Origin: Agreia sp. PsM10
Lineage (GTDB): Bacteria; Actinomycetota; Actinomycetes; Actinomycetales; Microbacteriaceae
Assembly (NCBI RefSeq): GCF_030433855.1
Contig: NZ_JARUXC010000003.1
Span: forward strand, 248,001-312,000
Reading direction: 5' to 3'
DNA: 64,000 bases
Position numbers and translations under genes: made by a program. The notes beneath the pieces were generated by a model. It was given only the letters and a program-made list of their open reading frames with translations. It ran no database searches and was not told the origin of the DNA. Of this stretch, positions 1-64,000 are shown piece after piece; position 1 is the stretch's first letter, and each line of letters begins with the position of its first letter.

Positions 1-515
1 CAGCGGGTCGTCGTGGCGGCCACCGCGATGCCGAGAACGGCCAGCAGCGCGCCGAGCAGGATGGCGACGACAGGCCAGGCGGTGACGGCCTCGCTGCGCG
101 CGATCGCCTTGATCGACTCGGTTCCGGCGACGCCGGTGGCCGCCGTCACGACCGGGGCCCCCGCCGACACCGGGTCGACGAGCGGCCCGGTGCCCGAGAG
201 CACGATGCTGGCTCCGAGCAGAACCTGCAGCACCCCGAGCACGATGCGGATCACCGGTCCCGCGATCGCCAGGGCGGCGGCGCTGGCGAGGCCTGCGAGG
301 CCGAGCGCGGCCAGTGCCGGCGCCGCTGTGGCACCGGGCACGTCGAGTGCGCGGCCGGATGCCCCGTCACCCGTCACGGTCAGGGTTCCCCACGATTGCG
401 ACCACGCCAGGAACACGAGGGCGCTCACGACGAGGACCCCGAGGATCATCAGGCCCTTGAGACGGGCCGAGCCCGGTCTCGGGGCCGGACCAGCGGCATC
501 CGTATCGGTCGTCAT
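1..515 (-). CDS. Trp biosynthesis-associated membrane protein, partial (runs off left edge)
   Basis: The gene starts at ATG 515 and stays open to base 1, giving 171 visible codons without a stop. The protein is hydrophobic with about four predicted membrane spans, near residues 21-41, 66-86, 87-107 and 147-167. This matches the small integral membrane protein found directly after trpE in many actinobacteria. Its biochemical role is not known, and the family is named only for this operon position. The start overlaps the trpE stop by 4 bp (ATGA), so translation is probably coupled. The C-terminal end lies outside the window. Confidence 0.8.
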   Translation of the reverse strand, partial: MTTDTDAAGPAPRPGSARLKGLMILGVLVVSALVFLAWSQSWGTLTVTGDGASGRALDVPGATAAPALAALGLAGLASAAALAIAGPVIRIVLGVLQVLLGASIVLSGTGPLVDPVSAGAPVVTAATGVAGTESIKAIARSEAVTAWPVVAILLGALLAVLGIAVAATTTR

Positions 516-2044
516 ACGATGCGCCTCATGGCGTTCGCGATGGCGACGGCCCGGAGCGGCGCCGCCGCCTTGTTCTGCGACTCGAGGAACTCGGAGTCGG
601 GATCGGAGTCGGCGACCAGTCCCCCGCCGGCCTGCACGTGTGCGACGCCCGACTCGATCGTGGCGGTGCGGATCGCGATGGCCAGGTCGGCATCGCCGGC
701 GAAGCCGAAGTAGCCCACGACTCCCCCGTAGACGCCGCGCTGGGCGGGCTCGAGTTCGTCGATGATCTGCAGGGCCCGAGGCTTGGGAGCGCCCGACAGG
801 GTGCCCGCGGGGAACGTGGCGCTGAACACGTCGATCGCCGTGACGCCCGGCCTGATGGCCCCCTCGACCGACGAGACGATGTGCATGATGTGGCTGAACC
901 GTTCGATGCGCATGAACTCGGTGACCTCGACCGTGCCGGGCACGCAGACCTTGAGCAGGTCGTTGCGGGCCAGGTCGACGAGCATCAGGTGCTCGGACTT
1001 CTCCTTCTCGTCGCCAAGCAGCTCGTGCTCCAGCTCGATGTCGCCCTCGATCGTCGTGCCGCGCGGACGCGATCCCGCGATCGGGTGCGTGAACGCCCGG
1101 CCGTTCTCGACCTTGACGAGCGCCTCCGGGCTCGACCCGACGATCGTGTACGGCGTGCCGTCGGGGCGCTCGAGCGCGAGCAGATAGAGATACGGACTGG
1201 GATTCAGCGTGCGGAGCACGCGGTACACGTCGATGGGCTCCGCCGTGCACTCCAGGTCGAAGCGCTGCGAGATGACGACCTGGAAGACGTCGCCGTCGCG
1301 GATGTGCACCTTCGCGCGCTCGATCGCATCGAGGAAGTCGTGGCGCTCGGTGCGGGCCACGGGCGTGCCGGCCGTGTCGAAGTCGGCCTCGTCGAGGCGG
1401 GCCTCGCTGGGCTTCGCCAGCTCGGCCTGCATCGCGTCGAGACGCTCCTGCGAGTCGCGCCACTGCGCATCCGCATCGCCCTGCGCGTCGGCGAGCACCG
1501 TGGCGATGAGCTGCACGGTGCCCGTGAGGTGGTCGATCACGATGAGGTCGCGCACGAAGCCCATGGCCTGGCTCGGAACGGCGTAGTCGGCGGGTGGACC
1601 GTCGGGCAGGTGCTCGATCTGGCGGATGGTCTCCCAGCCGATGAATCCGACGAGCCCGCCCGTGAGCGGTGGATGACCGGGGATCACGGGTGTCTGCCAC
1701 GTGTGGAAGAGCTCGGACAGCGCGGCCAGGGGCTGCTCCGGCAGGCCGTCGGGAAAGGCCTCGGACTGCGGCAGACCGAGATCGACCCAGACCGCCGTCT
1801 CCGCGTCGCTCGTGAGCACGCCGTAGCTCGAGACGCCGATGAACGAGAATCGCGACCAGACGCCGCCCTGTCCGGCGGACTCGAGCAGGAACGACCCTGC
1901 TCGGCCCCTCGCCACCTTGCGGTAGACGCCGACCGGTGTCTCGCCGTCGGCGAAGAGCGTCCGGAGAACGGGCAGCACCCGATGCGTGTGAAGGCGGGAA
2001 TCGAATTCGGCCCTCGTCGTCGACGCGACGCGCCCCCCGATCAT
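512..2044 (-). CDS. trpE: Anthranilate synthase component I
   Basis: TrpE converts chorismate to anthranilate, the first step of tryptophan synthesis, using ammonia from the TrpG subunit. The predicted protein has 510 residues, normal for the family. The N-terminal domain carries an LLES motif near residue 53, part of the tryptophan feedback site. The C-terminal chorismate-binding domain shows the conserved HPIAGSRPRG stretch, LVDLARND and a late GGGLVADSDPDSE segment. ATG 2044 was chosen because it overlaps the hisI stop by 4 bp; the longer open frame upstream is only hisI read in another frame. There is no room for a trp leader peptide or attenuator, so trpE appears to be read as the tail of the his genes. 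Confidence 0.95.
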   Translation of the reverse strand: MIGGRVASTTRAEFDSRLHTHRVLPVLRTLFADGETPVGVYRKVARGRAGSFLLESAGQGGVWSRFSFIGVSSYGVLTSDAETAVWVDLGLPQSEAFPDGLPEQPLAALSELFHTWQTPVIPGHPPLTGGLVGFIGWETIRQIEHLPDGPPADYAVPSQAMGFVRDLIVIDHLTGTVQLIATVLADAQGDADAQWRDSQERLDAMQAELAKPSEARLDEADFDTAGTPVARTERHDFLDAIERAKVHIRDGDVFQVVISQRFDLECTAEPIDVYRVLRTLNPSPYLYLLALERPDGTPYTIVGSSPEALVKVENGRAFTHPIAGSRPRGTTIEGDIELEHELLGDEKEKSEHLMLVDLARNDLLKVCVPGTVEVTEFMRIERFSHIMHIVSSVEGAIRPGVTAIDVFSATFPAGTLSGAPKPRALQIIDELEPAQRGVYGGVVGYFGFAGDADLAIAIRTATIESGVAHVQAGGGLVADSDPDSEFLESQNKAAAPLRAVAIANAMRRIV

Positions 2045-2418
2045 GCGGAGGCCTCTGCGGAGCCGAGCACCGGGTCGAGCGGATCGACGTCGAAGCAGGC
2101 AAGCGCGCCGGTGTGGCAGGCGGCACCGATCTGCTCGACCTGAACGAGCAGCGTGTCGTCGTCGCAGTCGAGCGCCGCCCCGCGCACGTACTGCGCGTGG
2201 CCCGAGGTGTCGCCCTTGCGCCAGAACTCCTGCCGCGAGCGTGACCAGAAGGTGACACGGCCCTCGGTGAGGGTGCGGCGCAGGGCTTCGGCGTTCATGT
2301 AGCCCAGCATAAGAACATCCTTCGTGTCCCACTGCTGGATGATCGCGGGAAGAAGGCCGTCGGCCGCGAAGTGCGCCCGCGCGAGCACGGCCTCGACGTC
2401 GCCTGGTGTCTGGGTCAT
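2041..2418 (-). CDS. hisI: Phosphoribosyl-AMP cyclohydrolase
   Basis: HisI opens the adenine ring of phosphoribosyl-AMP in histidine synthesis. The protein is 125 residues, the usual size of the stand-alone enzyme; the pyrophosphohydrolase activity sits in separate hisE. Metal-binding motifs are visible: [12 protein letters not shown] in the middle, then DCDDDTLL, and CHTG near residue 93. The gene overlaps hisF upstream and trpE downstream by 4 bp each, so hisF, hisI and trpE look translationally coupled. Confidence 0.95.
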
Positions 2419-3176
2419 CGGATCAGCGCCCCGTCCTGTCTCAGTGTCTCTTTGACCTGGCCGATGGTCAGTTCACGATTGTGGAACACGGATGCGGCGA
2501 GCACGGCGTCGGCGCCGGCGCGCACGGCCTCGGGAAAGTGCTCCAGTCGACCGGCGCCGCCCGACGCGATCACGGGTACCCGACTGATCGACCGCATGAG
2601 CCCGATGAGTTCGAGGTCGAAACCGTCTTTCGTGCCGTCTGCGTCGATCGAGTTCACCAGCAGCTCGCCCGCACCCCGCCTGATCGCCTCCGCGGCCCAG
2701 TCGAGGGCGTCGAGGCCGGATTCGCGGCGGCCGCCGTGCGTGGTCACGACGAAGCCCGAGGGCACCGCATCGCTGCGCTTGATGTCGAGCGAGAGCACGA
2801 TGACCTGGGCCCCGAACCTGTCGGCGATCTCGTCGATCAGCTCGGGCCTCGCGATCGCCGCGCTGTTCACGCCGATCTTGTCTGCACCGGATGCGAGAAG
2901 GCGCGCGACGTCTTCGCTCGATCGCACTCCCCCGCCCACGGTGAGCGGGATGAAGACCTGCTCCGCGGTCTTGCGCACGACGTCGTAGGTGGTCGACCTG
3001 TCGTCGACCGTGGCGGTCACGTCGAGGAAGGTGAGCTCGTCTGCGCCCTGCTCGGCATAGATGCGAGCGAGCTCGACGGGATCGCCCGCATCTCGCAGAT
3101 TCTCGAACTTCACGCCCTTGACGACGCGGCCGGCGGCCACGTCGAGGCAGGGGATGACACGAACGGCGACGGGCAT
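2415..3176 (-). CDS. hisF: Imidazole glycerol phosphate synthase, cyclase subunit
   Basis: HisF uses ammonia from HisH to convert PRFAR to imidazole glycerol phosphate and AICAR. The 253-residue protein is a (beta/alpha)8 barrel; the two catalytic aspartates are visible as [12 protein letters not shown] (D12) and LSLDIKRS (D131). ATG 3176 gives the canonical N-terminus [13 protein letters not shown]. The longer open frame upstream overlaps hisG and is not needed. No hisH or hisA gene is present in the window, so the partner subunit must be encoded elsewhere. Confidence 0.95.
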
Positions 3177-3178
3177 GG

Positions 3179-4018
3179 TCAGATCCGGGCGGCGTGGATC
3201 GGGCTGACCAGGATGGCGCGGGCACCGACGTCGTACAGGGCGTCCATCACCTGGTTCGTGTCGGCCAGCGGAACCATCGAGCGCACGGCGACCCACTCGG
3301 GGTCGCGCAGCGGCGAGATGGTGGGCGACTCGAGGCCGGGCGTGATGGCGGCTGCGGCGTCGAGCTTCACCAGCGGAACGTCGTAGTCCATCAGCACGTA
3401 CTGCCGGGCCACGAGCACGCCCTGCAGGCGACGAAGCAGCGTGTCGGCACCGGGCTTGTCGACGCCGGACGAGATGACGACCGCCGAGGATTCGAGGATG
3501 ACGGGGCCGAAGATCGTGAGCCCGGCCTTCTTCAGCGTGGAGCCCGTCGAGACGACGTCGGCGACGGCGTCGGCGACGCCGAGCCTCACGGCCGATTCCA
3601 CGGCGCCGTCGAGGCGCACGAGCGTGGCCGAGACGGAGTGGCTCGCGAGGAACGCCTTCACGAGCCCCGGATAGCTGGTGGCGACCCGCCGGCCCTCGAG
3701 GTCCGACACCGCGGAGAAGTCGCCATCCGGACCCGCGAAGCGGAACGTCGACTCGCCGAACTGGAGCGAGGCGATCTCGAGGGCGGGAGATTCGGAGTCG
3801 AGGAGCAGGTCGCGCCCGGTGATGCCGATGTCGAGCGCGCCGCTGCCGACGTAGGTGGCGATGTCGCGCGGGCGGAGGTAGAAGAACTCCACCCCGTTGC
3901 GTTCATCGACGAGGTGCAGCTCACGGCTGTCGCGCCGGGTCTGGTACCCCGACTCGGCCAGCATCTGCACGGCGGTTTCGGACAGGGAGCCCTTGTTGGG
4001 CACCGCGATCTTGAGCAT
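3179..4018 (-). CDS. hisG: ATP phosphoribosyltransferase, long form
   Basis: HisG condenses ATP and PRPP, the committed step of histidine synthesis. At 279 residues it is the long form, which has a C-terminal ACT-like regulatory domain and is inhibited by histidine, so no HisZ partner is needed. The catalytic part shows [11 protein letters not shown] at the N-terminus, DIGITGRDL and the PRPP loop DVVSTGSTL. The last 75 residues or so, including the [19 protein letters not shown] stretch, correspond to the regulatory domain. It lies 2 bp upstream of hisF and 82 bp downstream of hisE. Confidence 0.95.
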
Positions 4019-4100
4019 AAGAGTCTTTCGAGGTTTCGACGGTCGAGCCTGTGCTCGACCGTCTGGACAGCTGTGGGTGCGAAACGGGTGGGAGTCGGAC

Positions 4101-4364
4101 TCAGAGATGTCGGTACACGTCGGCGGGGGTGAGCCCCTTGGCGATCAGGAGCACCTGGAGGTGGTACAGCAGCTGGGAGATCTCGGCGGCCATCTCGTCG
4201 TCGGATTCGTACTCCGCGGCCATCCAGACCTCTGCGGCCTCTTCGACGATCTTCTTGCCGATGAAATGCACGCCGGCGTCGAGTTCGCGCACGGTGCCGG
4301 AGCCGTCTGGGCGCTCGAGCGCCTTCGCGCTCAGCTCGGAGAACAGCTCATCGAAAGTCTTCAC
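4101..4364 (-). CDS. hisE: Phosphoribosyl-ATP pyrophosphatase
   Basis: HisE hydrolyses phosphoribosyl-ATP to phosphoribosyl-AMP, the step between HisG and HisI. The protein has 87 residues, normal for stand-alone HisE. The MazG-like all-helical fold is shown by [18 protein letters not shown], whose acidic residues bind magnesium, followed by [13 protein letters not shown]. It stands 9 bp after rpe and 82 bp before hisG, in the usual actinobacterial order hisE-hisG. Confidence 0.94.
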
Positions 4365-4373
4365 CTGAGCAGT

Positions 4374-5042
4374 TTAGGCGACGTGGGTGTGCTCGAGTGC
4401 CTTCTGGCGGAGCAGCCCCACCTGCTCGCCCGCGTCGTCGGCGCCGAACACGCTCGACCCGGCGACGAAGGTGTCGGCACCCGCGCGGGCGGCGACCTCG
4501 ATGGTCTGCAGGTTGATGCCCCCGTCGACCTGGAGCCACACGTCGAGCCCCGAGCGGGAGGCGACCTCGCGCGCCGCGACGAGCTTGCCCATGGTCTCGG
4601 GCATGAACGACTGGCCACCGAAGCCGGGCTCGACCGTCATGACCAGGAGCTGGTCGAACTCGTCGAGCACCTCGAGGTAGGGCTCGACCGGCGTTCCGGG
4701 CTTGATGGCGAGGCCCGCGCGGGCGCCGATCTGCCGCAGGCGGCGGGCCAGCGCGACAGGCTCGTCGGTGGCCTCGGCGTGGAAAGTGACGGAGAAGACG
4801 CCGAGCTCTGCGAAGCTCGGGGCCCAGCGGTCGACGTCGGTGATCATGAGGTGCATGTCGAGCGGCAGCTCGGTGACCTGCAGCAGCCGCTCCACGACGG
4901 GGATGCCGAAGGTCAGGTTCGGCACGAAGTGGTTGTCCATCACATCGACGTGCACCGCGTCGGCGGACGAGATGCGGTCGAGCTCCCTCGCGAGGTGGGC
5001 GAAGTCGGCGGCGAGGATGCTGGGATTGATACGCACGGGCAT
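4374..5042 (-). CDS. rpe: Ribulose-phosphate 3-epimerase
   Basis: Rpe interconverts ribulose 5-phosphate and xylulose 5-phosphate in the pentose phosphate pathway. The protein has 222 residues and the family N-terminus INPSILAADF. Metal and substrate residues are seen in HVDVMDNHFVPNLTFG, DMHLMITD, VEPGFGGQSF and the late VDGGI segment. ATG 5042 was preferred over the long open frame upstream, which overlaps rsmB. It sits between rsmB and hisE; since ribose phosphate feeds PRPP, its place beside his genes makes metabolic sense, though that link is inferred. Confidence 0.95.
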   Translation of the reverse strand: MPVRINPSILAADFAHLARELDRISSADAVHVDVMDNHFVPNLTFGIPVVERLLQVTELPLDMHLMITDVDRWAPSFAELGVFSVTFHAEATDEPVALARRLRQIGARAGLAIKPGTPVEPYLEVLDEFDQLLVMTVEPGFGGQSFMPETMGKLVAAREVASRSGLDVWLQVDGGINLQTIEVAARAGADTFVAGSSVFGADDAGEQVGLLRQKALEHTHVA

Positions 5043-5085
5043 GGGGATCAGCCTATCCAGTGGGATGCGGGCGTCACGCTGCGGC

Positions 5086-6528
5086 TCACCGGGGCTCGTC
5101 GGCCTTGCGGAAGAGCGCGATGAACATCGCGTCTGTCGCATCGATGTGGGGCCACAGCTGCACCTGGGACGGCTCGGCCGCGTCGTGCTCGTCGCCTCTG
5201 TTCTTGTCGCCGTCGTCACCCGAGATGCGCGCCACGACCGACCGTGTGTCGAGCGCCGCGATGCGGTCGCCCCACCGCGACAGGGCGCCGGCCACCTGGC
5301 CACGGGTCTCGGCCACGTGCGGCGAGCAGGTGACGTATGCCAGGATGCCGCCGGGGCGCAGGGCCTCGATGGCGGAGTCGATGAGTCGCTCCTGCAGCTG
5401 CACGAGGTCGGCCACGTCGCGCGGGCTCTTGCGCCAGCGCGCCTCGGGTCGACGCCGCAGCGCGCCGAGGCCTGTGCACGGCGCGTCGACCAGGATGCGA
5501 TCGAAGGACCCCGGCCACGCCTCGCCGATCGTCGTTCCGTCGAGCTGCCAGACCTCGGGGGGATCGGGGATCGCCTCGAGGGCGTTGCGCACCAGCTGGG
5601 CGCGGGCGGGCACGGGCTCGTTCGCGGTGAGCACGGCGCCTCCCAGGCGCGCCTCGGCGGCGAGCAGCGCGGATTTCCCTCCAGGACCGGCGCAGAGGTC
5701 GAGCCACGTCTCGCCCGGGGCGATGGTGGCGGCGCGGCTGAGGGCGAGGGCGGCGATCTGCGACCCCTCGTCCTGCACGCGAACGGTTCCGGCCTTCACC
5801 TCGTCGATGTCGCTCGGGTCTCCCCCGGTGGCCGAGAAGCCGACGGGCGAGCGGCGGGTGGGGCGCCCGGCGATGGTGAGCTGCGAGCGATCCGCGAGGC
5901 CGGGAAGCGCGACAAGGCCGAGCCGCGGGGGCACGTTGTCGGCCTCGAGCAGATCGCGCAGCTCGTCGTTGACGGCGTCAGGTGAGACACCGGATGCGGC
6001 CAGGGAGCGGCGGAACGCACGGATGATCCAGGTCGGATGCGAATACTCCGCTGCGAGGCGGGAGTCGGCGTCCTTCGCCTCGGCGATCACGCGGTCGCGC
6101 CACTCGTCGGGTTCGCTGCGCGTGATGCTGCGCAGCACGCCGTTGACGAATCCGGTCGCGGAGCGCGAGCTCACGAGGCGCGCCAGTTCGACGGACTCGT
6201 TGACCGCGGCGTGGGTGGCCACGCGCATGCCGAGCAGCTGGTGCGCCGCCAGCTCGAGCACGTCGAGTACGACCGGGTCGATCTTCTCGACCGGGCGCGC
6301 GGCCGCCAGGGCGATGACCCTGTCGTAGTACCCGCGCATCCGGAGTGTGCCGTAGGTGAGTTCGGTGGCGAGGGCCGCGTCGTTGGTCTGCAGCCGGGCG
6401 CGTGCGATCTTGGTGGGAAGCAGGAGGTTCGCGTAGGCGTCGTCTTCGCGCACGGCCGTGATCACCTCGAGGGCGATCCGGCGCGCGGGCTGCACGATCT
6501 GCGAAGGGGCGGGGCGTCGGGCGTTCAT
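5086..6528 (-). CDS. rsmB: 16S rRNA (cytosine-967-C5)-methyltransferase, RsmB family
   Basis: RsmB methylates C967 of 16S rRNA with S-adenosylmethionine. The 480-residue protein has an N-terminal NusB-like RNA-binding domain (about residues 15-145) and a C-terminal Rossmann methyltransferase. The latter shows the SAM motif LDLCAGPGGK, the DAPCTGLGALRRRPEARWR motif with the release cysteine, and YVTCSP with the nucleophilic cysteine. ATG 6528 overlaps the fmt stop by 4 bp; the open frame to 7140 is an fmt shadow. The tail before HIDATDAMFIALF is acidic and varied, as is common. Confidence 0.92.
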   Translation of the reverse strand: MNARRPAPSQIVQPARRIALEVITAVREDDAYANLLLPTKIARARLQTNDAALATELTYGTLRMRGYYDRVIALAAARPVEKIDPVVLDVLELAAHQLLGMRVATHAAVNESVELARLVSSRSATGFVNGVLRSITRSEPDEWRDRVIAEAKDADSRLAAEYSHPTWIIRAFRRSLAASGVSPDAVNDELRDLLEADNVPPRLGLVALPGLADRSQLTIAGRPTRRSPVGFSATGGDPSDIDEVKAGTVRVQDEGSQIAALALSRAATIAPGETWLDLCAGPGGKSALLAAEARLGGAVLTANEPVPARAQLVRNALEAIPDPPEVWQLDGTTIGEAWPGSFDRILVDAPCTGLGALRRRPEARWRKSPRDVADLVQLQERLIDSAIEALRPGGILAYVTCSPHVAETRGQVAGALSRWGDRIAALDTRSVVARISGDDGDKNRGDEHDAAEPSQVQLWPHIDATDAMFIALFRKADEPR

Positions 6529-7472
6529 GGGGTGTCGAATCTGTCGGATGCGAGTGGGTCGGCGCTGTGGGGACGGCCTGTGGCGAGACCCCGCCACCAG
6601 TCGGCGGCCCGCATGGGCTTCTTGCCGGCGGGCTGAACCTGCAGCAGTTCGAGCGGCGAGGTCGCCGTGCCGATCAGCGCGCGGGAGCCGTCGCCGGAGA
6701 GTTCGCCCGGGCGCAGCGGGGCCGAGTCGTAGGTGGGCGCGGCCTCGAGGATCTTGACCCTCAGACCGTCGACGATCGTGAAGGCGCCCGGTTCGGGGGT
6801 GGTGGCCCGGATGCGACGGAACACGGTGTCGAGATCGGCCGTCCAGTCGATGCGGGCGTGCTCGAGGGTGATCTTCGGTGCCAGGGTCGCCTCGCCCTGC
6901 TGCTCGACGGACAGGGCCGTGCCGGCCGCCAGGGCGTCGACGACCTTCAGCGTGAGCTCGGCCCCGTCGTGCGACAGGGCCTCGAGGAGATGCCCCGACG
7001 TCTCGTGAGCGCCGATGGGCCTTGCGATGCTGTCGAAGATCGGGCCGGCGTCGAGCGCCGGCACCAGCTGGAAGACGGTTGCGCCCCCGTCGGCGTCGCC
7101 GCCCATGATCGACCACTGCACGGGCGCGGCGCCGCGCCACCGCGGAAGGAGCGAGAAATGCAGGTTGATCCAGCCGAGGCGCGGCGTCTCGAGGAGCGGA
7201 CTGCGCACGAGTCCTCCGTAGGCCACGATCACACCGAGATCGGGCTGCAGCTCCGCGAGCTGCGACGTGACGTCGTCGTCGAGCCTGTTCGCCCGGATGG
7301 TGCGGATGCCGAGCTCCTCAGCGCGCACTGCGACGGGCGACGGGGTGAGAACGCGCTTGCGTCCCTGCGGGGAATCCTCGCGCGTGACGGCGGCGGCGAC
7401 CTCGTGGTGCCGGGCGAGCAGGTCGAGAGTGGGAAGGGCGACGGCAGGGGTGCCGGCGAAGACGAGTTTCAT
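6525..7472 (-). CDS. fmt: Methionyl-tRNA formyltransferase
   Basis: Fmt formylates the methionine on initiator tRNA using 10-formyltetrahydrofolate. The protein has 315 residues, normal for the family. The N-terminus KLVFAGTPAVALPTL is diagnostic, and the folate-binding loop appears as INLHFSLLPRWRGAAPVQW followed by GGATVFQL. The C-terminal tRNA-contacting domain follows from about residue 205. It overlaps priA upstream and rsmB downstream by 4 bp each. The order priA-fmt-rsmB is common, although def, the usual companion, is not here. Confidence 0.95.
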   Translation of the reverse strand: MKLVFAGTPAVALPTLDLLARHHEVAAAVTREDSPQGRKRVLTPSPVAVRAEELGIRTIRANRLDDDVTSQLAELQPDLGVIVAYGGLVRSPLLETPRLGWINLHFSLLPRWRGAAPVQWSIMGGDADGGATVFQLVPALDAGPIFDSIARPIGAHETSGHLLEALSHDGAELTLKVVDALAAGTALSVEQQGEATLAPKITLEHARIDWTADLDTVFRRIRATTPEPGAFTIVDGLRVKILEAAPTYDSAPLRPGELSGDGSRALIGTATSPLELLQVQPAGKKPMRAADWWRGLATGRPHSADPLASDRFDTP

Positions 7473-9490
7473 TCCAGGATCTCCGTGTCGTCGAATCGAA
7501 CCCTCAAGACCGGCGGGGGCCTGAAGCTGGTCTTGGTGCCGGTGGCCTTGCTGGTCTGGCGCTTGGTGCGGCCCGTCGAATTGCGGATGATCGACGAGCG
7601 CAGGCTGCGCGCGACCTCTGCGCCGAGCGCATAGTCGAACCTGATCGTGGCCCGAACGAGTCCGTCGCCCGCATCGACGGGGCCGAGCACATCAATTGTC
7701 GCCGATTCATGACCGTCGACCGAATCGGGCAGTGCGCAGATGGCCTGCTCGACGGTCTCCGCCCGGCCGGTGACGGTGGCGAGCCGCACCATGGGCGGGA
7801 ACCGGAGCGCCCGCCTGTCGGGCAGCTCTGCGGCGCTGAATCGTTGCTGGCTCCAGGTGACGAGCGCGCGCGCGAGCGCTCCCCCGACGCCGACGATGAT
7901 CGCCGGCGCGCGCGGAGCCGCCAGGGCGATGGCGTTCGACCACCAGCGCAGGCAGTCTTCTGCGACCGTCAGGGACTCGCGGGCCAGCATGCGCTCGCCG
8001 TCGAGCAGCAGGATGGCACGGTACCCGCCGGCCGCCACGGGTTCTGCTCCCCGGGTGGCGATGACGAGCGCGGGCTTCGCGTCGACCGTGAGGTGCGGCC
8101 TCTCGCCGTCGGAGACGATCACCCGGGTGCCGGGGAAGGCCCTGCCCAGCTCTTCTGCCGTGCGGGCTGTTCCCGCAGTGACCAGCCTGATTCGTGTGGA
8201 CTCGCAGTGCCGGCAGTGCCAGTCGGCGGCGATGGCTCCGCACAGGTCGCAGGCGGGCGTCTGTCGGGCGCCGCCGATTCGCAGAGCCCCCTCGCAGACC
8301 CTGCACCGGGCTGGCGTGCGACAGTCCTGGCATGCCAGCACGGGCGCGTAGCCGGGGCGGGCCACCTGGACTAGTACGGGACCGTCTTCGAGTGCACGCC
8401 GGGCCGTGTTCCACGCCGTCGACGGGATGCGCGCGTGAGCCGCCGCCTCCGCTCCGGGCTGGTCGGCCGTGGGAACCACGTGGGGAAGAACGGCCGGGTC
8501 GGGCGCGACAGGCGTCACGTACGCCAGCTCGACCAGGCGCTCGAGCCAGGTGCTGCGCGAGTGCGACGCGAAGAGGAGCGCGCACCCGGATTGCTCCTGC
8601 CTGATCAGCGCCACGTCGCGCGTCGACACATACGGGCTGAGGGGCTCGGTGTGCAGCGGGTCGGCGTCGTCCCAGACCGCGATCAGACCGAGCCTGCCCG
8701 CCGGCGCATACACGACCGAGCGGTTGCCCACGATCACCCGAGGGGCGTCTTCGAGGCAGCGCAGGAACGCCCGGTACCTGTCGGCGTTGGGCTGGCGGGC
8801 GTCGAGCTGGGAGATCAGGTCGAGTGGCACGAGTGCGGAGAGCGCCTGCACGACCTGCTGCTGGTCGCGATAGTCGGGCAGGGCGACGATGGCGGTGCGT
8901 CCGGATGCGAGGGTGCGCGCGGCCGCCTCGGCGAGCGTCACGGCCCAGCGGCCGACCCAGACGCCGGGCGACACCTCGTGCACGGCGGGGATCGCGGCCA
9001 CGGCCAGGCGCCGGCCGGCGTCGATCGCCGAATCGATGACGCGATCGCCGTATCCGGTCACCGAGGGGTTGGCGCTGTACCGACTCGGCTGCTCGCCGGA
9101 CTGCTGCTCGAGCTGCCAGGCCTTCTCGACGCGCACCTGGCGCGGAGGCACGGCGAGGCGCACGACGTCGCTCGCGCTGCCGGCGGCGCGCTCCGACACG
9201 CGCCGCGCGAGGTTCCAGACCTCCGGCGTGAGCACCGGCACGCTCGACGTGACCTCGTCGAGCTCGCTGAGGGTTCCGGAGAACTCGACCGCCTCTGTGG
9301 TCTCGACGATGTAGCCGCGGGCGATGCGGCCCGCCGAGCGCAGCGGCACCTTGACCCGCACGCCGGGCCTCGCCTGCTCGCGGAGCGCGGCGGGCACCGC
9401 GTAGTCGAACAGCCTGTCGAGCTGGGGAAGCGGCGATTCGAGCATCACCCGGGCGATGAGCTGCTGCTCGTGCCCGGCCTGCGCTGTCAT
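7469..9490 (-). CDS. priA: PriA-like primosomal protein N', helicase motifs degenerate
   Basis: This corresponds to PriA, which reloads the replisome at stalled forks. The protein has about 673 residues. The N-terminal 3'-DNA-binding domain begins near QQLIARVMLESPLPQLDRLFDYAVP. The central zinc region has paired cysteines CQDC, CRVC, CDLC and CRHC. No Walker A GxxxxGK(S/T) can be found, and the expected DEEH box reads VWDDAD, so ATP-driven unwinding is unlikely. Loss of these motifs is known in actinobacterial PriA. ATG 9490 is preceded in frame by GTG 9493; either could be the start. It lies 3 bp after metK. Confidence 0.85.
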   Translation of the reverse strand: MTAQAGHEQQLIARVMLESPLPQLDRLFDYAVPAALREQARPGVRVKVPLRSAGRIARGYIVETTEAVEFSGTLSELDEVTSSVPVLTPEVWNLARRVSERAAGSASDVVRLAVPPRQVRVEKAWQLEQQSGEQPSRYSANPSVTGYGDRVIDSAIDAGRRLAVAAIPAVHEVSPGVWVGRWAVTLAEAAARTLASGRTAIVALPDYRDQQQVVQALSALVPLDLISQLDARQPNADRYRAFLRCLEDAPRVIVGNRSVVYAPAGRLGLIAVWDDADPLHTEPLSPYVSTRDVALIRQEQSGCALLFASHSRSTWLERLVELAYVTPVAPDPAVLPHVVPTADQPGAEAAAHARIPSTAWNTARRALEDGPVLVQVARPGYAPVLACQDCRTPARCRVCEGALRIGGARQTPACDLCGAIAADWHCRHCESTRIRLVTAGTARTAEELGRAFPGTRVIVSDGERPHLTVDAKPALVIATRGAEPVAAGGYRAILLLDGERMLARESLTVAEDCLRWWSNAIALAAPRAPAIIVGVGGALARALVTWSQQRFSAAELPDRRALRFPPMVRLATVTGRAETVEQAICALPDSVDGHESATIDVLGPVDAGDGLVRATIRFDYALGAEVARSLRSSIIRNSTGRTKRQTSKATGTKTSFRPPPVLRVRFDDTEILE

Positions 9491-9493
9491 CAC

Positions 9494-10690
9494 CTAGATG
9501 CGCGCTGCGGCCTGCAGCTCGGCGACCCGGTCGAGTCGCTCCCACGTGAAGTCGGGGAGTTCGCGACCGAAGTGGCCGTATGTCGCCGTGGCGCCGTAGA
9601 TGGGACGCAGCAGGTCGAGGTGCTGGATGATGGCCGCCGGGCGCAGGTCGAACACCTCGGTGATGGCCTCGATGATGCGGTCGTCGGGCAGCTTGCCCGT
9701 TCCGAAGGTCTCGACGTAGAGGCCGACCGGTGCGGCCTTTCCGATGGCGTACGCGACCTGCACTTCGAGTCTGTCGGCGAAACCTGCGGCGACCGCGTTC
9801 TTCGCCACCCAGCGCATGGCGTACGCCGCCGAACGGTCGACCTTCGACGGGTCTTTTCCGCTGAAGGCGCCGCCGCCGTGGCGGGACGCTCCCCCGTAGG
9901 TGTCGACGATGATCTTGCGGCCCGTGAGCCCGGCATCGCCCTGCGGGCCTCCCACCACGAACCGGCCGGTGGGGTTGATGAGGAAGTTCGCCGAGCGGGA
10001 GTCGAGGTCGCTCGCCGCGAGCACGGGCTTGATGACCAGCTCTTCGATGTCGTGGAAGAGGTCGGCGTTGGTCACCGACTCGGTGTGCTGCGTCGAGAGC
10101 ACCACCGTCTCGATGGTCTTCGGAACGATGCCGTCGTAGCCGATGGTGACCTGGGTCTTGCCGTCGGGGCGCAGGTAGCCGAGCTCGCCGGTCTTGCGGA
10201 CCTCGGCGAGGCGTTCGGCCAGGCGGTGCGCCAGCCAGATCGGCAGCGGCATGAGCTGCGGCGTCTCGGTGGTGGCGAATCCGAACATGATGCCCTGGTC
10301 GCCGGCGCCCTGCAGGTCGAAGGGATCGCTGCGCGTCTCGCCCTGGCGGTTCTCCCAGGCGTTGTCGACCCCGGCCGCGATCTCGGGCGACTGGGCGCCG
10401 ATCGACACCGACACCCCGCAACTCGCACCGTCGAAGCCGACGTCGCTCGAGGTGTAGCCGATCGACGACACCTTCTCGCGCACGATCGTGGGGATGTCGA
10501 CGTAGCCCGAGGTGGTGACCTCTCCGGCGACGTGAACGAGGCCGGTCGTGACGAGCGTCTCGACGGCGACGCGGCTCGCCGGGTCGACCTCGAGGAGCGC
10601 GTCGAGGATGCTGTCGGAGATCTGGTCGCAGATCTTGTCGGGGTGTCCTTCGGTGACGGACTCGGACGTGAAGAGGCGAAGGCTCGTCAT
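9494..10690 (-). CDS. metK: S-adenosylmethionine synthetase
   Basis: MetK makes S-adenosylmethionine from methionine and ATP. The protein has 398 residues, normal length. Signatures include the N-terminal [16 protein letters not shown], the [12 protein letters not shown] loop and [19 protein letters not shown]. The start ATG 10690 overlaps the coaBC stop by 4 bp, and priA follows within a few bases. No SAM riboswitch can exist in front of it, because the upstream sequence is coaBC coding; expression must come from the coaBC or rpoZ side. Confidence 0.97.
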
Positions 10691-11961
10691 GGTGCTCCAG
10701 GGATTTCTGAGGGTGTGCGGTGCCTGTCTTCGAGCAGTCGCCCGGCAAGCACAGACAGGATCTCATCGGCCACCGACAGCTTGCTGCCCCGGGCCTCGAT
10801 CACTATAGACCCGGCCCGGTCGAGGACCGTCACGGTGTTTCCCTCCGTTGCGAAGCCCTCCGTCCAGCCGACCCGGTTGACGACGAGGTAGTCGCAGCCC
10901 TTGCGGGCGATCTTGGCGCGGCCCAGCTCGAGGAGTGCGGCGTCGGTGTCGGCGGTCTCGGCGGCGAAACCCACGACGAGCTGGTCGGCGCGGGCGTGCG
11001 AGGCGAGGGCCGCGAGCACGTCGGGGTTCTTGACGAGCTCGAGGGTCATCGCGTCGCCCAGCGACTCTTTCTTGAGCTTGGCGTTCGAGACGGCGGCCGG
11101 GCGATAGTCGGCGACGGCGGCGGCCATGATGATGACGTCGTGCGAGGCGGCGGCCGAGTCCATGGCCGTCGCCAGCTCGGCGGTGGTCTCGACGGAGACG
11201 ACCTCGACGCCGTCGGGAACGGGCACTTCGAGGTGCGCCGCCACCAGGGTTACCTCGGCGCCTCGGGCGGCCGCCGCGCGGGCGAGGGCGGTTCCCTGGC
11301 GACCGCTCGAGCGATTGCCGATGAAACGGACGGGATCGAGCGGCTCGCGGGTTCCGCCGGCCGAGATGAGCACCCGCACGCCGGTCAGGTCGCCGTCGGA
11401 TGCGACCGGCGCCGCGGCGGCCGCGACGGCCAGGGATGCGGCCACGATCTCGTCGACCTCGGCCATCCGACCGGCGCCAGAATCGGTGCCGGTGAGCTGG
11501 CCGCTCGCCGGCCCCACGAAGTGGATGCCCCGCGATGCCAGCGTGGCGGCGTTGGCCACCGTCGCGGCGTTCTGCCACATCTCGGTGTGCATGGCCGGGG
11601 CGACGACGATGGGCGCCTTCGAGGCGAGCACGGTGTTTCCGAGCAGATCGTCGGCGAGGCCCGCCGCCATCTTGGCCAGGGAGTTGGCCGTGGCAGGGGC
11701 TATCACGATGAGGTCGGCGGACTGTCCGATCGAGACGTGCCGCACCTCGGCCACGGCCTCGTAGAGATCGGTGTGCACGATGTTGCGGGAGATGGCCTCG
11801 AGGGTGGGCTTGCCGACGAATCGGAGGGCGTGCTCCGTGGCGACGACCTGGACGTCGTGGCCCGCCAGCACGAATGCCCGCACGACGCCCACGGCCTTGT
11901 ACGCCGCGATGCCGCCGGTGATGCCCACGACGATGCGCAGGCGCTTCTGCGGTTCTGTCAC
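10687..11961 (-). CDS. coaBC: Bifunctional phosphopantothenoylcysteine decarboxylase/synthetase
   Basis: CoaBC carries out two consecutive steps of coenzyme A synthesis: ligation of cysteine to 4'-phosphopantothenate, then decarboxylation. The 424-residue protein is normal for the fusion. The N-terminal flavoprotein part (about 1-195) shows [12 protein letters not shown], the [10 protein letters not shown] motif and the [13 protein letters not shown] stretch. The C-terminal synthetase part shows [22 protein letters not shown]-type sequence and KLKKES. It follows rpoZ after a 116-bp gap containing a strong hairpin, so it may have its own promoter or depend on read-through. Confidence 0.94.
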
Positions 11962-12009
11962 GTCAGTTCTGCCCCTTCGACGAGAAAGCCGGTGCCGTTA
12001 ACGAACGAA

Positions 12010-12061
12010 TCCGTTCCCCGGCCGTGGGGGCGTGCACCCTCACGACAGCCCGGGGAACGGA
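12010..12061 (-). terminator. Long hairpin downstream of rpoZ, probable terminator
   Basis: A 12-bp inverted repeat (TCCGTTCCCCGG with CCGGGGAACGGA) encloses a second, smaller inverted repeat built on CGTGAGGG and CCCCCACG. On the minus strand the hairpin is followed by ATTCGTTCGTT, which is only weakly T-rich. It begins 16 bases after the rpoZ stop. It probably ends or attenuates transcription between rpoZ and coaBC. Confidence 0.6.
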
Positions 12062-12077
12062 GCTGCATTCGCTGCTG

Positions 12078-12341
12078 TTATTCGGTGGCCGCGATGGGCT
12101 TGACCGTGAGCTTGTCCTCGTTGATCTCGTGCATCGCGACCGAGAGGGGCTTGTCGTCGATGGTCGAGTCGACCAGCGGTCCGACGTTGTCGAAGAGGCT
12201 TCCCTCATGCAGGTCTGCGTAGTAGTCGTTGATCTGCCGAGCGCGCTTCGACGCGAAGATCACGAGCGCGTACTTGGATTCAACCTTCGACAGCAGTTCG
12301 TCGATGGGGGGATCGATGATGCCCTGTGCCCTGTTGACCAT
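12078..12341 (-). CDS. rpoZ: RNA polymerase omega subunit
   Basis: Omega helps RNA polymerase assembly by clamping the beta' subunit. The protein has 87 residues. The conserved actinobacterial core is clear: [32 protein letters not shown], written here in parts as [28 protein letters not shown] and the C-terminal [13 protein letters not shown] 12341 is the first residue of this conserved stretch, so the longer open frame upstream was not used. It follows gmk in the usual actinobacterial order gmk-rpoZ-coaBC-metK. Confidence 0.95.
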
Positions 12342-12469
12342 GGTGATACTCCTTGATTGGCCTCGCCGGCCGGATTGAGAAAAGATCGTGCGGTGACGTG
12401 CGGCTTCACCGTGCACAAGTAGACAAGTCTACCTCGGATTGGCCGCCGACCACTCGGATCTGTCGCTGA

Positions 12470-13351
12470 TCACTGCATGAGCTCCACGACGTCGCGTGCG
12501 GCGGCCTCGACATCGTTGTTCACGATGAGGTAGTCGAACTCGTTCTGGGCCGCCAGCTCGACCTCGGCGGTCGCGAGACGTCGCTCCTGCTCCTCGGGCG
12601 ATTCCGTTCCCCGACCCGTGAGCCGGCGGACGAGCTCCGCCCAGCTCGGCGGGAGCAGGAAAACCAGGCGTGCCTCCGGCATGGCCGCTCGAACCTGCCT
12701 GGCGCCCTGGATGTCGATCTCGAGCAGCACGCTCCTGCCCTCGGCCAGCGCCTTGTCGATCGGGGCGCGGGGCGTGCCGTACCGCGACGAGTTGTGCACG
12801 ACGGCCCATTCGAGGAACTCGCCGGCCTCGATCATGCGGTCGAATTCGGCATCGTCGACGAAGTAGTAGCTCACGCCGTCGACCTCGCCCGGGCGTGGGG
12901 CCCGTGTCGTGGCGGACACCGAGAGGAGCACGCCGGGCACGTTCTCGCGGATCCACGTCGACACCGTTCCCTTGCCCACCGCCGTGGGGCCGGCGAGCAC
13001 GACGAGTCGCGAGGCCTTCTCGTCGCCCGTGAACGGCGCCCGCTTCAGCAGGTACTCGCGCAGGCGGTCGCGCTGGAGCGCGCCCAGTCCGCCCAGACGC
13101 TTGCTGGGAGAGATCGACAGCCGCTCGATCACGCGTTCGATGCGCACCCGACCGAGTCCCGGGATGCCCTGGAGCAGCTCGGTCACCCGCATGCCGGCCT
13201 CGAGGCTGTCGGGATGCTTCGAGGCGCGATCGAGGACGCCGGTCGCGCTGCGACGCTGCTCGGTCACCGCCTTCTTGATGGCGGCCCGGGCGCGTCGGGC
13301 GGCGATGGCCGCCCGGGAGCCCGCGGCGCGGTCGACGTCGGGAACGGTCAT
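12470..13351 (-). CDS. gmk: Guanylate kinase with N-terminal mIHF-like DNA-binding domain
   Basis: Guanylate kinase phosphorylates GMP to GDP. At 293 residues the protein is about 100 longer than usual. Residues 112-293 are the kinase: P-loop GPTAVGKGT (121-129), [20 protein letters not shown] with the GMP-binding site, and DIQGARQV. Residues 1-102 are different: a basic helix rich in R/A/K, then [21 protein letters not shown] and [14 protein letters not shown]. These match the actinobacterial integration host factor (mIHF), which is normally a separate gene directly upstream of gmk. The reading frame is continuous with no internal stop. The gene ends in a 4-bp overlap with pyrF upstream. Confidence 0.9.
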
Positions 13352-14234
13352 GACAGTGCTCCGGATAGTTGGCCCGCCTGGTCGGCGAGCGTGTCTGCGA
13401 GGGCGGATGGCCCCGCGGACAGGGCGGATCTGGACGTGCTCACGATCGTGCCCGCGGCGAGCGGGCCGTAGATCGAGCCGAGGTCGTCGAAGAGCGCCCC
13501 CTGGTGGCCGAAGCCGGGTGCGAGCACCGGCATCAGCGGCGCCCCCTCGGCGAGGGAGTGCACGTCGACGCCGTAGTCGAGGAGGTTCTTCGTTGCACCG
13601 AGCACGACTCCGATGCTACCGAGTGCCGGGGTGTCGACGTCGTCATCGCCGGCGATGACGTGCCGCCGGTTCCACTCGTCGATCTCCGTCGCGACGAGCC
13701 CGGCGACCGTCAGGTCTCCGCGTTCGGTCGCCGCGACCCGGGCCGTCTGAACCAACAGGGACTCCGGGTTCGAGGTGGCCGCGAGCACGAATGCGCCCTT
13801 GCCGTGCCGCTGGGCGAGGTCGAAGACTCCCCCGAGCGATCCGGTGCCCGCATACGCCGCGAGGGTCACGGCGTCTGCTTCGAGCGGCGAACCAGGCGTC
13901 AGCCAGGCGTCGCCGTAGGCGTCGACGCTGGATCCGATATCGCCCCGTTTCGCGTCCGCGATCACCAGGAGCCCTGCCTGCCTCGCCGCGGCGAGCACGT
14001 CCTCGAGGGCGGCGAAGCCGGCCGAGCCGAACACCTCGAAGAAGGCGACCTGGGGCTTCACGATTCCGATGGTTGCACTCGCGGCGTCCACGACCCTCAG
14101 CCCGAATTCGCGCAACCCGGCGGCCGTGCGCGGCAGGCCCCAGGCATCCAGGAGGAAGCCGTGGGGATCGATGCCGACGCACAGCCGACCGCGCTGCTCG
14201 ATGGTCGTGTGCAGCCGCTGGCCGAACGATCGGG

Positions 14235-14238
<4 letters not shown>
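13348..14238 (-). CDS. pyrF: Orotidine 5'-phosphate decarboxylase
   Basis: PyrF makes UMP from OMP, the last step of de novo pyrimidine synthesis. The 296-residue protein is the longer actinobacterial type; the catalytic tetrad motif appears as [12 protein letters not shown] near residue 98. It starts at GTG 14238, which overlaps the carB stop (GTGA), and it overlaps gmk by 4 bp at its own end. CarB, PyrF and Gmk are therefore likely to be translated in a coupled way. Confidence 0.94.
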
Positions 14239-17527
<3,289 letters not shown>

Positions 17528-17528
<1 letters not shown>

Positions 17529-18709
17529 TACTGGTTCTTTCCGTCGATGATGGAGTGGATCTCTGTCTGAGGCTCGCCCTTGTCGATCGCCAGCACCATG
17601 TCGCGGAAGCGGTCGAAGAGGTACATCGAGTCGTGCGGTCCCGCGGCCGCCTCGGGGTGGTACTGCACCGAGAAGGCGTCGATGTCGAGGCAGCGGATGC
17701 CCTCCACGACGTTGTCGTTCAGGCTGAGGTGGCTGACCTCGACCCGGCCGAAGCCGGCCGGGCTGTCGACGACGCCCTCGCGCGGCGCATCCACGGCGAA
17801 GCCATGGTTCTGGCTGGTGATCTCGACCTTGCCGGTGGTCTTGTCGAGCACCGGCTGGTTGATGCCCCGGTGGCCGAAGGGCAGCTTGTAGGTGCCGAAG
17901 CCGAGCGCGCGGCCGAGCAGCTGGTTGCCGAAGCAGATTCCGAAGTAGGGGATCTTCTCGGCCAGCACGTCGCGCAGCAGCTGCACGTGCCGCTCGGATG
18001 CCTCGGGGTCGCCGGGGCCGTTCGAGTAGAACAGGGCGCTCGGCTTGAGGGCGACCACCTCGTCGGTGGTGACCGACTCGGGCAGCACGACGACGTCGAA
18101 GCCGCGCTGCGCGAGGTAGCGCAGCGTCGACGTCTTCACGCCGAGGTCGAGAACCGCGACGCTGCCGACGCGCTCTCCGACGGCCTCGATCGTGTACTGC
18201 TCGGGGGTCGACACCTCGCTCGACAGGTTGCGGCCGGCCATGTCCTCCGCCGCCCGCACGATGGCGAGCTGCTCGGAGTCGCTCAGGTCGAAGTCGTCGC
18301 CGGAGAAGATGCCGGCGCGCATGGCGCCGAGCGAGCGGAGGTGCCGCGTGATGGCCCGTGTGTCGACGCCGGAGATGCCGACGATGCCGCCCGAGACGAG
18401 GTCGTCGTCGAGGCTGCGGGTGGCACGGTGATTGGAGACGACCCGGGAGGGGTCGCGCACGACGTAGCCCGCGACCCAGATCTTCGCCGACTCGAGGTCG
18501 TCGTCGTTCGTTCCCGTGTTGCCGATGTGGGGGGCGGTCTGCAGAACGATCTGCCCCGCGTAGGAGGGATCGCTGAGGGTCTCCTGGTATCCGGTCATGC
18601 CGGTGGCGAAGACCGCCTCGCCCAGGGTGCGCCCGCGGGCGCCATAGGCGCGTCCGGCGTAGCGTTTGCCGTCTTCGAGTACGAGGACGGCGGGTTCTGT
18701 TGAGATCAC
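17528..18709 (-). CDS. carA: Carbamoyl-phosphate synthase small subunit
   Basis: CarA is the glutaminase subunit that feeds ammonia to CarB. The predicted protein has 393 residues. The N-terminal domain begins [19 protein letters not shown] and has [17 protein letters not shown]. The C-terminal class I glutamine amidotransferase has the nucleophile in [16 protein letters not shown] and the His/Glu pair in [14 protein letters not shown]. The start GTG 18709 overlaps the stop of the preceding membrane protein gene (GTGA). Confidence 0.96.
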
Positions 18710-19254
18710 GCGAGGGATCCTTCCTGGTCTGGGGTGGAGAGGCCGTCTGGCGGCGCAAGGGCTGTGATCGCCTCGATGAGGCGGGAACTCTGGTCGGGAT
18801 TCTCTATGCGGAAGAAGCTCTCCACATCGGCCGCGGGGGTCTGGGCCTCGGACTCGAGAGTCCAGTCGAGGCGCACGAGGCCGCCTTCTTCGACGACCCG
18901 GTCGATCGTCCACGTCGATGTGCCCACCGACCGGATGCGATCGGCCCCGACGAAGACCTGCGGCTCGCCGGTCACGGCGATGAGAACGCCGGCGTCGAAG
19001 ACCGACACGGAGGCGCGCCCCCGGAAACCGAGACCGGGCAGGGTCACCCGGTCGAGTGGAGCGCCCGCCGTGGTCGTCGACACGTAGAGACCGGTGACGG
19101 CGACGCGCAGCTCGCCGAGCAGCTCGGCGGTGGGCACGGCTGCGGTCGACAGCGCCGACTGGCGCCGGCCGCGCGCGCGCCAGCCGAGCACCATGAGGAT
19201 CAGGAGCCCGATGACCCCGATGATGATGATCGAACCGGGCAGGATCCTATCCAC
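18706..19254 (-). CDS. Membrane-anchored PH-like domain protein of the pyr operon
   Basis: The function is unknown. The 182-residue protein has one N-terminal membrane span ([18 protein letters not shown], residues 8-25) and then a soluble domain rich in beta strand, with patterns such as [18 protein letters not shown] and TWTIDRVV. This resembles the PH-like proteins often encoded between pyrC and carA in actinobacteria. It overlaps pyrC by 8 bp and carA by 4 bp, so it is a true operon member. A regulatory or scaffolding role at the membrane is only a guess from context. Confidence 0.75.
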
Positions 19255-20584
19255 GGGTCACCCCCGCTGCCGCCGCGGCGGCGACCTCGGCCGCGTCGAC
19301 GACGACGCCATCGCGCACCGTCTGGTACCCGCGGTGCAGGGTGTGCCGCACGGAGCCGGGAAGGGTCATGCCGAGGTACGGGGAGTTGTGACTCTTGCCG
19401 GCGAGCCTGTCCCTCGAGAAGGCGCTCGACGACGCCGGGTCGACGAGCACGATGTTGGCGCTCGATCCGACCTCGAACGAGTGGCTGTGGCCCGAGAGAC
19501 GACCGATCGCGGCGGGTGCGTGCGACAGCACGCGGGCGACGTCGGACCAGCCGAGCAGCCCGGGGTCGACCAGTGCCGCCTGCACGACGGAGAGGGCGGA
19601 CTCCAGGCCGACCATGCCGAATGCGGCGTGATCCCACTCGCAGTCCTTGGCCTCCTCCGGGTGGGGTGCGTGATCGGTGGCGACGATGTCGATCGTGCCG
19701 TCGACGAGACCCTCGCGCAGGGCTCGCACGTCTTCGTCGCGACGCAGCGGCGGGTTCACCTTGTAGCGGGCGTCGTAGCTGCGGATCAGGTCTTCGGTGA
19801 GCAGCAGGTGGTGGGGGGTGACCTCGGCCGTGACCTCGATGCCGCGGGCCTTGGCCCAGCGCACGACGTCGACCGAGCCTGCTGTGGACACATGGCAGAT
19901 GTGCAGCCGGGCGCCGACGTGCTCGGCGAGCAGCACGTCGCGCGCGATGATCGACTCCTCGGCCACGGCGGGCCAGCCCTTGAGTCCCAGCTCGCTCGAG
20001 AGAGCGCCCTCGTTCATCTGGGCGTTCTCGGTGAGGCGCGGATCCTGGGCGTGCTGGGCCACGACGCCGTCGAAGGTCTTGACGTACTCGAGGGCGCGCC
20101 GCATGAGCAGGGAGTCGTGCACGCACTTGCCGTCGTCGGAGAAGACGCGCACGGCGGCGCGGGAATTGGCCATGGCCCCGATCTCGGAGAGCCGCTCGCC
20201 GGCGAGGCCGACGGTGACGGCGCCGATCGGGCGCACGGTGGCGTACCCCGCCGACTCCCCCAGCGCCTGAACCTGCTCGACGACACCGGCCGTGTCGGAC
20301 ACCGGCATGGTGTTCGCCATGGCGAACACGGCGGTGAATCCGCCCGCCGCGGCCGCCCGTGTGCCCGAGAGGACGGTCTCGCTCTGTTCGAAGCCGGGTT
20401 CGCGGAGGTGCGTGTGCAGGTCGACGAGACCCGGCAGCGCGACCAGGCCCGCGGCATCCAGAACCTGCGCGCCGGACGGCGTCGCGATCGCGGCGCCGCG
20501 TTCGGCGATGCGGCCGTCTGCCACGAGCAGATCGGTGGTCGTTCCATCGGGCAGGGTCGCCCCGCGGATGAGGGTCGTTGTCAT
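19247..20584 (-). CDS. pyrC: Dihydroorotase
   Basis: PyrC cyclises N-carbamoyl-aspartate to dihydroorotate. The 445-residue protein is a class I (long-form) dihydroorotase. Zinc ligands are visible at [11 protein letters not shown] (H57, H59), [19 protein letters not shown] and [16 protein letters not shown] also matches the family. It overlaps pyrB by 4 bp. The order pyrR-pyrB-pyrC is the standard actinobacterial one. Confidence 0.96.
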
Positions 20585-21537
20585 GATCTGGCCTCCCGGT
20601 CGCCGGACAGCAGTGAATACAACACGGCCATGCGGATCGACACCCCGTTCGCCACCTGTTCGATCACGGTGGACTGCGCCGAATCGGCGGCACGAGACGA
20701 GATCTCGAGGCCGCGGTTCATGGGGCCGGGGTGCATGACAATGCTATCGGGGCGGAGCGCGAGGAGGCGGTCGTCGTCGAGCCCCCACTGGCGCGCGTAC
20801 TCGCGGGTCGTCGGGAAGAAGGCCGCGTTCATGCGCTCCTGCTGGATGCGCAGCATCATCACGACGTCGGGGCGCACCTCGGCGAGTGCGGCGTCGAGGT
20901 CGTAACGGATGTCCACCGGCCACGTCGATGCACCGACAGGAACCAGCGTCGCCGGCGCGACGAAGGTGACGTGGGCACCGAGCGTCTCGAGCAGCCACAG
21001 GTTCGACCGCGCCACCCGCGAGTGCAGCACGTCTCCGACGATCATCACGCCCACGCCGTCGAGATCGCGACCGCGCGCCGCGTCGCCATGGAGGCGCCGC
21101 CTCATCGTGAACGCATCGAGGAGCGCCTGGGTCGGGTGCTCGTGGGTGCCGTCGCCCGCGTTGACCACTCCGGCGTCGATCCAGCCGCTCTGGGCCAGCA
21201 CCTGCGGGGCGCCCGACGCCGAATGCCGGATGACGACGCCGTCGGCACCCATGGCGGCCAGGGTCTGCGCCGTGTCCTTGAGGCTCTCGCCCTTCGACAC
21301 GCTGGAGCCCTTGGCCGAGAAGTTGATCACGTCGGCCGAGAGGCGCTTGGCGGCCACCTCGAACGACGTGCGCGTGCGGGTCGAGTCCTCGAAGAAGAGG
21401 TTCACGACGGTCTTGCCGCGCAGGGTCGGGAGCTTCTTGACCTCGCGGTTCTGCACCTCGCTCATGTCCTCGGCGATGTCGAGCAGGGCGATGGCGTCGT
21501 CACGGAGCAGGTCCCGGGTCGAGAGCAGGTGCCTCAT
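20581..21537 (-). CDS. pyrB: Aspartate carbamoyltransferase catalytic subunit
   Basis: PyrB joins carbamoyl phosphate and aspartate, the committed pyrimidine step. The 318-residue protein shows the carbamoyl-phosphate site [13 protein letters not shown] (residues 48-60), the second-domain [13 protein letters not shown] and the C-terminal [14 protein letters not shown]. No pyrI regulatory chain is nearby, as expected for actinobacteria. It overlaps pyrR upstream and pyrC downstream by 4 bp each. Confidence 0.97.
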
Positions 21538-22085
21538 GCGCCGGCCCCCGTCGTGAGGTCGATGCTGACCTCTTCGCTGCCGTCGACCTCGGCGAGCCGC
21601 ACATTGATGCGCTCGTCGGTGGAGCTCGGCAGGTTCTTGCCCACGAAGTCGGCCCGGATCGGCAGTTCGCGGTGGCCCCGGTCGACGAGCACGGCGAGCC
21701 GCACGGCCCGGGGACGTCCGAGGTCGCCGATGGCGTCGAGCGCTGCCCGGATGGTGCGGCCGGAGTAGAGCACGTCGTCGATGAGCACGACCGTCTTGCC
21801 GTCGATGCCCCCCGAGGGAACGCGGGTGCGTTGCGGTGCGCGAGTCGGGTGATGCGCGAGGTCGTCGCGGTACATCGTGACGTCGAGCGAGCCCACGAGA
21901 TCGGCGGGCGCTCCCGGTTCGATCTGTCGGATCTGGGCCCCGATCCTCTCGGCGAGCACCACACCGCGGGTGGGGATGCCGAGGATGACGAGGTCGCGCG
22001 GTCCCCGGTTGGACTCGAGGATCTCGTGGGAGATCCGAGTCAACGCCCGGGCTATGTCAGAGTTCTGCAGCACGATTCGAGCCAC
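21534..22085 (-). CDS. pyrR: Bifunctional pyr operon regulator / uracil phosphoribosyltransferase
   Basis: PyrR binds pyr mRNA in response to UMP/UTP and has uracil phosphoribosyltransferase activity. The PRPP-binding motif is [20 protein letters not shown], and the N-terminus [21 protein letters not shown] matches the family. GTG 22085 was chosen because AAGGAGG lies 8 bases upstream and the protein begins at the conserved region; the open frame to 22145 adds about 20 unconserved residues that run through the leader hairpin. The protein is 183 residues. It heads the pyrR-B-C-x-carA-carB-pyrF unit. Confidence 0.93.
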
Positions 22086-22093
22086 GATCCTGA

Positions 22094-22118
22094 CCTCCTT
22101 CCCCGTCTCACAGGACGG
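22094..22118 (-). promoter_or_regulatory. PyrR-binding-loop-like hairpin next to the pyrR ribosome binding site
   Basis: On the minus strand a 5-bp stem CCGUC/GACGG (22103-22118) closes a hexaloop CUGUGA, and two bases later comes the Shine-Dalgarno AAGGAGG (22094-22100) of pyrR. The loop fits the CNGNGA hexaloop recognised by PyrR in Bacillus pyr leaders. No terminator/antiterminator pair follows, so control would be by blocking translation, as described for mycobacterial pyrR leaders. Reading of this element is from pattern only. Confidence 0.65.
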
Positions 22119-22204
22119 ATGGTTAAAGGATGTCTGTTGCGTCACCGAGCCTAGCAGGCGGCGCCGACCCTCGGCCGGCCACCGCCCGCGTCAGGCCGCG
22201 GCGC

Positions 22205-22618
22205 TCACCCCTTCGACTGGTGAACGCGGCCGAGGATGCCGTTGAGGAAGCTGCCGGAATCGTCGGTGCTGAGCAGTTTGGCGGCGTCGACGGCCTCGTT
22301 GATCGCCACCCCGTCGGGGACGTCGTCGTTGAAGAGGACCTCCCAGATGCCGATGCGCAGGAGCGCACGGTCGATGATGGGCATGCGGGCCAGGGTCCAG
22401 CCCTGCGCATACGTCTCGATCAGTTCGTCGATCTCGTCGCCGTGGTCGACGATGCCGTCGATGATCTCTCGCGCGTAGAGCCAGGAGGCCTCGCGGGCGG
22501 GCTCGCTCAGCGCCCGGGTCGCCTCGGCGGCGAGGGCCTCGTTGATCGAGATCTGCCGCACGTCGGCGGCGTACAGCACGTCGAGGGCGCGCTTTCGAGC
22601 TTTGGTGCGTGCGCTCAT
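22205..22618 (-). CDS. nusB: Transcription antitermination factor NusB
   Basis: NusB binds boxA RNA with NusE (S10) and supports antitermination of rRNA transcription. The 137-residue protein is all-helical, with the family N-terminus ARTKARKRALDVLYAAD and the C-terminal LRIGIWEVLFNDDVPDGVAINEAVDAAK region. It lies 18 bp after efp and is followed by the pyrR leader. efp-nusB is a common pair in Gram-positive bacteria. Confidence 0.95.
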   Translation of the reverse strand: MSARTKARKRALDVLYAADVRQISINEALAAEATRALSEPAREASWLYAREIIDGIVDHGDEIDELIETYAQGWTLARMPIIDRALLRIGIWEVLFNDDVPDGVAINEAVDAAKLLSTDDSGSFLNGILGRVHQSKG

Positions 22619-22636
22619 GTCGGGTGCCGGTCCGGG

Positions 22637-23200
22637 TCAGTCGTTCACGCGGCCGAGGTAGTCCCCCGTGCGTGTGTCGACCTTGACGCGGGTGCCCTGC
22701 TCGAGGAAGAGGGGAACCTGGATCTGGTAGCCGGTCTCGACGGTGGCGGGCTTGGTGCCGCCGGTCGAACGGTCGCCCTGAAGGCCCGGCTCGGTGTAGG
22801 TGATCTCGAGCGTCACCGATGCGGGGAGCTCGACGTAGAGGGGCAGGCCCTCGTTCAGCGCGACGGTGACGGCCTGGTTCTCGAGCATGAAGTTGGCGGC
22901 GTCTCCGACGACGGCCTCGGTCACGGTGAGCTGGTCGTAGTCGGCGGTGTCCATGAAGACGAAGTCGTTGCCGTCTTTGTACAGGTACTGGAAGTCGCGA
23001 CGGTCGACGTTGGCGGTCTCGATCTTGGCGCCCGCGTTGAACGTCTTGTCGACGACCTTGCCGGTGAGAACGTTCTTCATCTTCGTGCGCACGAATGCGC
23101 CGCCCTTGCCCGGCTTGACGTGCTGGAAGTCGATGACCGCCCAGAGCTGGCCGTCGATCTTGAGGACGGCGCCGTTTCTGATGTCGCTGGTTGAAGCCAT
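22637..23200 (-). CDS. efp: Translation elongation factor P
   Basis: EF-P relieves ribosome stalling at proline stretches. The 187-residue protein has three beta-barrel domains. The tip loop of domain I reads [17 protein letters not shown], with the lysine at the position that is modified in other bacteria. The family end motif GDYLGRVND is present. ATG 23200 is the canonical start ([17 protein letters not shown]); the long open frame upstream overlaps aroQ. No efpA-type modifying enzyme (EpmA) is seen here. Confidence 0.97.
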
Positions 23201-23283
23201 GGAAAAACTGTTCCGTTCGAGTGAAGAATTGTGCGGGCGCGGAAATTGACCCTCAGTGAGTGTACCGTCCCCCGCATCGGGGC

Positions 23284-23721
23284 CTAGTTGAGGCCGATGA
23301 TCGCCCTCAGGGCGAGGCGGTACGAGTCGAAGCCGAACCCGGCGATGACCCCCGTGGCTATGCCGGAGATGACGCTGGTGTGGCGAAAGGTCTCTCGGGC
23401 ATGCGGGTTGCTGATGTGCACCTCGATCAGCGGGATGCCGGCCTTGGTGACCAGGGCCGCCGCATCGCGGAGCCCGTAGCTGTAGTGGGTGAATGCGGCC
23501 GGGTTCAGGATGACGGGTGTGCCTGAGTCGACGGCCTCGTGCATCCACCCGATCATCTGGCCCTCATCGTCTGTCTGGCGCAACTCTATGGTTGCTTCCT
23601 TGCCCGCGTCGGAGGTCAGCACCGCTCGGAGCGCCTCGAGGTCCTGCGATCCGTACACGTCGGGCTCGCGGCTGCCGAGCCGCGAGAGGTTTGGTCCGTT
23701 CAGCACGAGCACAGTGGTCAT
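23284..23721 (-). CDS. aroQ: 3-dehydroquinate dehydratase, type II
   Basis: AroQ dehydrates 3-dehydroquinate in the shikimate pathway. The 145-residue protein is a type II enzyme: [21 protein letters not shown] at the start with the catalytic Tyr and Arg, [17 protein letters not shown] with the catalytic His, and [20 protein letters not shown] near the end. ATG 23721 begins [11 protein letters not shown]. It lies 83 bp before efp and close to aroB, aroK, aroC and aroE. Confidence 0.95.
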
Positions 23722-23732
23722 GACGCCTAACT

Positions 23733-24164
23733 CTAGCGACGCGCCGACGACCTCGCCTTCATCATGCGGAGGCCGTCGTCGTGCACGAGATAGATCGCGA
23801 ACACCTCGACGGCTTCGTCGCGGGCGGCCTCGTGCAGCCCGTCTGCCCACAGCTCGTCGAAGCCGTGCGGCGTCTCGTCGCCAGGGCGTTCGAGGGCGAA
23901 CAGGATGCTGCCGCCCGGAGAGTACTCGTCGAGAACCTGTCCGAGGCTCGACACGATCGACCGCAGCTCGTCGTCCGAAGGGCTCGCAGGGATACCGTCG
24001 ATCGGGATGATGATCGGCAGCTGCGCACCGTCGGGGGCGATGAAGAATGCCCACAGCTGGCGTCGCAGCGCCGGACCGAGCAGCCTCGACAGGAGGTCTC
24101 TGGCGTCGGCGTCGTTCGCGATGATCGTGTCTGGACCGGGGGTCGATGGGGTGTGTGCCGTCAT
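23733..24164 (-). CDS. Conserved actinobacterial protein of unknown function
   Basis: I do not recognise a named family. The 143-residue protein is soluble, with no signal peptide or membrane span. It has an alpha/beta character with [24 protein letters not shown] near the middle, [12 protein letters not shown], and a C-terminal [15 protein letters not shown]. It stands 11 bp upstream of aroQ and 78 bp downstream of aroB, on the same strand, so it is likely co-transcribed. Codon use resembles its neighbours. Confidence 0.7.
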
Positions 24165-24242
24165 GCGCCCACTCTGGCAAGTTCCCTTACCCGCGGTGAG
24201 TATCCATCCACAGGCCGGGCAACCCTTCCTGCACAGCTCGGG

Positions 24243-25328
24243 TCAGGAACCGATCTCCTGATAGGCGGCGAAGAGCAGCGACGTCTCAGGACCCGCGAGA
24301 ACCGACGGCTTCGCCAGGTCGTCGAGCACGATGAAGCGCAGCATTCCCGCGCGGGCCTTCTTGTCGCGCTGCATCGTGGCCAGCAGCGTCTGCCACCGCC
24401 CCACGGGATAGCTGACAGGGAGCGTGAGAGAGGTGAGGATGCGCCGGTGCCGGTCGACGACCTCGTCCGACAGGGCGCCCGTCAGGCGGCCCAGCTCGGC
24501 CGCGAACACCATGCCGACCGAGATCGCGGCGCCGTGCCTCCACTGGTAGCGCTCGGCGTGTTCGATCGCGTGCCCGAGCGTGTGCCCGTAGTTCAGGATC
24601 TCGCGGAGGCCCTGCTCGGTGAAGTCCTCGCCCACGACGCGCGCCTTCATCGCGATCGAGAGCTCGACGACCCGCCTGAACTCGGGGGTCGACGGGTCTG
24701 TGGCACGGTCGACGTCTGCCTCGACGATGTCGAGGATCTCCGGCTCCGAGATGAATCCGGCCTTCACGATCTCGGCGAAGCCGGCGAGGATCTCGTTCCT
24801 CGGGAGGGTGTCGAAGGTGTCGAGATCGCCGACGACGGCGGACGGTGCGTAGAAGGTGCCCACGAGGTTCTTGCCCTCTGCCGTGTTGATGCCGTTCTTG
24901 CCGCCCACGGCCGCGTCGACGAGGCCGAGCACGGAGGTCGGCACCTGCACGAGCCGGACCCCGCGCAGCCAGGTCGCTGCGACGAAACCGGCGAGGTCGG
25001 TGATGGCTCCCCCGCCGAAGCCGATCACCGCGTCCGACCTGGTGAAGTCGCTCTGGCCCATGACCTGCCAGCAGAACGCCGCGACCTCCACGCGTTTCGC
25101 CTGCTCGGCATCCGGAACCTCTGCCAGGAGCACCTCGTAGCGGTCGAGGAGGCTCTCGCGCATCGCGGCGGCCTTCGCCGCCAGCGTCGGGGCGTGAACG
25201 ATGAGCACCTTGCGCACGCCCTGCCCCAGGAACTCGGAGAGGTCGCCGACGAGGCCGCGGCCGATCACGACCTCGTAGGGGTTCTCGCCGGTGACGGGGA
25301 TTCGAGTGGCGGGCGTCGTGTCGGTCAT
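24243..25328 (-). CDS. aroB: 3-dehydroquinate synthase
   Basis: AroB makes 3-dehydroquinate from DAHP with NAD and zinc. The 361-residue protein is normal length. It shows GFGGGAITDLAGFVAATWLRG, AAVGGKNGINTAEGKNLVGTF, and the zinc-binding histidines in NYGHTLGHAIEHAERY. It overlaps aroK by 4 bp. The aroK-aroB coupling and the order aroE-(intergenic)-aroC-aroK-aroB-aroQ form one shikimate block. Confidence 0.96.
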   Translation of the reverse strand: MTDTTPATRIPVTGENPYEVVIGRGLVGDLSEFLGQGVRKVLIVHAPTLAAKAAAMRESLLDRYEVLLAEVPDAEQAKRVEVAAFCWQVMGQSDFTRSDAVIGFGGGAITDLAGFVAATWLRGVRLVQVPTSVLGLVDAAVGGKNGINTAEGKNLVGTFYAPSAVVGDLDTFDTLPRNEILAGFAEIVKAGFISEPEILDIVEADVDRATDPSTPEFRRVVELSIAMKARVVGEDFTEQGLREILNYGHTLGHAIEHAERYQWRHGAAISVGMVFAAELGRLTGALSDEVVDRHRRILTSLTLPVSYPVGRWQTLLATMQRDKKARAGMLRFIVLDDLAKPSVLAGPETSLLFAAYQEIGS

Positions 25329-25831
25329 GGTGTGTCTCTCCGGTGGCTGCGGCCGCGCGCCCAGTGGGCGATCTCGGCGGCGATGAGTTCGGTCGGTCTG
25401 TGCGAGGTGTCGACCCGGAAGTCGGCGAGCGACTCATAGAGCTCGCGCCGCGAGTCGACGAGCGCCTGCCACGACTCGATCGACGACACGAGCGGCCTCT
25501 TGCCGTTCGAGAGGCGTGCGGCCACGGCCGAGGCCTCCACCGTCAGCAGTACGACCGGAAGGTCGGCGATGTCGTCACGGGTTCGCGGATCGAGCACCGC
25601 GCCTCCCCCGAAGGCGACGACGCCGCTGCCGACGAGGGCGTGCTCGACCGCGATGCGCTCCAGCGTTCTGAAATGAGGTTCTCCGTGGGTCGCGAACAGT
25701 TCCGCTATCGGGCCGTGCTCACGCACGATCTCGGTGTCGGTGTCGGTGAAGGGAACACCCAGGATGCGGGAGAGCTTCTTGCCGATCCGCGACTTTCCGG
25801 CCGCGGGCGCACCGATCAGCACGAGGAGCAT
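25325..25831 (-). CDS. aroK: Shikimate kinase
   Basis: AroK phosphorylates shikimate. The 168-residue protein has the Walker A motif GAPAAGKSRIGKK near the N-terminus, the shikimate-binding DTDTEIV, and VVAFGGGAVLDPRTRD. It lies 11 bp after aroC and overlaps aroB by 4 bp. Confidence 0.95.
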   Translation of the reverse strand: MLLVLIGAPAAGKSRIGKKLSRILGVPFTDTDTEIVREHGPIAELFATHGEPHFRTLERIAVEHALVGSGVVAFGGGAVLDPRTRDDIADLPVVLLTVEASAVAARLSNGKRPLVSSIESWQALVDSRRELYESLADFRVDTSHRPTELIAAEIAHWARGRSHRRDTP

Positions 25832-25842
25832 CGGGCGGGCCG

Positions 25843-27048
25843 TCAGTCGGTGCCGTCGATGCCGGCGGATGCGAGTCGCTCGGGGATGTGAGCGAGGTAC
25901 GACTCGAGGTTGCGCCTGGTCTCCGGAACGGAGTCGCCGCCGAACTTCTCGAGCACGGAGTTCGCCAGGACGAGGGCGACCATGGCCTCCGCCACGACGC
26001 CCGCCGCGGGAACCGCGCAGACGTCGGAGCGCTGGTGATGGGCGGCTGCGGCCTCACCCGTGGCCACGTCGACCGTGCGGAGGGCGTGCGGGATCGTCGC
26101 GATGGGCTTCATCCCGGCACGCACGCGCAGCACCGTGCCGGTGCTCATACCCCCTTCGGTGCCTCCGGCCTTGTCGCTGAGACGCGCGATACGCCCGTCT
26201 TCCTGCACGAGCTCGTCATGGGCATCCGACCCGCGACGTGTCGTGGTGAGGAACCCGTCGCCGACCTCGACGCCCTTGATGGCCTGGATGCCCATCAGGG
26301 CGGCGGCCAGCGCGGAGTCGAGCCGCCGGTCCCAGTGCACGTACGAGCCGAGGCCCGGGGGAACCCCGTAGGCGAGGACCTCGACGACGCCGCCGAGGGT
26401 GTCGCCGTCTTTGTGGGCGGCGTCGACCTCGGCCACCATCAGGGCGCTGGTGGCCTCGTCGAAGCAGCGCAGCGGGTCGGCGTCGAGCGCGTCGACGTCG
26501 CGCGGCAGGGGAAGAGGGCTGCCCTCGGGCACCCGCACGGGACCGATCGAGAGCGTGTGGCTGACGAGCGTGATGCCGAGCTCGGAGAGGAAGCTCCGCG
26601 CCACGGCGCCCAGGGCCACCCGCGCGGCCGTCTCCCTGGCGCTCGCGCGTTCGAGAACGGGTCGGGCCTCGTCGAAGCCGTACTTCTGCATTCCCACGAG
26701 ATCGGCGTGGCCCGGCCGCGGCCGGGTGAGTGGAGCGCCGCGGCCCCTCGACGCCTGATCGGCGTCGACGGGCTCGGGACTCATCACCTCGACCCACTTC
26801 GGCCACTCGGTGTTGCCGATGCGGATGGCGATGGGGCTGCCGAGCGAGTAGCCGTGTCGAACACCCGCGGAGAGCGTCAACTGGTCTTGTTCGAACTTCA
26901 TGCGCGCACCGCGGCCGTAGCCGAGCTTGCGGCGGGCCAGGTCGGCACGGATGTCGTCCATGAGCACGGGGACGCCCGCGGGCAGCCCCTCGAGTGTGGC
27001 GATGAGCTCGGGGCCGTGCGACTCACCGGCGGTGATCCAACGAAGCAT
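25843..27048 (-). CDS. aroC: Chorismate synthase
   Basis: AroC makes chorismate from EPSP with reduced flavin, the last step of the shared aromatic pathway. The 401-residue protein begins [20 protein letters not shown], with the family GESHG motif. [17 protein letters not shown] and [19 protein letters not shown] are also conserved, and the late [17 protein letters not shown] is family-typical. It is 127 bp from aroE. Confidence 0.97.
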
Positions 27049-27175
27049 AAGAAAGCTGTTCCTTCAGGCGGCAGAGCGGTCACCGGCGGCCGGTGACCGG
27101 TGTGCGGACGGGTCGGCGTGCAGACAGCCGACATCCGATCTTCCCATAGATCGTCTGCGGCCTCGGGCGGCGGGG

Positions 27176-28045
27176 CTACGGCGCGAGCGTATCGGCTGGT
27201 GCGTCGAGCGACGATTCCATGGCCGACAGCACCGCGGCCTCGTCGGTCAGCGGGAGGGTCGGATCGCCGTGCACGAACACGCGCACCTGGAGCAGGGCCT
27301 GGTGAAGCAGCATGCGAAGGCCCGACACGACCTGGCGGTCCGCGAGCGACCACACCGCACCGAGCGCGCTGGGCCACGGGTGATAGGCCACGTCGAGCAG
27401 GTCCGACCGGGCGGGCAGCGGACTCTGCCGGAGAAGCGAGACGGGGCCGGCGTCGCCCGGCAGCGTGGAGATCACCAGGGATGCGTCGATGACGTCGAGC
27501 GATGCCGCAGTGAGCGGAAGCAGGGTGATCGCCGTGCCCGAGGCCGCGGCGATCCGCCTCAGGGGCTCGGCCTTGTCCGGCGTTCTCGCGAGCACGCTCA
27601 CATGCTCCGCACCGAGCTGGGCCGCCGCGACGACGGCCGAGGCCGCGGTCGCTCCGCCGCCGAGCACCGCCACCTGGCGGGCAGACGTGATCGACTTCTC
27701 GGCGAGGGCTCGCACGATGCCGCCCACGTCGGTGTTGAAACCGTCGAGACGCCGCGAGCCGCCCTCCTGCGAGAAGCGCACGGTGTTGGTCGAGCCGGTC
27801 AGAAGGCTCAGCTCGTCGCGGTGGTCGAGCAGCGGCCGGATTCCGTGCTTCAGCGGCATGGTGAGCGAGAGGCCCACCCACTCCGCGCCGCGTTCCGCGA
27901 CGAACGCGGCCAGCTCGTTCTCGGAGACGTCGATCGCCTCGTAGTGCCAGTCGAGTCCGAGCACGGAGTAGGCGGCCCGGTGCAGCCGCGGCGACAGGGA
28001 GTGCGCTATCGGCGATCCGAGAACGGCCAGACGGCTACTCGACAT
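27176..28045 (-). CDS. aroE: Shikimate dehydrogenase
   Basis: AroE reduces 3-dehydroshikimate to shikimate with NADPH. The 289-residue protein shows the substrate serines in GSPIAHSLSPRLHRAAY, the catalytic lysine in LTMPLKHG, and NTDVGG. The nucleotide-binding loop is LGGGATAASAVVAA, a variant of the usual GxGGxxxA pattern. Its start overlaps the end of mltG by 11 bp, and the order ruvX-mltG-aroE-aroC is standard in actinobacteria. Confidence 0.92.
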   Translation of the reverse strand: MSSSRLAVLGSPIAHSLSPRLHRAAYSVLGLDWHYEAIDVSENELAAFVAERGAEWVGLSLTMPLKHGIRPLLDHRDELSLLTGSTNTVRFSQEGGSRRLDGFNTDVGGIVRALAEKSITSARQVAVLGGGATAASAVVAAAQLGAEHVSVLARTPDKAEPLRRIAAASGTAITLLPLTAASLDVIDASLVISTLPGDAGPVSLLRQSPLPARSDLLDVAYHPWPSALGAVWSLADRQVVSGLRMLLHQALLQVRVFVHGDPTLPLTDEAAVLSAMESSLDAPADTLAP

Positions 28046-29240
28046 CGGGATGCGCCGCCCACCACTCCTGCAGGCGCTCCACCGCTGCGGCGTGCTCGTC
28101 AGCGGTCTCGGAGAACACCGTCTCGCCGGTGTCGAGATCGACGGTCACGAAGAAGAGCCAGGGTCCGTCCGCCGGATGCAGCGCCGCGTCGATGGCGTCG
28201 TCGCCCGGGTTCGAGATGGGTCCGACCGGGAGACCCGGGTTGGCGTAGGTGTTGTAGGGGTTGGATGCGTCCTCGCGCTCCTCGGGTGTCGTCTCGACGC
28301 GGCTGTGGCCGGCGCCGTACGCGACCGTCGCATCCGATTCGAGGTTCATGCCGATGTCGAGCCTGTTCGTGAAGACCCGCGAGACCTTGTACATGTCTTC
28401 CGAGCTGCCGGCCTCCTTCTGGATGAGGGCGGCGAGGGTGACGACCCGGAAGCGGTCGGCCGGCGCGACTCCCGCTGCGTCGAGCGACTCGAACGACCGG
28501 TTCACCATGGTCTGCAGCATGTCGGTCGGAGTCTGGTCGGGCTCGAACTGGTACGTCGCAGGAAAGAGGAATCCTTCGATGGACGGCGCCTCGGCGGGCA
28601 CGCCGAGCGCGGCGTAGTTCGCACCCACCGCCTGGAACTCCTCGATGGGGATGCCGGTGACGTCGGCCAGTTCCTGATAGATGCCCTTGGCGCTCGATCC
28701 CTCGGGAATAGTGACCGTGAAGTCGACCTTGTTGGCCGGGTCGAGCAGGGCCGACAGGGCGGCCTTGGAACTCATCTTCTGGGCGAGCTTGAACGTGCCC
28801 GTCTGGAAGACCGGCTGCGGATCCTCTTTCAGCAGCAGGGAGTAGAACGTCTCGGAGCTCTTGACGACTCCGGCCTCCTGCAGCTTCACTCCGATCGCAT
28901 CACCGAACTCTCCGTCGGCGATCTTCACCATCACCTCGCCCGAGCCGTCTCCGCTGTAGTCGTCTGTCGATTGCGGGGTCAGCATCGCGGTGATCTGCGG
29001 CTCGAACGTCGAATAGACGAACGCCCCTGCACCGGCGACGAGGCCGAGGATCACGACGGTGACGATGACCGCGGTGAGCGCCCTACGACGGCGAGGCGGC
29101 TTGCCGGCCGGCCGCGTGGTCGAATGCGTCTCGCGTCGCTCCCTGCGGGACTGCGCCTGAACCGCGGGCTTCGACGTCGAAGCGGGTTCACGCAGGAACT
29201 CGGAGAACGGGTGGTCTTCTGGTGGCTGACGATCAGTCAC
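28035..29240 (-). CDS. mltG: Endolytic murein transglycosylase MltG (YceG-like)
   Basis: MltG cuts nascent peptidoglycan strands at the membrane. The predicted protein has 401 residues: a polar N-terminal region, a basic stretch (KPPRRRR), one membrane span (ALTAVIVTVVILGLVAGAGAFVY) and an extracellular catalytic domain. The catalytic glutamate is in AALIQKEAGSSEDM, followed by RVFTNRL and LESDATVAYGAG. GTG 29240 was chosen as start (VTDRQPPEDHPF); it overlaps the ruvX end by 8 bp. The longer open frame lies inside ruvX. Confidence 0.93.
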   Translation of the reverse strand: MTDRQPPEDHPFSEFLREPASTSKPAVQAQSRRERRETHSTTRPAGKPPRRRRALTAVIVTVVILGLVAGAGAFVYSTFEPQITAMLTPQSTDDYSGDGSGEVMVKIADGEFGDAIGVKLQEAGVVKSSETFYSLLLKEDPQPVFQTGTFKLAQKMSSKAALSALLDPANKVDFTVTIPEGSSAKGIYQELADVTGIPIEEFQAVGANYAALGVPAEAPSIEGFLFPATYQFEPDQTPTDMLQTMVNRSFESLDAAGVAPADRFRVVTLAALIQKEAGSSEDMYKVSRVFTNRLDIGMNLESDATVAYGAGHSRVETTPEEREDASNPYNTYANPGLPVGPISNPGDDAIDAALHPADGPWLFFVTVDLDTGETVFSETADEHAAAVERLQEWWAAHPDVE

Positions 29241-29724
29241 GGTAATCCCCCTGTGGATCGGGTCCCAACTCGGATGCGGCTGTCCCGGGCGGGTTTCCCG
29301 TGGACGCCTCCGAATCGAGGGCATGCTGCAAGAGTATAACCGCGGCGATCTGGTCGATCACTGGACGCGAGCCTTTCACAGCACGGCCGGAGGTATGGAG
29401 TGCGGCCTGGGCCGACACGGTCGTGAGCCTCTCGTCGATCATGCGCACGGGCGTCTTCGTGGCGGCTGCGATCCGCGCGGCGAAGGCGATCGCGTCGTCT
29501 GTCGACGGGGTGTTGGCTCCCGAGAGCGACAGAGGGAGGCCGACGACGATCTCCGTGCAGTCGAGTTCGACGCAGAGAGCGGCGATCCTGTCGACGTCCG
29601 CCGAGCCGTCTGCGGATCGCGCGACCGTCTCGACCGGAGTGGCCAGCATGCCGTGGAAGTCGCTGCGCGCGACGCCGATGCGAGCTCTGCCCACATCGAC
29701 GCCGAGGCGCACGCCCGACCTCAC
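29233..29724 (-). CDS. ruvX: Putative pre-16S rRNA nuclease RuvX/YqgF
   Basis: YqgF matures the 5' end of 16S rRNA. It has an RNase H-like fold. The protein has 163 residues, with the first acidic residue in LGVDVGRARIGVARSD, then VVGLPLSLSG and RMIDERLTTVSAQ. It starts at GTG 29724, four bases after the alaS stop, and overlaps mltG by 8 bp. Confidence 0.92.
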   Translation of the reverse strand: MRSGVRLGVDVGRARIGVARSDFHGMLATPVETVARSADGSADVDRIAALCVELDCTEIVVGLPLSLSGANTPSTDDAIAFAARIAAATKTPVRMIDERLTTVSAQAALHTSGRAVKGSRPVIDQIAAVILLQHALDSEASTGNPPGTAASELGPDPQGDYRD

Positions 29725-29728
29725 CCGG

Positions 29729-32386
29729 TCAGCCCAGAACCGTCTGCGACACCGCCGCGAGAGCGCTGTCGATCGCCGCCACGAGGGTGCCGCCGCCCTG
29801 CGCCAGGTCGTCTTTTCCGCCGCCGCCGCCGCCGAGAACGGACGCGGCCTGCTTGGCGAGTGCCCCTGCCCGGTGGCCGAGCGCGCGTGCCGCGTCGTTG
29901 GTCGCGACGATGACGACGGGCTTCTCGCCCACCACCGCCGCGAGGGCGACGACGGAGGGAGCGGAGCCGAGACGCTCGCGCACCCCGGTGACCAGGGCGC
30001 GCAGATCGTCTGACGAGGAGAGTTCGCCCGCGTCGGCTGCGACGAGACGCAGTTCTCCCGCGGTGCGTGCCGACTCGACGAAGCCGGGAACCCGGGCGGT
30101 GAGTGCGCTCGCCTCGTAGGCCGCGAGCTTCTTCTCGGCGGCCTTCAGGTTCGAGACCAGATCCTGGATGCGTGCGGGCACGTCCTCTCGAGGAGCCTTC
30201 AGCGTGGCGGCCAGCTGGGTGACGACGCTGCGCTCGGCGGCGAACTGACGGAATGCCTCGATGCCCACGAGGGATTCGACTCGACGGTTCGTCGATCCGA
30301 TCGACGATTCGCCGAGGATGTTGATCATGCCGATCTCCGAGCTGTGCTGCACGTGCGTGCCGGCGCAGAGCTCACGAGACCACGGTCCCCCGATGTCGAC
30401 CACGCGCACCACGTCGCCGTACTTCTCGCCGAAGAGGGCCATGGCGCCCAGTGCCTTGGCCTCGTCGAGGGGAAGCTCACGGGTGACGACCTCGAGATCG
30501 CTGCGGATCGCGAGGTTGGAGATCTCCTCGATCTCCGAGCGTGTCTCGGACGACAGGGGCTGGTTCCACGAGAAGTCGAGTCGCAGGTAACCGGCCTTGT
30601 TGTATGAACCCGACTGGTGGGCCTGAGGGCCGAGCGTCTGCCGCAGCGCGGCGTGCACCAGGTGGGTTCCCGAGTGCGCCTGGGTCGCCCCACGGCGCCA
30701 GTCGGGATCGACCACGGTGCTGGCGGCGTCGTCGACGGCGACCTGGCCGCTCGTGACGTGCACTCGGTGGCTGATGAGCCCCTTGATCGGCTTCTGCACG
30801 TCGAGCACCTCGAGCTCGAAGCCGTCGCCGCGGATCACTCCCGAGTCGGCCTCCTGTCCGCCGGACTCGGCGTAGAGGGTCGTCTCGGCGAGGATGACCT
30901 CGAGGGTCTCGCCCGCCACGGCGCTCGTCACCGACTGCCCGTCGATGATGAGGCCCAGGATTGTCGACTCGGTGACCAGCTCGTCGTAGCCGAGGAACGT
31001 GGTCTCGCCGGCCGCTCGGAACTGGCTGTAGACGCCCAGATCGGTGATGCCGAGCTTCTTGGCCTTCGAATCGGCCTTGGCACGCTGCTTCTGCTCGCTC
31101 ATGAGGGATTCGAACGCCACTCGGTCGACGGCGAGTCCGGCCTCCTCGGCCATCTCCATGGTGAGGTCGATCGGGAAGCCGTACGTGTCGTGCAGCTGGA
31201 ACGCCGTGTCGCCGGCGAGGTTCTTCGCACCCTTCTGCTTCGCCGTGCTCACGGCGAGGTCGAGGATGTTGATACCGCCGCTGAGGGTGCGCAGGAACGA
31301 CTCCTCCTCTGCGTAGGCCGTGCGCGAGATGCGGTCGAAGTCGGCCTCGACCTCGGGGTACGCGGCCTTCATGGCGTCGCGGGAGGCGGTGAAGAGCTCG
31401 GGGAAGACGGCCGTGTCGACGCCCAGCAGACGCATGGATCGAACGGAGCGGCGGAGGAGCCGGCGCAGGATGTAGCCGCGGCCCTCGTTCGACGGCATGA
31501 CCCCGTCGGACATGAGCATCAGAGCGCTGCGCACGTGGTCGGCGACCACGCGCATCCGCACATCGTCTTCGTGGTCGGCGCCGTAGCGGCGACCGGAGAT
31601 GACCGACGCCGTGTCGAGGACAGGGCGCACCTGATCGATCTCGTACAGGTTCTCGACGCCCTGCTTGAGGAAGGCGACGCGTTCGAGGCCCATGCCGGTG
31701 TCGATGTTGCGACTCGGCAGGTCTCCGAGGATCTCGAAGTCGTTCTTGCCGGTGCCCTCGCCGCGCAGGTACTGCATGAAGACGAGGTTCCAGATCTCGA
31801 TGTAGCGGTCGTCGTCGACAGCCGGTCCGCCTTCGCGCCCGTAGGCGGGGCCGCGGTCGAAGAAGATCTCCGAGCAGGGTCCGGCGGGGCCGGGCTGGCC
31901 GGTGGACCAGTAGTTCGAGTCCATGCCCAATCGCTGGATGCGCTCGTCGGGCAGGCCGGCTGTCTTCTTCCAGTACTCGATGGCCTCGTCGTCGTCTTCG
32001 TAGACGGTGACCCAGAGATCCTTCTCGTCGAAGCCGAGGCCGCCGTCGGCCTCCGGGGTCACGAGCAGCTCCCAGGCGTAGCGGATCGCCTGCTCCTTGA
32101 AGTAGTCGCCGAACGAGAAGTTGCCGTTCATCTGGAAGAACGTGCCGTGGCGGGTCGTCTTGCCCACCTCCTCGATGTCGAGGGTGCGGATGCACTTCTG
32201 CACGCTGGTGGCCCGGGGATACGGTGCAGGCACGAGACCCGTGAGGTAGGGGATGAACGGCACCATGCCTGCGACGGTGAAGAGCAGTGTCGGGTCGTCG
32301 CTCACCAGCGAGGCCGACGGAACGACCGTGTGCCCCTTGTCTGCGAAGAAGGTGAGCCAGCGTTGGCGGATATCGGCGGTATGCAT
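29729..32386 (-). CDS. alaS: Alanyl-tRNA synthetase
   Basis: AlaS charges tRNA-Ala and also edits mischarged tRNA. The 885-residue protein is full length. The aminoacylation domain begins MHTADIRQRWLTFFADKGHTVVPSASL with FTVAGMVPFIPY; the editing site has the zinc ligands HSGTH and CAGTHVQH. The C-terminal C-Ala domain ends GGGGGGKDDLAQGGG. It is followed at 4 bp by ruvX and preceded by three small envelope genes. Confidence 0.97.
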   Translation of the reverse strand: MHTADIRQRWLTFFADKGHTVVPSASLVSDDPTLLFTVAGMVPFIPYLTGLVPAPYPRATSVQKCIRTLDIEEVGKTTRHGTFFQMNGNFSFGDYFKEQAIRYAWELLVTPEADGGLGFDEKDLWVTVYEDDDEAIEYWKKTAGLPDERIQRLGMDSNYWSTGQPGPAGPCSEIFFDRGPAYGREGGPAVDDDRYIEIWNLVFMQYLRGEGTGKNDFEILGDLPSRNIDTGMGLERVAFLKQGVENLYEIDQVRPVLDTASVISGRRYGADHEDDVRMRVVADHVRSALMLMSDGVMPSNEGRGYILRRLLRRSVRSMRLLGVDTAVFPELFTASRDAMKAAYPEVEADFDRISRTAYAEEESFLRTLSGGINILDLAVSTAKQKGAKNLAGDTAFQLHDTYGFPIDLTMEMAEEAGLAVDRVAFESLMSEQKQRAKADSKAKKLGITDLGVYSQFRAAGETTFLGYDELVTESTILGLIIDGQSVTSAVAGETLEVILAETTLYAESGGQEADSGVIRGDGFELEVLDVQKPIKGLISHRVHVTSGQVAVDDAASTVVDPDWRRGATQAHSGTHLVHAALRQTLGPQAHQSGSYNKAGYLRLDFSWNQPLSSETRSEIEEISNLAIRSDLEVVTRELPLDEAKALGAMALFGEKYGDVVRVVDIGGPWSRELCAGTHVQHSSEIGMINILGESSIGSTNRRVESLVGIEAFRQFAAERSVVTQLAATLKAPREDVPARIQDLVSNLKAAEKKLAAYEASALTARVPGFVESARTAGELRLVAADAGELSSSDDLRALVTGVRERLGSAPSVVALAAVVGEKPVVIVATNDAARALGHRAGALAKQAASVLGGGGGGKDDLAQGGGTLVAAIDSALAAVSQTVLG

Positions 32387-32459
32387 GGTGTCCGTAGCGT
32401 TCAGCGCATCGGGCTGCGAAGCGTCGCAGCCACAGACGCGAAAGGGGAAGTGAGGAGGA

Positions 32460-32678
32460 TTACTTGACGGTCGAGGAGAGAGCCTCGCCGGCGTCGCCGA
32501 GCACGGCGCGGAGTTCCGACTCCCGCTCGCGGTAGCCGTCGACGATGGATTCGGTGAATCCCTTGGTGCGCTTGTCGAGATCGGAGAAGAATCTCCGGCC
32601 CTCCGCCGTCTGGTTCACCTGGTGGGCCACAACGAATCCGAGGGCGACTCCGAGAACGAGCCACAGGATTTTCTTCAT
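32460..32678 (-). CDS. Small membrane protein of the alaS-rpsD region (YtxH-like)
   Basis: The 72-residue protein has one N-terminal membrane span (ILWLVLGVALGFVVAH) and a soluble amphipathic tail with RRFFSDLDKRTKGFTESI and DGYRERESELRAVLG, which would form a helix. Its role is unknown. Proteins like this are common beside alaS and DUF948 genes in actinobacteria. It lies 73 bp from alaS and 42 bp from the next gene. Confidence 0.75.
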   Translation of the reverse strand: MKKILWLVLGVALGFVVAHQVNQTAEGRRFFSDLDKRTKGFTESIVDGYRERESELRAVLGDAGEALSSTVK

Positions 32679-32720
32679 TGTTCTCTCCTCGAGACGCAGA
32701 TGGGGACGGGTGAGTCGAGT

Positions 32721-33491
32721 TTAGTCGGCGCGCACGGCGAAGGCGGTCGCCCGCCGTGCCACGTCGTCGTCGAGCCGGCGTCGCCAGGCCGCATCGAGTG
32801 TTGCATCGTCGGTCTCGTCGTCGAGCACGGTGAGCCAGCCGGAGAGCTCGGCGTCGAGCCACTCGAACTGGCGAACGGATGCCGCGAGCACGTCGCGCGG
32901 GTGGGTGTAGCTCTCCCACGACACGGCGATGCGATTGAGCACCACGTAGATCCATGCCTGGTCGAGCACGGCGTCGTCGATGTCTCCCCCCGCACTCTCC
33001 GCCAGCACGGCCTCGAGTGCGGCGACGTCGTCGCGGAGGGCGGCCACGCGTGCGGCCGAGTCGAGACGGGCGTCGGTCGAGGCCGCCTTTCCGGCGGCGA
33101 CGATGCTGCAGGCCTCCTCGCCGTCGACGAGGTCGCGACGCAGCCCCTGATACAGCTCGGGCAGCGTGAGCCGGAGACTGTCGGGGATGTCGTACCGGGT
33201 CACGGGATGCCGCCCGCCGGGGTTGCCGAACACGGTCCCGACCTCCATGGCGGCGACGGCCGGTGCCTCGTCGTCGCGCATGGGCGCATCCACGAACGAG
33301 GGAGCGGGCTCCGCGGCCGCCGGTGTGCCCTGGGCCCCGACGCGTCCGAAGATGTAGTCGGCCTGGGGGTTCACGCCCACGTCGGGATCGGAGGAGGAAT
33401 CCGAATACCGGATGTAGCGCACCGTGGAGCGCACGATGAAGAACAGGCCGACGGCGAGCCCGATGGCCAGGACGATGAGGAGAAAGCCCAC
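32721..33491 (-). CDS. Single-span membrane protein of unknown function
   Basis: The 256-residue protein has an N-terminal membrane span (LLIVLAIGLAVGLFFIVRS) and a cytoplasmic domain. A low-complexity link (PAAAEPAP) precedes an alpha-helical C-terminal region with many acidic residues (AALRDDVAALEAVLAE, LDAAWRRRLDDDVA). I do not recognise a family. It sits 7 bp after a DUF948 protein gene and is probably in one transcript with it. Confidence 0.7.
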   Translation of the reverse strand: MGFLLIVLAIGLAVGLFFIVRSTVRYIRYSDSSSDPDVGVNPQADYIFGRVGAQGTPAAAEPAPSFVDAPMRDDEAPAVAAMEVGTVFGNPGGRHPVTRYDIPDSLRLTLPELYQGLRRDLVDGEEACSIVAAGKAASTDARLDSAARVAALRDDVAALEAVLAESAGGDIDDAVLDQAWIYVVLNRIAVSWESYTHPRDVLAASVRQFEWLDAELSGWLTVLDDETDDATLDAAWRRRLDDDVARRATAFAVRAD

Positions 33492-33498
33492 GGCCCGG

Positions 33499-33894
33499 CT
33501 ACTTGGACCTGCGGCGACGGGCTGCGGATGCGGAGGTGTCTTTCGGACCCCGGAAACTCAGGATCCCGGCGCGCACAGCGGCGCTGAATCCCGCGATCTT
33601 GATGAGGGGGCCGCCCACAGACGCGGCGAAGAGCGCGACGAGGCTGGTGACGTTGCCCGTGACCTCCGCGACGTTCTTCGTGATCGTGTCGACCCGGGCG
33701 ATCTGCTTGTTGGCTTCCTGGATGGTCACGGTCGACTCCTCGAGAATCGGGGTGACGTTGTCGCTCAGCTCCTTGATCGCTGCGCGCGTCTCGTCGAAGA
33801 CGCCGCCCAGCTTGATGAGCGGAAGAGCGAGGAACGCCACGAGGACCGCGAAGACCCCGGCCGCGATGAGTCCGGCGATGTCTCCACCTGACAT
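33499..33894 (-). CDS. DUF948 family membrane protein
   Basis: The 131-residue protein matches DUF948: a membrane span (IAGLIAAGVFAVLVAFLALPLIKLG) followed by a long helix (FDETRAAIKELSDNVTPILEES and TVTIQEANKQIARVDTI) likely to be a coiled coil. A basic C-terminal tail (ARRRRSK) ends the protein. ATG 33894 was chosen because the longer open frame runs through the rpsD terminator. Function is unknown; the gene is routinely found between rpsD and alaS. Confidence 0.8.
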   Translation of the reverse strand: MSGGDIAGLIAAGVFAVLVAFLALPLIKLGGVFDETRAAIKELSDNVTPILEESTVTIQEANKQIARVDTITKNVAEVTGNVTSLVALFAASVGGPLIKIAGFSAAVRAGILSFRGPKDTSASAARRRRSK

Positions 33895-33940
33895 GGGTGA
33901 GCTCCTTAGCGGATGCCGGCCATGGGCATCCATTGCAATG

Positions 33941-33980
33941 AAAAAGGGGCGGGGCACCGAATTCTCGGTGACCCGCCCCT
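33941..33980 (-). terminator. Rho-independent terminator of rpsD
   Basis: On the minus strand GGGGCGGGTCACCGA pairs with TCGGTGCCCCGCCCC (one bulged pair) around a GAATT loop and is followed by TTTTT. It lies 27 bases after the rpsD stop. It should end the rpsD transcript and separate it from the DUF948 gene. Confidence 0.9.
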
Positions 33981-34007
33981 CAGCGTACCCAATGGGCACG
34001 CGGTGAA

Positions 34008-34637
34008 TCAGCGTGCGGCGTAGTACTCGACGACGAGCTGCACTTCGCAGGTCACGGGGACCTCGGCGCGCAGCGGACGACGCAGCAGGCGGGCCTGCAG
34101 CTTGTCGATCTCGACCTCGAGGTAGCCCGGAACCTTGGGCAGCACGTCGAGGTGACCACCGGCGGCGGCGACCTGGAACGGCTCGGTTCCTTCGCTCTTC
34201 GGCTTCACGTGGATGAGCTGGCCCGGCTTCACGCGGAAGGAGGGACGGTCGACGAGCTGGCCGTCGACCAGGATGTGACGGTGAACGACGAGCTGGCGAG
34301 CCTGCGCGGTGGTGCGGGCGAGACCCGAACGCACGACGAGGGCGTCGAGACGCATCTCGAGCAGCTCGACGAGGTTCTCACCCGTCAGGCCCTTGGCGCG
34401 ACGCGCCTCTTCGAAAATGATCTTGAGCTGGGCCTCGCGGATGCCGTACTGGGCACGCAGACGCTGCTTCTCCCGCAGACGAACGGCGTAGTCGGAGTCG
34501 GCCTTGCGCTTGGTGCGGCCGTGCTCGCCCGGAGCATAGGGACGCTTCTCGAGGTACTTCGCGGCCTTCGGGGTGAGGGCGATGCCGAGGGCTCGCGAGA
34601 GGCGGGTCTTGCTGCGTGTACGTGACTTGGTAGACAT
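34008..34637 (-). CDS. rpsD: 30S ribosomal protein S4
   Basis: S4 is a primary 16S rRNA-binding protein. The 209-residue protein has an N-terminal RNA-binding part (LTPKAAKYLEKRPYAPGEHG) and a central S4 domain (LDALVVRSGLARTTAQARQLVVHRHILVDG). ATG 34637 has AAAGGA about 5 bases upstream and gives the canonical MSTKSRTRSKTRL start. Here it is a single gene with its own terminator, away from rpoA and the other ribosomal genes. The 266-bp gap upstream to rarA holds its promoter and leader; no clear S4-binding fold was seen by eye. Confidence 0.96.
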   Translation of the reverse strand: MSTKSRTRSKTRLSRALGIALTPKAAKYLEKRPYAPGEHGRTKRKADSDYAVRLREKQRLRAQYGIREAQLKIIFEEARRAKGLTGENLVELLEMRLDALVVRSGLARTTAQARQLVVHRHILVDGQLVDRPSFRVKPGQLIHVKPKSEGTEPFQVAAAGGHLDVLPKVPGYLEVEIDKLQARLLRRPLRAEVPVTCEVQLVVEYYAAR

Positions 34638-34903
34638 GTACATCCTTTCAGTGAATCGTCGTGCTGGATGAGGCGAGGTCAGAGTGTCTGAACGCGCGGA
34701 GAACACACCGCGAATCAAGCAGGATCCGTGAGGATCGAGTCTCGACGCGGAGGGAAAGTCAGAGGATTGTGCCGGGATCGGTTCGGCTACAGAACACGAC
34801 CGCATTCACTGGATGGATTCGCAGCCGCACGAAAGCCACCCGGAACAGGCGTATCGACACTACCACAATCGTGCCCGTAGGCCGACGGGAGGTGATGAAA
34901 GGT

Positions 34904-36265
34904 CTAGCGACCGCGTGTGATTTGCCGGAGTTTGGCGAGCCGTGCGGACACATCGCGCTCGTTGCCGTGCTCCGTGGGCCGGTAGTACTCGGTGCGGCCG
35001 AGCTCGTCGGGCAGGTACTGCTGACCGAGCACGCCCCTGTCGTCGTCGTGCGGGTATTTGTAGCCCTTGCCGTGGCCGAGTCTCTTCGCGCCGGGATAGT
35101 GGGCATCGCGCAGGTGTTTCGGCACGCGCCCGAATTTGCCGGCCCGGATGTCGCCGATGGCCTGGTCGATGGCGAGGTAGGACGCATTCGACTTGGGGGC
35201 GGTTGCGAGGTACACCGTGGCCTCGGCGAGGGGGATGCGCCCCTCGGGCATGCCGATGAACTGCACCGCGTCGGCCGCGGCGACCGCCACCAGGAGGGCC
35301 TGCGGGTCGGCCATGCCGATGTCTTCGGATGCCGACACGATCAGACGGCGGCAGATGAAACGCGGGTCTTCGCCTGCTTCGATCATGCGAGCCAGGTAGT
35401 GCACCGATGCGTCGACGTCGGAGCCCCTGATCGACTTGATGAACGCGCTGATGACGTCGTAGTGCTCGTCGCCGTTGCGGTCGTAGCGCAGCAGCGCACG
35501 GTCGACGGCCTGCGCCACGGTCTCCTCGGTGATGAGGGGCGCCTCTGCGGTCGCCTCAGGGTCGTCGGATGCGGATGGAGCGACGGACGCGAGGATGGAG
35601 CCCGCCGAGGCCTCGAGGGCGGTGAGTGCACGGCGTGCATCGCCGGATGCGAGCCGCACGATGGCGGACCGGGCGTCGGGGTCGAGACGCACGCGATCGT
35701 CGAGCCCACGCGCATCCGACACGGCCCGATCGACGACGATGCCGAGATCGTCGTCGCTGAGTTGCTCGAGCGTCAGCAGAAGCGACCTCGACAGCAGCGG
35801 TGAGATGACGGAGAAGGAGGGATTCTCGGTCGTCGCGGCGACGAGGATGACCCAGCCGTTCTCGACGCCCGGAAGAAGAGCGTCTTGCTGCGCCTTGGTG
35901 AAGCGGTGGATCTCGTCGAGGAAGAGGACGGTGGAGAGGCCGTAGAGGTCGCGACTGCGAAACGCCTCCTCCATGACCTGGCGCACGTCTTTGACTCCCG
36001 CGGTGACGGCGGAGAGCTCGACGAACTTGCGGCCGGAGCTATGGGCGATCGCCTGGGCGAGGGTGGTCTTGCCCGTGCCGGGCGGGCCCCAGAGGATGAC
36101 GGAGACGGAGCCCTGCGTGCCCTCGGTATCGGAGGCCAGGTTGACCAGCGGCGACCCGGGCCTCAGAAGGTGCTTCTGGCCGGCCACCTCGTCGAGCGAG
36201 CGGGGCCGCATGCGCACGGCGAGGGGAACCGATCCGCTGTGCAGACCCGGCTGGGAGGAGACCAT
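34904..36265 (-). CDS. rarA: Replication-associated recombination protein RarA (MgsA), AAA+ ATPase
   Basis: RarA works with SSB at stalled or collapsed forks. The 453-residue protein has the Walker [17 protein letters not shown], the Walker [23 protein letters not shown], the sensor [17 protein letters not shown] and the C-terminal MgsA domain ([32 protein letters not shown]). It faces away from the cyclophilin gene, so the 160-bp gap at 36266-36425 must hold two diverging promoters. Confidence 0.92.
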
Positions 36266-36425
36266 CCCCCAAGGCTACCGGCAGCTTCCGACACCGGCCC
36301 CGGGAACGCCGGGTTGGGAAGGAGGCCCCGTGGCCCGTAAAGTTCAGGAGGGATTCGCGCACAGGGCGCGAGCAGACCGTCCCGCAAACGAGTGTTCGCC
36401 CGAGCGATCGGGCGATGGAGGATCC

Positions 36426-37196
36426 GTGGCACCGAGGAACCAGGACCGAGAGGCCCGCGCTGCACGGCAGCGTCTGCGCGACTACCAGGCGCGCCAGACC
36501 ATGCACGCCTCGAAGATCGCACGGCGCCGGCGCGACAACATCCTCGCGGTGATCGTCGCGCTCCTCGTGATCGCGGCGGCCGTCGTCGTGCAGGTCTTCT
36601 ACTTCTCCGGCGGTCCCGGAACCCCGACTCCGTCGCCGTCGCCGAGCTCGACTGCGGAGGCCGCCAGCGCACCCGACCCGTCGGTCGCCGAAGGTCGTAC
36701 CTGGACGGGTGACATGACGATCAACGACATTCCCGTGGGCATCTCGCTCGACGGCGCCGCGGCCCCGCAGGGTGTCGCGAACTTCGTGACGCTCGCCCAG
36801 GAGGGCTTCTACAACGGCCTGACCTGCCACAGGCTCACCACCTCCCCCGGCTTCGGCGTGCTCCAGTGCGGCGACCCCAACGGCGACGGCTCGGGAGGCC
36901 CGGGCTACAGCTTCGGTCCCATCGAGAACGCGCCGGAGGGCGACGTCTACCCGGCGGGAACCATCGCGATGGCGCGCCAGGGCGAGAACGGCTCGAGCAT
37001 GGGCAGCCAGTTCTTCATCGTCTACGAGGACACCACCATTCCGTCGGACTCGGCGGGTGGCTATACCGTGCTGGGCACCGTGACCAGTGGGCTCGACGAA
37101 CTGAAGGCGGGGGTTGTCGCCGCGGGCACCGCCGACGGATCGGCCGACGGCGCACCGGCGATTCCCGTTACCATCGGCTCTATCGCGGTTCAGTAA
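36426..37196 (+). CDS. Membrane-anchored cyclophilin-type peptidylprolyl isomerase
   Basis: The enzyme speeds cis/trans isomerisation of prolyl bonds, here probably outside the membrane. The 256-residue protein has a basic N-terminus, one membrane span (ILAVIVALLVIAAAVVVQVFYF), a Ser/Pro/Thr-rich linker and a cyclophilin domain: GVANFVTLAQEGFYNGLTCHR with the catalytic His-Arg, then GTIAMARQGENGSSMGSQFFIVYEDT. GTG 36426 has GGAGG 7 bases upstream. It is on the plus strand and leads into the DUF349 gene 64 bp downstream. Confidence 0.88.
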   Translation: MAPRNQDREARAARQRLRDYQARQTMHASKIARRRRDNILAVIVALLVIAAAVVVQVFYFSGGPGTPTPSPSPSSTAEAASAPDPSVAEGRTWTGDMTINDIPVGISLDGAAAPQGVANFVTLAQEGFYNGLTCHRLTTSPGFGVLQCGDPNGDGSGGPGYSFGPIENAPEGDVYPAGTIAMARQGENGSSMGSQFFIVYEDTTIPSDSAGGYTVLGTVTSGLDELKAGVVAAGTADGSADGAPAIPVTIGSIAVQ

Positions 37197-37260
37197 CCTC
37201 CTGCCCTCGTGCAATAGGCTTCAATCGCGCATTCCGAACAACGTCGACAGGGTGATTTTC

Positions 37261-38490
37261 GTGACCAGTAGTGCTGAGCATCCATTTGGACGCGTAGATG
37301 AGACCGGAACGGTCTATCTCCGCGAAGCGTCCGGCGAGCGTGTGATCGGGCAGTATCCCGATGGCACGGCCGAGGAGGCCCTCGGGTACTTCGAACGCAA
37401 ATACACCGATCTGGCCGGGCAGGTGACCCTGCTCGAGCAGCGCGCCAAGCGGGGCGCATCGGCCGCTGACATCGGCAAGGCCGTCAAGGCCCTCAGCGAG
37501 GCCGTGTCGAGCGCGAACGCACTGGGCAACCTCGAGGCCCTCTCCACCCGCCTCGCGGCGCTCACGGAGACGCTCGGGGCCCTGAACGAGCAGCAGTCCG
37601 CCGAGGCGAAGGCGCAGTTGGCCGAGGCCGTCGAATACCGCACCGCGATCGTGACCGAGATCGAGGCCCTGGCCGCCGAAGACCCTGCAAAGGCGCAGTG
37701 GAAGCAGGTGACCAGCACACTCGACTCGCTCTTCTCCCGGTGGCAGAAGCACCAGCAGGAGGGTCCCCGCCTTCCGCGCGCCGAGGCGAACGAGCTGTGG
37801 AAGCGATTCCGCGATGCCCGCACGATCATCGAGCAGCACCGCAAGGCGTTCTTCTCCGAGCTCGACAACGCGCACCGCGATGCCCGAACGAAGAAGCAGC
37901 AGCTCGTCGTCGCCGCCGAGGCCCTCGCCGAGAAGGGTGCCGACGGGGTCAACGCCTACCGCGACCTGCTCGACGAGTGGAAGAAGGCGGGCCGGGCCGG
38001 CAAGCGCTACGACGACTCCCTGTGGGAGAAGTTCAAGGCTGCGGGAGACGTGCTCTACGGTGCGCGCAGCGAGATCGTCGCGAAAGACGACGAGGAGTTC
38101 GCCGGAAACCTGCAGCTCAAGCTCGAACTGCTGACCGAGGCGGAGCCCCTCCTCACCGAGACCGACCGTACGCGGGCGAAAGAGAAGCTGACCGGCATCC
38201 AGCGTCGCTGGGACGAGATCGGCAAGGTGCCGCGCGACCAGGTCAAGCCGATCGAGGATCGGCTGCGCAAGGTCGAGGCCGCCGTTCGCAAACTCGACGA
38301 GGACTTCTGGCAGAAGAACAACCCGGAGAAGAAGGCTCGTGCAGAGGGTCTTGCCGGACAGCTCCACGACGCCATCGAGAAGCTCCAGTCGGAGATCGCC
38401 GAGGCCCAGGCCGCGGGAGACGCTCGCAAGGCGAAGGAGCTCCAGGAGTCTCTCGATGCCCGCAAGGTCTGGCTCGACGCCCTCGGCTGA
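37261..38490 (+). CDS. DUF349 domain-containing protein
   Basis: The 409-residue protein is largely helical and carries DUF349 repeats, with the typical FWQKNNPEKKARAEGL and WEKFKAAGDVLYGARSE segments. The N-terminal FGRVDETGTVYLREASGERVIGQYPDG is the normal actinobacterial beginning. Function is not established. GTG 37261 was chosen because AGGGTGAT stands at a good distance; GTG 37252 is an alternative three codons longer. The gene follows the cyclophilin and precedes the AbiEi-like gene. Confidence 0.85.
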   Translation: MTSSAEHPFGRVDETGTVYLREASGERVIGQYPDGTAEEALGYFERKYTDLAGQVTLLEQRAKRGASAADIGKAVKALSEAVSSANALGNLEALSTRLAALTETLGALNEQQSAEAKAQLAEAVEYRTAIVTEIEALAAEDPAKAQWKQVTSTLDSLFSRWQKHQQEGPRLPRAEANELWKRFRDARTIIEQHRKAFFSELDNAHRDARTKKQQLVVAAEALAEKGADGVNAYRDLLDEWKKAGRAGKRYDDSLWEKFKAAGDVLYGARSEIVAKDDEEFAGNLQLKLELLTEAEPLLTETDRTRAKEKLTGIQRRWDEIGKVPRDQVKPIEDRLRKVEAAVRKLDEDFWQKNNPEKKARAEGLAGQLHDAIEKLQSEIAEAQAAGDARKAKELQESLDARKVWLDALG

Positions 38491-38575
38491 TCCGGCCGTG
38501 CGGCGCTGACCGCGAGTTCTCCACAGATTCCGCTCGCCGCGGCAGCGGTGTCGGGCGAGGCGTCACAGTAGTCCC

Positions 38576-39175
38576 ATGGTGCGACTCCAACCCGTTCTGA
38601 CCGAAGCCGACCTTCCGTTGAGCGAGCTGTGGGCGGCGTGTCGAGACGGCGAACTCGTGCCGCTGTCGTCGTCGGCCTTCATCTTCGCCGACCTGCCGCA
38701 GACCCCGGCGGTGCGCGCACTCGCCGTGCAGCCGGTGCTCGGCCACCGCATGATCATCGAGCGTCGGAGCGCCGCGTGGGTGCACGGCGCGCTCCGGCGC
38801 GCTCCCCGGATCCACACGGTGGCCGTGCGCTACGAGCATCGATCGCGTGCCTCGCACGACCTCGCGACCGTTCGCGAGGTGGTGCTGCGCCGGGGAGACA
38901 CGATGACCATCGCCGGCATCGAGGTCACCACACCTCTGCGCACAGCAGTCGATCTCGCTCGGGATCGTGGCTTCGATTCCGCACGGGACTCCCCCGTCGT
39001 GGCAAGACTGCTCTCATCCTCCGGGCTGCCCGAGTGCCGCGATTACCTCGACCGTGCACGAAACCTTCCCCACAAGGCGCTCGCGCTGCGGCGCATCACC
39101 GACGCCCTCATGATCGAGGCGACGGGCGCATGGGTCGACGAATCGCCGACCTCCGACGGCATCAGCCGTCGCTGA
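38576..39175 (+). CDS. AbiEi-like (type IV antitoxin-domain) protein
   Basis: The 199-residue protein resembles the antitoxin half of AbiE-type systems: ERRSAAWVHGALRRAP, then VREVVLRRGDTMTIAGIEVTTPLRTAVDLAR. Neither an abiEii-type nucleotidyltransferase nor any other toxin lies next to it, so it is probably a stand-alone regulator, as is common after DUF349 genes in actinobacteria. Its stop codon falls inside a short tandem duplication of the 3' end of rsh, with which it converges. Confidence 0.7.
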   Translation: MVRLQPVLTEADLPLSELWAACRDGELVPLSSSAFIFADLPQTPAVRALAVQPVLGHRMIIERRSAAWVHGALRRAPRIHTVAVRYEHRSRASHDLATVREVVLRRGDTMTIAGIEVTTPLRTAVDLARDRGFDSARDSPVVARLLSSSGLPECRDYLDRARNLPHKALALRRITDALMIEATGAWVDESPTSDGISRR

Positions 39176-39209
39176 CCCTGTACGGCGTCAGCCGTCGCTG
39201 ACCCTGTAC
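39162..39209. repeat. 22-bp direct repeat at the convergent end of rsh and the AbiEi-like gene
   Basis: A 22-bp sequence beginning TCAGCCGTCGCTGACC occurs at 39162-39183 and again at 39188-39209, a 26-bp period. The right copy encodes the last residues of Rsh (YRVSDG and the stop). The left copy supplies the stop codon of the AbiEi-like gene. It looks like a recent tandem duplication that moved or preserved both stops. Confidence 0.9.
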
Positions 39210-41440
39210 ACGTCGTAGACCGCGTCGATGCGACGCACGGCATTCAGCACCCGATCGAGATGCGTGGTGTCGCCCATCTCGAAGACGAACCGGCTGATGG
39301 CGAGACGGTCGGACGAGGTGTTGACGGTGGCCGAGAGGATGTTCACATGGTGCTCGGAGAGAACCCGCGTCACGTCGGAGAGCAGCCCCGAACGGTCGAG
39401 CGCCTCGACCTGGATCTGCACGAGGAACAGGCTCTTCGATGAGGGCGCCCACTCCACGTCGATCATGCGCTCCGGCTCGGTGAGCAGCGAGGCGACGTTG
39501 TGGCAGTCCGACTGGTGCACCGAGACGCCGGAGCCGCGCGTCACGAATCCCACGATCTTGTCGCCTGGAACGGGCGTGCAGCACTTCGCGAGCTTCACCA
39601 GGATGTCGGGTGCTCCTCTGACGAGCACGCCCGAGTCGCTGAGCTTGCTGCGTCGGCGCCCGTGCACGACGACATCGAGGTCGGAGTCCTCGCTGATCGC
39701 CTCGTTCTGCAGGCCGGCGAGCACCTTCTCGATCACCGACTGGGTCGAGACGTGGCCCTCGCCGATCGCCGCGTAGAGGCCCGAGACGCTGTCGTATCGC
39801 ATCTGCGAGGCGACCTCTGCGAACGAATCCTGGCTCATCAGCTTCTGGAGGGGCAGATTCTGCTTGCGCATCGCGCGCGCGATCGCGTCTTTGCCCTGCT
39901 CGATCGCCTCGTCGCGTCGTTCCTTGGTGAACCACTGGCGGATCTTGTTGCGCGCACGCGGACTCTGCACGAAGGCGAGCCAGTCCTGGCTCGGGCCGGA
40001 GTCGGGATTCTTCGAGGTGAAGACCTCGACGGAGTCGCCGCTGTTCAGCGTCGACTCGAGGGGCACGAGGCGCCCGTTGACCTTCGCGCCCATCGTGCGG
40101 TGACCGACCTCGGTGTGCACCGCGTACGCGAAGTCCACGGGTGTCGCGCCCGCGGGCAGACCGATGACCTTGCCCTTCGGGGTGAACACATAGACCTCTT
40201 TTGCGCCGATCTCGAAACGCAGGGAGTCGAGGAACTCCCCCGGGTCGACCGTCTCGGCCTGCCAGTCGGAGATACGCGCGAGCCAGGCCATGTCGTTGTC
40301 GGCGCCCTGGTCGACCTGGGCGGTGCGACCACCGTTCACGCGCTCCTTGTACTTCCAGTGCGCGGCGACGCCGTACTCGGCCTGCCGGTGCATCTCGTGG
40401 GTGCGGATCTGGATCTCGACGGCACGACCGTCCGGTCCGATGACGGTGGTGTGAAGCGACTGGTAGAGATTGAACTTGGGCGTCGCGATGTAGTCCTTGA
40501 AGCGACCGGGGATGGGATTCCAGCGAGCATGGATCGATCCGAGGACGGCGTAGCAGTCTCGCAGTGAGTTGACGAGGACCCGGATCCCGACGAGGTCGTA
40601 GATCTCGTCGAAGTCGCGACCGCGCAGGATCATCTTCTGGTAGATCGAGTAGTACTGCTTCGGACGACCGACGACCTTGCCGCGGATCTTCGAACTCTTG
40701 AGGTCGTCGTTGACCGAGTCGATGACCTGCTGAACATAGGCTTCGCGCTGGGGCGTGCGCTGGCGCACCAGGTTCTCGATCTCGACGTAGAGCTTCGGGT
40801 AGAGCACGGCGAAGCTGAGGTCCTCGAGCTCCCACTTGATGGTCTGGATGCCCAGGCGGTGCGCCAGGGGCGCATAGATCTCGAGGGTCTCCTTGGCTTT
40901 GCGTTCGGCGGATGCCGCCGGTACGAAACCCCAGGTGCGCGCGTTGTGCAGGCGGTCGGCGAGCTTGATGATCAGCACTCGGATGTCTCGCGACATGGCG
41001 ACGATCATCTTGCGAACGGTCTCGGCCTGGGCGCTGTCGCCGTACTTGACCTTGTCGAGCTTGGTGACGCCGTCGACGAGCATCGCGACCTCGTCGCCGA
41101 AGTCCGCGCGAAGCTGGTCGAGCGAGTACGCAGTGTCTTCGACGGTGTCGTGAAGGAGGGCCGCTGCCACGGTTTTCGAACCGATGCCGAGATCGGCGAG
41201 GATCTGGGCGACGGCGACCGGATGCGTGATGTACGGCTCGCCGCTGCGGCGCTTCTGCCCGTCGTGGGCACGTTCGGCCGTGGCGTACGCCCGCTCGATG
41301 ACGGTCAGGTCTGCCTTGGGATGGTTCAGGCGCACCGTGCGCATCAGCGCATCGACGGCACCGGTCGGCTGGGCCCGCGAGAAGATGCGCGGAACCAGAC
41401 GGCGCAGGCTGGCGTTCGACGTCGTCGTGCTGTCCGTCAT
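39188..41440 (-). CDS. rsh: Bifunctional (p)ppGpp synthetase/hydrolase (RelA/SpoT family)
   Basis: The enzyme makes and degrades the alarmone (p)ppGpp of the stringent response. The 750-residue protein has the HD hydrolase domain with LLHDTVEDT (H97, D98), a synthetase domain with GRFKDYIATPKFNLYQSLHT, a TGS domain (VFTPKGKVIGLPAGATPVDFAYAVHT) and a C-terminal ACT domain (FLVQIQVEALDRSGLLSDVTRVLSEHHVN). Both catalytic halves look intact, as expected for the single Rsh of actinobacteria. It lies 57 bp after secF. Confidence 0.96.
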   Translation of the reverse strand: MTDSTTTSNASLRRLVPRIFSRAQPTGAVDALMRTVRLNHPKADLTVIERAYATAERAHDGQKRRSGEPYITHPVAVAQILADLGIGSKTVAAALLHDTVEDTAYSLDQLRADFGDEVAMLVDGVTKLDKVKYGDSAQAETVRKMIVAMSRDIRVLIIKLADRLHNARTWGFVPAASAERKAKETLEIYAPLAHRLGIQTIKWELEDLSFAVLYPKLYVEIENLVRQRTPQREAYVQQVIDSVNDDLKSSKIRGKVVGRPKQYYSIYQKMILRGRDFDEIYDLVGIRVLVNSLRDCYAVLGSIHARWNPIPGRFKDYIATPKFNLYQSLHTTVIGPDGRAVEIQIRTHEMHRQAEYGVAAHWKYKERVNGGRTAQVDQGADNDMAWLARISDWQAETVDPGEFLDSLRFEIGAKEVYVFTPKGKVIGLPAGATPVDFAYAVHTEVGHRTMGAKVNGRLVPLESTLNSGDSVEVFTSKNPDSGPSQDWLAFVQSPRARNKIRQWFTKERRDEAIEQGKDAIARAMRKQNLPLQKLMSQDSFAEVASQMRYDSVSGLYAAIGEGHVSTQSVIEKVLAGLQNEAISEDSDLDVVVHGRRRSKLSDSGVLVRGAPDILVKLAKCCTPVPGDKIVGFVTRGSGVSVHQSDCHNVASLLTEPERMIDVEWAPSSKSLFLVQIQVEALDRSGLLSDVTRVLSEHHVNILSATVNTSSDRLAISRFVFEMGDTTHLDRVLNAVRRIDAVYDVYRVSDG

Positions 41441-41497
41441 AGTGGGGCCTCCACGGTCAATTATCCCCTGTACGCGACGTCGTCGAGTACACGCGGG

Positions 41498-42529
41498 TTA
41501 CGCCGTGGGCTGACCCTCGATGACAGCATCGGTCGGACGGGCACCCGCCGAGGCGCGGGCGCGCTCGGTGAGCGTACGTTCGTTCTGCTTCCTGATCTTC
41601 GGCTCGTGCTCCCTCATCTGGGCGTAGAGAGGCGCCGCGACGAAAATCGTGGAGTATGTGCCGACGAGGATTCCGACGAGGAGTGCCAGGGAGATGTCGC
41701 GGAGGGTGTCGGCGCCGAGCACGAACGCCCCGATGAACAGGATGGCCGCGACCGGCAGGGCCGCCACGACCGCCGTGTTGATCGATCGCACCAGGGTCTG
41801 GTTGACCGCGAGGTTGACGGCCTCACCGAACGTGAGGTGCGAATCCTTGCCCAGTCGGGCGGTGTTCTCACGAACCTTGTCGAACACCACGACGGTGTCG
41901 TACAGCGAGTAGCCGAGGATGGTGAGGAAGCCGATGACGGCGGCCGGTGTGATCTCGAACCCGGTGGCGGCATAGACGCCGGCCGTGAGCACGAGGTCGT
42001 GGAGAAGCGCGAGCATGGCGGCGGCCGACATCTTCCAGGTGCGGAAGTAGATGGCCATCGCGATTCCCGCGAGGATGAGGAAGACGACCAGGCCTCGGAT
42101 AGCCTGCCCGGTCACGTCGGAGCCCCACGAGGCGCCGATGAACGAGGCCGTGATCTCGGACTCGGGAACGTTGTAGGCCTCGGCCAGGGCCGTGCGCACC
42201 TCGTTGGTCTCGTCGCCGGTGAGCTGGTCGGTCTGGACACGGAGCCCGGATGCGCCCAGCGTCGAGACGCGGGCGACAGCCTGCGGAACGACGGATGCGA
42301 CGGCATCCTCTGCTGCGGATTGCGGGGTGTTCGCGACCTCGCTCACGACGAACTGCGATCCGCCGCGGAACTCGATGCCGAAGTTGAATCCGCCCTTGAT
42401 CAGAGGAATGGCCACCGAGGCGATCATGAGCACGATCGCGATGGAGTACCAGATGCGGCGATGCTTGATGAAGTCGAAGGACCGCTTGCCGGTGTAGAGG
42501 TCGTTTCCGAACTGCGCGAAACTGGCCAT
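41498..42529 (-). CDS. secF: Protein translocase subunit SecF
   Basis: SecF with SecD helps pull exported proteins through SecYEG using the proton gradient. The 343-residue protein has about six membrane spans, with the first at RRIWYSIAIVLMIASVAIPL, and the conserved GIEFRGGSQF and YSLYDTVVVFDKVREN motifs. The C-terminal tail is polar. ATG 42529 shares its first base with the secD stop (TGATG). Confidence 0.95.
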   Translation of the reverse strand: MASFAQFGNDLYTGKRSFDFIKHRRIWYSIAIVLMIASVAIPLIKGGFNFGIEFRGGSQFVVSEVANTPQSAAEDAVASVVPQAVARVSTLGASGLRVQTDQLTGDETNEVRTALAEAYNVPESEITASFIGASWGSDVTGQAIRGLVVFLILAGIAMAIYFRTWKMSAAAMLALLHDLVLTAGVYAATGFEITPAAVIGFLTILGYSLYDTVVVFDKVRENTARLGKDSHLTFGEAVNLAVNQTLVRSINTAVVAALPVAAILFIGAFVLGADTLRDISLALLVGILVGTYSTIFVAAPLYAQMREHEPKIRKQNERTLTERARASAGARPTDAVIEGQPTA

Positions 42530-44244
42530 CAGGAGTCCTTCCCGTCATTCTTGCTATCGGCGGGCTTCTCAGCCGTGAGCTGGGCTGCCTTGCGCTCGGC
42601 GATGGTCTGCCGGATGGCGGCCTCGCGTCCGGCGCCGGCCTTCTTGGTGGCGACACCCTCGACGGGCTTGCGGAACTCCGCCCGCCCCCGGTAGATGGCG
42701 CCCAGGGCGGTCGGGTCGAGACCGGATGCCTTGTGCCCGCTCGAGAAGAACCTGGTCGTGGCGAGGAGGCGCAGCACGGGGTGCGTGAACAGGATGACGA
42801 CGAGCACGTCGATGATGGTGGTGACGCCGAGCGTGAGCGCGAAACCGCGCACGTTTCCGACGGCCAGCACGTAGAGCACCACGGCGGACAGGAGGTTGAC
42901 GGCCTTGGCCGCGTAGATGGTGCGCTTGGCGCGACGCCATCCGGCCTCGACGGCGGACGCCAGTCCCTTGCCGTCTCGGAGTTCGTCTCGTATTCGTTCG
43001 AAGTAGACGATGAAGGAGTCGGCCGTGAATCCGATGGCGACGATCAGACCTGCCACGCCCGCGAGCGAGAGGCGGAAGTCGATGCGCCACGACATGAGGG
43101 CGATCACGAGGTAGGTCATGATTCCGGCGACGACGAGGGAGGCGACGGTGACGAGACCCAGGGTGCGGTACTGGAAGAGCGAGTAGATCACGACGAGGAT
43201 CAGACCGATGAGGCCGGCGATGAGACCGCTGAGCAGCTGAGAGGAACCGAGCGTGGCAGAGACGGAGTCGTTGCTCTGCACGGTGAATCCGATCGGCAGT
43301 GCGCCGAACTTCAGCTGGTCGGCGAGCGACTTGGCCGTGTCCTCGGTGAACGACCCGGAGATCTGCGGTCGGCCGTCGGTGATCACGGCGTTGGTGGTCG
43401 GCGCGGAGATGACCTTGCCGTCGAGCACGATGGCGAACTGGTTCTGCGAACCGGTCAGGGCATTGAGTCGCGTCGTGACCTCGGCGAACTTCTCGGTGCC
43501 TTCACCGTCGAAGACGATGTTGACGACCCACTGGCCGGTCGACGCGCCGGTCTGGGTGGTGGCGACGCCGCTGGTCGCGTCGGCGATCATCTCACCGGTC
43601 ACCTCGACCGGCCCGAGGATGTACTTGGCCGCACCGGTGTCGTCGCAGGCCAGCAACGGCTTGTCGGCGGGTGCCTGTCCTGCGTCCTGCGCGTCATCCG
43701 AGCCGCAGCTGAAGTTCGTGAACTCGTCCTGCAACGCGGGGGTGATCCAGTTCAGGTCGCTGGCGTTCGTGGGAGCGACCGTGGGGGTGTCGGAGAGACC
43801 CTCTGCCGGCGTCGCCGTGGGAGTGACCGCGGCGGTCGGGGCGGCGTCGGCGACGAGCACCGGACGGAACTCGAGCTTCGCCGACGACTCGATGCGGTTC
43901 AGCGTGTCCTGGTCGGGCGTTCCGGGAATGGAGACGACGATGTTCTGTCCGCCCTGGGTGCTGATCTCGGCCTCGGAGACACCCGAGGCGTCGACGCGCT
44001 GCCGGATGATCGACACGGCCTGCGACAGCTGCTCGCCGTTGACCTGCTGGCCGCTCTCGAGCTTCGGCGCCAGGATGATCTGCGTTCCACCCTCGAGGTC
44101 GAGTCCGAGCTTGAGACCCCAGCTGGCACCGGGAGCGTTCAACAGCACGCCTCCGGCGATGGTTCCTGCAAGCACTGCGAGGATCACGACGAGCCAGATG
44201 AGCGTTCGCCACGCCTGCTTGACCGCGGTAAGAGTTGATGCCAC
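42529..44244 (-). CDS. secD: Protein translocase subunit SecD
   Basis: SecD is the partner of SecF. The 571-residue protein has an N-terminal span, a large extracytoplasmic region with GLDLEGGTQIILAPK and the P1 domain, and the membrane domain with VGAIGFTADSFIVYFERIRDELRDGKGL-type sequence (visible as GLIVAIGFTADSFIVYFERI). An Ala/Thr/Pro-rich insert lies near residues 140-165. Two cysteines in the exported insert (SCGSDD and LACDDT) could form a disulfide, which is unusual but unproven. Confidence 0.95.
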   Translation of the reverse strand: MASTLTAVKQAWRTLIWLVVILAVLAGTIAGGVLLNAPGASWGLKLGLDLEGGTQIILAPKLESGQQVNGEQLSQAVSIIRQRVDASGVSEAEISTQGGQNIVVSIPGTPDQDTLNRIESSAKLEFRPVLVADAAPTAAVTPTATPAEGLSDTPTVAPTNASDLNWITPALQDEFTNFSCGSDDAQDAGQAPADKPLLACDDTGAAKYILGPVEVTGEMIADATSGVATTQTGASTGQWVVNIVFDGEGTEKFAEVTTRLNALTGSQNQFAIVLDGKVISAPTTNAVITDGRPQISGSFTEDTAKSLADQLKFGALPIGFTVQSNDSVSATLGSSQLLSGLIAGLIGLILVVIYSLFQYRTLGLVTVASLVVAGIMTYLVIALMSWRIDFRLSLAGVAGLIVAIGFTADSFIVYFERIRDELRDGKGLASAVEAGWRRAKRTIYAAKAVNLLSAVVLYVLAVGNVRGFALTLGVTTIIDVLVVILFTHPVLRLLATTRFFSSGHKASGLDPTALGAIYRGRAEFRKPVEGVATKKAGAGREAAIRQTIAERKAAQLTAEKPADSKNDGKDS

Positions 44245-44329
44245 CGGCGAACTCAGCTTTCTTTAGCGCACGCCCGAGGCCGTGATCGACCGGGTGTCTC
44301 TGGTGCGCGAGGGGTTGGGAGGAGGAAGG

Positions 44330-44761
44330 TTACTCGTCGACTTTGTCGGTCTTCGACGGCGTCGTGCCGGGGGTGGTGGGCGTCGAGTCGGACGACGCCT
44401 CGACCTCGTGGGTCTCTTCGACGCGTTCGCCGTATGCCGGCTCGGTCGTCGAGGCGACGGTGTCGTCGGACTCGTCGACGCCGTTGTCTGCATCGTGGTC
44501 GTCGATGACGCGGGTGACGACCTGGCGGTGCACCGTCAGCACGGTTCCGGGGGTCGTCTCGAGCTGAACCTTGTTGTTCTCCTCGTCGATGTCGAGGATC
44601 GTTCCGAAGACGCCGAAGTTGGTCATGACGTCGGCACCGACCTGGACCTTCTGCTGCAGCTCTGCAGCCTCGCGCTGGCGCTTGCGGCTGTTGCGGAACA
44701 TGAAGAACACGAGGATGGCCAGTACCGCCAGCATGCCAATGGTTAGGGGATCAAAAGCCAT
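44330..44761 (-). CDS. yajC: Preprotein translocase subunit YajC
   Basis: YajC associates with SecDF. The 143-residue protein has one N-terminal membrane span (LTIGMLAVLAILVFFMFRNSRKRQ), then the cytoplasmic core (VGADVMTNFGVFGTILDIDEENNKVQLETTPGTVLTV) and an acidic tail. The gene order yajC-secD-secF-rsh is typical. It stands 89 bp downstream of ruvB. Confidence 0.93.
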   Translation of the reverse strand: MAFDPLTIGMLAVLAILVFFMFRNSRKRQREAAELQQKVQVGADVMTNFGVFGTILDIDEENNKVQLETTPGTVLTVHRQVVTRVIDDHDADNGVDESDDTVASTTEPAYGERVEETHEVEASSDSTPTTPGTTPSKTDKVDE

Positions 44762-44850
44762 GAAAAAGTCGAGCCTTCCAGCAATGGGGGGTGATTGTGG
44801 GCTTCATACTAGTGACGCCGCCTGAAGACGTGCCTATGGGCCACAGTGAA

Positions 44851-45903
44851 TTATAGGTCATCGTCGAAGAGGGAATCGGACGGGCGCCCGATTCCCATGT
44901 GCCGCCAGCCCGCCGGAGTCGCGACCCGACCGCGCGGCGTGCGCGTGATGAGGCCGACTCGCACCAGGAACGGCTCGACGACGCTCTCGATGGTCTCGGC
45001 CTCCTCCCCCACCGACACGGCGAGGGTGCTCAGGCCTACCGGCCCCCCGTTGAAGCGGGTGATGAGAATGTCCATGACGGCCCGGTCGAGCCGGTCGAGA
45101 CCGAGGACGTCGACGTCGTAGAGCTCGAGCGCCGCATCCACGACAGCGGTGCTCGCCCGTCCGCCGTGCACGAGGGCGTAGTCGCGCACTCGACGCAGCA
45201 GGCGGTTGGCGATGCGCGGCGTTCCGCGGGAGCGCTGCGCGATCTCGATCAGCGCCGCCTCGTCGATCGACAGCTCGATCAGCGCGGCGGCGCGCCGAAG
45301 CACGTGCACGAGCTCCTCCGTGGAGTAGAACTCGAGGTGCGCGGTGAAGCCGAACCGGTCTCGGAGGGGGTTCGGCAGCAGCCCGGAGCGGGTCGTCGCG
45401 CCGACGAGGGTGAAGGGCGCCAGGTCGAGCGGAATCGAGGTCGCCCCCGCGCCCTTGCCGACCATGATGTCGATGCGGAAGTCCTCCATGGCGAGGTACA
45501 GCATCTCCTCCGCCGTGCGCGCCATGCGGTGGATCTCGTCGACGAAGAGCACTTCGCCGGGAACGAGCGAGGAGAGCACGGCCGCGAGGTCGCCCGCGTG
45601 CTGGATGGCGGGACCGCTGGTCAGCCGGAGCGGCCGGTCGCTCTCATGGGCCACGATCATGGCGAGCGTGGTCTTGCCGAGCCCGGGAGGTCCGGCCAGA
45701 AGGATGTGGTCCGGAGTCCTGTTCTGGATTCCGGCGGCCTCGATGAGGAGCTGGAGCTGCCCGCGTACACGGGCCTGCCCGACGAACTCCGCCAGGCTCT
45801 TGGGTCGCAGCGCGCCTTCGAAGGCGATCTCGCCCTCCGACAGCGGCTCGGGGTTCACGATCGGGCTCGCATCGCGCGGCAGTGCCGAATCGGCGGGGGT
45901 CAT
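44851..45903 (-). CDS. ruvB: Holliday junction branch migration helicase RuvB
   Basis: RuvB drives branch migration of Holliday junctions with RuvA. The 350-residue protein has Walker [18 protein letters not shown], Walker [10 protein letters not shown], and the arginine-finger region [18 protein letters not shown], then the C-terminal winged helix ([18 protein letters not shown]). ATG 45903 overlaps ruvA by 4 bp; the longer frame is a ruvA shadow. Confidence 0.96.
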
Positions 45904-46517
45904 CGTGCACCTCCCGGGTTGCGCGGGCCGAGTTCCGTGAGGGCGAGACGCAGAAGCGCCTGAACCGACGCGGCCTCGTCGTCTGCGGCGTGCAGGAGCA
46001 CCGCATCCAACCCTGCCTCGGCCGCCTTCTCGTTCCATCCGAGACCGACCAGGGCGGCGAGCACGTCATCGCGCACCGTCGACTCGATGTGCTTCGCCAC
46101 GGGGGGAGCCGCCGCGTAGACGGCGACTTTGCCCGCCAGCGACAGAACGATGAGCTTCGCGGTCTTGGGCCCGATGCCCGACACCCTGCGGAACACGGCG
46201 TCGTCCTCCTGGGCGACGGCGATGGCGATCTGGGCGGGCGACAGCTCTGCGAGCACGCCCATCGCGGACTTCGGTCCGACGCCCGTGACTCCCGTGAGCA
46301 AGGTGAAGAGATCGAGAGAGTCGTGGTCGACGAAGCCGAACAGCGACAGCGAGTCCTCGCGCACGATCAGGCTCGTCACCACGGAGGCCTCGTGCCCCAC
46401 TCGCAGAGAGAGGGTGTGCGCAGGCGTGAGGGTGACGTCGAGTCCCACGCCGCCGACCTCGATGACGGCGGATGAACCGCTCACGCGGAGAACTGTTCCT
46501 CGAAGGGCGGAAATCAC
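45900..46517 (-). CDS. ruvA: Holliday junction branch migration complex subunit RuvA
   Basis: RuvA binds the four-way junction and positions RuvB. The 205-residue protein has the OB fold at the N-terminus ([25 protein letters not shown]), tandem helix-hairpin-helix motifs ([16 protein letters not shown] and [14 protein letters not shown]), and a C-terminal domain that contacts RuvB. It overlaps ruvC upstream and ruvB downstream by 4 bp each. Confidence 0.95.
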
Positions 46518-47104
46518 CGTGCCAGCCTACGGGGCGCCCCGGCCGCTTTCTCTGCGGCGCGCCACGCCTGCTGCGCGCGGGTCATCCCCGAACCGGATGC
46601 CGCGTCGGCCGAGGGGCGGGCGCTGGAGGTCGCGGGCGAGCGCCACGCGTGGCAGATCGCCAGGGCGAGGGCGTCGGCGGCATCGGCCGGTTTGGGGATC
46701 TCGGCGAGTCCGAGGATCTTGGCGACCATCGTGCCGACCTGCCTTTTCTCGGCCTGACCGTAACCCGTGATCGAGGCCTTGACCTCGGTCGGCGTGTGCA
46801 GGCTCACCGGGATGCCGTGCCGAGCGGCCGCCAGGAGTGCGATGCCGCTCACCTGCGCCGTGCCCATCACCGTGCTCACGTTGTGCTGCGCGAAGACACG
46901 CTCGATGGCGATGCTCTCGGGCCGGTGCTCGGCGATCAGCTCATCGAGCCCGAGGGCTATGCCGAGCAGCCGCTGGTCGAGGTCCATCGTCGGAGGGGTG
47001 CGCACGACCGTGACCGCCACCAGGGTCGCGACCCTGTTCGCCGTGACGTCGACGACACCGACGCCGCAGCGGGTGAGCCCTGGATCGATTCCGAGTACGC
47101 GCAC
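46514..47104 (-). CDS. ruvC: Crossover junction endodeoxyribonuclease RuvC
   Basis: RuvC cuts Holliday junctions. The 196-residue protein has the acidic active site in [25 protein letters not shown] and [15 protein letters not shown] 47104 was chosen since it begins the conserved VRVLGIDPG; the open frame to 47194 overlaps yebC. The C-terminal 30 residues (from SPATSSARP) are low complexity. Confidence 0.94.
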
Positions 47105-47117
47105 GTCGGGGCGGGTC

Positions 47118-47882
47118 CTACTCCTCGTCGGTGTCGAGTTCGGCGCGCACGTCGTCGCTGAGGTCGACATTGCTGTAGACGTTCTGCACGTCATCGCTGT
47201 CCTCGAGGGCGTCGATGAGCTTGAACACCTTGCGCGCGCCCTCCGCGTCGACCTCGACCTTGAGGGAGGCGACGAATTCGACGTCGGCCGAGTCGTACTC
47301 GATGCCGGCGGACTGGAGGGCCTCCCTGTTGGCGACGAGCTCGCTGGGGTCGGTCACGATCTCGTACTGCGCACCGTGGTCGATGACCTCTTCGGCCCCG
47401 GCGTCGAGCACCGCGAGAAGCACGTCGTCCTCTGTCACGCCGTCTGCGTGGGGCACGGCGATGACTCCCTTGCGCGCGAAGTTGTAGGCCACGCTTCCGG
47501 GGTCTGCCATAGCCCCGCCGTTACGGCTCATGGCGGTGCGCACCTCTGCGGCCGCCCTGTTGCGGTTCTCGGTGAGGCACTCGATGAGAAGGGCGACGCC
47601 GTTGGGGCCGTAGCCCTCGTACATGATGGTCTGGTAGTCGACGGACTCGCCGGTGAGCCCTGCCCCGCGCTTGACGGCCCGGTTGATGTTGTCGATCGGA
47701 ACCGAGGTCTTCTTGGCCTTCTGGATGGCGTCGACGAGGGTCGGGTTGCCGTTGACATCGGCACCGCCGATCTTGGCGGCCACCTCGATGTTCTTGATCA
47801 GCTTGGCGAACGACTTTGCTCGGCGCTGGTCTTTGACGGCCTTTTGGTGTTTGGTGGTCGCCCACTTGGAATGCCCGGACAC
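47118..47882 (-). CDS. yebC: YebC/PmpR family regulator (TACO1 family)
   Basis: Proteins of this family act as transcription regulators or help translation of proline stretches. The 254-residue protein begins [27 protein letters not shown], diagnostic, with [22 protein letters not shown] in the middle. GTG 47882 gives this canonical start. It sits immediately upstream of ruvC, as in most actinobacteria. Confidence 0.94.
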
Positions 47883-47923
47883 TGTTCTGCTCCCTGCGTA
47901 CTGTCGTCGAATCAACGACCAGT

Positions 47924-48565
47924 CTAAGCGAGGGCCGTGCCCTGGCCCCGGAGAACCGCCGCCCGCTCGGGTCGGAGGCCGCATGCGCGGAGCTCGAGAC
48001 TGGCGAGCGCACGCACCGCATCCGGGTCGTGTCGACGCCACCCGCCCGCGGCATCCGGATGCGCCTTCAGGATGTCGGGCAGGCGCCTCGTGGAGAGTGC
48101 CCGAGAGGCGAGCAGGTCGATTCCGGCGGGCGTCGAGGATGCGGCGAGTGCCCAGCGGGCCCGGCGCGCGAAGCGAATGCGGGGAACGAGCCAGAGCAGC
48201 AGGATGGCGAGAATCGGGATCACGGAGACAGCCAGGCCCACCCCGACGGCGAGCTGCTGGGTGGCTTCCTGCTGCGCTCGGCCGACCTCCTGAAGCGTGC
48301 CGCCGGCACCGGATGCCTCGTCGAAGGGAGCCCTGATCCCGGTTCCGATCAAGGGCACCTGGCCCAGCCGTTCGCTGATCTCGCTCATGGTCGATTCGAA
48401 GCTCGAGCCCGCGTCGGCGAGGCGCGTTCCCACCTCCTGCAACGCCAGGATCGCGCCGTGCAGGGTCACGCCCAGCACGACGGATCCGACGATGCCGAGG
48501 ACGGCTGCGCAGTCTGCCAGCACCTGGAGGGTTCGTCGACGAGCGAAGTCGGAGTACAGAGTCAT
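47924..48565 (-). CDS. Two-span membrane protein of unknown function
   Basis: The 213-residue protein has an N-terminal span ([20 protein letters not shown], about residues 16-35) and a second one ([23 protein letters not shown], about 106-128). Between them lies an extracytoplasmic, helical segment. The C-terminal cytoplasmic part is rich in Arg and Ala. I do not recognise a named family, but it sits in the yebC-pdxT gap, probably in the same transcript. Confidence 0.75.
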
Positions 48566-48598
48566 GCGTCCATCTTGGCGACGAATCGGCGGCTGTGC

Positions 48599-49222
48599 TC
48601 AGTCGGCCGGGAGGACGACCCGATCTCGAACCTTCTGCAGGAAGTACTGATGGAACCTCGTGTCGCCGGTGACCTCGGGATGGAAGGCCGTTCCGAGCAG
48701 GTTCTGCGACTCGACCGCCACGATGCGGCCGTCGTCGAGCTGCGCGAGTACGGTGACTCCGTCTTCGACGGCCTCGACGACGGGTGCGCGGATGAAGACG
48801 GCGTGCACGGCCGGATCTCCGAGCTCGGGGATCGCGAGGTCGGTCTCGAACGAATCGATCTGGTTGCCGAACGCGTTGCGCCTCACCGAGATCGGGAGGC
48901 CTCCGAGGGTCTGCTGGCCGGTTATCGCGTCGAGCACGGTGTCGGCCAGCATGATCAGGCCGGCACACGTGCCGTACACGGGGAGGCCGGCGGCGATGGC
49001 CGACTTCAGAGGTTCGGCGAGTCCGAATGCCCGGGACAGCTTGTCCATGACGCTCGACTCGCCGCCCGGAATCACCAGGCCGTCGAGATCGGCGATCTCC
49101 TCGGGGCGACGCACAGGAACGGCGTCCGCCCCGAGCGACCGGAGCACACTCAGGTGTTCCCGAAAATCGCCCTGCAGCGCAAGGACTCCGACGCGCGGGG
49201 CGGCGCCGACGCTACCAGCCAC
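48599..49222 (-). CDS. pdxT: Pyridoxal 5'-phosphate synthase glutaminase subunit
   Basis: PdxT releases ammonia from glutamine for PdxS in the DXP-independent vitamin B6 pathway. The 207-residue protein has [26 protein letters not shown], the nucleophile in [12 protein letters not shown] and the His/Glu pair in [14 protein letters not shown] 49222 overlaps pdxS by 11 bp. Confidence 0.94.
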
Positions 49223-50129
49223 GCTCGGAGAGGCGGTGGGGAGCCGGCACGTCTGCCACGTTGATGCCGACCATCGCCTCGCCCAGACCGCGCGAGACCT
49301 CGGCCACGACCGACGGGTCGTCGTAGAAGGTGGTCGCCTTGACGATGGCGGCCGCGCGCTCTGCGGGGTTGCCCGACTTGAAGACGCCCGAACCCACGAA
49401 CACGCCGTCGGCTCCCAGCTGCATCATCATGGCCGCGTCGGCCGGGGTGGCCACACCGCCGGCGGTGAACAGCACCACGGGAAGCGTGCCCGTCTCGGCG
49501 ATCTCGACGACGAGGTCGTAGGGAGCCTGGAGCTCCTTCGCGGCCACGTAGAGCTCGTCTTTCGACATCGACGACAGGGCGGCGATCTCCGACTTGATCT
49601 TGCGGATGTGCTTCGTCGCCTCGGACACGTCTCCCGTGCCGGCCTCGCCCTTGGAACGGATCATGGCCGCGCCCTCGTTGATGCGGCGCAGGGCCTCACC
49701 GAGGTTGGTCGCACCGCACACGAACGGAACCTGGAACTTCCACTTGTCGATGTGGTTGACGTAGTCGGCGGGGCTCAGAACCTCGGACTCGTCGATGTAG
49801 TCGACGCCGAGCACCTGCAGCACCTGGGCCTCGACGAAGTGGCCGATGCGCGCCTTCGCCATGACGGGGATGGAGACGGCGCCGATGATGCCGTCGATGA
49901 GGTCGGGGTCGCTCATGCGCGCCACGCCGCCCTGCGAGCGGATGTCGGCGGGAACGCGCTCGAGGGCCATGACGGCCACGGCGCCCGCCTCTTCGGCGAT
50001 CTTCGCCTGCTCGGCGTTGACGACGTCCATGATCACGCCGCCCTTGAGCATCTCGGCGAGGCCGCGCTTGACGCGGCTCGATCCATGCTCGGAACGGCCA
50101 TTCTGGGAAGGTGTCTCTACGGTGCTCAT
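49212..50129 (-). CDS. pdxS: Pyridoxal 5'-phosphate synthase lyase subunit
   Basis: PdxS makes PLP from ribose 5-phosphate, glyceraldehyde 3-phosphate and ammonia. The 305-residue barrel protein is very conserved: [47 protein letters not shown] and [30 protein letters not shown]. It lies 42 bp after the HIT gene. Confidence 0.97.
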
Positions 50130-50171
50130 TGGTGTCCTCTCGGGCCCGATTCTACTCGGGGTGATGTGTGT

Positions 50172-50738
50172 CTAGGCCGCCGTGGGCCAGGCCGCTGCGA
50201 TCGACGAGCGAACGTCTCCGAGCAGCTGGGGCAGTGCCTTGGTCTGGGCGATGATCGGGAAGAAGTTGGCGTCCTGCGACCACCGGGGCACGATGTGCTG
50301 GTGCAGGTGGTCGGCGATGCCCGCACCCGCGACCCGGCCCTGGTTCATGCCGATGTTGAAGCCGTGGCACTGCGACGTCTCTCGAACGACCCTCATCGCC
50401 GTCTGGGTGAGCGCCGCGATCTCCACGACCTCGGCCTCGGTGGCGTCGTCGTAGAGGGAGACGTGGCGATAGGGGCAGACCAGGAGGTGGCCGCTGTTGT
50501 ACGGGAAGAGATTGAGGAGGACGTAGGCGTGCTCGCCACGGTGGACGATGAGCGCCTCTTCATCGCTCAGCTGCGGGGCGCGGCAGAACGGGCAGCTCTC
50601 CTCGCCGGACACGGGCCCGTTCTCGATGTAGACCATGCGGTGCGGGGTCCACAGGCGCTGGTAGGCGTCGGGAACGGCGGCGAAGGAGCCCGATCGTTCG
50701 ACGGGAACGTCGGGAAACTCGCGGTCTGCGGGAATCAC
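50172..50738 (-). CDS. HIT family nucleotide hydrolase/transferase
   Basis: HIT enzymes act on nucleotide phosphates such as Ap4A. The 188-residue protein has the histidine triad [11 protein letters not shown] near residue 142 and the companion [23 protein letters not shown] near residue 51 could bind zinc with HRGEH. It starts at GTG 50738, overlapping the thrS stop by 4 bp. Coupling of thrS and HIT genes is common in actinobacteria. Confidence 0.9.
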
Positions 50739-52702
50739 GCCTGTCCCTGGGTGGTGACCTGCGCTCGTGAGTCGATGGCAGCACGGATGCGGGCGACGGC
50801 GTCGGCGATCGGCACACCGTTCTCCTGCGTTCCGTCGCGGAACCTGAAGCTCACCGAACCGCGAGCCCTGTCCTCCTCGCCGGCGATGAGGAGGAACGGC
50901 ACCTTCTGGAGCGTGTGGTTGCGGATCTTCTTCTGCATGCGGTCGGCCGACACGTCGAGCTCGGCACGCACGCCCTGCTTCTTGAGCGTCGAGACGACCT
51001 CCGCGAGGTAGTCCTCGTACTGTTCCGCGATCGGGATTCCCACGACCTGAACCGGCGCGAGCCAGACCGGGAACGCGCCCGCGTAGTGCTCGGTGAGCAC
51101 CCCGAAGAAGCGCTCGATCGAGCCGAAGAGGGCACGGTGGATCATGACGGGCCGCTGCTTCGTGCCGTCCGACGCCGTGTACTCCAGCTCGAATCTCTCG
51201 GGCAGGTTGAAGTCGAGCTGCACGGTCGACATCTGCCAGGTGCGGCCGATGGCGTCGCGCGCCTGCACCGAGATCTTCGGGCCGTAGAACGCGGCCCCGC
51301 CCGGATCGGGCACCAGCTCGAGGCCGGATTCGGCGGCGACCTCGGCCAGGGTCGCGGTCGCCTCCTCCCAGACGTCGTCGTCTCCGACGTACTTCTCCGG
51401 GTCTTTGGTCGAGAGCTCCAGGTAGAAGTCGGTCAGGCCGTAGTCGCGGAGGAGCGCGAGGATGAAGTTGAGGGTCTTCGTCAGCTCCTCTTTCATATTC
51501 TCGCGCGATGTGAAGATGTGCGCGTCGTCCATGGTGAGACCGCGCACGCGGGTCAGGCCGTGCACCACTCCCGACTTCTCGTTGCGATAGACGGTGCCGA
51601 ATTCGAACAGGCGGAGGGGCAGGTCTCGATACGAGCGGCCCGAGGAGCGGTACACGAGGATGTGCATCGGGCAGTTCATGGGCTTGAGGTAGTAGTCGGC
51701 GCCCTGGCGAGTGATCTCGCCCTCGTCGTTGCGGCCCTCGTCGAGGTGCATCGGGGGGAACATGCCGTCGGCGTACCAGCCGAGGTGACCGGACTGCTCG
51801 AAGAGGTGCGCCTTGGTGATGTGGGGGGTGTAGACGAAGTCGTACCCCTCCTCCTCGTGCTTGCGGCGCGAGTAGTCCTCCATCTCACGACGGATGATGC
51901 CGCCCTTCGGGTGGAAGACGGCGAGGCCCGATCCGATCTCGTCGGGGAACGAGAAGAGGTCGAGTTCGTTGCCGAGTTTGCGGTGGTCGCGCTTGGCCGC
52001 CTCTTCAAGGCGCGCCTGATACGCGCGCAGCTCGTCTTTGCTCGGCCACGCGGTTCCGTAGATGCGCTGGAGCTGCTTGTTCTTCTCGGATCCGCGCCAG
52101 TACGCGGCAGCGAGGCGTGTGATGGAGAAGCCGTTGCCGACGAGGCGGGTCGACGGCAGGTGCGGACCTCGGCACAGGTCCTTCCACAGGGTCTCCCCCG
52201 TCTTGGGATCGACGTTGTCGTAGATGGTGAGCTCGGCTCCCCCGACCTCGACGGACTCGTCTGCCGTCTCCTCTTCGGGAGCGCCCTTGAGTCCGATCAG
52301 CTCGAGCTTGTAGGGCTCGCCGGCCATCTCGGCGCGGGCCTCGTCTTCGGTGACGACGCGGCGGGTGAAGCGCTGACCCTGACGGATGATGCGCTCCATG
52401 GCCTTCTCGATGGCCTTGATGTTCTCGGGGGTGAACGGCTCGGCCACGTCGAAGTCGTAGTAGAAGCCGTCGGTGATGGGCGGACCGATGCCGAGCTTCG
52501 CCTCGGGGTTGATGGTCTGCACGGCCTGGGCGAGCACGTGGGCGGCCGAGTGACGCAGGATGTCGAGGCCGTCGGCGGAATCGATGGCGACGGGCTGCAC
52601 ATCGTCGCCCGCATCGACCGTCGTGGCGAGGTCGCGCAGATCGCCGTTCACCCTCATGGCCACGATCGACCGGTCCGGAAAGAGTTCGAATCCGTCAACC
52701 AC
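50735..52702 (-). CDS. thrS: Threonyl-tRNA synthetase
   Basis: ThrS charges tRNA-Thr. The 655-residue protein begins at GTG 52702. The N-terminal TGS-like part is short. Then come the editing site [11 protein letters not shown], the class II core with zinc ligands in [20 protein letters not shown] and [17 protein letters not shown], and the C-terminal anticodon-binding domain ([20 protein letters not shown]). It opens the long minus-strand block that runs to the left edge. The upstream 150 bp hold its promoter, an 18-bp tandem repeat and a terminator; no T-box fold was seen. Confidence 0.96.
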
Positions 52703-52769
52703 GTTCAGTCCTGCTCCTCGTTATGTCACCGACCTATCCACTGTAGTGCCGGGCGCAGACAGGTCGCTC

Positions 52770-52820
52770 CAGACGGCTCGTGCCCCTCGGACGGCCCATG
52801 CCCCTCAGATGGCATTAACG
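52770..52820. repeat. Imperfect 18-bp tandem repeat upstream of thrS
   Basis: The unit CAGACGGCTCGTGCCCCT (52770-52787) is followed by CGGACGGCCCATGCCCCT (52788-52805) and a partial third copy beginning CAGATGGC. It lies between the thrS start and the hairpin at 52824. Its role is unknown; it could be part of the thrS promoter region. Confidence 0.7.
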
Positions 52821-52823
52821 ACG

Positions 52824-52850
52824 AAAGCCCCCGGTCTCCCGGGGGCTTTT
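52824..52850. terminator. Hairpin terminator, original downstream terminator of tRNA-Val(GAC)
   Basis: AAAGCCCCCGG and CCGGGGGCTTT form an 11-bp perfect stem with a TCTC loop, flanked by A and T runs on both sides, so it can act in both directions. It directly precedes the left copy of the tRNA 3' end. Before integration it stood just after tRNA-Val(GAC). A near-copy carried by the element now serves the tRNA. Confidence 0.85.
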
Positions 52851-52853
52851 CGT

Positions 52854-52882
52854 TCTGTGGGCGATACTGGGATCGAACCAGT
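52854..52882. repeat. Left attachment site attL
   Basis: The 29 bp are identical to 62712-62740. Bases 52859-52882 are the tRNA-Val(GAC) 3' segment (T stem-loop and acceptor strand). Beyond 52882 the similarity to tRNA stops, so this is a remnant and not a working gene. Confidence 0.9.
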
Positions 52883-52962
52883 ATTTAGGTTACTGGGCCG
52901 ATGCCTGAATCTCCGCCATTCTTGTCCCGCAATCGCCGGAATAAAGCGCATGTGACCCCCAC

Positions 52963-53029
52963 CGTGCTAGCGTCACTGTTGTTCACATCTGACCATGAGT
53001 TATCACAGGATGTAGCACGTTACAGCACG
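52963..53029. promoter_or_regulatory. Left-arm integrase binding sites (TAGCACG repeats)
   Basis: TAGCACG occurs at 53013-53019, a variant CAGCACG at 53023-53029, and an inverted copy (CGTGCTA) at 52963-52969. The same heptamer appears twice near the right end. Short repeats flanking an att core fit arm-type sites of phage tyrosine integrases. TTGACG at 53033-53038 could be the -35 box for the next gene, with only a weak -10. The rest of 52883-53075 shows nothing else. Confidence 0.6.
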
Positions 53030-53075
53030 GAATTGACGCGCCCAGAGCGTCGATACGACTACTGAGGGGGACAAA

Positions 53076-53303
53076 ATGACCACTAGCACACTCGCAATCC
53101 GCACCGCAAGTCTCGACACCGTCGCGCCGGCCGAGCTCGAGCTCTTCGCCGCCGCCATCGGTATGGACGAACACGAGACCCACTCGATTCTGAACGGGAA
53201 GACTCCCCCGAACGCGCAGTTCATCGCATCCGTGCTCGCAACCTGGCCGGTCACGTTCTCCGAGGTTTTCGAAGTGGTGTTCGGTGACGACGTCGACGAG
53301 TAA
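53076..53303 (+). CDS. Small Cro/XRE-like regulator
   Basis: The 75-residue protein has a helix-rich layout (PAELELFAAAIGMDEHETHSILNG then PPNAQFIASVLATWPVTFSEVFEVV) like small Cro/XRE-type phage proteins; a helix-turn-helix is likely near residues 28-55 but not certain. ATG 53076 is preceded by GAGGGGG. Its end overlaps the integrase start by 20 bp, so it probably controls integrase translation as well as expression. No larger CI-type repressor exists on the element. Confidence 0.65.
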   Translation: MTTSTLAIRTASLDTVAPAELELFAAAIGMDEHETHSILNGKTPPNAQFIASVLATWPVTFSEVFEVVFGDDVDE

Positions 53304-54474
53304 AGGCCGCAAGCCGCAAAAGGGCCGCGCGGCGTTCGGGTGGGTGCGGGAGCTCCCGAGTAAGCGGTTCCAAGCTTCGTACACCGGGCTGGACGGGAAA
53401 CGCTATCTGGCGCCGCACACCTTCGACACGAAGACCGACGCCCGCGGCTGGCTCGCGATTCAACAGGCGTCGATTCATCAGGGCCAATGGAGCGCGACGG
53501 ATGCGGCGCGCACGGAAGCGGGGCAGAAGGCGAAGGGCGTCACGTTCGGCCCATACGCCGAGCGCTGGATCGCAACCCGCATCAATCGCCACGGTGAACC
53601 TCTGAGACCGCGGACGCGGGTGGAGAACGAACGGTTGTTGCGTTCGTCGTTGGCGGCATTCGCGGACCAGCGAGTGACTAGCCTCACCCCCGCGGCCGTT
53701 CGGGACTGGTATTCCGACCAGATGGCTACCGGCAAGAAGACCCAGGCCGCTCGAGCGTATGGTCTCCTAAATTCCATCCTCGCTACGGCGGCGCAAGATG
53801 GCATCATCAAAGTGAATCCCTGCATGGTGCGCGGCGCGCAAAACGCAACAACGGGCCGCAAGGTGACGCCACCCACGCCGACGCAACTCCAGACGATCTT
53901 CGACTCGATCACGCCCCGATATGTTGCCGCTGTTGCGATCGCGGCATGGGCAAGCTGCCGCTTCGGGGAGTTGACCGAGCTGCGCCGAAAAGACATCCTC
54001 GTGACGACCCTCGAGGGCTCAGTGAAGAGCGTCACGATAGGTGTCTCGAGGGCAGTCACTCACACCACGGGCCTCGGATTCATTGTTGGTAAAACCAAGA
54101 GCGAGGCGGGCGTGCGCGTAGTGACGCTCCCCCCACACATGAACGACGTGATTGTGCAGCATCTCCGGGAGAACGTGGGGCCGGAACCGGATTCACTGCT
54201 CTTCCCCGCGGCTGATGGCATCTCGCATCTTGCCCAGTCGACGTTCGTCAAGCACTGGTATCCGGCACGACGAGCAGCAGGACGCGAAGACATGCCATTC
54301 CATGCCCTCCGTCACTACGGTGCAACTCGATTCGCCCAAACCGGAGCCACCCTCAAGGAGATCCAAGAACGCCTTGGACACTCGACGGTGGAGGCGGCAA
54401 TGCGATACCAGCACACGGCTGGCCGTGACGAAGAACTCGCGGCTCGGATGAGCGAACTCGCGGCACCCAAATAG
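53284..54474 (+). CDS. int: Tyrosine recombinase (phage integrase)
   Basis: The integrase inserts and, with Xis, excises the element at tRNA-Val. The 396-residue protein has an N-terminal arm-binding domain (PQKGRAAFGWVRELPSKRFQASYTG), a core-binding domain (about 86-185) and a catalytic domain with R226 (ASCRFGEL), a lysine at 270/272, H340-x-x-R343 (FHALRHYGAT), H366 (LGHST) and Y375 (MRYQHT). All catalytic residues are present. It starts at GTG 53284 inside the preceding gene and lies near attL. Confidence 0.95.
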   Translation: MTTSTSKGRKPQKGRAAFGWVRELPSKRFQASYTGLDGKRYLAPHTFDTKTDARGWLAIQQASIHQGQWSATDAARTEAGQKAKGVTFGPYAERWIATRINRHGEPLRPRTRVENERLLRSSLAAFADQRVTSLTPAAVRDWYSDQMATGKKTQAARAYGLLNSILATAAQDGIIKVNPCMVRGAQNATTGRKVTPPTPTQLQTIFDSITPRYVAAVAIAAWASCRFGELTELRRKDILVTTLEGSVKSVTIGVSRAVTHTTGLGFIVGKTKSEAGVRVVTLPPHMNDVIVQHLRENVGPEPDSLLFPAADGISHLAQSTFVKHWYPARRAAGREDMPFHALRHYGATRFAQTGATLKEIQERLGHSTVEAAMRYQHTAGRDEELAARMSELAAPK

Positions 54475-54525
54475 AACATATCTTCTAATGTTCCTCCGCG
54501 CAAAAGTGCGCTAGGGGGCTAAATT

Positions 54526-54539
54526 CGAACACGTGTTCT
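54526..54539. promoter_or_regulatory. SOS-box-like palindrome upstream of the excisionase
   Basis: CGAACACGTGTTCT matches the Gram-positive/actinobacterial LexA box CGAAC-N4-GTTCG at nine of ten fixed positions, with a perfect GAACACGTGTTC core. TTGAAA (54553-54558), a possible -35, follows 13 bases later. A second dyad, GAACAT-N8-ATGTTC (54474-54493), overlaps the int stop. The rest of 54475-54653 is AT-richer than the chromosome and holds only this control region. Confidence 0.6.
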
Positions 54540-54653
54540 CGTGCCTTCTATATTGAAAACAAGAGCTGTAAGTGGGGTTACATACCTATTCCCACGGGCC
54601 GCAAGGATCGGCCGCGACGGCCAATCGTTGCTTTTCATATCGAAGGAGAACGC

Positions 54654-54854
54654 ATGTCCAGCACCCGCTACAAGAACGAAGGAACGCTGCAGGAGGGCGC
54701 CGAGATCGGCGGCGTAACCAAGCAGACCATGAGGCGCTACATCTCCGACGGGAAAGTCGAGGCGTACCGGTTCGGCCCGCGCCTGATTCGAGTGAATCTC
54801 GACTCGGTGCGTGCCCTCGGTCGACCGCTGCAGTACATCGACATAGCTGACTAG
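54654..54854 (+). CDS. xis: Excisionase-family DNA-binding protein
   Basis: The 66-residue protein is a MerR-like helix-turn-helix of the excisionase type: EGAEIGGVTKQTMRRYISDGKVEAYRFGPRLIRV, written here in parts as GGVTKQTMRRYISDGK and AYRFGPRLIRVNLDSVRAL. It would bend att DNA to direct excision. AAGGAGA lies 7 bases before ATG 54654. It stands behind the SOS-box-like site, so induction by DNA damage would favour excision. Confidence 0.8.
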   Translation: MSSTRYKNEGTLQEGAEIGGVTKQTMRRYISDGKVEAYRFGPRLIRVNLDSVRALGRPLQYIDIAD

Positions 54855-54859
54855 CGCGC

Positions 54860-55102
54860 GTGTCGACCACCAACCCGGAAGCCACTGCGGCGCTGGGCAT
54901 CAACTCTCTGACGTATCGGGATCCCACGGGCGAAGCCGTCGTTCGACGCCTCATGCCGGGTGACTACGCCATCACTGACTCGTCTGGCTTCACGCTCTGG
55001 ATAGACGCCGCCAACCTGGCGCCCGTGCTAACGCTCTACAACTTCCAGATGACCCGAACGGGCAAAAACATCCGTGGCCGACTCAAGCGCCGGAGAGGCT
55101 GA
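54860..55102 (+). CDS. Small element protein of unknown function
   Basis: The 80-residue protein starts at GTG 54860, 5 bases after xis. It has DYAITDSSGFTLWIDAANLAPVLTLYNFQM and a strongly basic end (KNIRGRLKRRRG), suggesting nucleic acid binding. No family is recognised. Confidence 0.55.
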   Translation: MSTTNPEATAALGINSLTYRDPTGEAVVRRLMPGDYAITDSSGFTLWIDAANLAPVLTLYNFQMTRTGKNIRGRLKRRRG

Positions 55103-55104
55103 CC

Positions 55105-55251
55105 ATGCTCGTGCAAGTCATCAATTCGAACGTGAGCCTCAAAGGTTCCACGGCCCAGGAAGAACTATCACCAGACCAGGCGCGCCGGCTGGCTACCCGC
55201 CTTCTGGAAGCTGCTGCGCAGGCAGAACGGACCGGCCCCGATTGGTCGTGA
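55105..55251 (+). CDS. Very small element protein (48 aa)
   Basis: The gene starts at ATG 55105, two bases after the previous stop, and ends at TGA 55251. The sequence LSPDQARRLATRLLEAAAQAERTG is an amphipathic helix of a kind common in small actinophage proteins. GAGAGG precedes the start at about 6 bases. The tight spacing supports it being real, but function is unknown. Confidence 0.55.
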   Translation: MLVQVINSNVSLKGSTAQEELSPDQARRLATRLLEAAAQAERTGPDWS

Positions 55252-55287
55252 CATCAACACAACTGAATATGGGCAAGAAGGGCACGC

Positions 55288-55641
55288 ATGACAATTTCGG
55301 CACGAAAGTGGGCGTGGAAGGTGCTCACCTATCCCGACCCGGAGACCGGCGCACAGGTTCCGCTACTCCCCCAAGAGAAGCTGACGCTCGCGTTCCTGGC
55401 TGAGATGGAGAACGCAGAGGAGGGCTATGCCTTCCCGGGGCAAGAGCTCATCGCAGAGGAAACCTGCCAGGGTTTGCGCTCGGTACGTCGACATCTCAAG
55501 TCCCTCGAGAACATCGGGGCGATTGAGATTCACAAGACGCGAAAGAGCAAGAGCGGCAAGTGGCTGAACAACGTGTATGTGCTGAACGTCGGTCCTGCTT
55601 TCCGAGCGCAGGACGCTGAGTGGAAACGGTACAACACCTAA
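55288..55641 (+). CDS. Winged-helix protein, probable replication initiator
   Basis: The 117-residue protein contains a winged helix-turn-helix: YAFPGQELIAEETCQGLRSVRRHLKSLENIGAIEI, seen in parts as PGQELIAEETCQGLRSVRRH and LKSLENIGAIEI, followed by a basic wing (HKTRKSKSGKWLNN). This layout matches the DNA-binding domain of phage replication proteins of the O or DnaD-like kind. It has no helicase or primase domain. Six bases after its stop begins an array of seven palindromic repeats, the expected binding sites. Similarly arranged initiators (lambda O) bind iterons in or next to their own gene. Confidence 0.65.
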   Translation: MTISARKWAWKVLTYPDPETGAQVPLLPQEKLTLAFLAEMENAEEGYAFPGQELIAEETCQGLRSVRRHLKSLENIGAIEIHKTRKSKSGKWLNNVYVLNVGPAFRAQDAEWKRYNT

Positions 55642-55646
55642 CACCT

Positions 55647-55805
55647 GCCACCTTGGCCAAGACCTGCCAATTTGGCCGGTGCACTACCTGCCAGATTGGC
55701 CAAAAAGTGCTTGGTCTTGAAACCACCTGCCACCGTGGCCAAACCGAATGCCACCTTGGCCACGTGAAGCGGCCAGATTGGCCAATCGCACCTGCCACGG
55801 TGGCC
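55647..55805. repeat. Array of seven iterons, GCCA-N3-TGGCC
   Basis: The motif GCCANNNTGGCC occurs at 55647, 55666, 55690, 55729, 55750, 55772 and 55794. Steps are 19, 24, 39, 21, 22 and 22 bp, so most units are about two helical turns apart, and one position in the series seems empty. Each unit is a short dyad (GCCA/TGGC). Five are preceded by ACCTGCCA-type sequence. It is likely an origin or operator region recognised by the winged-helix protein just upstream. AGTGAGTGACC is repeated directly after (55813-55834). Confidence 0.75.
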
Positions 55806-55906
55806 GCTTATCAGTGAGTGACCAGTGAGTGACCAGTGATCTAGTGACTAGGCCCATGGGGCCGACAAACCCAAAACGAAATATCCATCCCCCTCGAAAG
55901 GCAAAC

Positions 55907-56260
55907 ATGACAAGTCCCCGAGACAGCCGGCGCGACGCCGCGACTCATTCGACCGCCTCAGCCATCGTCCGTGATCTGCTCATCAATGGTGAAGCCGGCG
56001 ACCCCCTCACCATTCTCAGACACGGCTCTCTCCGCCACGTGCGCACCGACCGCGAACGCTCCGCCTTCTACGCCGAAGTCGCCGGCATCCTCGGATGGCA
56101 CGCCGTCGGCGGTCTCCTCAACGGCTCCGACATGAAGACAGCCCTAGCCAAGGTCGATTTGGTCGACCACGACAAGAAAACTCAGTTCGCTGCCGCCGAG
56201 CTCGCTCCGATCCTCGAGCGACAGCGGATGATTGACGGCGAGCACGGGGTGATCGATTGA
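55907..56260 (+). CDS. Element protein of unknown function (117 aa)
   Basis: The protein starts at ATG 55907 with AAAGG about 6 bases upstream. A longer open frame exists upstream but crosses the repeat region. The sequence is helical and charged (ERSAFYAEVAGILGWHAVGGLLNG, DHDKKTQFAAAELAPILERQ). No family is recognised. Its stop overlaps the TTG start of the next gene. Confidence 0.6.
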   Translation: MTSPRDSRRDAATHSTASAIVRDLLINGEAGDPLTILRHGSLRHVRTDRERSAFYAEVAGILGWHAVGGLLNGSDMKTALAKVDLVDHDKKTQFAAAELAPILERQRMIDGEHGVID

Positions 56261-56469
56261 GTACCCCTATGGATGTGGAAGAGCGCGCTCGTCTTCTCGC
56301 CGTTATCGAATCAGAACGTGCGTCGAAACGGCAATACCGGAGTAGGGCCAGGAACGCGGAAAAGAAGCTCATGGCGGTGCGCGCCGCACTCGAGCACCTG
56401 ACCACGTGGCAGACCGATCTAGCCGGGGCAATCAATACACGACACGACGCAGACGGACGCGATCGATGA
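56257..56469 (+). CDS. Small coiled-coil protein, first of a related pair
   Basis: The 70-residue protein is almost entirely helical: ERARLLAVIESERASKRQYRSRARNAEKKLMAVRAALEHL. TTG 56257 overlaps the previous stop and has GGGGTGAT in front; ATG 56269 is the alternative. It shares the pattern (R)RARNAE...LxxLxxWxxD...TR with the next protein, which suggests tandem duplication. Function is unknown. Confidence 0.55.
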   Translation: MSTPMDVEERARLLAVIESERASKRQYRSRARNAEKKLMAVRAALEHLTTWQTDLAGAINTRHDADGRDR

Positions 56470-56696
56470 CCGACACCCCGCCCGCGTTGCTCATCCGCCG
56501 AGCACGGAACGCAGAAAACAGCGTCGACTATTTCAGACGCAAGAATGCCCAGCTCGAGCTCAAACTTCATGCGGCGGAAAACACCGTAGCTGTCCTGACC
56601 AGGGCGCTGAGCGACCTCGACACCTGGCGCGCAGACGTACGGAAATTCATGGATACAAGACCCAACACCAAAACGAAGGATTCCCACAATGACTGA
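56466..56696 (+). CDS. Small coiled-coil protein, second of a related pair
   Basis: The 76-residue protein starts at ATG 56466, overlapping the previous stop by 4 bp. IRRARNAENSVDYFRRKNAQLELKLHAAEN predicts a coiled coil, and LSDLDTWRADVRKFMDTR parallels LEHLTTWQTDLAGAINTR in the first member. The end overlaps the scaffold-like gene by 8 bp. Function is unknown. Confidence 0.6.
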   Translation: MTDTPPALLIRRARNAENSVDYFRRKNAQLELKLHAAENTVAVLTRALSDLDTWRADVRKFMDTRPNTKTKDSHND

Positions 56697-57255
56697 TGCC
56701 CCCCAGGCAGCTCCCGCCGAATTCGAGCCCGAGGAGTTCACCGACCACTTTCTAAAGTCTGAGTTCAATCAGGCCGCGGCCGAGCTCGAGCGCAACTCAA
56801 CGACGGATGCCACCGCTGAGCAGGTCGACGAAGACGAGAACGACGCCACCGACGACAACGACATCGAAGACGCCGAGGATAGCGCCGACGACAAAGGGTC
56901 GACGGCGTGGCGCGAACGCATCAAGTTCAAGTATCGCGACCAGATTCGTAGCGTCACGCAGGAGCGAGACACGGCAGCGGCAGCGGTTGAAGGATTGCAG
57001 CGCCAAATCATCGAAGAGCAGGTGACCAGAGAAGGCATCAAGACGAACGCGTTCTGGGCCGCGGGTGCCGATATCGCTGGCCTACTCGCCGAGGACGGCA
57101 CCGTGAACACGGACGCAGTTCGACAGGCCGTAACTCATGCGCGATCGACGCTCGGAATCGGGAGATTCCAGGGGGGCATCGCGCAGGGGGCACACCTTCC
57201 GGCGCAGACTCACCCAGATCAGCCGACATGGTCGGAATTCGTGGAACAGAAGTGA
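56689..57255 (+). CDS. Probable capsid scaffolding protein
   Basis: The 188-residue protein fits phage scaffolds: an acidic, disordered first half (many E and D, residues 40-70), a central coiled coil (RIKFKYRDQIRSVTQERDTAAAAVEGL), and a conserved-looking C-terminal part (TNAFWAAGADIAGLLAEDGTVNTDAVRQA). It stands directly before the major capsid gene, where scaffolds normally are. This assignment rests on position and composition, not a firm domain match. Confidence 0.65.
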   Translation: MTDAPQAAPAEFEPEEFTDHFLKSEFNQAAAELERNSTTDATAEQVDEDENDATDDNDIEDAEDSADDKGSTAWRERIKFKYRDQIRSVTQERDTAAAAVEGLQRQIIEEQVTREGIKTNAFWAAGADIAGLLAEDGTVNTDAVRQAVTHARSTLGIGRFQGGIAQGAHLPAQTHPDQPTWSEFVEQK

Positions 57256-57310
57256 TATAATCCGCCGCCGGTCGTGTATACTAGTGAGGTACTAGTTCCA
57301 CGGCCGGCGG
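57256..57310 (+). promoter_or_regulatory. TATAAT box and two-tier hairpin upstream of the capsid gene
   Basis: TATAAT (57256-57261) follows the scaffold stop directly but has no good -35. Then CCGCCGGTCGTG (57265-57276) pairs with CACGGCCGGCGG (57299-57310), with one G-T pair, and encloses ACTAGT-GAGGT-ACTAGT, which can form an inner stem. A third ACTAGT follows at 57316. The block at 57256-57423 could be a promoter with an RNA control element or a protein-binding site for the capsid gene. Confidence 0.6.
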
Positions 57311-57423
57311 TCTGAACTAGTCAGTGAACGGCCCCGGTGGGGCAGAAACGCAATTCGAGGCGGAGCCTCTTGCATTCCCCCCATCATCGGCGCGCCCGCC
57401 GCGCATCAGCAGAAGGCCCATTC

Positions 57424-58275
57424 ATGGCTACCTCCACCACCACCTCTTTCGTAAAGACCTGGACCCCCACCGACTACGGTCAGCTCGTCGTCGCCACGGC
57501 TTCGAAACTCTCCGTTGCGCTCCGAGTAGGCGTAACGCACGTCACCGAGCGCAATGAGTTCCGCATCCCCCTGGTAACTAGCGAGCTGCAGGCCGCATGG
57601 GTCGGTGAGGCCCAGCCCGCGACAGAGAGCAACATCGGCACCGGCGAAGAGATCGTCAAGCCCAAGAAGACCATTGCATACTCTCGCCTGTCGGCTGAGC
57701 TCGTGGACGACTCGGACCCGGGTGCAGCCGAGAACGTTGGACTGTCGGGCTCGCGGGCGCTCGCTGACATCATCGACGCAGCTCTGTTCGGCTCCGCAGA
57801 CGGCGCGGGCAACATCCCCAAGGGACTGGGCGCCTTCAACGATGCGGCCCTCACGACACTGAGCGCCGGTGCCGCATGGACGAATGTAGATCCGTTCTCC
57901 GATGCCGTTTACGACGTCGACACCGCCGGCGGCACGCTGACATCCTTCATCGCGAACCCCGCTGATGCGAAGATCATCGCCAAGCTCAAGAAGGAAGCCG
58001 GAAGCAACGAACCGCTCTTGGCTACGGATGCCACCAGCCCCACCAAGCGCGTGCTGTCAGGCCTCCCCTTGTTCACCTCGCTGCGGGTGCCCGCGGGCAC
58101 CATCTACGGTATCGACGCACAGAACCTCCACATTGTCGTTCGTAAAGGCACGACCATCGACCTGGATCGCAGCGTCTTCCACCAGACCGACGAGGTAGCA
58201 GTGCGCGTACTCAGCCGCGTGGGCTTCGGGTACAGCCACCCGAAGAGCATCGCTCGCATCAAGCTCACGTCCTAG
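57424..58275 (+). CDS. Major capsid protein, HK97 fold
   Basis: The 283-residue protein resembles actinophage major capsid proteins: an N-terminal arm, ERNEFRIPLVTSELQAAWVGEAQPATES with the family E-loop-like stretch, KPKKTIAYSRLSAELVDDSD, and a C-terminal domain (IDLDRSVFHQTDEVAVRVLSRVGFGYSHPKSIARIKL). There is no N-terminal delta domain, which fits with use of a separate scaffold. ATG 57424 has AGAAGG 8 bases upstream; the longer open frame crosses the leader. No capsid protease gene is present. Confidence 0.85.
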   Translation: MATSTTTSFVKTWTPTDYGQLVVATASKLSVALRVGVTHVTERNEFRIPLVTSELQAAWVGEAQPATESNIGTGEEIVKPKKTIAYSRLSAELVDDSDPGAAENVGLSGSRALADIIDAALFGSADGAGNIPKGLGAFNDAALTTLSAGAAWTNVDPFSDAVYDVDTAGGTLTSFIANPADAKIIAKLKKEAGSNEPLLATDATSPTKRVLSGLPLFTSLRVPAGTIYGIDAQNLHIVVRKGTTIDLDRSVFHQTDEVAVRVLSRVGFGYSHPKSIARIKLTS

Positions 58276-58288
58276 CCACCAGCACACA

Positions 58289-58333
58289 CGAGAAGGTCTC
58301 ACGCTCACACACCACGAGCGCGAGACCTTCTCG
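58289..58333 (+). terminator. Strong hairpin after the capsid gene
   Basis: CGAGAAGGTCTC-A-CGCTC pairs with GAGCG-C-GAGACCTTCTCG, a 17-bp stem with one mismatch and a 9-base loop. The sequence after it (CATCTC) is not T-rich, so it may be an mRNA 3'-stabilising or partial terminator structure that favours high capsid production. The rest of 58276-58540 includes a CCCCCGATGT direct repeat near 58424-58452. Confidence 0.6.
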
Positions 58334-58540
58334 CATCTCAGCACCTACCGCACACCACAGGGCACACGCACCCGGCACCCTGACGGCTCCCAGCCAACGC
58401 ACTGCGAGCGGCCAGACAGCTGACCCCCGATGTGGGGGGTATCCCCCGATGTTGATACAGCAGATCACCGCCACGGAGGGCTTTGCCCCTGGCATGCATG
58501 CCCGCATCCCATTTTTTCCAGCCCCCGAAAGGCCGAGGCC

Positions 58541-58903
58541 ATGGCAGTTATCCCCCGAATTCTCAAGGATCGAGGCCGCAAACTCTGGCGCGATCTCCAA
58601 CGCGAAGCCGAATTCGACCCCCACGAAACGCCCGTTCTGCTCGAAACATGCCGCACAGTCGACACAATCGACGCTCTCGCAGACGCGATCGAGCGCGACG
58701 GCGTCATGATCACGGGCTCACAGGGACAGAGCGTCATAAATCCGGCCGTGGCCGAACTGAGGCAGCAACAGCAGTCGCTCGCCCGTCTGATGGGGATTCT
58801 GAACCTCGACAGCATCGACTCGGTTGCGTCTCTTCAAACGCTCGCGTCGATCCATGGGCGAGCCGCCGCGAATGCTCGGCACAGCAAGCGGAACCGTGCC
58901 TAG
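58541..58903 (+). CDS. Small terminase subunit, P27-like
   Basis: Small terminases pick the DNA to be packaged. The 120-residue protein shows the P27 pattern: a helical start (ILKDRGRKLWRDL), LLETCRTVDTIDALADAIERDGVMIT, and GSQGQSVINPAVAELRQQQQSLARLMGILNL, where (G)xxxNPAxxE is typical. No large terminase follows, which is unusual. ATG 58541 has AAAGG about 9 bases upstream; the longer open frame crosses the hairpin region. Confidence 0.75.
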   Translation: MAVIPRILKDRGRKLWRDLQREAEFDPHETPVLLETCRTVDTIDALADAIERDGVMITGSQGQSVINPAVAELRQQQQSLARLMGILNLDSIDSVASLQTLASIHGRAAANARHSKRNRA

Positions 58904-59156
58904 GCGCCGCGTTCCGAAGGCCGCGACCGGAAATGTGATGCCTGCCGCGCTCGAAATCTCTCCCCGCGCTTGGCGGCTGGCGCTTCTCGCCGGCGACCTC
59001 ACAAACGATGAGTACGGCACGGCTCGAGCGGAAAATGCCACGGCTCGTCGCGCTTTCCTCGCCACCTGCACCACCAAGCCGAAGAACGTTCCCGAAGCCG
59101 AGTTCCTGCAAGCCCACGGGTTGAGCTGGGAACAACGGCACCTCTTCCAGCCCTGA
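58896..59156 (+). CDS. Small element protein of unknown function (86 aa)
   Basis: GTG 58896 overlaps the small terminase stop; ATG 58938 is an alternative giving 72 residues. The sequence ALEISPRAWRLALLAGDLTNDEYGTARAE then NVPEAEFLQAHGLSWEQRHLF has no family that I recognise. Its position between small terminase and tape measure suggests a head or tail function, perhaps a connector or chaperone. Confidence 0.5.
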   Translation: MPRRRVPKAATGNVMPAALEISPRAWRLALLAGDLTNDEYGTARAENATARRAFLATCTTKPKNVPEAEFLQAHGLSWEQRHLFQP

Positions 59157-59266
59157 ATTTCTCCTCACAGCGTCAACCGCACCGCCGAGTTCGTCATTTC
59201 TCGGAGCACCGGAACGGATGGCTAGCGAGCGACCCTCCTTTCGTCGCGATGACCTGCCAGCGCCTC

Positions 59267-59317
59267 GAGCGAGCCCCGTAGACGGCAGTCACACGCCTAC
59301 GGGTCTCGCTCGCTTTG
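59267..59317 (+). terminator. Hairpin between the packaging genes and the tape measure gene
   Basis: GAGCGAG-C-CCCGTAG pairs with CTACGGG-T-CTCGCTC with a 15-base loop, followed by GCTTTG. It lies in a 206-bp gap (59157-59362). It could end the capsid-terminase transcript, so the tape measure gene may use its own promoter in the 59312-59362 stretch. Confidence 0.65.
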
Positions 59318-59362
59318 TCGTACCCGGATCCCGGGCGACCCCAACACTTCGAAGGAATCCAC

Positions 59363-62300
59363 ATGACCGACCGCACTATCGCGATCAGACTTACCGCCAA
59401 CGTCGCGGAGCACAACAAGAACATCGATCTAGCCAGGGAACGAGTTCAGGCCTACGGGGCCGAGACCGTTGCTACGGCTAATCGTCAAGAGGCGATGCAG
59501 CAGGCTGTGCAGAAGGTCGGCCAAGGCTTTCTCGTCGGCGGTCTCGCTATCGGCGCTGGTGTGGCCCTGGTGGTAACCGCATATGCGCGCTACGACAAGG
59601 CGCTGTCTGGCTTCGACGCCGTGGCCCAAGTGTCGGACGCGACCCTCTCGCAGCTCGGCGACACGGCGGTTACCCTCGGCAAGAAATACGGTGTAGGTGC
59701 ATCCGACGCGATCGCCGGCGCAACCGACCTCAAGAAGGCCGGCGTAGAGGTCGCCGACATCATGGGTGGCGCTCTAAACGGTGCCCTGACACTCACCGCG
59801 GCCGGGAACATGAGCGTGGGCGACTCTGCCGAGACCGCGGCCATCGCCATGACCCAGTTTGGGCTCTCTGGCAAGGACGTCCCCCACATCGCCGACCTCC
59901 TCGCCGCGGGTGCGGGCAAAGCCGTCGGTGAAGTCTCAGACCTCGCAGCGGCACTTCGACAGTCCGGGCTCGTCGCCAGCCAGTTCGGTCTTTCCCTAGA
60001 TGAGACAGTCGGCGGGCTGAGTGCGTTCGCCAGCGCGGGCCTGATCGGTTCGGACGCCGGTACGTCGTTCAAGTCGATGCTTCTCTCCATGGCGTCGCCT
60101 ACGGGTGTTGCGGCCAAGGAGATGGCTAAGTACAACCTCGACCTCTACGACGGGGAAGGCCACTTCATTGGCCTCAGCGCCGCGGCAGGTGCCCTACAGA
60201 CCAGTTTCAAGGGAGTGAGCGACGAGAACCGGCAGGCGGCGCTCTCGATCATCTTCGGCCAGGACGCGATTCGATCCGCAACCGTGCTCTACCAGCAGGG
60301 CGCGGCCGGAATCGAGAAGTGGACCGACATGGTCAACGATGCCGGTTACGCCGAGGAGATGGCGACGGCGAAGCTGAACAACCTCGATGGCGACTGGAAG
60401 AAATTCAACGCCACCCTCGAGGGCGACTTCATCAAAGCCGGATCCGGCGCGAACGACATCCTCCGCGGACTTGTCCAGGGTGCCACGGGGCTCCTCGACG
60501 TCGTCGGGGCCGTGCCCGCACCTGTGCTCGCGACAACGCTCGTCCTCGGCGCGCTCGGTGCCGGTCTCCTCATCGCGACAGGCGCATTCATCCTGGGAGT
60601 CCCGAAGGTTCTCGCGTTCCGGGCGGCTCTCGCAACGATCAGCGAGACCGCACCAGGTGTGGCCGCGAACGTGGGCCGGGTCACCTCTGCTCTCGGTGCG
60701 ATCGGTCGCGGTGCCCTCGCGCTCTCGCTCCTCGTTGGCCTGTTCCAGATGTTCGAAGCGAGCCTGAAACCGTCGACGGCCGAGCTCGCGAAGATGGATG
60801 CGGCGCTCGAGCGCGCGTCAAGCGGCACGGCGATCCTGAAAAGCGGAATCGCGAATGTCGAGTCGGGATCGGATTCGTTCAACCGTGCAGCCGCGAAGCT
60901 CGAGAACCTTGATGGCGTTCTGGACATCACCGCAGCTCGGTCGAAGGACTTCTGGGGTGCCCTCAACAACGGTGGCGCGCCGTCTGGCGTCGAAGGATAC
61001 GCGTTCAGCGACGCGGAGAAGGCGCTAAAAGCCATCGGCGGGCAACTGGGCACCCTGGCAGAAACAAACCTCCCAGCAGCCCAGAAAGCCTTCTCTCTTC
61101 TCGTGGAGAAGACCGACGGCAGCGAGCAGTCACAGTGGCGACTCCTCCGGGCAACCGAGGGCTACGAAGCCGGACTCCGTACCCAAGCGGAGGCGCTGGG
61201 CATCAACGTCGACACCACAGATGACGCCGTCAACAAGCAGCGACTTCTCGAGCTAGCCCAGGGAACCGGGCTCTACGCCACGAAGACTCTTACGGACGGC
61301 ACCACCGCGCTAGCCGACAGCACGCAGGCACAGGCACAGGCATCCGAAGAGGCATCGGAAGCGCTCGCGAAATGGATCGAGGCGACCTCGGACGCCGACG
61401 CTGCGTTCGTCGATCTCGGTTCGATCATGGACAACGTCCGCGAGAAGAACAAGGCCGCGGCCGAAGGCCTCGCGGATGCGTGGAACGAAGCCAACCCGGA
61501 TGAGCCCGCTCAGGAATGGGGCGACTTCTACGACGGCATGAGCGTGTCGATCGAGGACTACATGGCCGACCTGCAGAGGCAGGTCGACGCGCAGACCAAC
61601 TGGGAAGCGAACATGATCGCCCTCTCTGGGCGTGTGTCTACCGGAATGATCGATGAACTGCGTGACCTCGGCCCCGAGGGTGCCGACCAGGTGGCGCTCC
61701 TCAACACGATGACGGACGAACAGCTTGCGGTCGTCGAAGCGAACTTCGGGCAGCGCGCGGCCGGCGCCACGGGCCAGTTCGCGAGCACCCTCAACAACGC
61801 CGCTCCGGTGATCGCCGCGGCAGGCGCGCAGCTCGGGCAGGGCGCCGCGATGGAGATCGCGACGAAGCTCGCGAACGGGACTTCCACGGTCGACCAGATC
61901 ATGACCGATTACGGCATCACAATCGAGTCAATCAAACCCGAAGTCACGGTTACGGCCAAGACGGACGCAGCAGTCGCGTCCATCAACAGCGTGCAGACCG
62001 CGCTCGATTCGCTCGACACGTTCAAGTCGATCTCCGTCGCGATCTCGGCGGTAGTTGATGCCGCGACGAGCAAGGCCGACGGTGGGCTGATCCCGAACAT
62101 GGCCGGCGGTTCGCCCTCATGGTTCGGCAATGGAGTCGTCACCGGCCCCGGCGGATCTCGTGACGACAAGGTGAAGGCGAACCTTTCCCCCGGTGAGTTC
62201 GTTGTGAACGCGAGGCAGACCGCCGCGCATCTCTCCGACCTGATCGCCATCAACGCGGGCCAGGAGCCATCGTGGGGCGATAACGGCGTGTACGGGACCC

Positions 62301-62449
62301 CGACCTACCTCCGCAGCTCGCAAGGCTCCACAACAGGCGGCAGCACGACGACAGTAAACAACAGTTTCACCATCCACGCCGCCCCCGGGATGGACGAAGA
62401 CGCGCTGACCGACCGTATCGCTCGAAAGTTCGATAAAGCACTCCGCTAG
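59363..62449 (+). CDS. Phage tail tape measure protein, TP901 family
   Basis: The tape measure sets tail length and helps DNA pass into the cell. The 1028-residue protein has the TP901 core near residues 60-400 (DATLSQLGDTAVTLGKKYGVGASDAIAG, VGEVSDLAAALRQSGL), a hydrophobic segment (TTLVLGALGAGLLIATGAFILGV), long helical parts and a C-terminal Gly-rich stretch with GPGGSRDDKVKANLSPGEFVVNARQ. ATG 59363 has AAGGA 8 bases upstream. At roughly 1.5 A per residue it would match a tail of about 150 nm. No major tail protein, chaperone (gpG/GT) or distal tail gene accompanies it. Confidence 0.9.
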   Translation: MTDRTIAIRLTANVAEHNKNIDLARERVQAYGAETVATANRQEAMQQAVQKVGQGFLVGGLAIGAGVALVVTAYARYDKALSGFDAVAQVSDATLSQLGDTAVTLGKKYGVGASDAIAGATDLKKAGVEVADIMGGALNGALTLTAAGNMSVGDSAETAAIAMTQFGLSGKDVPHIADLLAAGAGKAVGEVSDLAAALRQSGLVASQFGLSLDETVGGLSAFASAGLIGSDAGTSFKSMLLSMASPTGVAAKEMAKYNLDLYDGEGHFIGLSAAAGALQTSFKGVSDENRQAALSIIFGQDAIRSATVLYQQGAAGIEKWTDMVNDAGYAEEMATAKLNNLDGDWKKFNATLEGDFIKAGSGANDILRGLVQGATGLLDVVGAVPAPVLATTLVLGALGAGLLIATGAFILGVPKVLAFRAALATISETAPGVAANVGRVTSALGAIGRGALALSLLVGLFQMFEASLKPSTAELAKMDAALERASSGTAILKSGIANVESGSDSFNRAAAKLENLDGVLDITAARSKDFWGALNNGGAPSGVEGYAFSDAEKALKAIGGQLGTLAETNLPAAQKAFSLLVEKTDGSEQSQWRLLRATEGYEAGLRTQAEALGINVDTTDDAVNKQRLLELAQGTGLYATKTLTDGTTALADSTQAQAQASEEASEALAKWIEATSDADAAFVDLGSIMDNVREKNKAAAEGLADAWNEANPDEPAQEWGDFYDGMSVSIEDYMADLQRQVDAQTNWEANMIALSGRVSTGMIDELRDLGPEGADQVALLNTMTDEQLAVVEANFGQRAAGATGQFASTLNNAAPVIAAAGAQLGQGAAMEIATKLANGTSTVDQIMTDYGITIESIKPEVTVTAKTDAAVASINSVQTALDSLDTFKSISVAISAVVDAATSKADGGLIPNMAGGSPSWFGNGVVTGPGGSRDDKVKANLSPGEFVVNARQTAAHLSDLIAINAGQEPSWGDNGVYGTPTYLRSSQGSTTGGSTTTVNNSFTIHAAPGMDEDALTDRIARKFDKALR

Positions 62450-62454
62450 ACACC

Positions 62455-62490
62455 AGCGCCCCCACCTTTCGAGGTGGGGGCGCTATTCGT
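62455..62490 (+). terminator. Terminator after the tape measure gene
   Basis: AGCGCCCCCACC and GGTGGGGGCGCT form a perfect 12-bp stem with a TTTCGA loop, followed by ATTCGTGTTT. It begins 6 bases after the tape measure stop. Confidence 0.85.
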
Positions 62491-62515
62491 GTTTGCGGGG
62501 CGGTAGCGTGACGCC

Positions 62516-62653
62516 ATGACGACACGAGATATCACGCCGAGAGACTGCCCCGAGCACGGACCATTCACGGGAGTTCTCATTCAACCGACCGGCGACACGC
62601 CCGAACTGTTCATCTGTGATGAATGCGAGAGGTTGAAGGAAGAAGTGAAGTAG
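62516..62653 (+). CDS. 45-aa protein with CxxH and CxxC pairs
   Basis: ATG 62516 to TAG 62653 encodes 45 residues with DCPEHGPF and ICDECERL, a likely zinc-binding arrangement (C-x2-H, C-x2-C). No clear Shine-Dalgarno is close to the start. The stop codon is part of the right integrase arm site. It is the last gene of the element; function is unknown, perhaps a small regulator. Confidence 0.5.
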   Translation: MTTRDITPRDCPEHGPFTGVLIQPTGDTPELFICDECERLKEEVK

Positions 62654-62668
62654 CACGTATGTAGCACG
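62650..62668. promoter_or_regulatory. Right-arm integrase binding sites (TAGCACG repeats)
   Basis: TAGCACG occurs at 62651-62657 and 62662-62668, an 11-bp step. With the copies at 52963-53029 they flank the core in the reconstructed attP. Confidence 0.6.
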
Positions 62669-62686
62669 ACCCCCCAGAAACGAGGA

Positions 62687-62710
62687 AAACCCCCGGTTTC
62701 CCGGGGGTTT
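62687..62710. terminator. Element-borne terminator replacing that of tRNA-Val(GAC)
   Basis: AAACCCCCGG and CCGGGGGTTT form a perfect 10-bp stem with a TTTC loop, and the minus strand continues TTTTCC. It stands 7 bases after the tRNA 3' end. It is a near-copy of the chromosomal hairpin at 52824-52850. Confidence 0.85.
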
Positions 62711-62711
62711 C

Positions 62712-62740
62712 TCTGTGGGCGATACTGGGATCGAACCAGT
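62712..62740. repeat. Right attachment site attR
   Basis: The 29 bp repeat attL exactly. Bases 62717-62740 are the 3' part of the intact tRNA-Val(GAC), so the element restores the tRNA it entered. Confidence 0.9.
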
Positions 62741-62787
62741 GACCTCTTCCGTGTCAGGGAAGCGCGCTACCGCTGCGCCAATCGCCC
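62717..62787 (-). tRNA. tRNA-Val(GAC)
   Basis: On the minus strand GGGCGAT pairs with ATCGCCC in the acceptor stem. The anticodon stem CTTCC/GGAAG holds the loop CTGACAC with anticodon GAC, and the T arm ACTGG-TTCGATC-CCAGT is perfect. It has 71 bases and no encoded CCA. Its 3' end is the integration target of the element. Confidence 0.95.
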
Positions 62788-62837
62788 ATTCGTTCGTCTC
62801 ACTCGGAGACTGAGTCTGTGAAACCCTGTTGAGTGGA

Positions 62838-62907
62838 GGTGGCGACGGGATTTGAACCCGTGTGGACGGCTTTGCAGGCCGCTGCCTCGCCTCTCGGCCA
62901 CGCCACC
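62838..62907 (-). tRNA. tRNA-Cys(GCA)
   Basis: On the minus strand GGTGGCG pairs with CGCCACC. The anticodon stem GCGGC/GCCGT (last pair mismatched) holds the loop CTGCAAA with anticodon GCA. The T arm includes GGGTTCAAATCCC. CCA is not encoded. It lies 50 bp upstream of tRNA-Val(GAC) in the same direction. Confidence 0.93.
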
Positions 62908-62961
62908 ATTCATTTGAGCTACACGACATTAGAACTGCATGTCGTGAATCTTCTCACTCGA

Positions 62962-63032
62962 GCGGATGACGAGATTCGAACTCGCGACCCTAACCTTGGC
63001 AAGGTTATGCGCTACCACTGCGCCACATCCGC
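62962..63032 (-). tRNA. tRNA-Gly(GCC)
   Basis: On the minus strand GCGGATG pairs with CATCCGC. The anticodon stem TAACC/GGTTA holds TTGCCAA with anticodon GCC. The T arm GCGAG-TTCGAAT-CTCGT closes with one G-T pair. CCA is not encoded. It is the first gene of the Gly-Cys-Val cluster; TAGAGT on the minus strand near 63063-63068 could be its -10 box. Nothing else is seen in 63069-63240. Confidence 0.94.
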
Positions 63033-63276
63033 ATTTGCTCGCTTTTCAGCGTGCGTTGAAGACTCTAGCCGATAGATCGCGGCTTGGCCAAACCGAGGCA
63101 TCCGCGGGGCGTCACAAACGGCATCCGAACCGCTTTCGTCCCCGGTAATCATGCCGAACGGGCGACCCGTGTGCACCCCGCTTCCCGGGCGTGTCGGGCC
63201 GGATCCGAGCGTCGATGTGCGATGCGGCCGTCGCGTCGGCTAGGATCATTCCGCGCTGCTTCGTGCGGCGCGTGAC

Positions 63277-63348
63277 GGGCGATTGGCGCAGTTGGTAGCG
63301 CGCTTCGTTCACACCGAAGAGGTCATCGGTTCGAGTCCGGTATCGCCC
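63277..63348 (+). tRNA. tRNA-Val(CAC)
   Basis: GGGCGAT pairs with ATCGCCC; CTTCG/CGAAG holds TTCACAC with anticodon CAC, and the T arm is ATCGG-TTCGAGT-CCGGT (one G-T pair). It has 72 bases and no encoded CCA (CAC follows). TAGGAT at 63241-63246 is a good -10 box, although no -35 is clear. It faces away from the other three tRNAs. Confidence 0.94.
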
Positions 63349-63357
63349 ACCCGTCGG

Positions 63358-63394
63358 AAGCCCTGATCAATCGCAAGATTGTTCGGGGCTTTCT
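63358..63394 (+). terminator. Terminator after tRNA-Val(CAC)
   Basis: AAGCCC-TGATCAATC and GATTGTTC-GGGGCTT form a long stem with a GCAA loop and are followed by TCTCTGTT. It lies 10 bases after the tRNA. Confidence 0.85.
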
Positions 63395-63444
63395 CTGTTC
63401 GGCAGCGAGGTGACGACGCCGGCTGCACCACGTGAGGGGATGCC

Positions 63445-64000
63445 ATGTCACAGCAGGTCGAGTTCGGACTGGACACGTTCGGAGACGTGACGACGGGCCC
63501 GGGCGGAACGCCCCGCTCCTATGCGCAGGTCATCCGCGACGTCATCGCGGAGGGAGTGCTCGCCGACCAGGTCGGCGTGGACTTCATCGGCCTGGGCGAG
63601 CACCACCGCGACGATTTCGCCATCTCGGCACCGGATGTCGCGCTTGCGGCCATCGCGGGACAGACGTCGCGCATCCGGCTCGGTTCTGCGGTCACCGTTC
63701 TGAGTTCGGACGACCCCGTGCGGGTGTTCCAGCGCTTCGCGACCCTCGACGCCGCATCCGATGGCCGGGCCGAGGTCATCCTCGGTCGCGGCTCGTTCAC
63801 CGAGTCCTTTCCCCTCTTCGGCTACGAGCTCAGCCAGTACGAGGAACTCTTCGAAGAGAAGCTCGACATCTTCACGCGCCTGCTGACAGAGAAGCCCGTG
63901 ACCTGGCAGGGAAGCACTCGGCCCGCGCTCGTCGACCAGCGCGTGTTCCCGACCACCGAGTCCGGAAAGCTGAAGACGTGGATCGGAGTCGGTGGAAGCC
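63445..64000 (+). CDS. Luciferase-like (LLM class) flavin-dependent monooxygenase, partial (runs off right edge)
   Basis: ATG 63445 is preceded by GAGGGG at about 7 bases and the frame is open to the right edge, 185 codons. The protein begins VEFGLDTFGDV and shows GLGEHHRDDFAISAPDVALAAIAGQTSRIRLGSAV, seen in parts as GLGEHHRDDFAISAPD and TSRIRLGSAVTVLSSDDPV, then EVILGRGSFTESFPLFG. These are typical of bacterial luciferase-like enzymes that use FMNH2 or F420. The substrate cannot be told. Confidence 0.88.
   Translation, partial: MSQQVEFGLDTFGDVTTGPGGTPRSYAQVIRDVIAEGVLADQVGVDFIGLGEHHRDDFAISAPDVALAAIAGQTSRIRLGSAVTVLSSDDPVRVFQRFATLDAASDGRAEVILGRGSFTESFPLFGYELSQYEELFEEKLDIFTRLLTEKPVTWQGSTRPALVDQRVFPTTESGKLKTWIGVGGS

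Follow-up and report, generated by a model that had tools for sequence, protein, structure and literature searches.

An integrated element of Agreia sp. PsM10 with its own capsid and tape-measure genes, probably a helper-dependent satellite

Genes and boundaries of the element

The window analyzed here is a 64-kb stretch of DNA from Agreia sp. PsM10, in which an element is inserted at tRNA-Val(GAC), its flanking att repeats being spaced 9,858 bp apart. The features detected are listed below, with positions of the window and with E-values after the family names.

52854..52882, no strand: attL, 29-bp direct repeat, 29/29 identical to 62712-62740; one copy at the empty sites of 6/7 congeners
53076..53303, +: HTH DNA-binding protein, 75 aa (phrog_3642, 1.7e-7)
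53284..54474, +: tyrosine integrase, 396 aa (phrog_1, 1.4e-58; PF00589, 8.8e-16)
54654..54854, +: excisionase-like HTH_17 protein (phrog_7506, recombination directionality factor, 3.7e-4; PF12728, 1e-5, slightly below the curated cut-off)
54860..55102, +: 80-aa protein common to the satellite-like locus L083 (43% over 65 aa)
55105..55251, +: 48-aa protein common to the satellite-like loci L083 and L094 (51-57% over 35-39 aa)
55288..55641, +: replication initiator, O-like, winged helix (phrog_391, 1.6e-10; PF13730, 7.1e-8)
55642..55807, no strand: iteron cluster from repeat search, five 19-nt copies of CACCTGCCACCTTGGCCAA type; likely origin
55829..56260, +: 143-aa protein, unknown (no PHROG or Pfam match)
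56257..56469, +: 70-aa protein, unknown (weak match only, E 0.095)
56466..56696, +: 76-aa protein, unknown (gene-caller start; longer ORF from 56406 without significant match)
56689..57255, +: scaffold-like protein, 188 aa, directly 5' of the capsid gene (43% over 105 aa to the L115 scaffold, which matches phrog_233, head scaffolding, at 1.3e-5)
57424..58275, +: major capsid protein (MCP), HK97 fold, 283 aa (PF05065, 1.5e-25; longer ORF from 57337)
58289..58335, no strand: inverted repeat 3' of MCP, likely terminator, read by eye and unscored
58495..58519, +: cos-like motif TGCATGC-n-TTTTTTCC, inferred packaging site, ending 21 bp upstream of the TerS start
58541..58903, +: TerS, P27 / Terminase_4, 120 aa (phrog_1496, 1.2e-19; PF05119, 3.7e-7; both on the longer ORF from 58430)
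58935..59156, +: unknown protein of 73 aa, encoded between the TerS and tape-measure genes (no PHROG match; no homologue in 45 loci searched)
59363..62449, +: tail tape measure protein, 1,028 aa (phrog_1533, 3.7e-72, and PF10145, 2.1e-41, both on the longer ORF from 59315; PDB 9g8s tail tape measure, 1.2e-14)
62516..62653, +: unknown ORF of 45 aa, in which cysteines cluster twice, as CPEHG and as CDEC (no PHROG match)
62712..62740, no strand: attR, 29-bp direct repeat, 3' end of tRNA-Val(gac) (repeat search and tRNA call)
62715-62787, -: tRNA-Val(gac), the 3' end of which is the right att copy

The precise insertion was observed by comparison within the genus. An empty site, consisting of left flank, single att copy and right flank at the expected spacing, was found in six of the seven other genomes, the closest being G140 (97% left flank, 100% att, 93% right flank). 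At the empty site of L110 the final 100 bp of the left flank were unaligned and 28 of the 29 att bases aligned, while the seventh congener match, L111, comprised the left flank only. The att copies are adjoined by a pair of terminator-like repeats (52817-52851 and 62679-62713, 86% alike), and all 13 element genes scanned lie on the + strand. In its integration functions and precise site the locus is a discrete mobile element.

The MCP is an HK97-fold capsid protein as judged by PF05065 and by its AlphaFold model, for which the best structural match was HK97 Prohead II (E 1e-16). For the scaffold-like protein a PHROG scan gave insignificant family matches only; the label is based on its position and on homologues adjoining MCPs, one of which (L115) matches the scaffold family. 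The starts given for MCP (57424), TerS (58541) and tape measure (59363) are the likely ones from the gene caller, shorter than the longest ORFs. No significant family of large terminase, portal, protease, tail tube, fibre or lysis was detected among the 56 ORFs of at least 60 aa in the element. These comprise the 13 scanned genes and 43 others on both strands, the latter without PHROG match at E 0.01; the absences have PHROG sensitivity for all 56 and Pfam sensitivity for ten. The large-terminase family phrog_2 gave no match in the host genome. The element thus has less than a full set of virion genes, as phage satellites do.

The preliminary description of this DNA had claimed an element of about 9.86 kb bounded by perfect att repeats of 29 bp in tRNA-Val(GAC), carrying integrase, excisionase, a replication protein with iterons, scaffold, MCP, TerS and tape measure, all intact, and lacking the virion functions named above. 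The boundaries agree with it, the gene assignments are backed by PHROG or Pfam matches except for the scaffold, and no broken gene was seen in the element.

Through its TerS, the element is likely to carry its own packaging specificity, this being the favoured reading of the sequence; cos packaging is inferred. The cos-like motif has a single match on both strands of the window. Footloose and Mendokysei share the pattern, in each case at position 15, and a looser one occurs at position 15 of Bernal13 and position 10 of WillG. The pattern was set after inspection, and one or the other version was present in four of ten left ends, of which two belong to a single genus. A search for a helper with the cos-like site gave none among phage records or IMG/VR contigs.

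Relatives of the element in Actinomycetota

Tape-measure loci are termed satellite-like where our panel detected neither large terminase nor portal nor tail tube within the surrounding 17-20 kb. Among the five best integrase matches in 298 other genomes of the family, four belong to satellite-like elements that occupy the same tRNA (66% in L159, 64% in L086, 63% in L081, and 59%), and the fifth (L160, 57%) is of unresolved element type; L163, also from this search, was too short to classify. The best integrase match among phage records was 44%. The replication initiator, scaffold and MCP are nearest, among the loci compared, to those of the capsid satellite L115, and TerS to those of L115 and the satellite-like L078 (49% for the latter). 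For the replication, scaffold and small genes the comparison was confined to loci picked for MCP, tape measure or the protein family cl6, a choice that favours satellites. By sequence comparison, the element is a mosaic, with an integrase as in satellite-like elements of the same tRNA, a shell as in a capsid satellite and a tape measure nearest to a prophage copy; the mosaic claim stood up to an unbiased integrase search, with the reservations on L160 and L163.

Capsid satellites with the plan integrase-replication-scaffold-MCP, some with a small or split large terminase, were recognized at 16 loci of actinobacteria, most of those with bounds measuring 8-10 kb. In a species-wide MCP scan all 16 loci were actinobacterial, with a scaffold near the MCP in 15, an integrase in 13 and a panel portal in none. 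A convincing att repeat was found in 16 of the 18 MCP-type loci tested. An IMG/VR scan with a single MCP gave no relative, and one with four MCPs gave one contig, L114. The notion that a large terminase is always absent from capsid satellites had to be rejected, as L029, L123, L126, L129 and L130 have a split one, missed by our own panel and exposed by a PHROG scan of L029. A tape measure was not detected in L115 and several other capsid satellites. Decayed forms exist, since the integrase is in pieces in L116/L027, the MCP is a fragment in L031, and the tape measure of L091 is divided into two ORFs.

The plan was observed to recur across families and integration sites, and the locus is not a one-off deletion, a point that the preliminary description had left to a search of related actinobacterial genomes. 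As one refutation it had named the same block inside a full-length siphophage. None was found, with 9 of 21 other places of MCP match seen only to about 3.4 kb; L037 and L038 are remote MCP matches in prophage-type loci with portal, not arranged as the block of the window. The other refutation, a dN/dS near 1 across the structural genes, was not met either. The ratio was 0.44 for the MCP against a Microcella element and 0.27-0.43 for tape measures in four satellite-satellite pairs; two prophage pairs gave 0.35. Among 22 pairs the maximum was 0.61 (excisionase, plus one cl6 pair); dS was saturated in these comparisons.

Tape measures of satellites and known systems

Tape-measure loci numbered 32 in 299 genomes of the family, 14 of them, the window included, being satellite-like. 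In the tape-measure tree at least six changes between satellite and other states are forced, and the window copy is sister to the prophage copy L070. The cl6 family is present in 10 of the 13 other satellite-like tape-measure loci and in none of 17 prophage-type loci; tblastn of one member detected nothing in 50,697 phage records. Because the window tape measure is of full size, a shorter tail is not predicted. The median lengths, 921 in satellites (n=13) against 990 in others (n=17), differ with p 0.013, too weak to lean on; the split L091 and the fragment L099 were left out and relatedness was uncorrected. A satellite-only signature in the tape-measure ends was looked for and none was seen.

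No tail assembly chaperone was recognized in the window element, the small gene 5' of the tape measure, tested as a candidate, having no PHROG match. Among satellite-like loci the chaperone panel detected L081 only, the gene of which is also without PHROG match. In L079 the neighbour gene of the tape measure weakly matches a small-terminase family (4.7e-4).

Classical PICIs and P4 have no capsid protein of their own and remodel the helper capsid. The element differs from them, as claimed in the preliminary description, in that its own MCP is present.

The set of shell, TerS and ruler proposed there is supported, with the correction that the element is not singular. Capsid-bearing candidate PICIs, including the phiRv1/phiRv2 elements, have been reported in mycobacteria (PMC10654092). 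Like the element, they combine an integrase with a capsid gene; terminase and scaffold are present in some, and some are located at tRNA genes, so far as the accessible part of that source goes; its main text has 0 occurrences of tape measure. This likeness is from literature, without sequence comparison; the element does fit their definition of integrase and MCP within one bounded region.

In addition, 12 small genomes deposited as Mycolicibacterium phages (WillG, Anya, Alyssa1 and nine more; GenBank OR387110-OR387121, 10.9-11.1 kb), on which no paper was found, all carry, as does the window, a tape measure and an MCP, 31-32% identical to that of the window. The two records opened, WillG and Alyssa1, have the order terminase-adaptor-stopper ... 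MCP-tape measure, with integrase and HTH gene, and like the element no annotated portal, large terminase or tail tube. The element thus shares with this type MCP and tape measure without large terminase, portal or tail tube, but not its serine integrase, its own head-to-tail adaptor and stopper, or its terminase gene at the left end. The WillG tape measure is of another family, shorter (651 aa) and directly 3' of the MCP. Compared with that of Herbertwm (807 aa), a phage from the same host species, it is 64% identical over the first 345 residues and 79% over the last 66, whereas the middle is 31% identical with 174 gap columns. The full phage prophiGD43A-4 has a tape measure nearly as short, in a single piece over 680 codons, and the WillG middle is therefore not necessarily shortened in a satellite.

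Capsid-forming PICIs (cf-PICIs) resemble the element in their own shell and TerS, and some have predicted tmp genes (Extended Data Fig. 10 of PMC12987554, as partly available). By the definition cited in PMC10690885, however, a cf-PICI also encodes a portal, a protease for head maturation, connectors and a large terminase. No gene for these was found in the element, which fits the definition in having its own MCP. The Streptomyces satellites MulchRoom and MiniFlayer are likewise actinobacterial with own capsid, scaffold and TerS, but encode large terminase and portal, and the portion of the source at hand has 0 occurrences of tape measure (PMC10690885).

The unusual part is the tape measure, not the shell, and satellite tape measures have been known since 2026. 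According to the available part of that report, the tape measures of Vibrio cholerae PLE are incorporated in chimeric tails and required for efficient transfer; the benefit of the swap is unknown, and other satellite cases are only predicted (PMC12987554). In contrast to the element, PLE11 virions have helper capsid proteins, and the tails of PLE are contractile; a tail chaperone lies beside the tape measure, joined in PLE11 by a hub protein (PMC12987554, same part). The element, with its own MCP and a Microbacteriaceae host, does not belong to this type.

Mode of action and alternatives

We regard it as probable that this is an intact integrated helper-dependent satellite with its own shell, TerS and tape measure, its particle being chimeric in head and tail. 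Among the loci compared, the best matches of integrase, replication initiator, scaffold, MCP and TerS lie in satellite-like elements. Comparative evidence favours what the preliminary description had proposed, particles, helper and tail incorporation being inferred. Upon siphophage infection or induction, the integrase/excisionase pair would free the element, an excision inferred without an excised circle having been observed, and the O-like initiator would replicate it from the iterons. Scaffold and HK97-fold MCP may form a small shell, probably around the portal of a helper; neither particle nor helper was observed. The TerS would bind the cos-like site just 5' of terS and pass the DNA to the helper large terminase, and the tape measure would take the place of that of the helper in a tail of otherwise helper proteins.

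The tape measure of such a satellite could instead be a weapon that poisons helper tail assembly, for interference or host defence, without entering satellite tails. This is unlikely. Tail-assembly interference elsewhere does target the tape measure (PLE11 Rta; PMC12987554, in the part available), and in most satellite-like tape-measure loci the panel recognized no capsid gene. The frames, however, are long with dN/dS resembling that of prophage copies, both phage-like ends are kept in WillG, and the sole tested analogue, that of PLE, is incorporated into tails.

Still less credible is a decayed or deletion-derived prophage whose surviving genes are intact by chance. The structural genes do descend from phages, the nearest relation of the tape measure in the tree is a prophage copy (L070), and the relatives L116/L027 and L031 look decayed, but the plan recurs over actinobacterial families and integration sites, the order MCP-TerS-tape measure differs from Seahorse, Footloose, Hum25 and Mendokysei, most genes have their closest relatives in other satellite-like elements, and no broken gene was seen. 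That the satellite uses helper tails unchanged, its tape measure being passenger DNA that recombination brought into the late region and that still awaits loss, is just as improbable, for despite the split copy of L091 and the many capsid satellites without a detected one, 14 loci with at least six forced state changes keep mostly long intact frames at dN/dS well below 1.

Satellites were formerly thought to use ready-made tails. As chimeric tails of PLE were shown in 2026, the satellite proposed here would be a further case of an already known type, and what is new is that the case is actinobacterial and siphophage-type. Far from Vibrio, the loci form a natural series of siphophage-type tape measures, with many captures and matched prophage copies, that spans elements with and without tape measure, some also shell-making; the need for a satellite's own ruler thereby becomes testable by comparison and simple gene removal. 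Whether satellites of Actinomycetota in general pursue a strategy of bringing their own ruler we judge to be evenly balanced: unrelated backbones may repeatedly capture local siphophage tape measures, keep the helper-docking ends, retune the middle and sometimes acquire a tip protein resembling a spike. On this view the window element would be chimeric in head and tail, and the cl6-bearing, mostly capsid-less elements would form a satellite family of their own.

Integration site and gene content

The putative satellite, 52,854-62,740, is located in a 409-kb contig of the 4.0-Mb genome. The preliminary description had placed it between perfect att repeats in tRNA-Val, and this was borne out: two identical 29-bp copies bound 9,858 bp, the right one being the 3' end of tRNA-Val(gac) at 62715-62787. 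In six of the seven other genomes of the genus the site is empty, the two flanks lying at the expected spacing on either side of a single att copy; the seventh matched at the left flank alone. The G+C content per kb is 0.59-0.65 within the element, against 0.64-0.73 outside. A host terminator-like repeat downstream of the tRNA has an 86% copy in the element beside att (52817-52851/62679-62713), and the tRNA may thereby keep a terminator after integration.

PHROGs and Pfam assign, in order, an HTH protein, a tyrosine integrase, an excisionase-like protein and an O-like replication initiator (rep), which five iterons follow. After several small unknowns and a scaffold-position gene come an HK97-family major capsid protein (MCP) and a P27-type terminase small subunit (TerS), then a tape measure of 1,028 aa preceded by an unknown of 73 aa. 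Every assigned gene is intact and on one strand, as had been claimed; the other 43 of 56 ORFs (at least 60 aa) gave no PHROGs match at E 0.01. The capsid model (mean pLDDT 78) best matched HK97 Prohead II in structure (E 1e-16). The 283-aa MCP seems to have no delta domain, which would fit, by inference, a separate scaffold and the absent protease.

Related loci identified by the capsid protein and the tape measure

The MCP was matched (E 0.001) in 22 of 299 genomes of the family Microbacteriaceae, its own counted. Twelve of the other 21 loci (L027-L038) were viewed widely: L037 and L038, both remote matches, are of prophage type and have a portal; L031 holds a fragment; and the others carry integrase and MCP, with a scaffold in most. 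A scan of genome contigs, one genome per species (n=84,980), with four MCPs gave 16 loci, all actinobacterial by title, spanning Microcella (54% identity), Actinomyces, Nocardia, Actinokineospora, Blastococcus, Brevibacterium and an acidimicrobial MAG; L116 repeats L027, and L127 repeats L028. With a panel of phage proteins, a scaffold was detected in 15 of the 16 (except L125, a 5-kb contig), and an integrase in 13 (except L122, L124 and L125; that of L116 is split in two); none of the 16 showed a portal. The panel overlooked a split large terminase, detected later, in L123, L126, L129, L130 and L029, so its absences are not proof. These five loci form a capsid-satellite subgroup, with a split terminase, a 163-185-aa companion gene and no portal found. 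P27-type TerS was detected in L115, L116, L122 and, weakly, L117. The tape measures of L028/L127 (729 aa, Ruicaihuangia caeni) and of L036 (676 aa) belong to other families. A 13.5-kb IMG/VR contig (L114) holds two tandem, diverged copies of a xis-rep-MCP block, with TerS after one.

For att repeats, 18 of 28 MCP-type loci were tested, excluding duplicates (L116, L127), prophages (L037, L038), L031, L035 and L122-L125. In 16 of them the repeat overlapped a tRNA (15-57 bp) or was at least 18 bp long, and those of L033 and L118 were unconvincing. The bounded lengths run from 6.5 to 10.3 kb, or from 8.2 to 10.3 kb if L027 is left out. Repeats were judged without a chance rate, and the same output holds unrelated repeats of 13-16 bp.

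The MCP also matched 14 phage records, two of them weakly; the other 12 are Mycolicibacterium phages of 10.9-11.1 kb, all with a tape measure. In WillG and Alyssa1, the two records opened of the 12, terminase, adaptor, stopper, serine integrase, MCP and tape measure are annotated, and portal and tail tube are not. Their titles say 'complete genome', suggesting an origin in lysates; if the genomes were so sequenced, this gene set is inferred to be packaged.

The tape measure was matched in 31 of 299 family genomes, its own counted. The 31 fetched loci of 17-20 kb and the window were classed by jackhmmer with the panel.

Classes of tape-measure loci
With portal and tail tube (n=8): L070, L072, L074, L076, L085, L089, L096, L098
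With MCP 3-7 kb off (n=6): L077, L088, L092, L093, L097, L100
Unresolved, mutually alike, tallied as prophage-type (n=3): L073, L090, L095
Fragment (n=1): L099
Satellite-like (n=14): window, L071, L075, L078, L079, L080, L081, L082, L083, L084, L086, L087, L091, L094

Among the satellite-like loci, an integrase was found in 13 of 14 (not in L071; 8 kb distant in L075). In seven, TerS is no more than 1.6 kb upstream of the tape measure, and convincing att repeats, spanning 10.1-16.3 kb, were found in five of the 13 besides the window. The tape measure of L091 is split. Larger residual proteins of these elements were scanned only in part; for 30 in one joint scan, large terminase, portal and tail tube were not among the best 25 of 60 families matched, and two members matched head scaffolding families. 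Tail-tip-like proteins, an S74 chaperone and a right-handed beta-helix protein (the latter just below the Pfam cut-off), immediately follow the tape measure in L078 (11696-12340) and L080 (11947-13668).

A 180-200-aa protein family, cl6, was detected in ten of the 13 satellite-like loci besides the window (weakly in L078). Its location in L083 and its family motif are:
L083 7340-7876: cl6, motif LS.EGK ... RDAQDRA
One member as query gave no match among 50,697 phage records, and PHROG matches of five members were all non-significant. The cl6 profile matched 22 of 298 family genomes, and at 12 further places fetched cl6 again lies beside integrase and/or replication genes. The HTH family cl12 often precedes it. 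In one cl6 element, L145, the tape measure (1,263-aa ORF, 10955-14746) belongs to a second family.

Mosaic composition and an apparent common tRNA site

A quick tree was built from 34 tape measures, of which 31 came from the loci and three from phages. Satellite copies are intermixed in it with prophage and phage copies, and the window copy is the sister of that of prophage L070. Eight state changes were counted, at least six forced by starred branches; 16 of 500 label shuffles gave an equally low count. Details are unsure, with long branches at L100 and L073. Among compared loci, the element's rep, scaffold and MCP are nearest to the Microcella satellite L115, TerS to L078 (49%) and then L115 (46%), and two small genes to L083.

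Since these loci had been picked for MCP, tape measure or cl6, an open integrase search was performed, matching 14 of 298 family genomes (own counted, E 1e-60). Identity was 66% for L159, 64% for L086, 63% for L081, 59% for L161 and 52% for L162; the best phage record reached 44%. Each of these five elements has tRNA-Val(gac) on one side and a threonyl-tRNA-synthetase-like gene or the att repeat on the other, and panel portal, large terminase and tail tube were not found in them; L159, L161 and L162 were placed by position, without computed att repeats. L160 (57%) is unresolved in type, and L163 is too short to class. The element thus looks, from sequence, like a recombinant of satellite types. 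Repeats at tRNA-Val(GAC) were observed in the window, L081, L086 and L126, and elements beside the same tRNA in L159, L161 and L162; it looks like a shared integration site. A 496-aa protein of L159 (8125-9615) weakly matches the MCP (2e-5) and is possibly a larger capsid protein.

For 22 pairs, dN/dS was taken as the ratio of dN and dS, with dS saturated: 0.27, 0.41, 0.43 and 0.41 between satellite tape measures, 0.35 and 0.35 for prophage pairs, 0.44 for the window and L115 MCPs, 0.46 and 0.61 for cl6 pairs and 0.61 for the excisionase.

Possible role of the tape measure

A tape measure acts within a tail, and no tail tube is encoded by the element. The nearest tested case is that of PLE, the Vibrio cholerae satellites: according to PMC12987554, the PLE tape measure takes the place of the helper's, tails are about 10 nm shorter, matching the prediction from a 95-aa difference, and its deletion lowers transfer by 96-99.9%. 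The same paper reports tape measures in Vibrio satellites and predicts them for capsid-forming PICIs. In the open-access literature (most subscription papers and all preprints being outside this scope), actinobacterial tape-measure satellites were not found described.

As a possible packaging site, one cos-like motif ends 21 bp upstream of terS; it occurs once in the window, and 43 other loci (1.7 Mb, both strands) hold a single match. The pattern was found at the left end in two of five records tested and a looser version in two of six, WillG being in both sets; both patterns were set post hoc, on viewing the sequences.

The tape measures of WillG and Herbertwm, from the same host species, are 64% identical across the first 345 residues and 79% across the last 66, with a divergent middle and lengths of 651 and 807 residues. 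Kept ends with a divergent middle should be expected for a ruler docking to helper parts, but some other full phages have tape measures almost as short as that of WillG, such as prophiGD43A-4 (680 codons). Herbertwm represents a likely, though not demonstrated, type of helper. Because the window tape measure is about equal in length to the prophage copies, its benefit may be something besides length, for example evading blocks aimed at helper tape measures.
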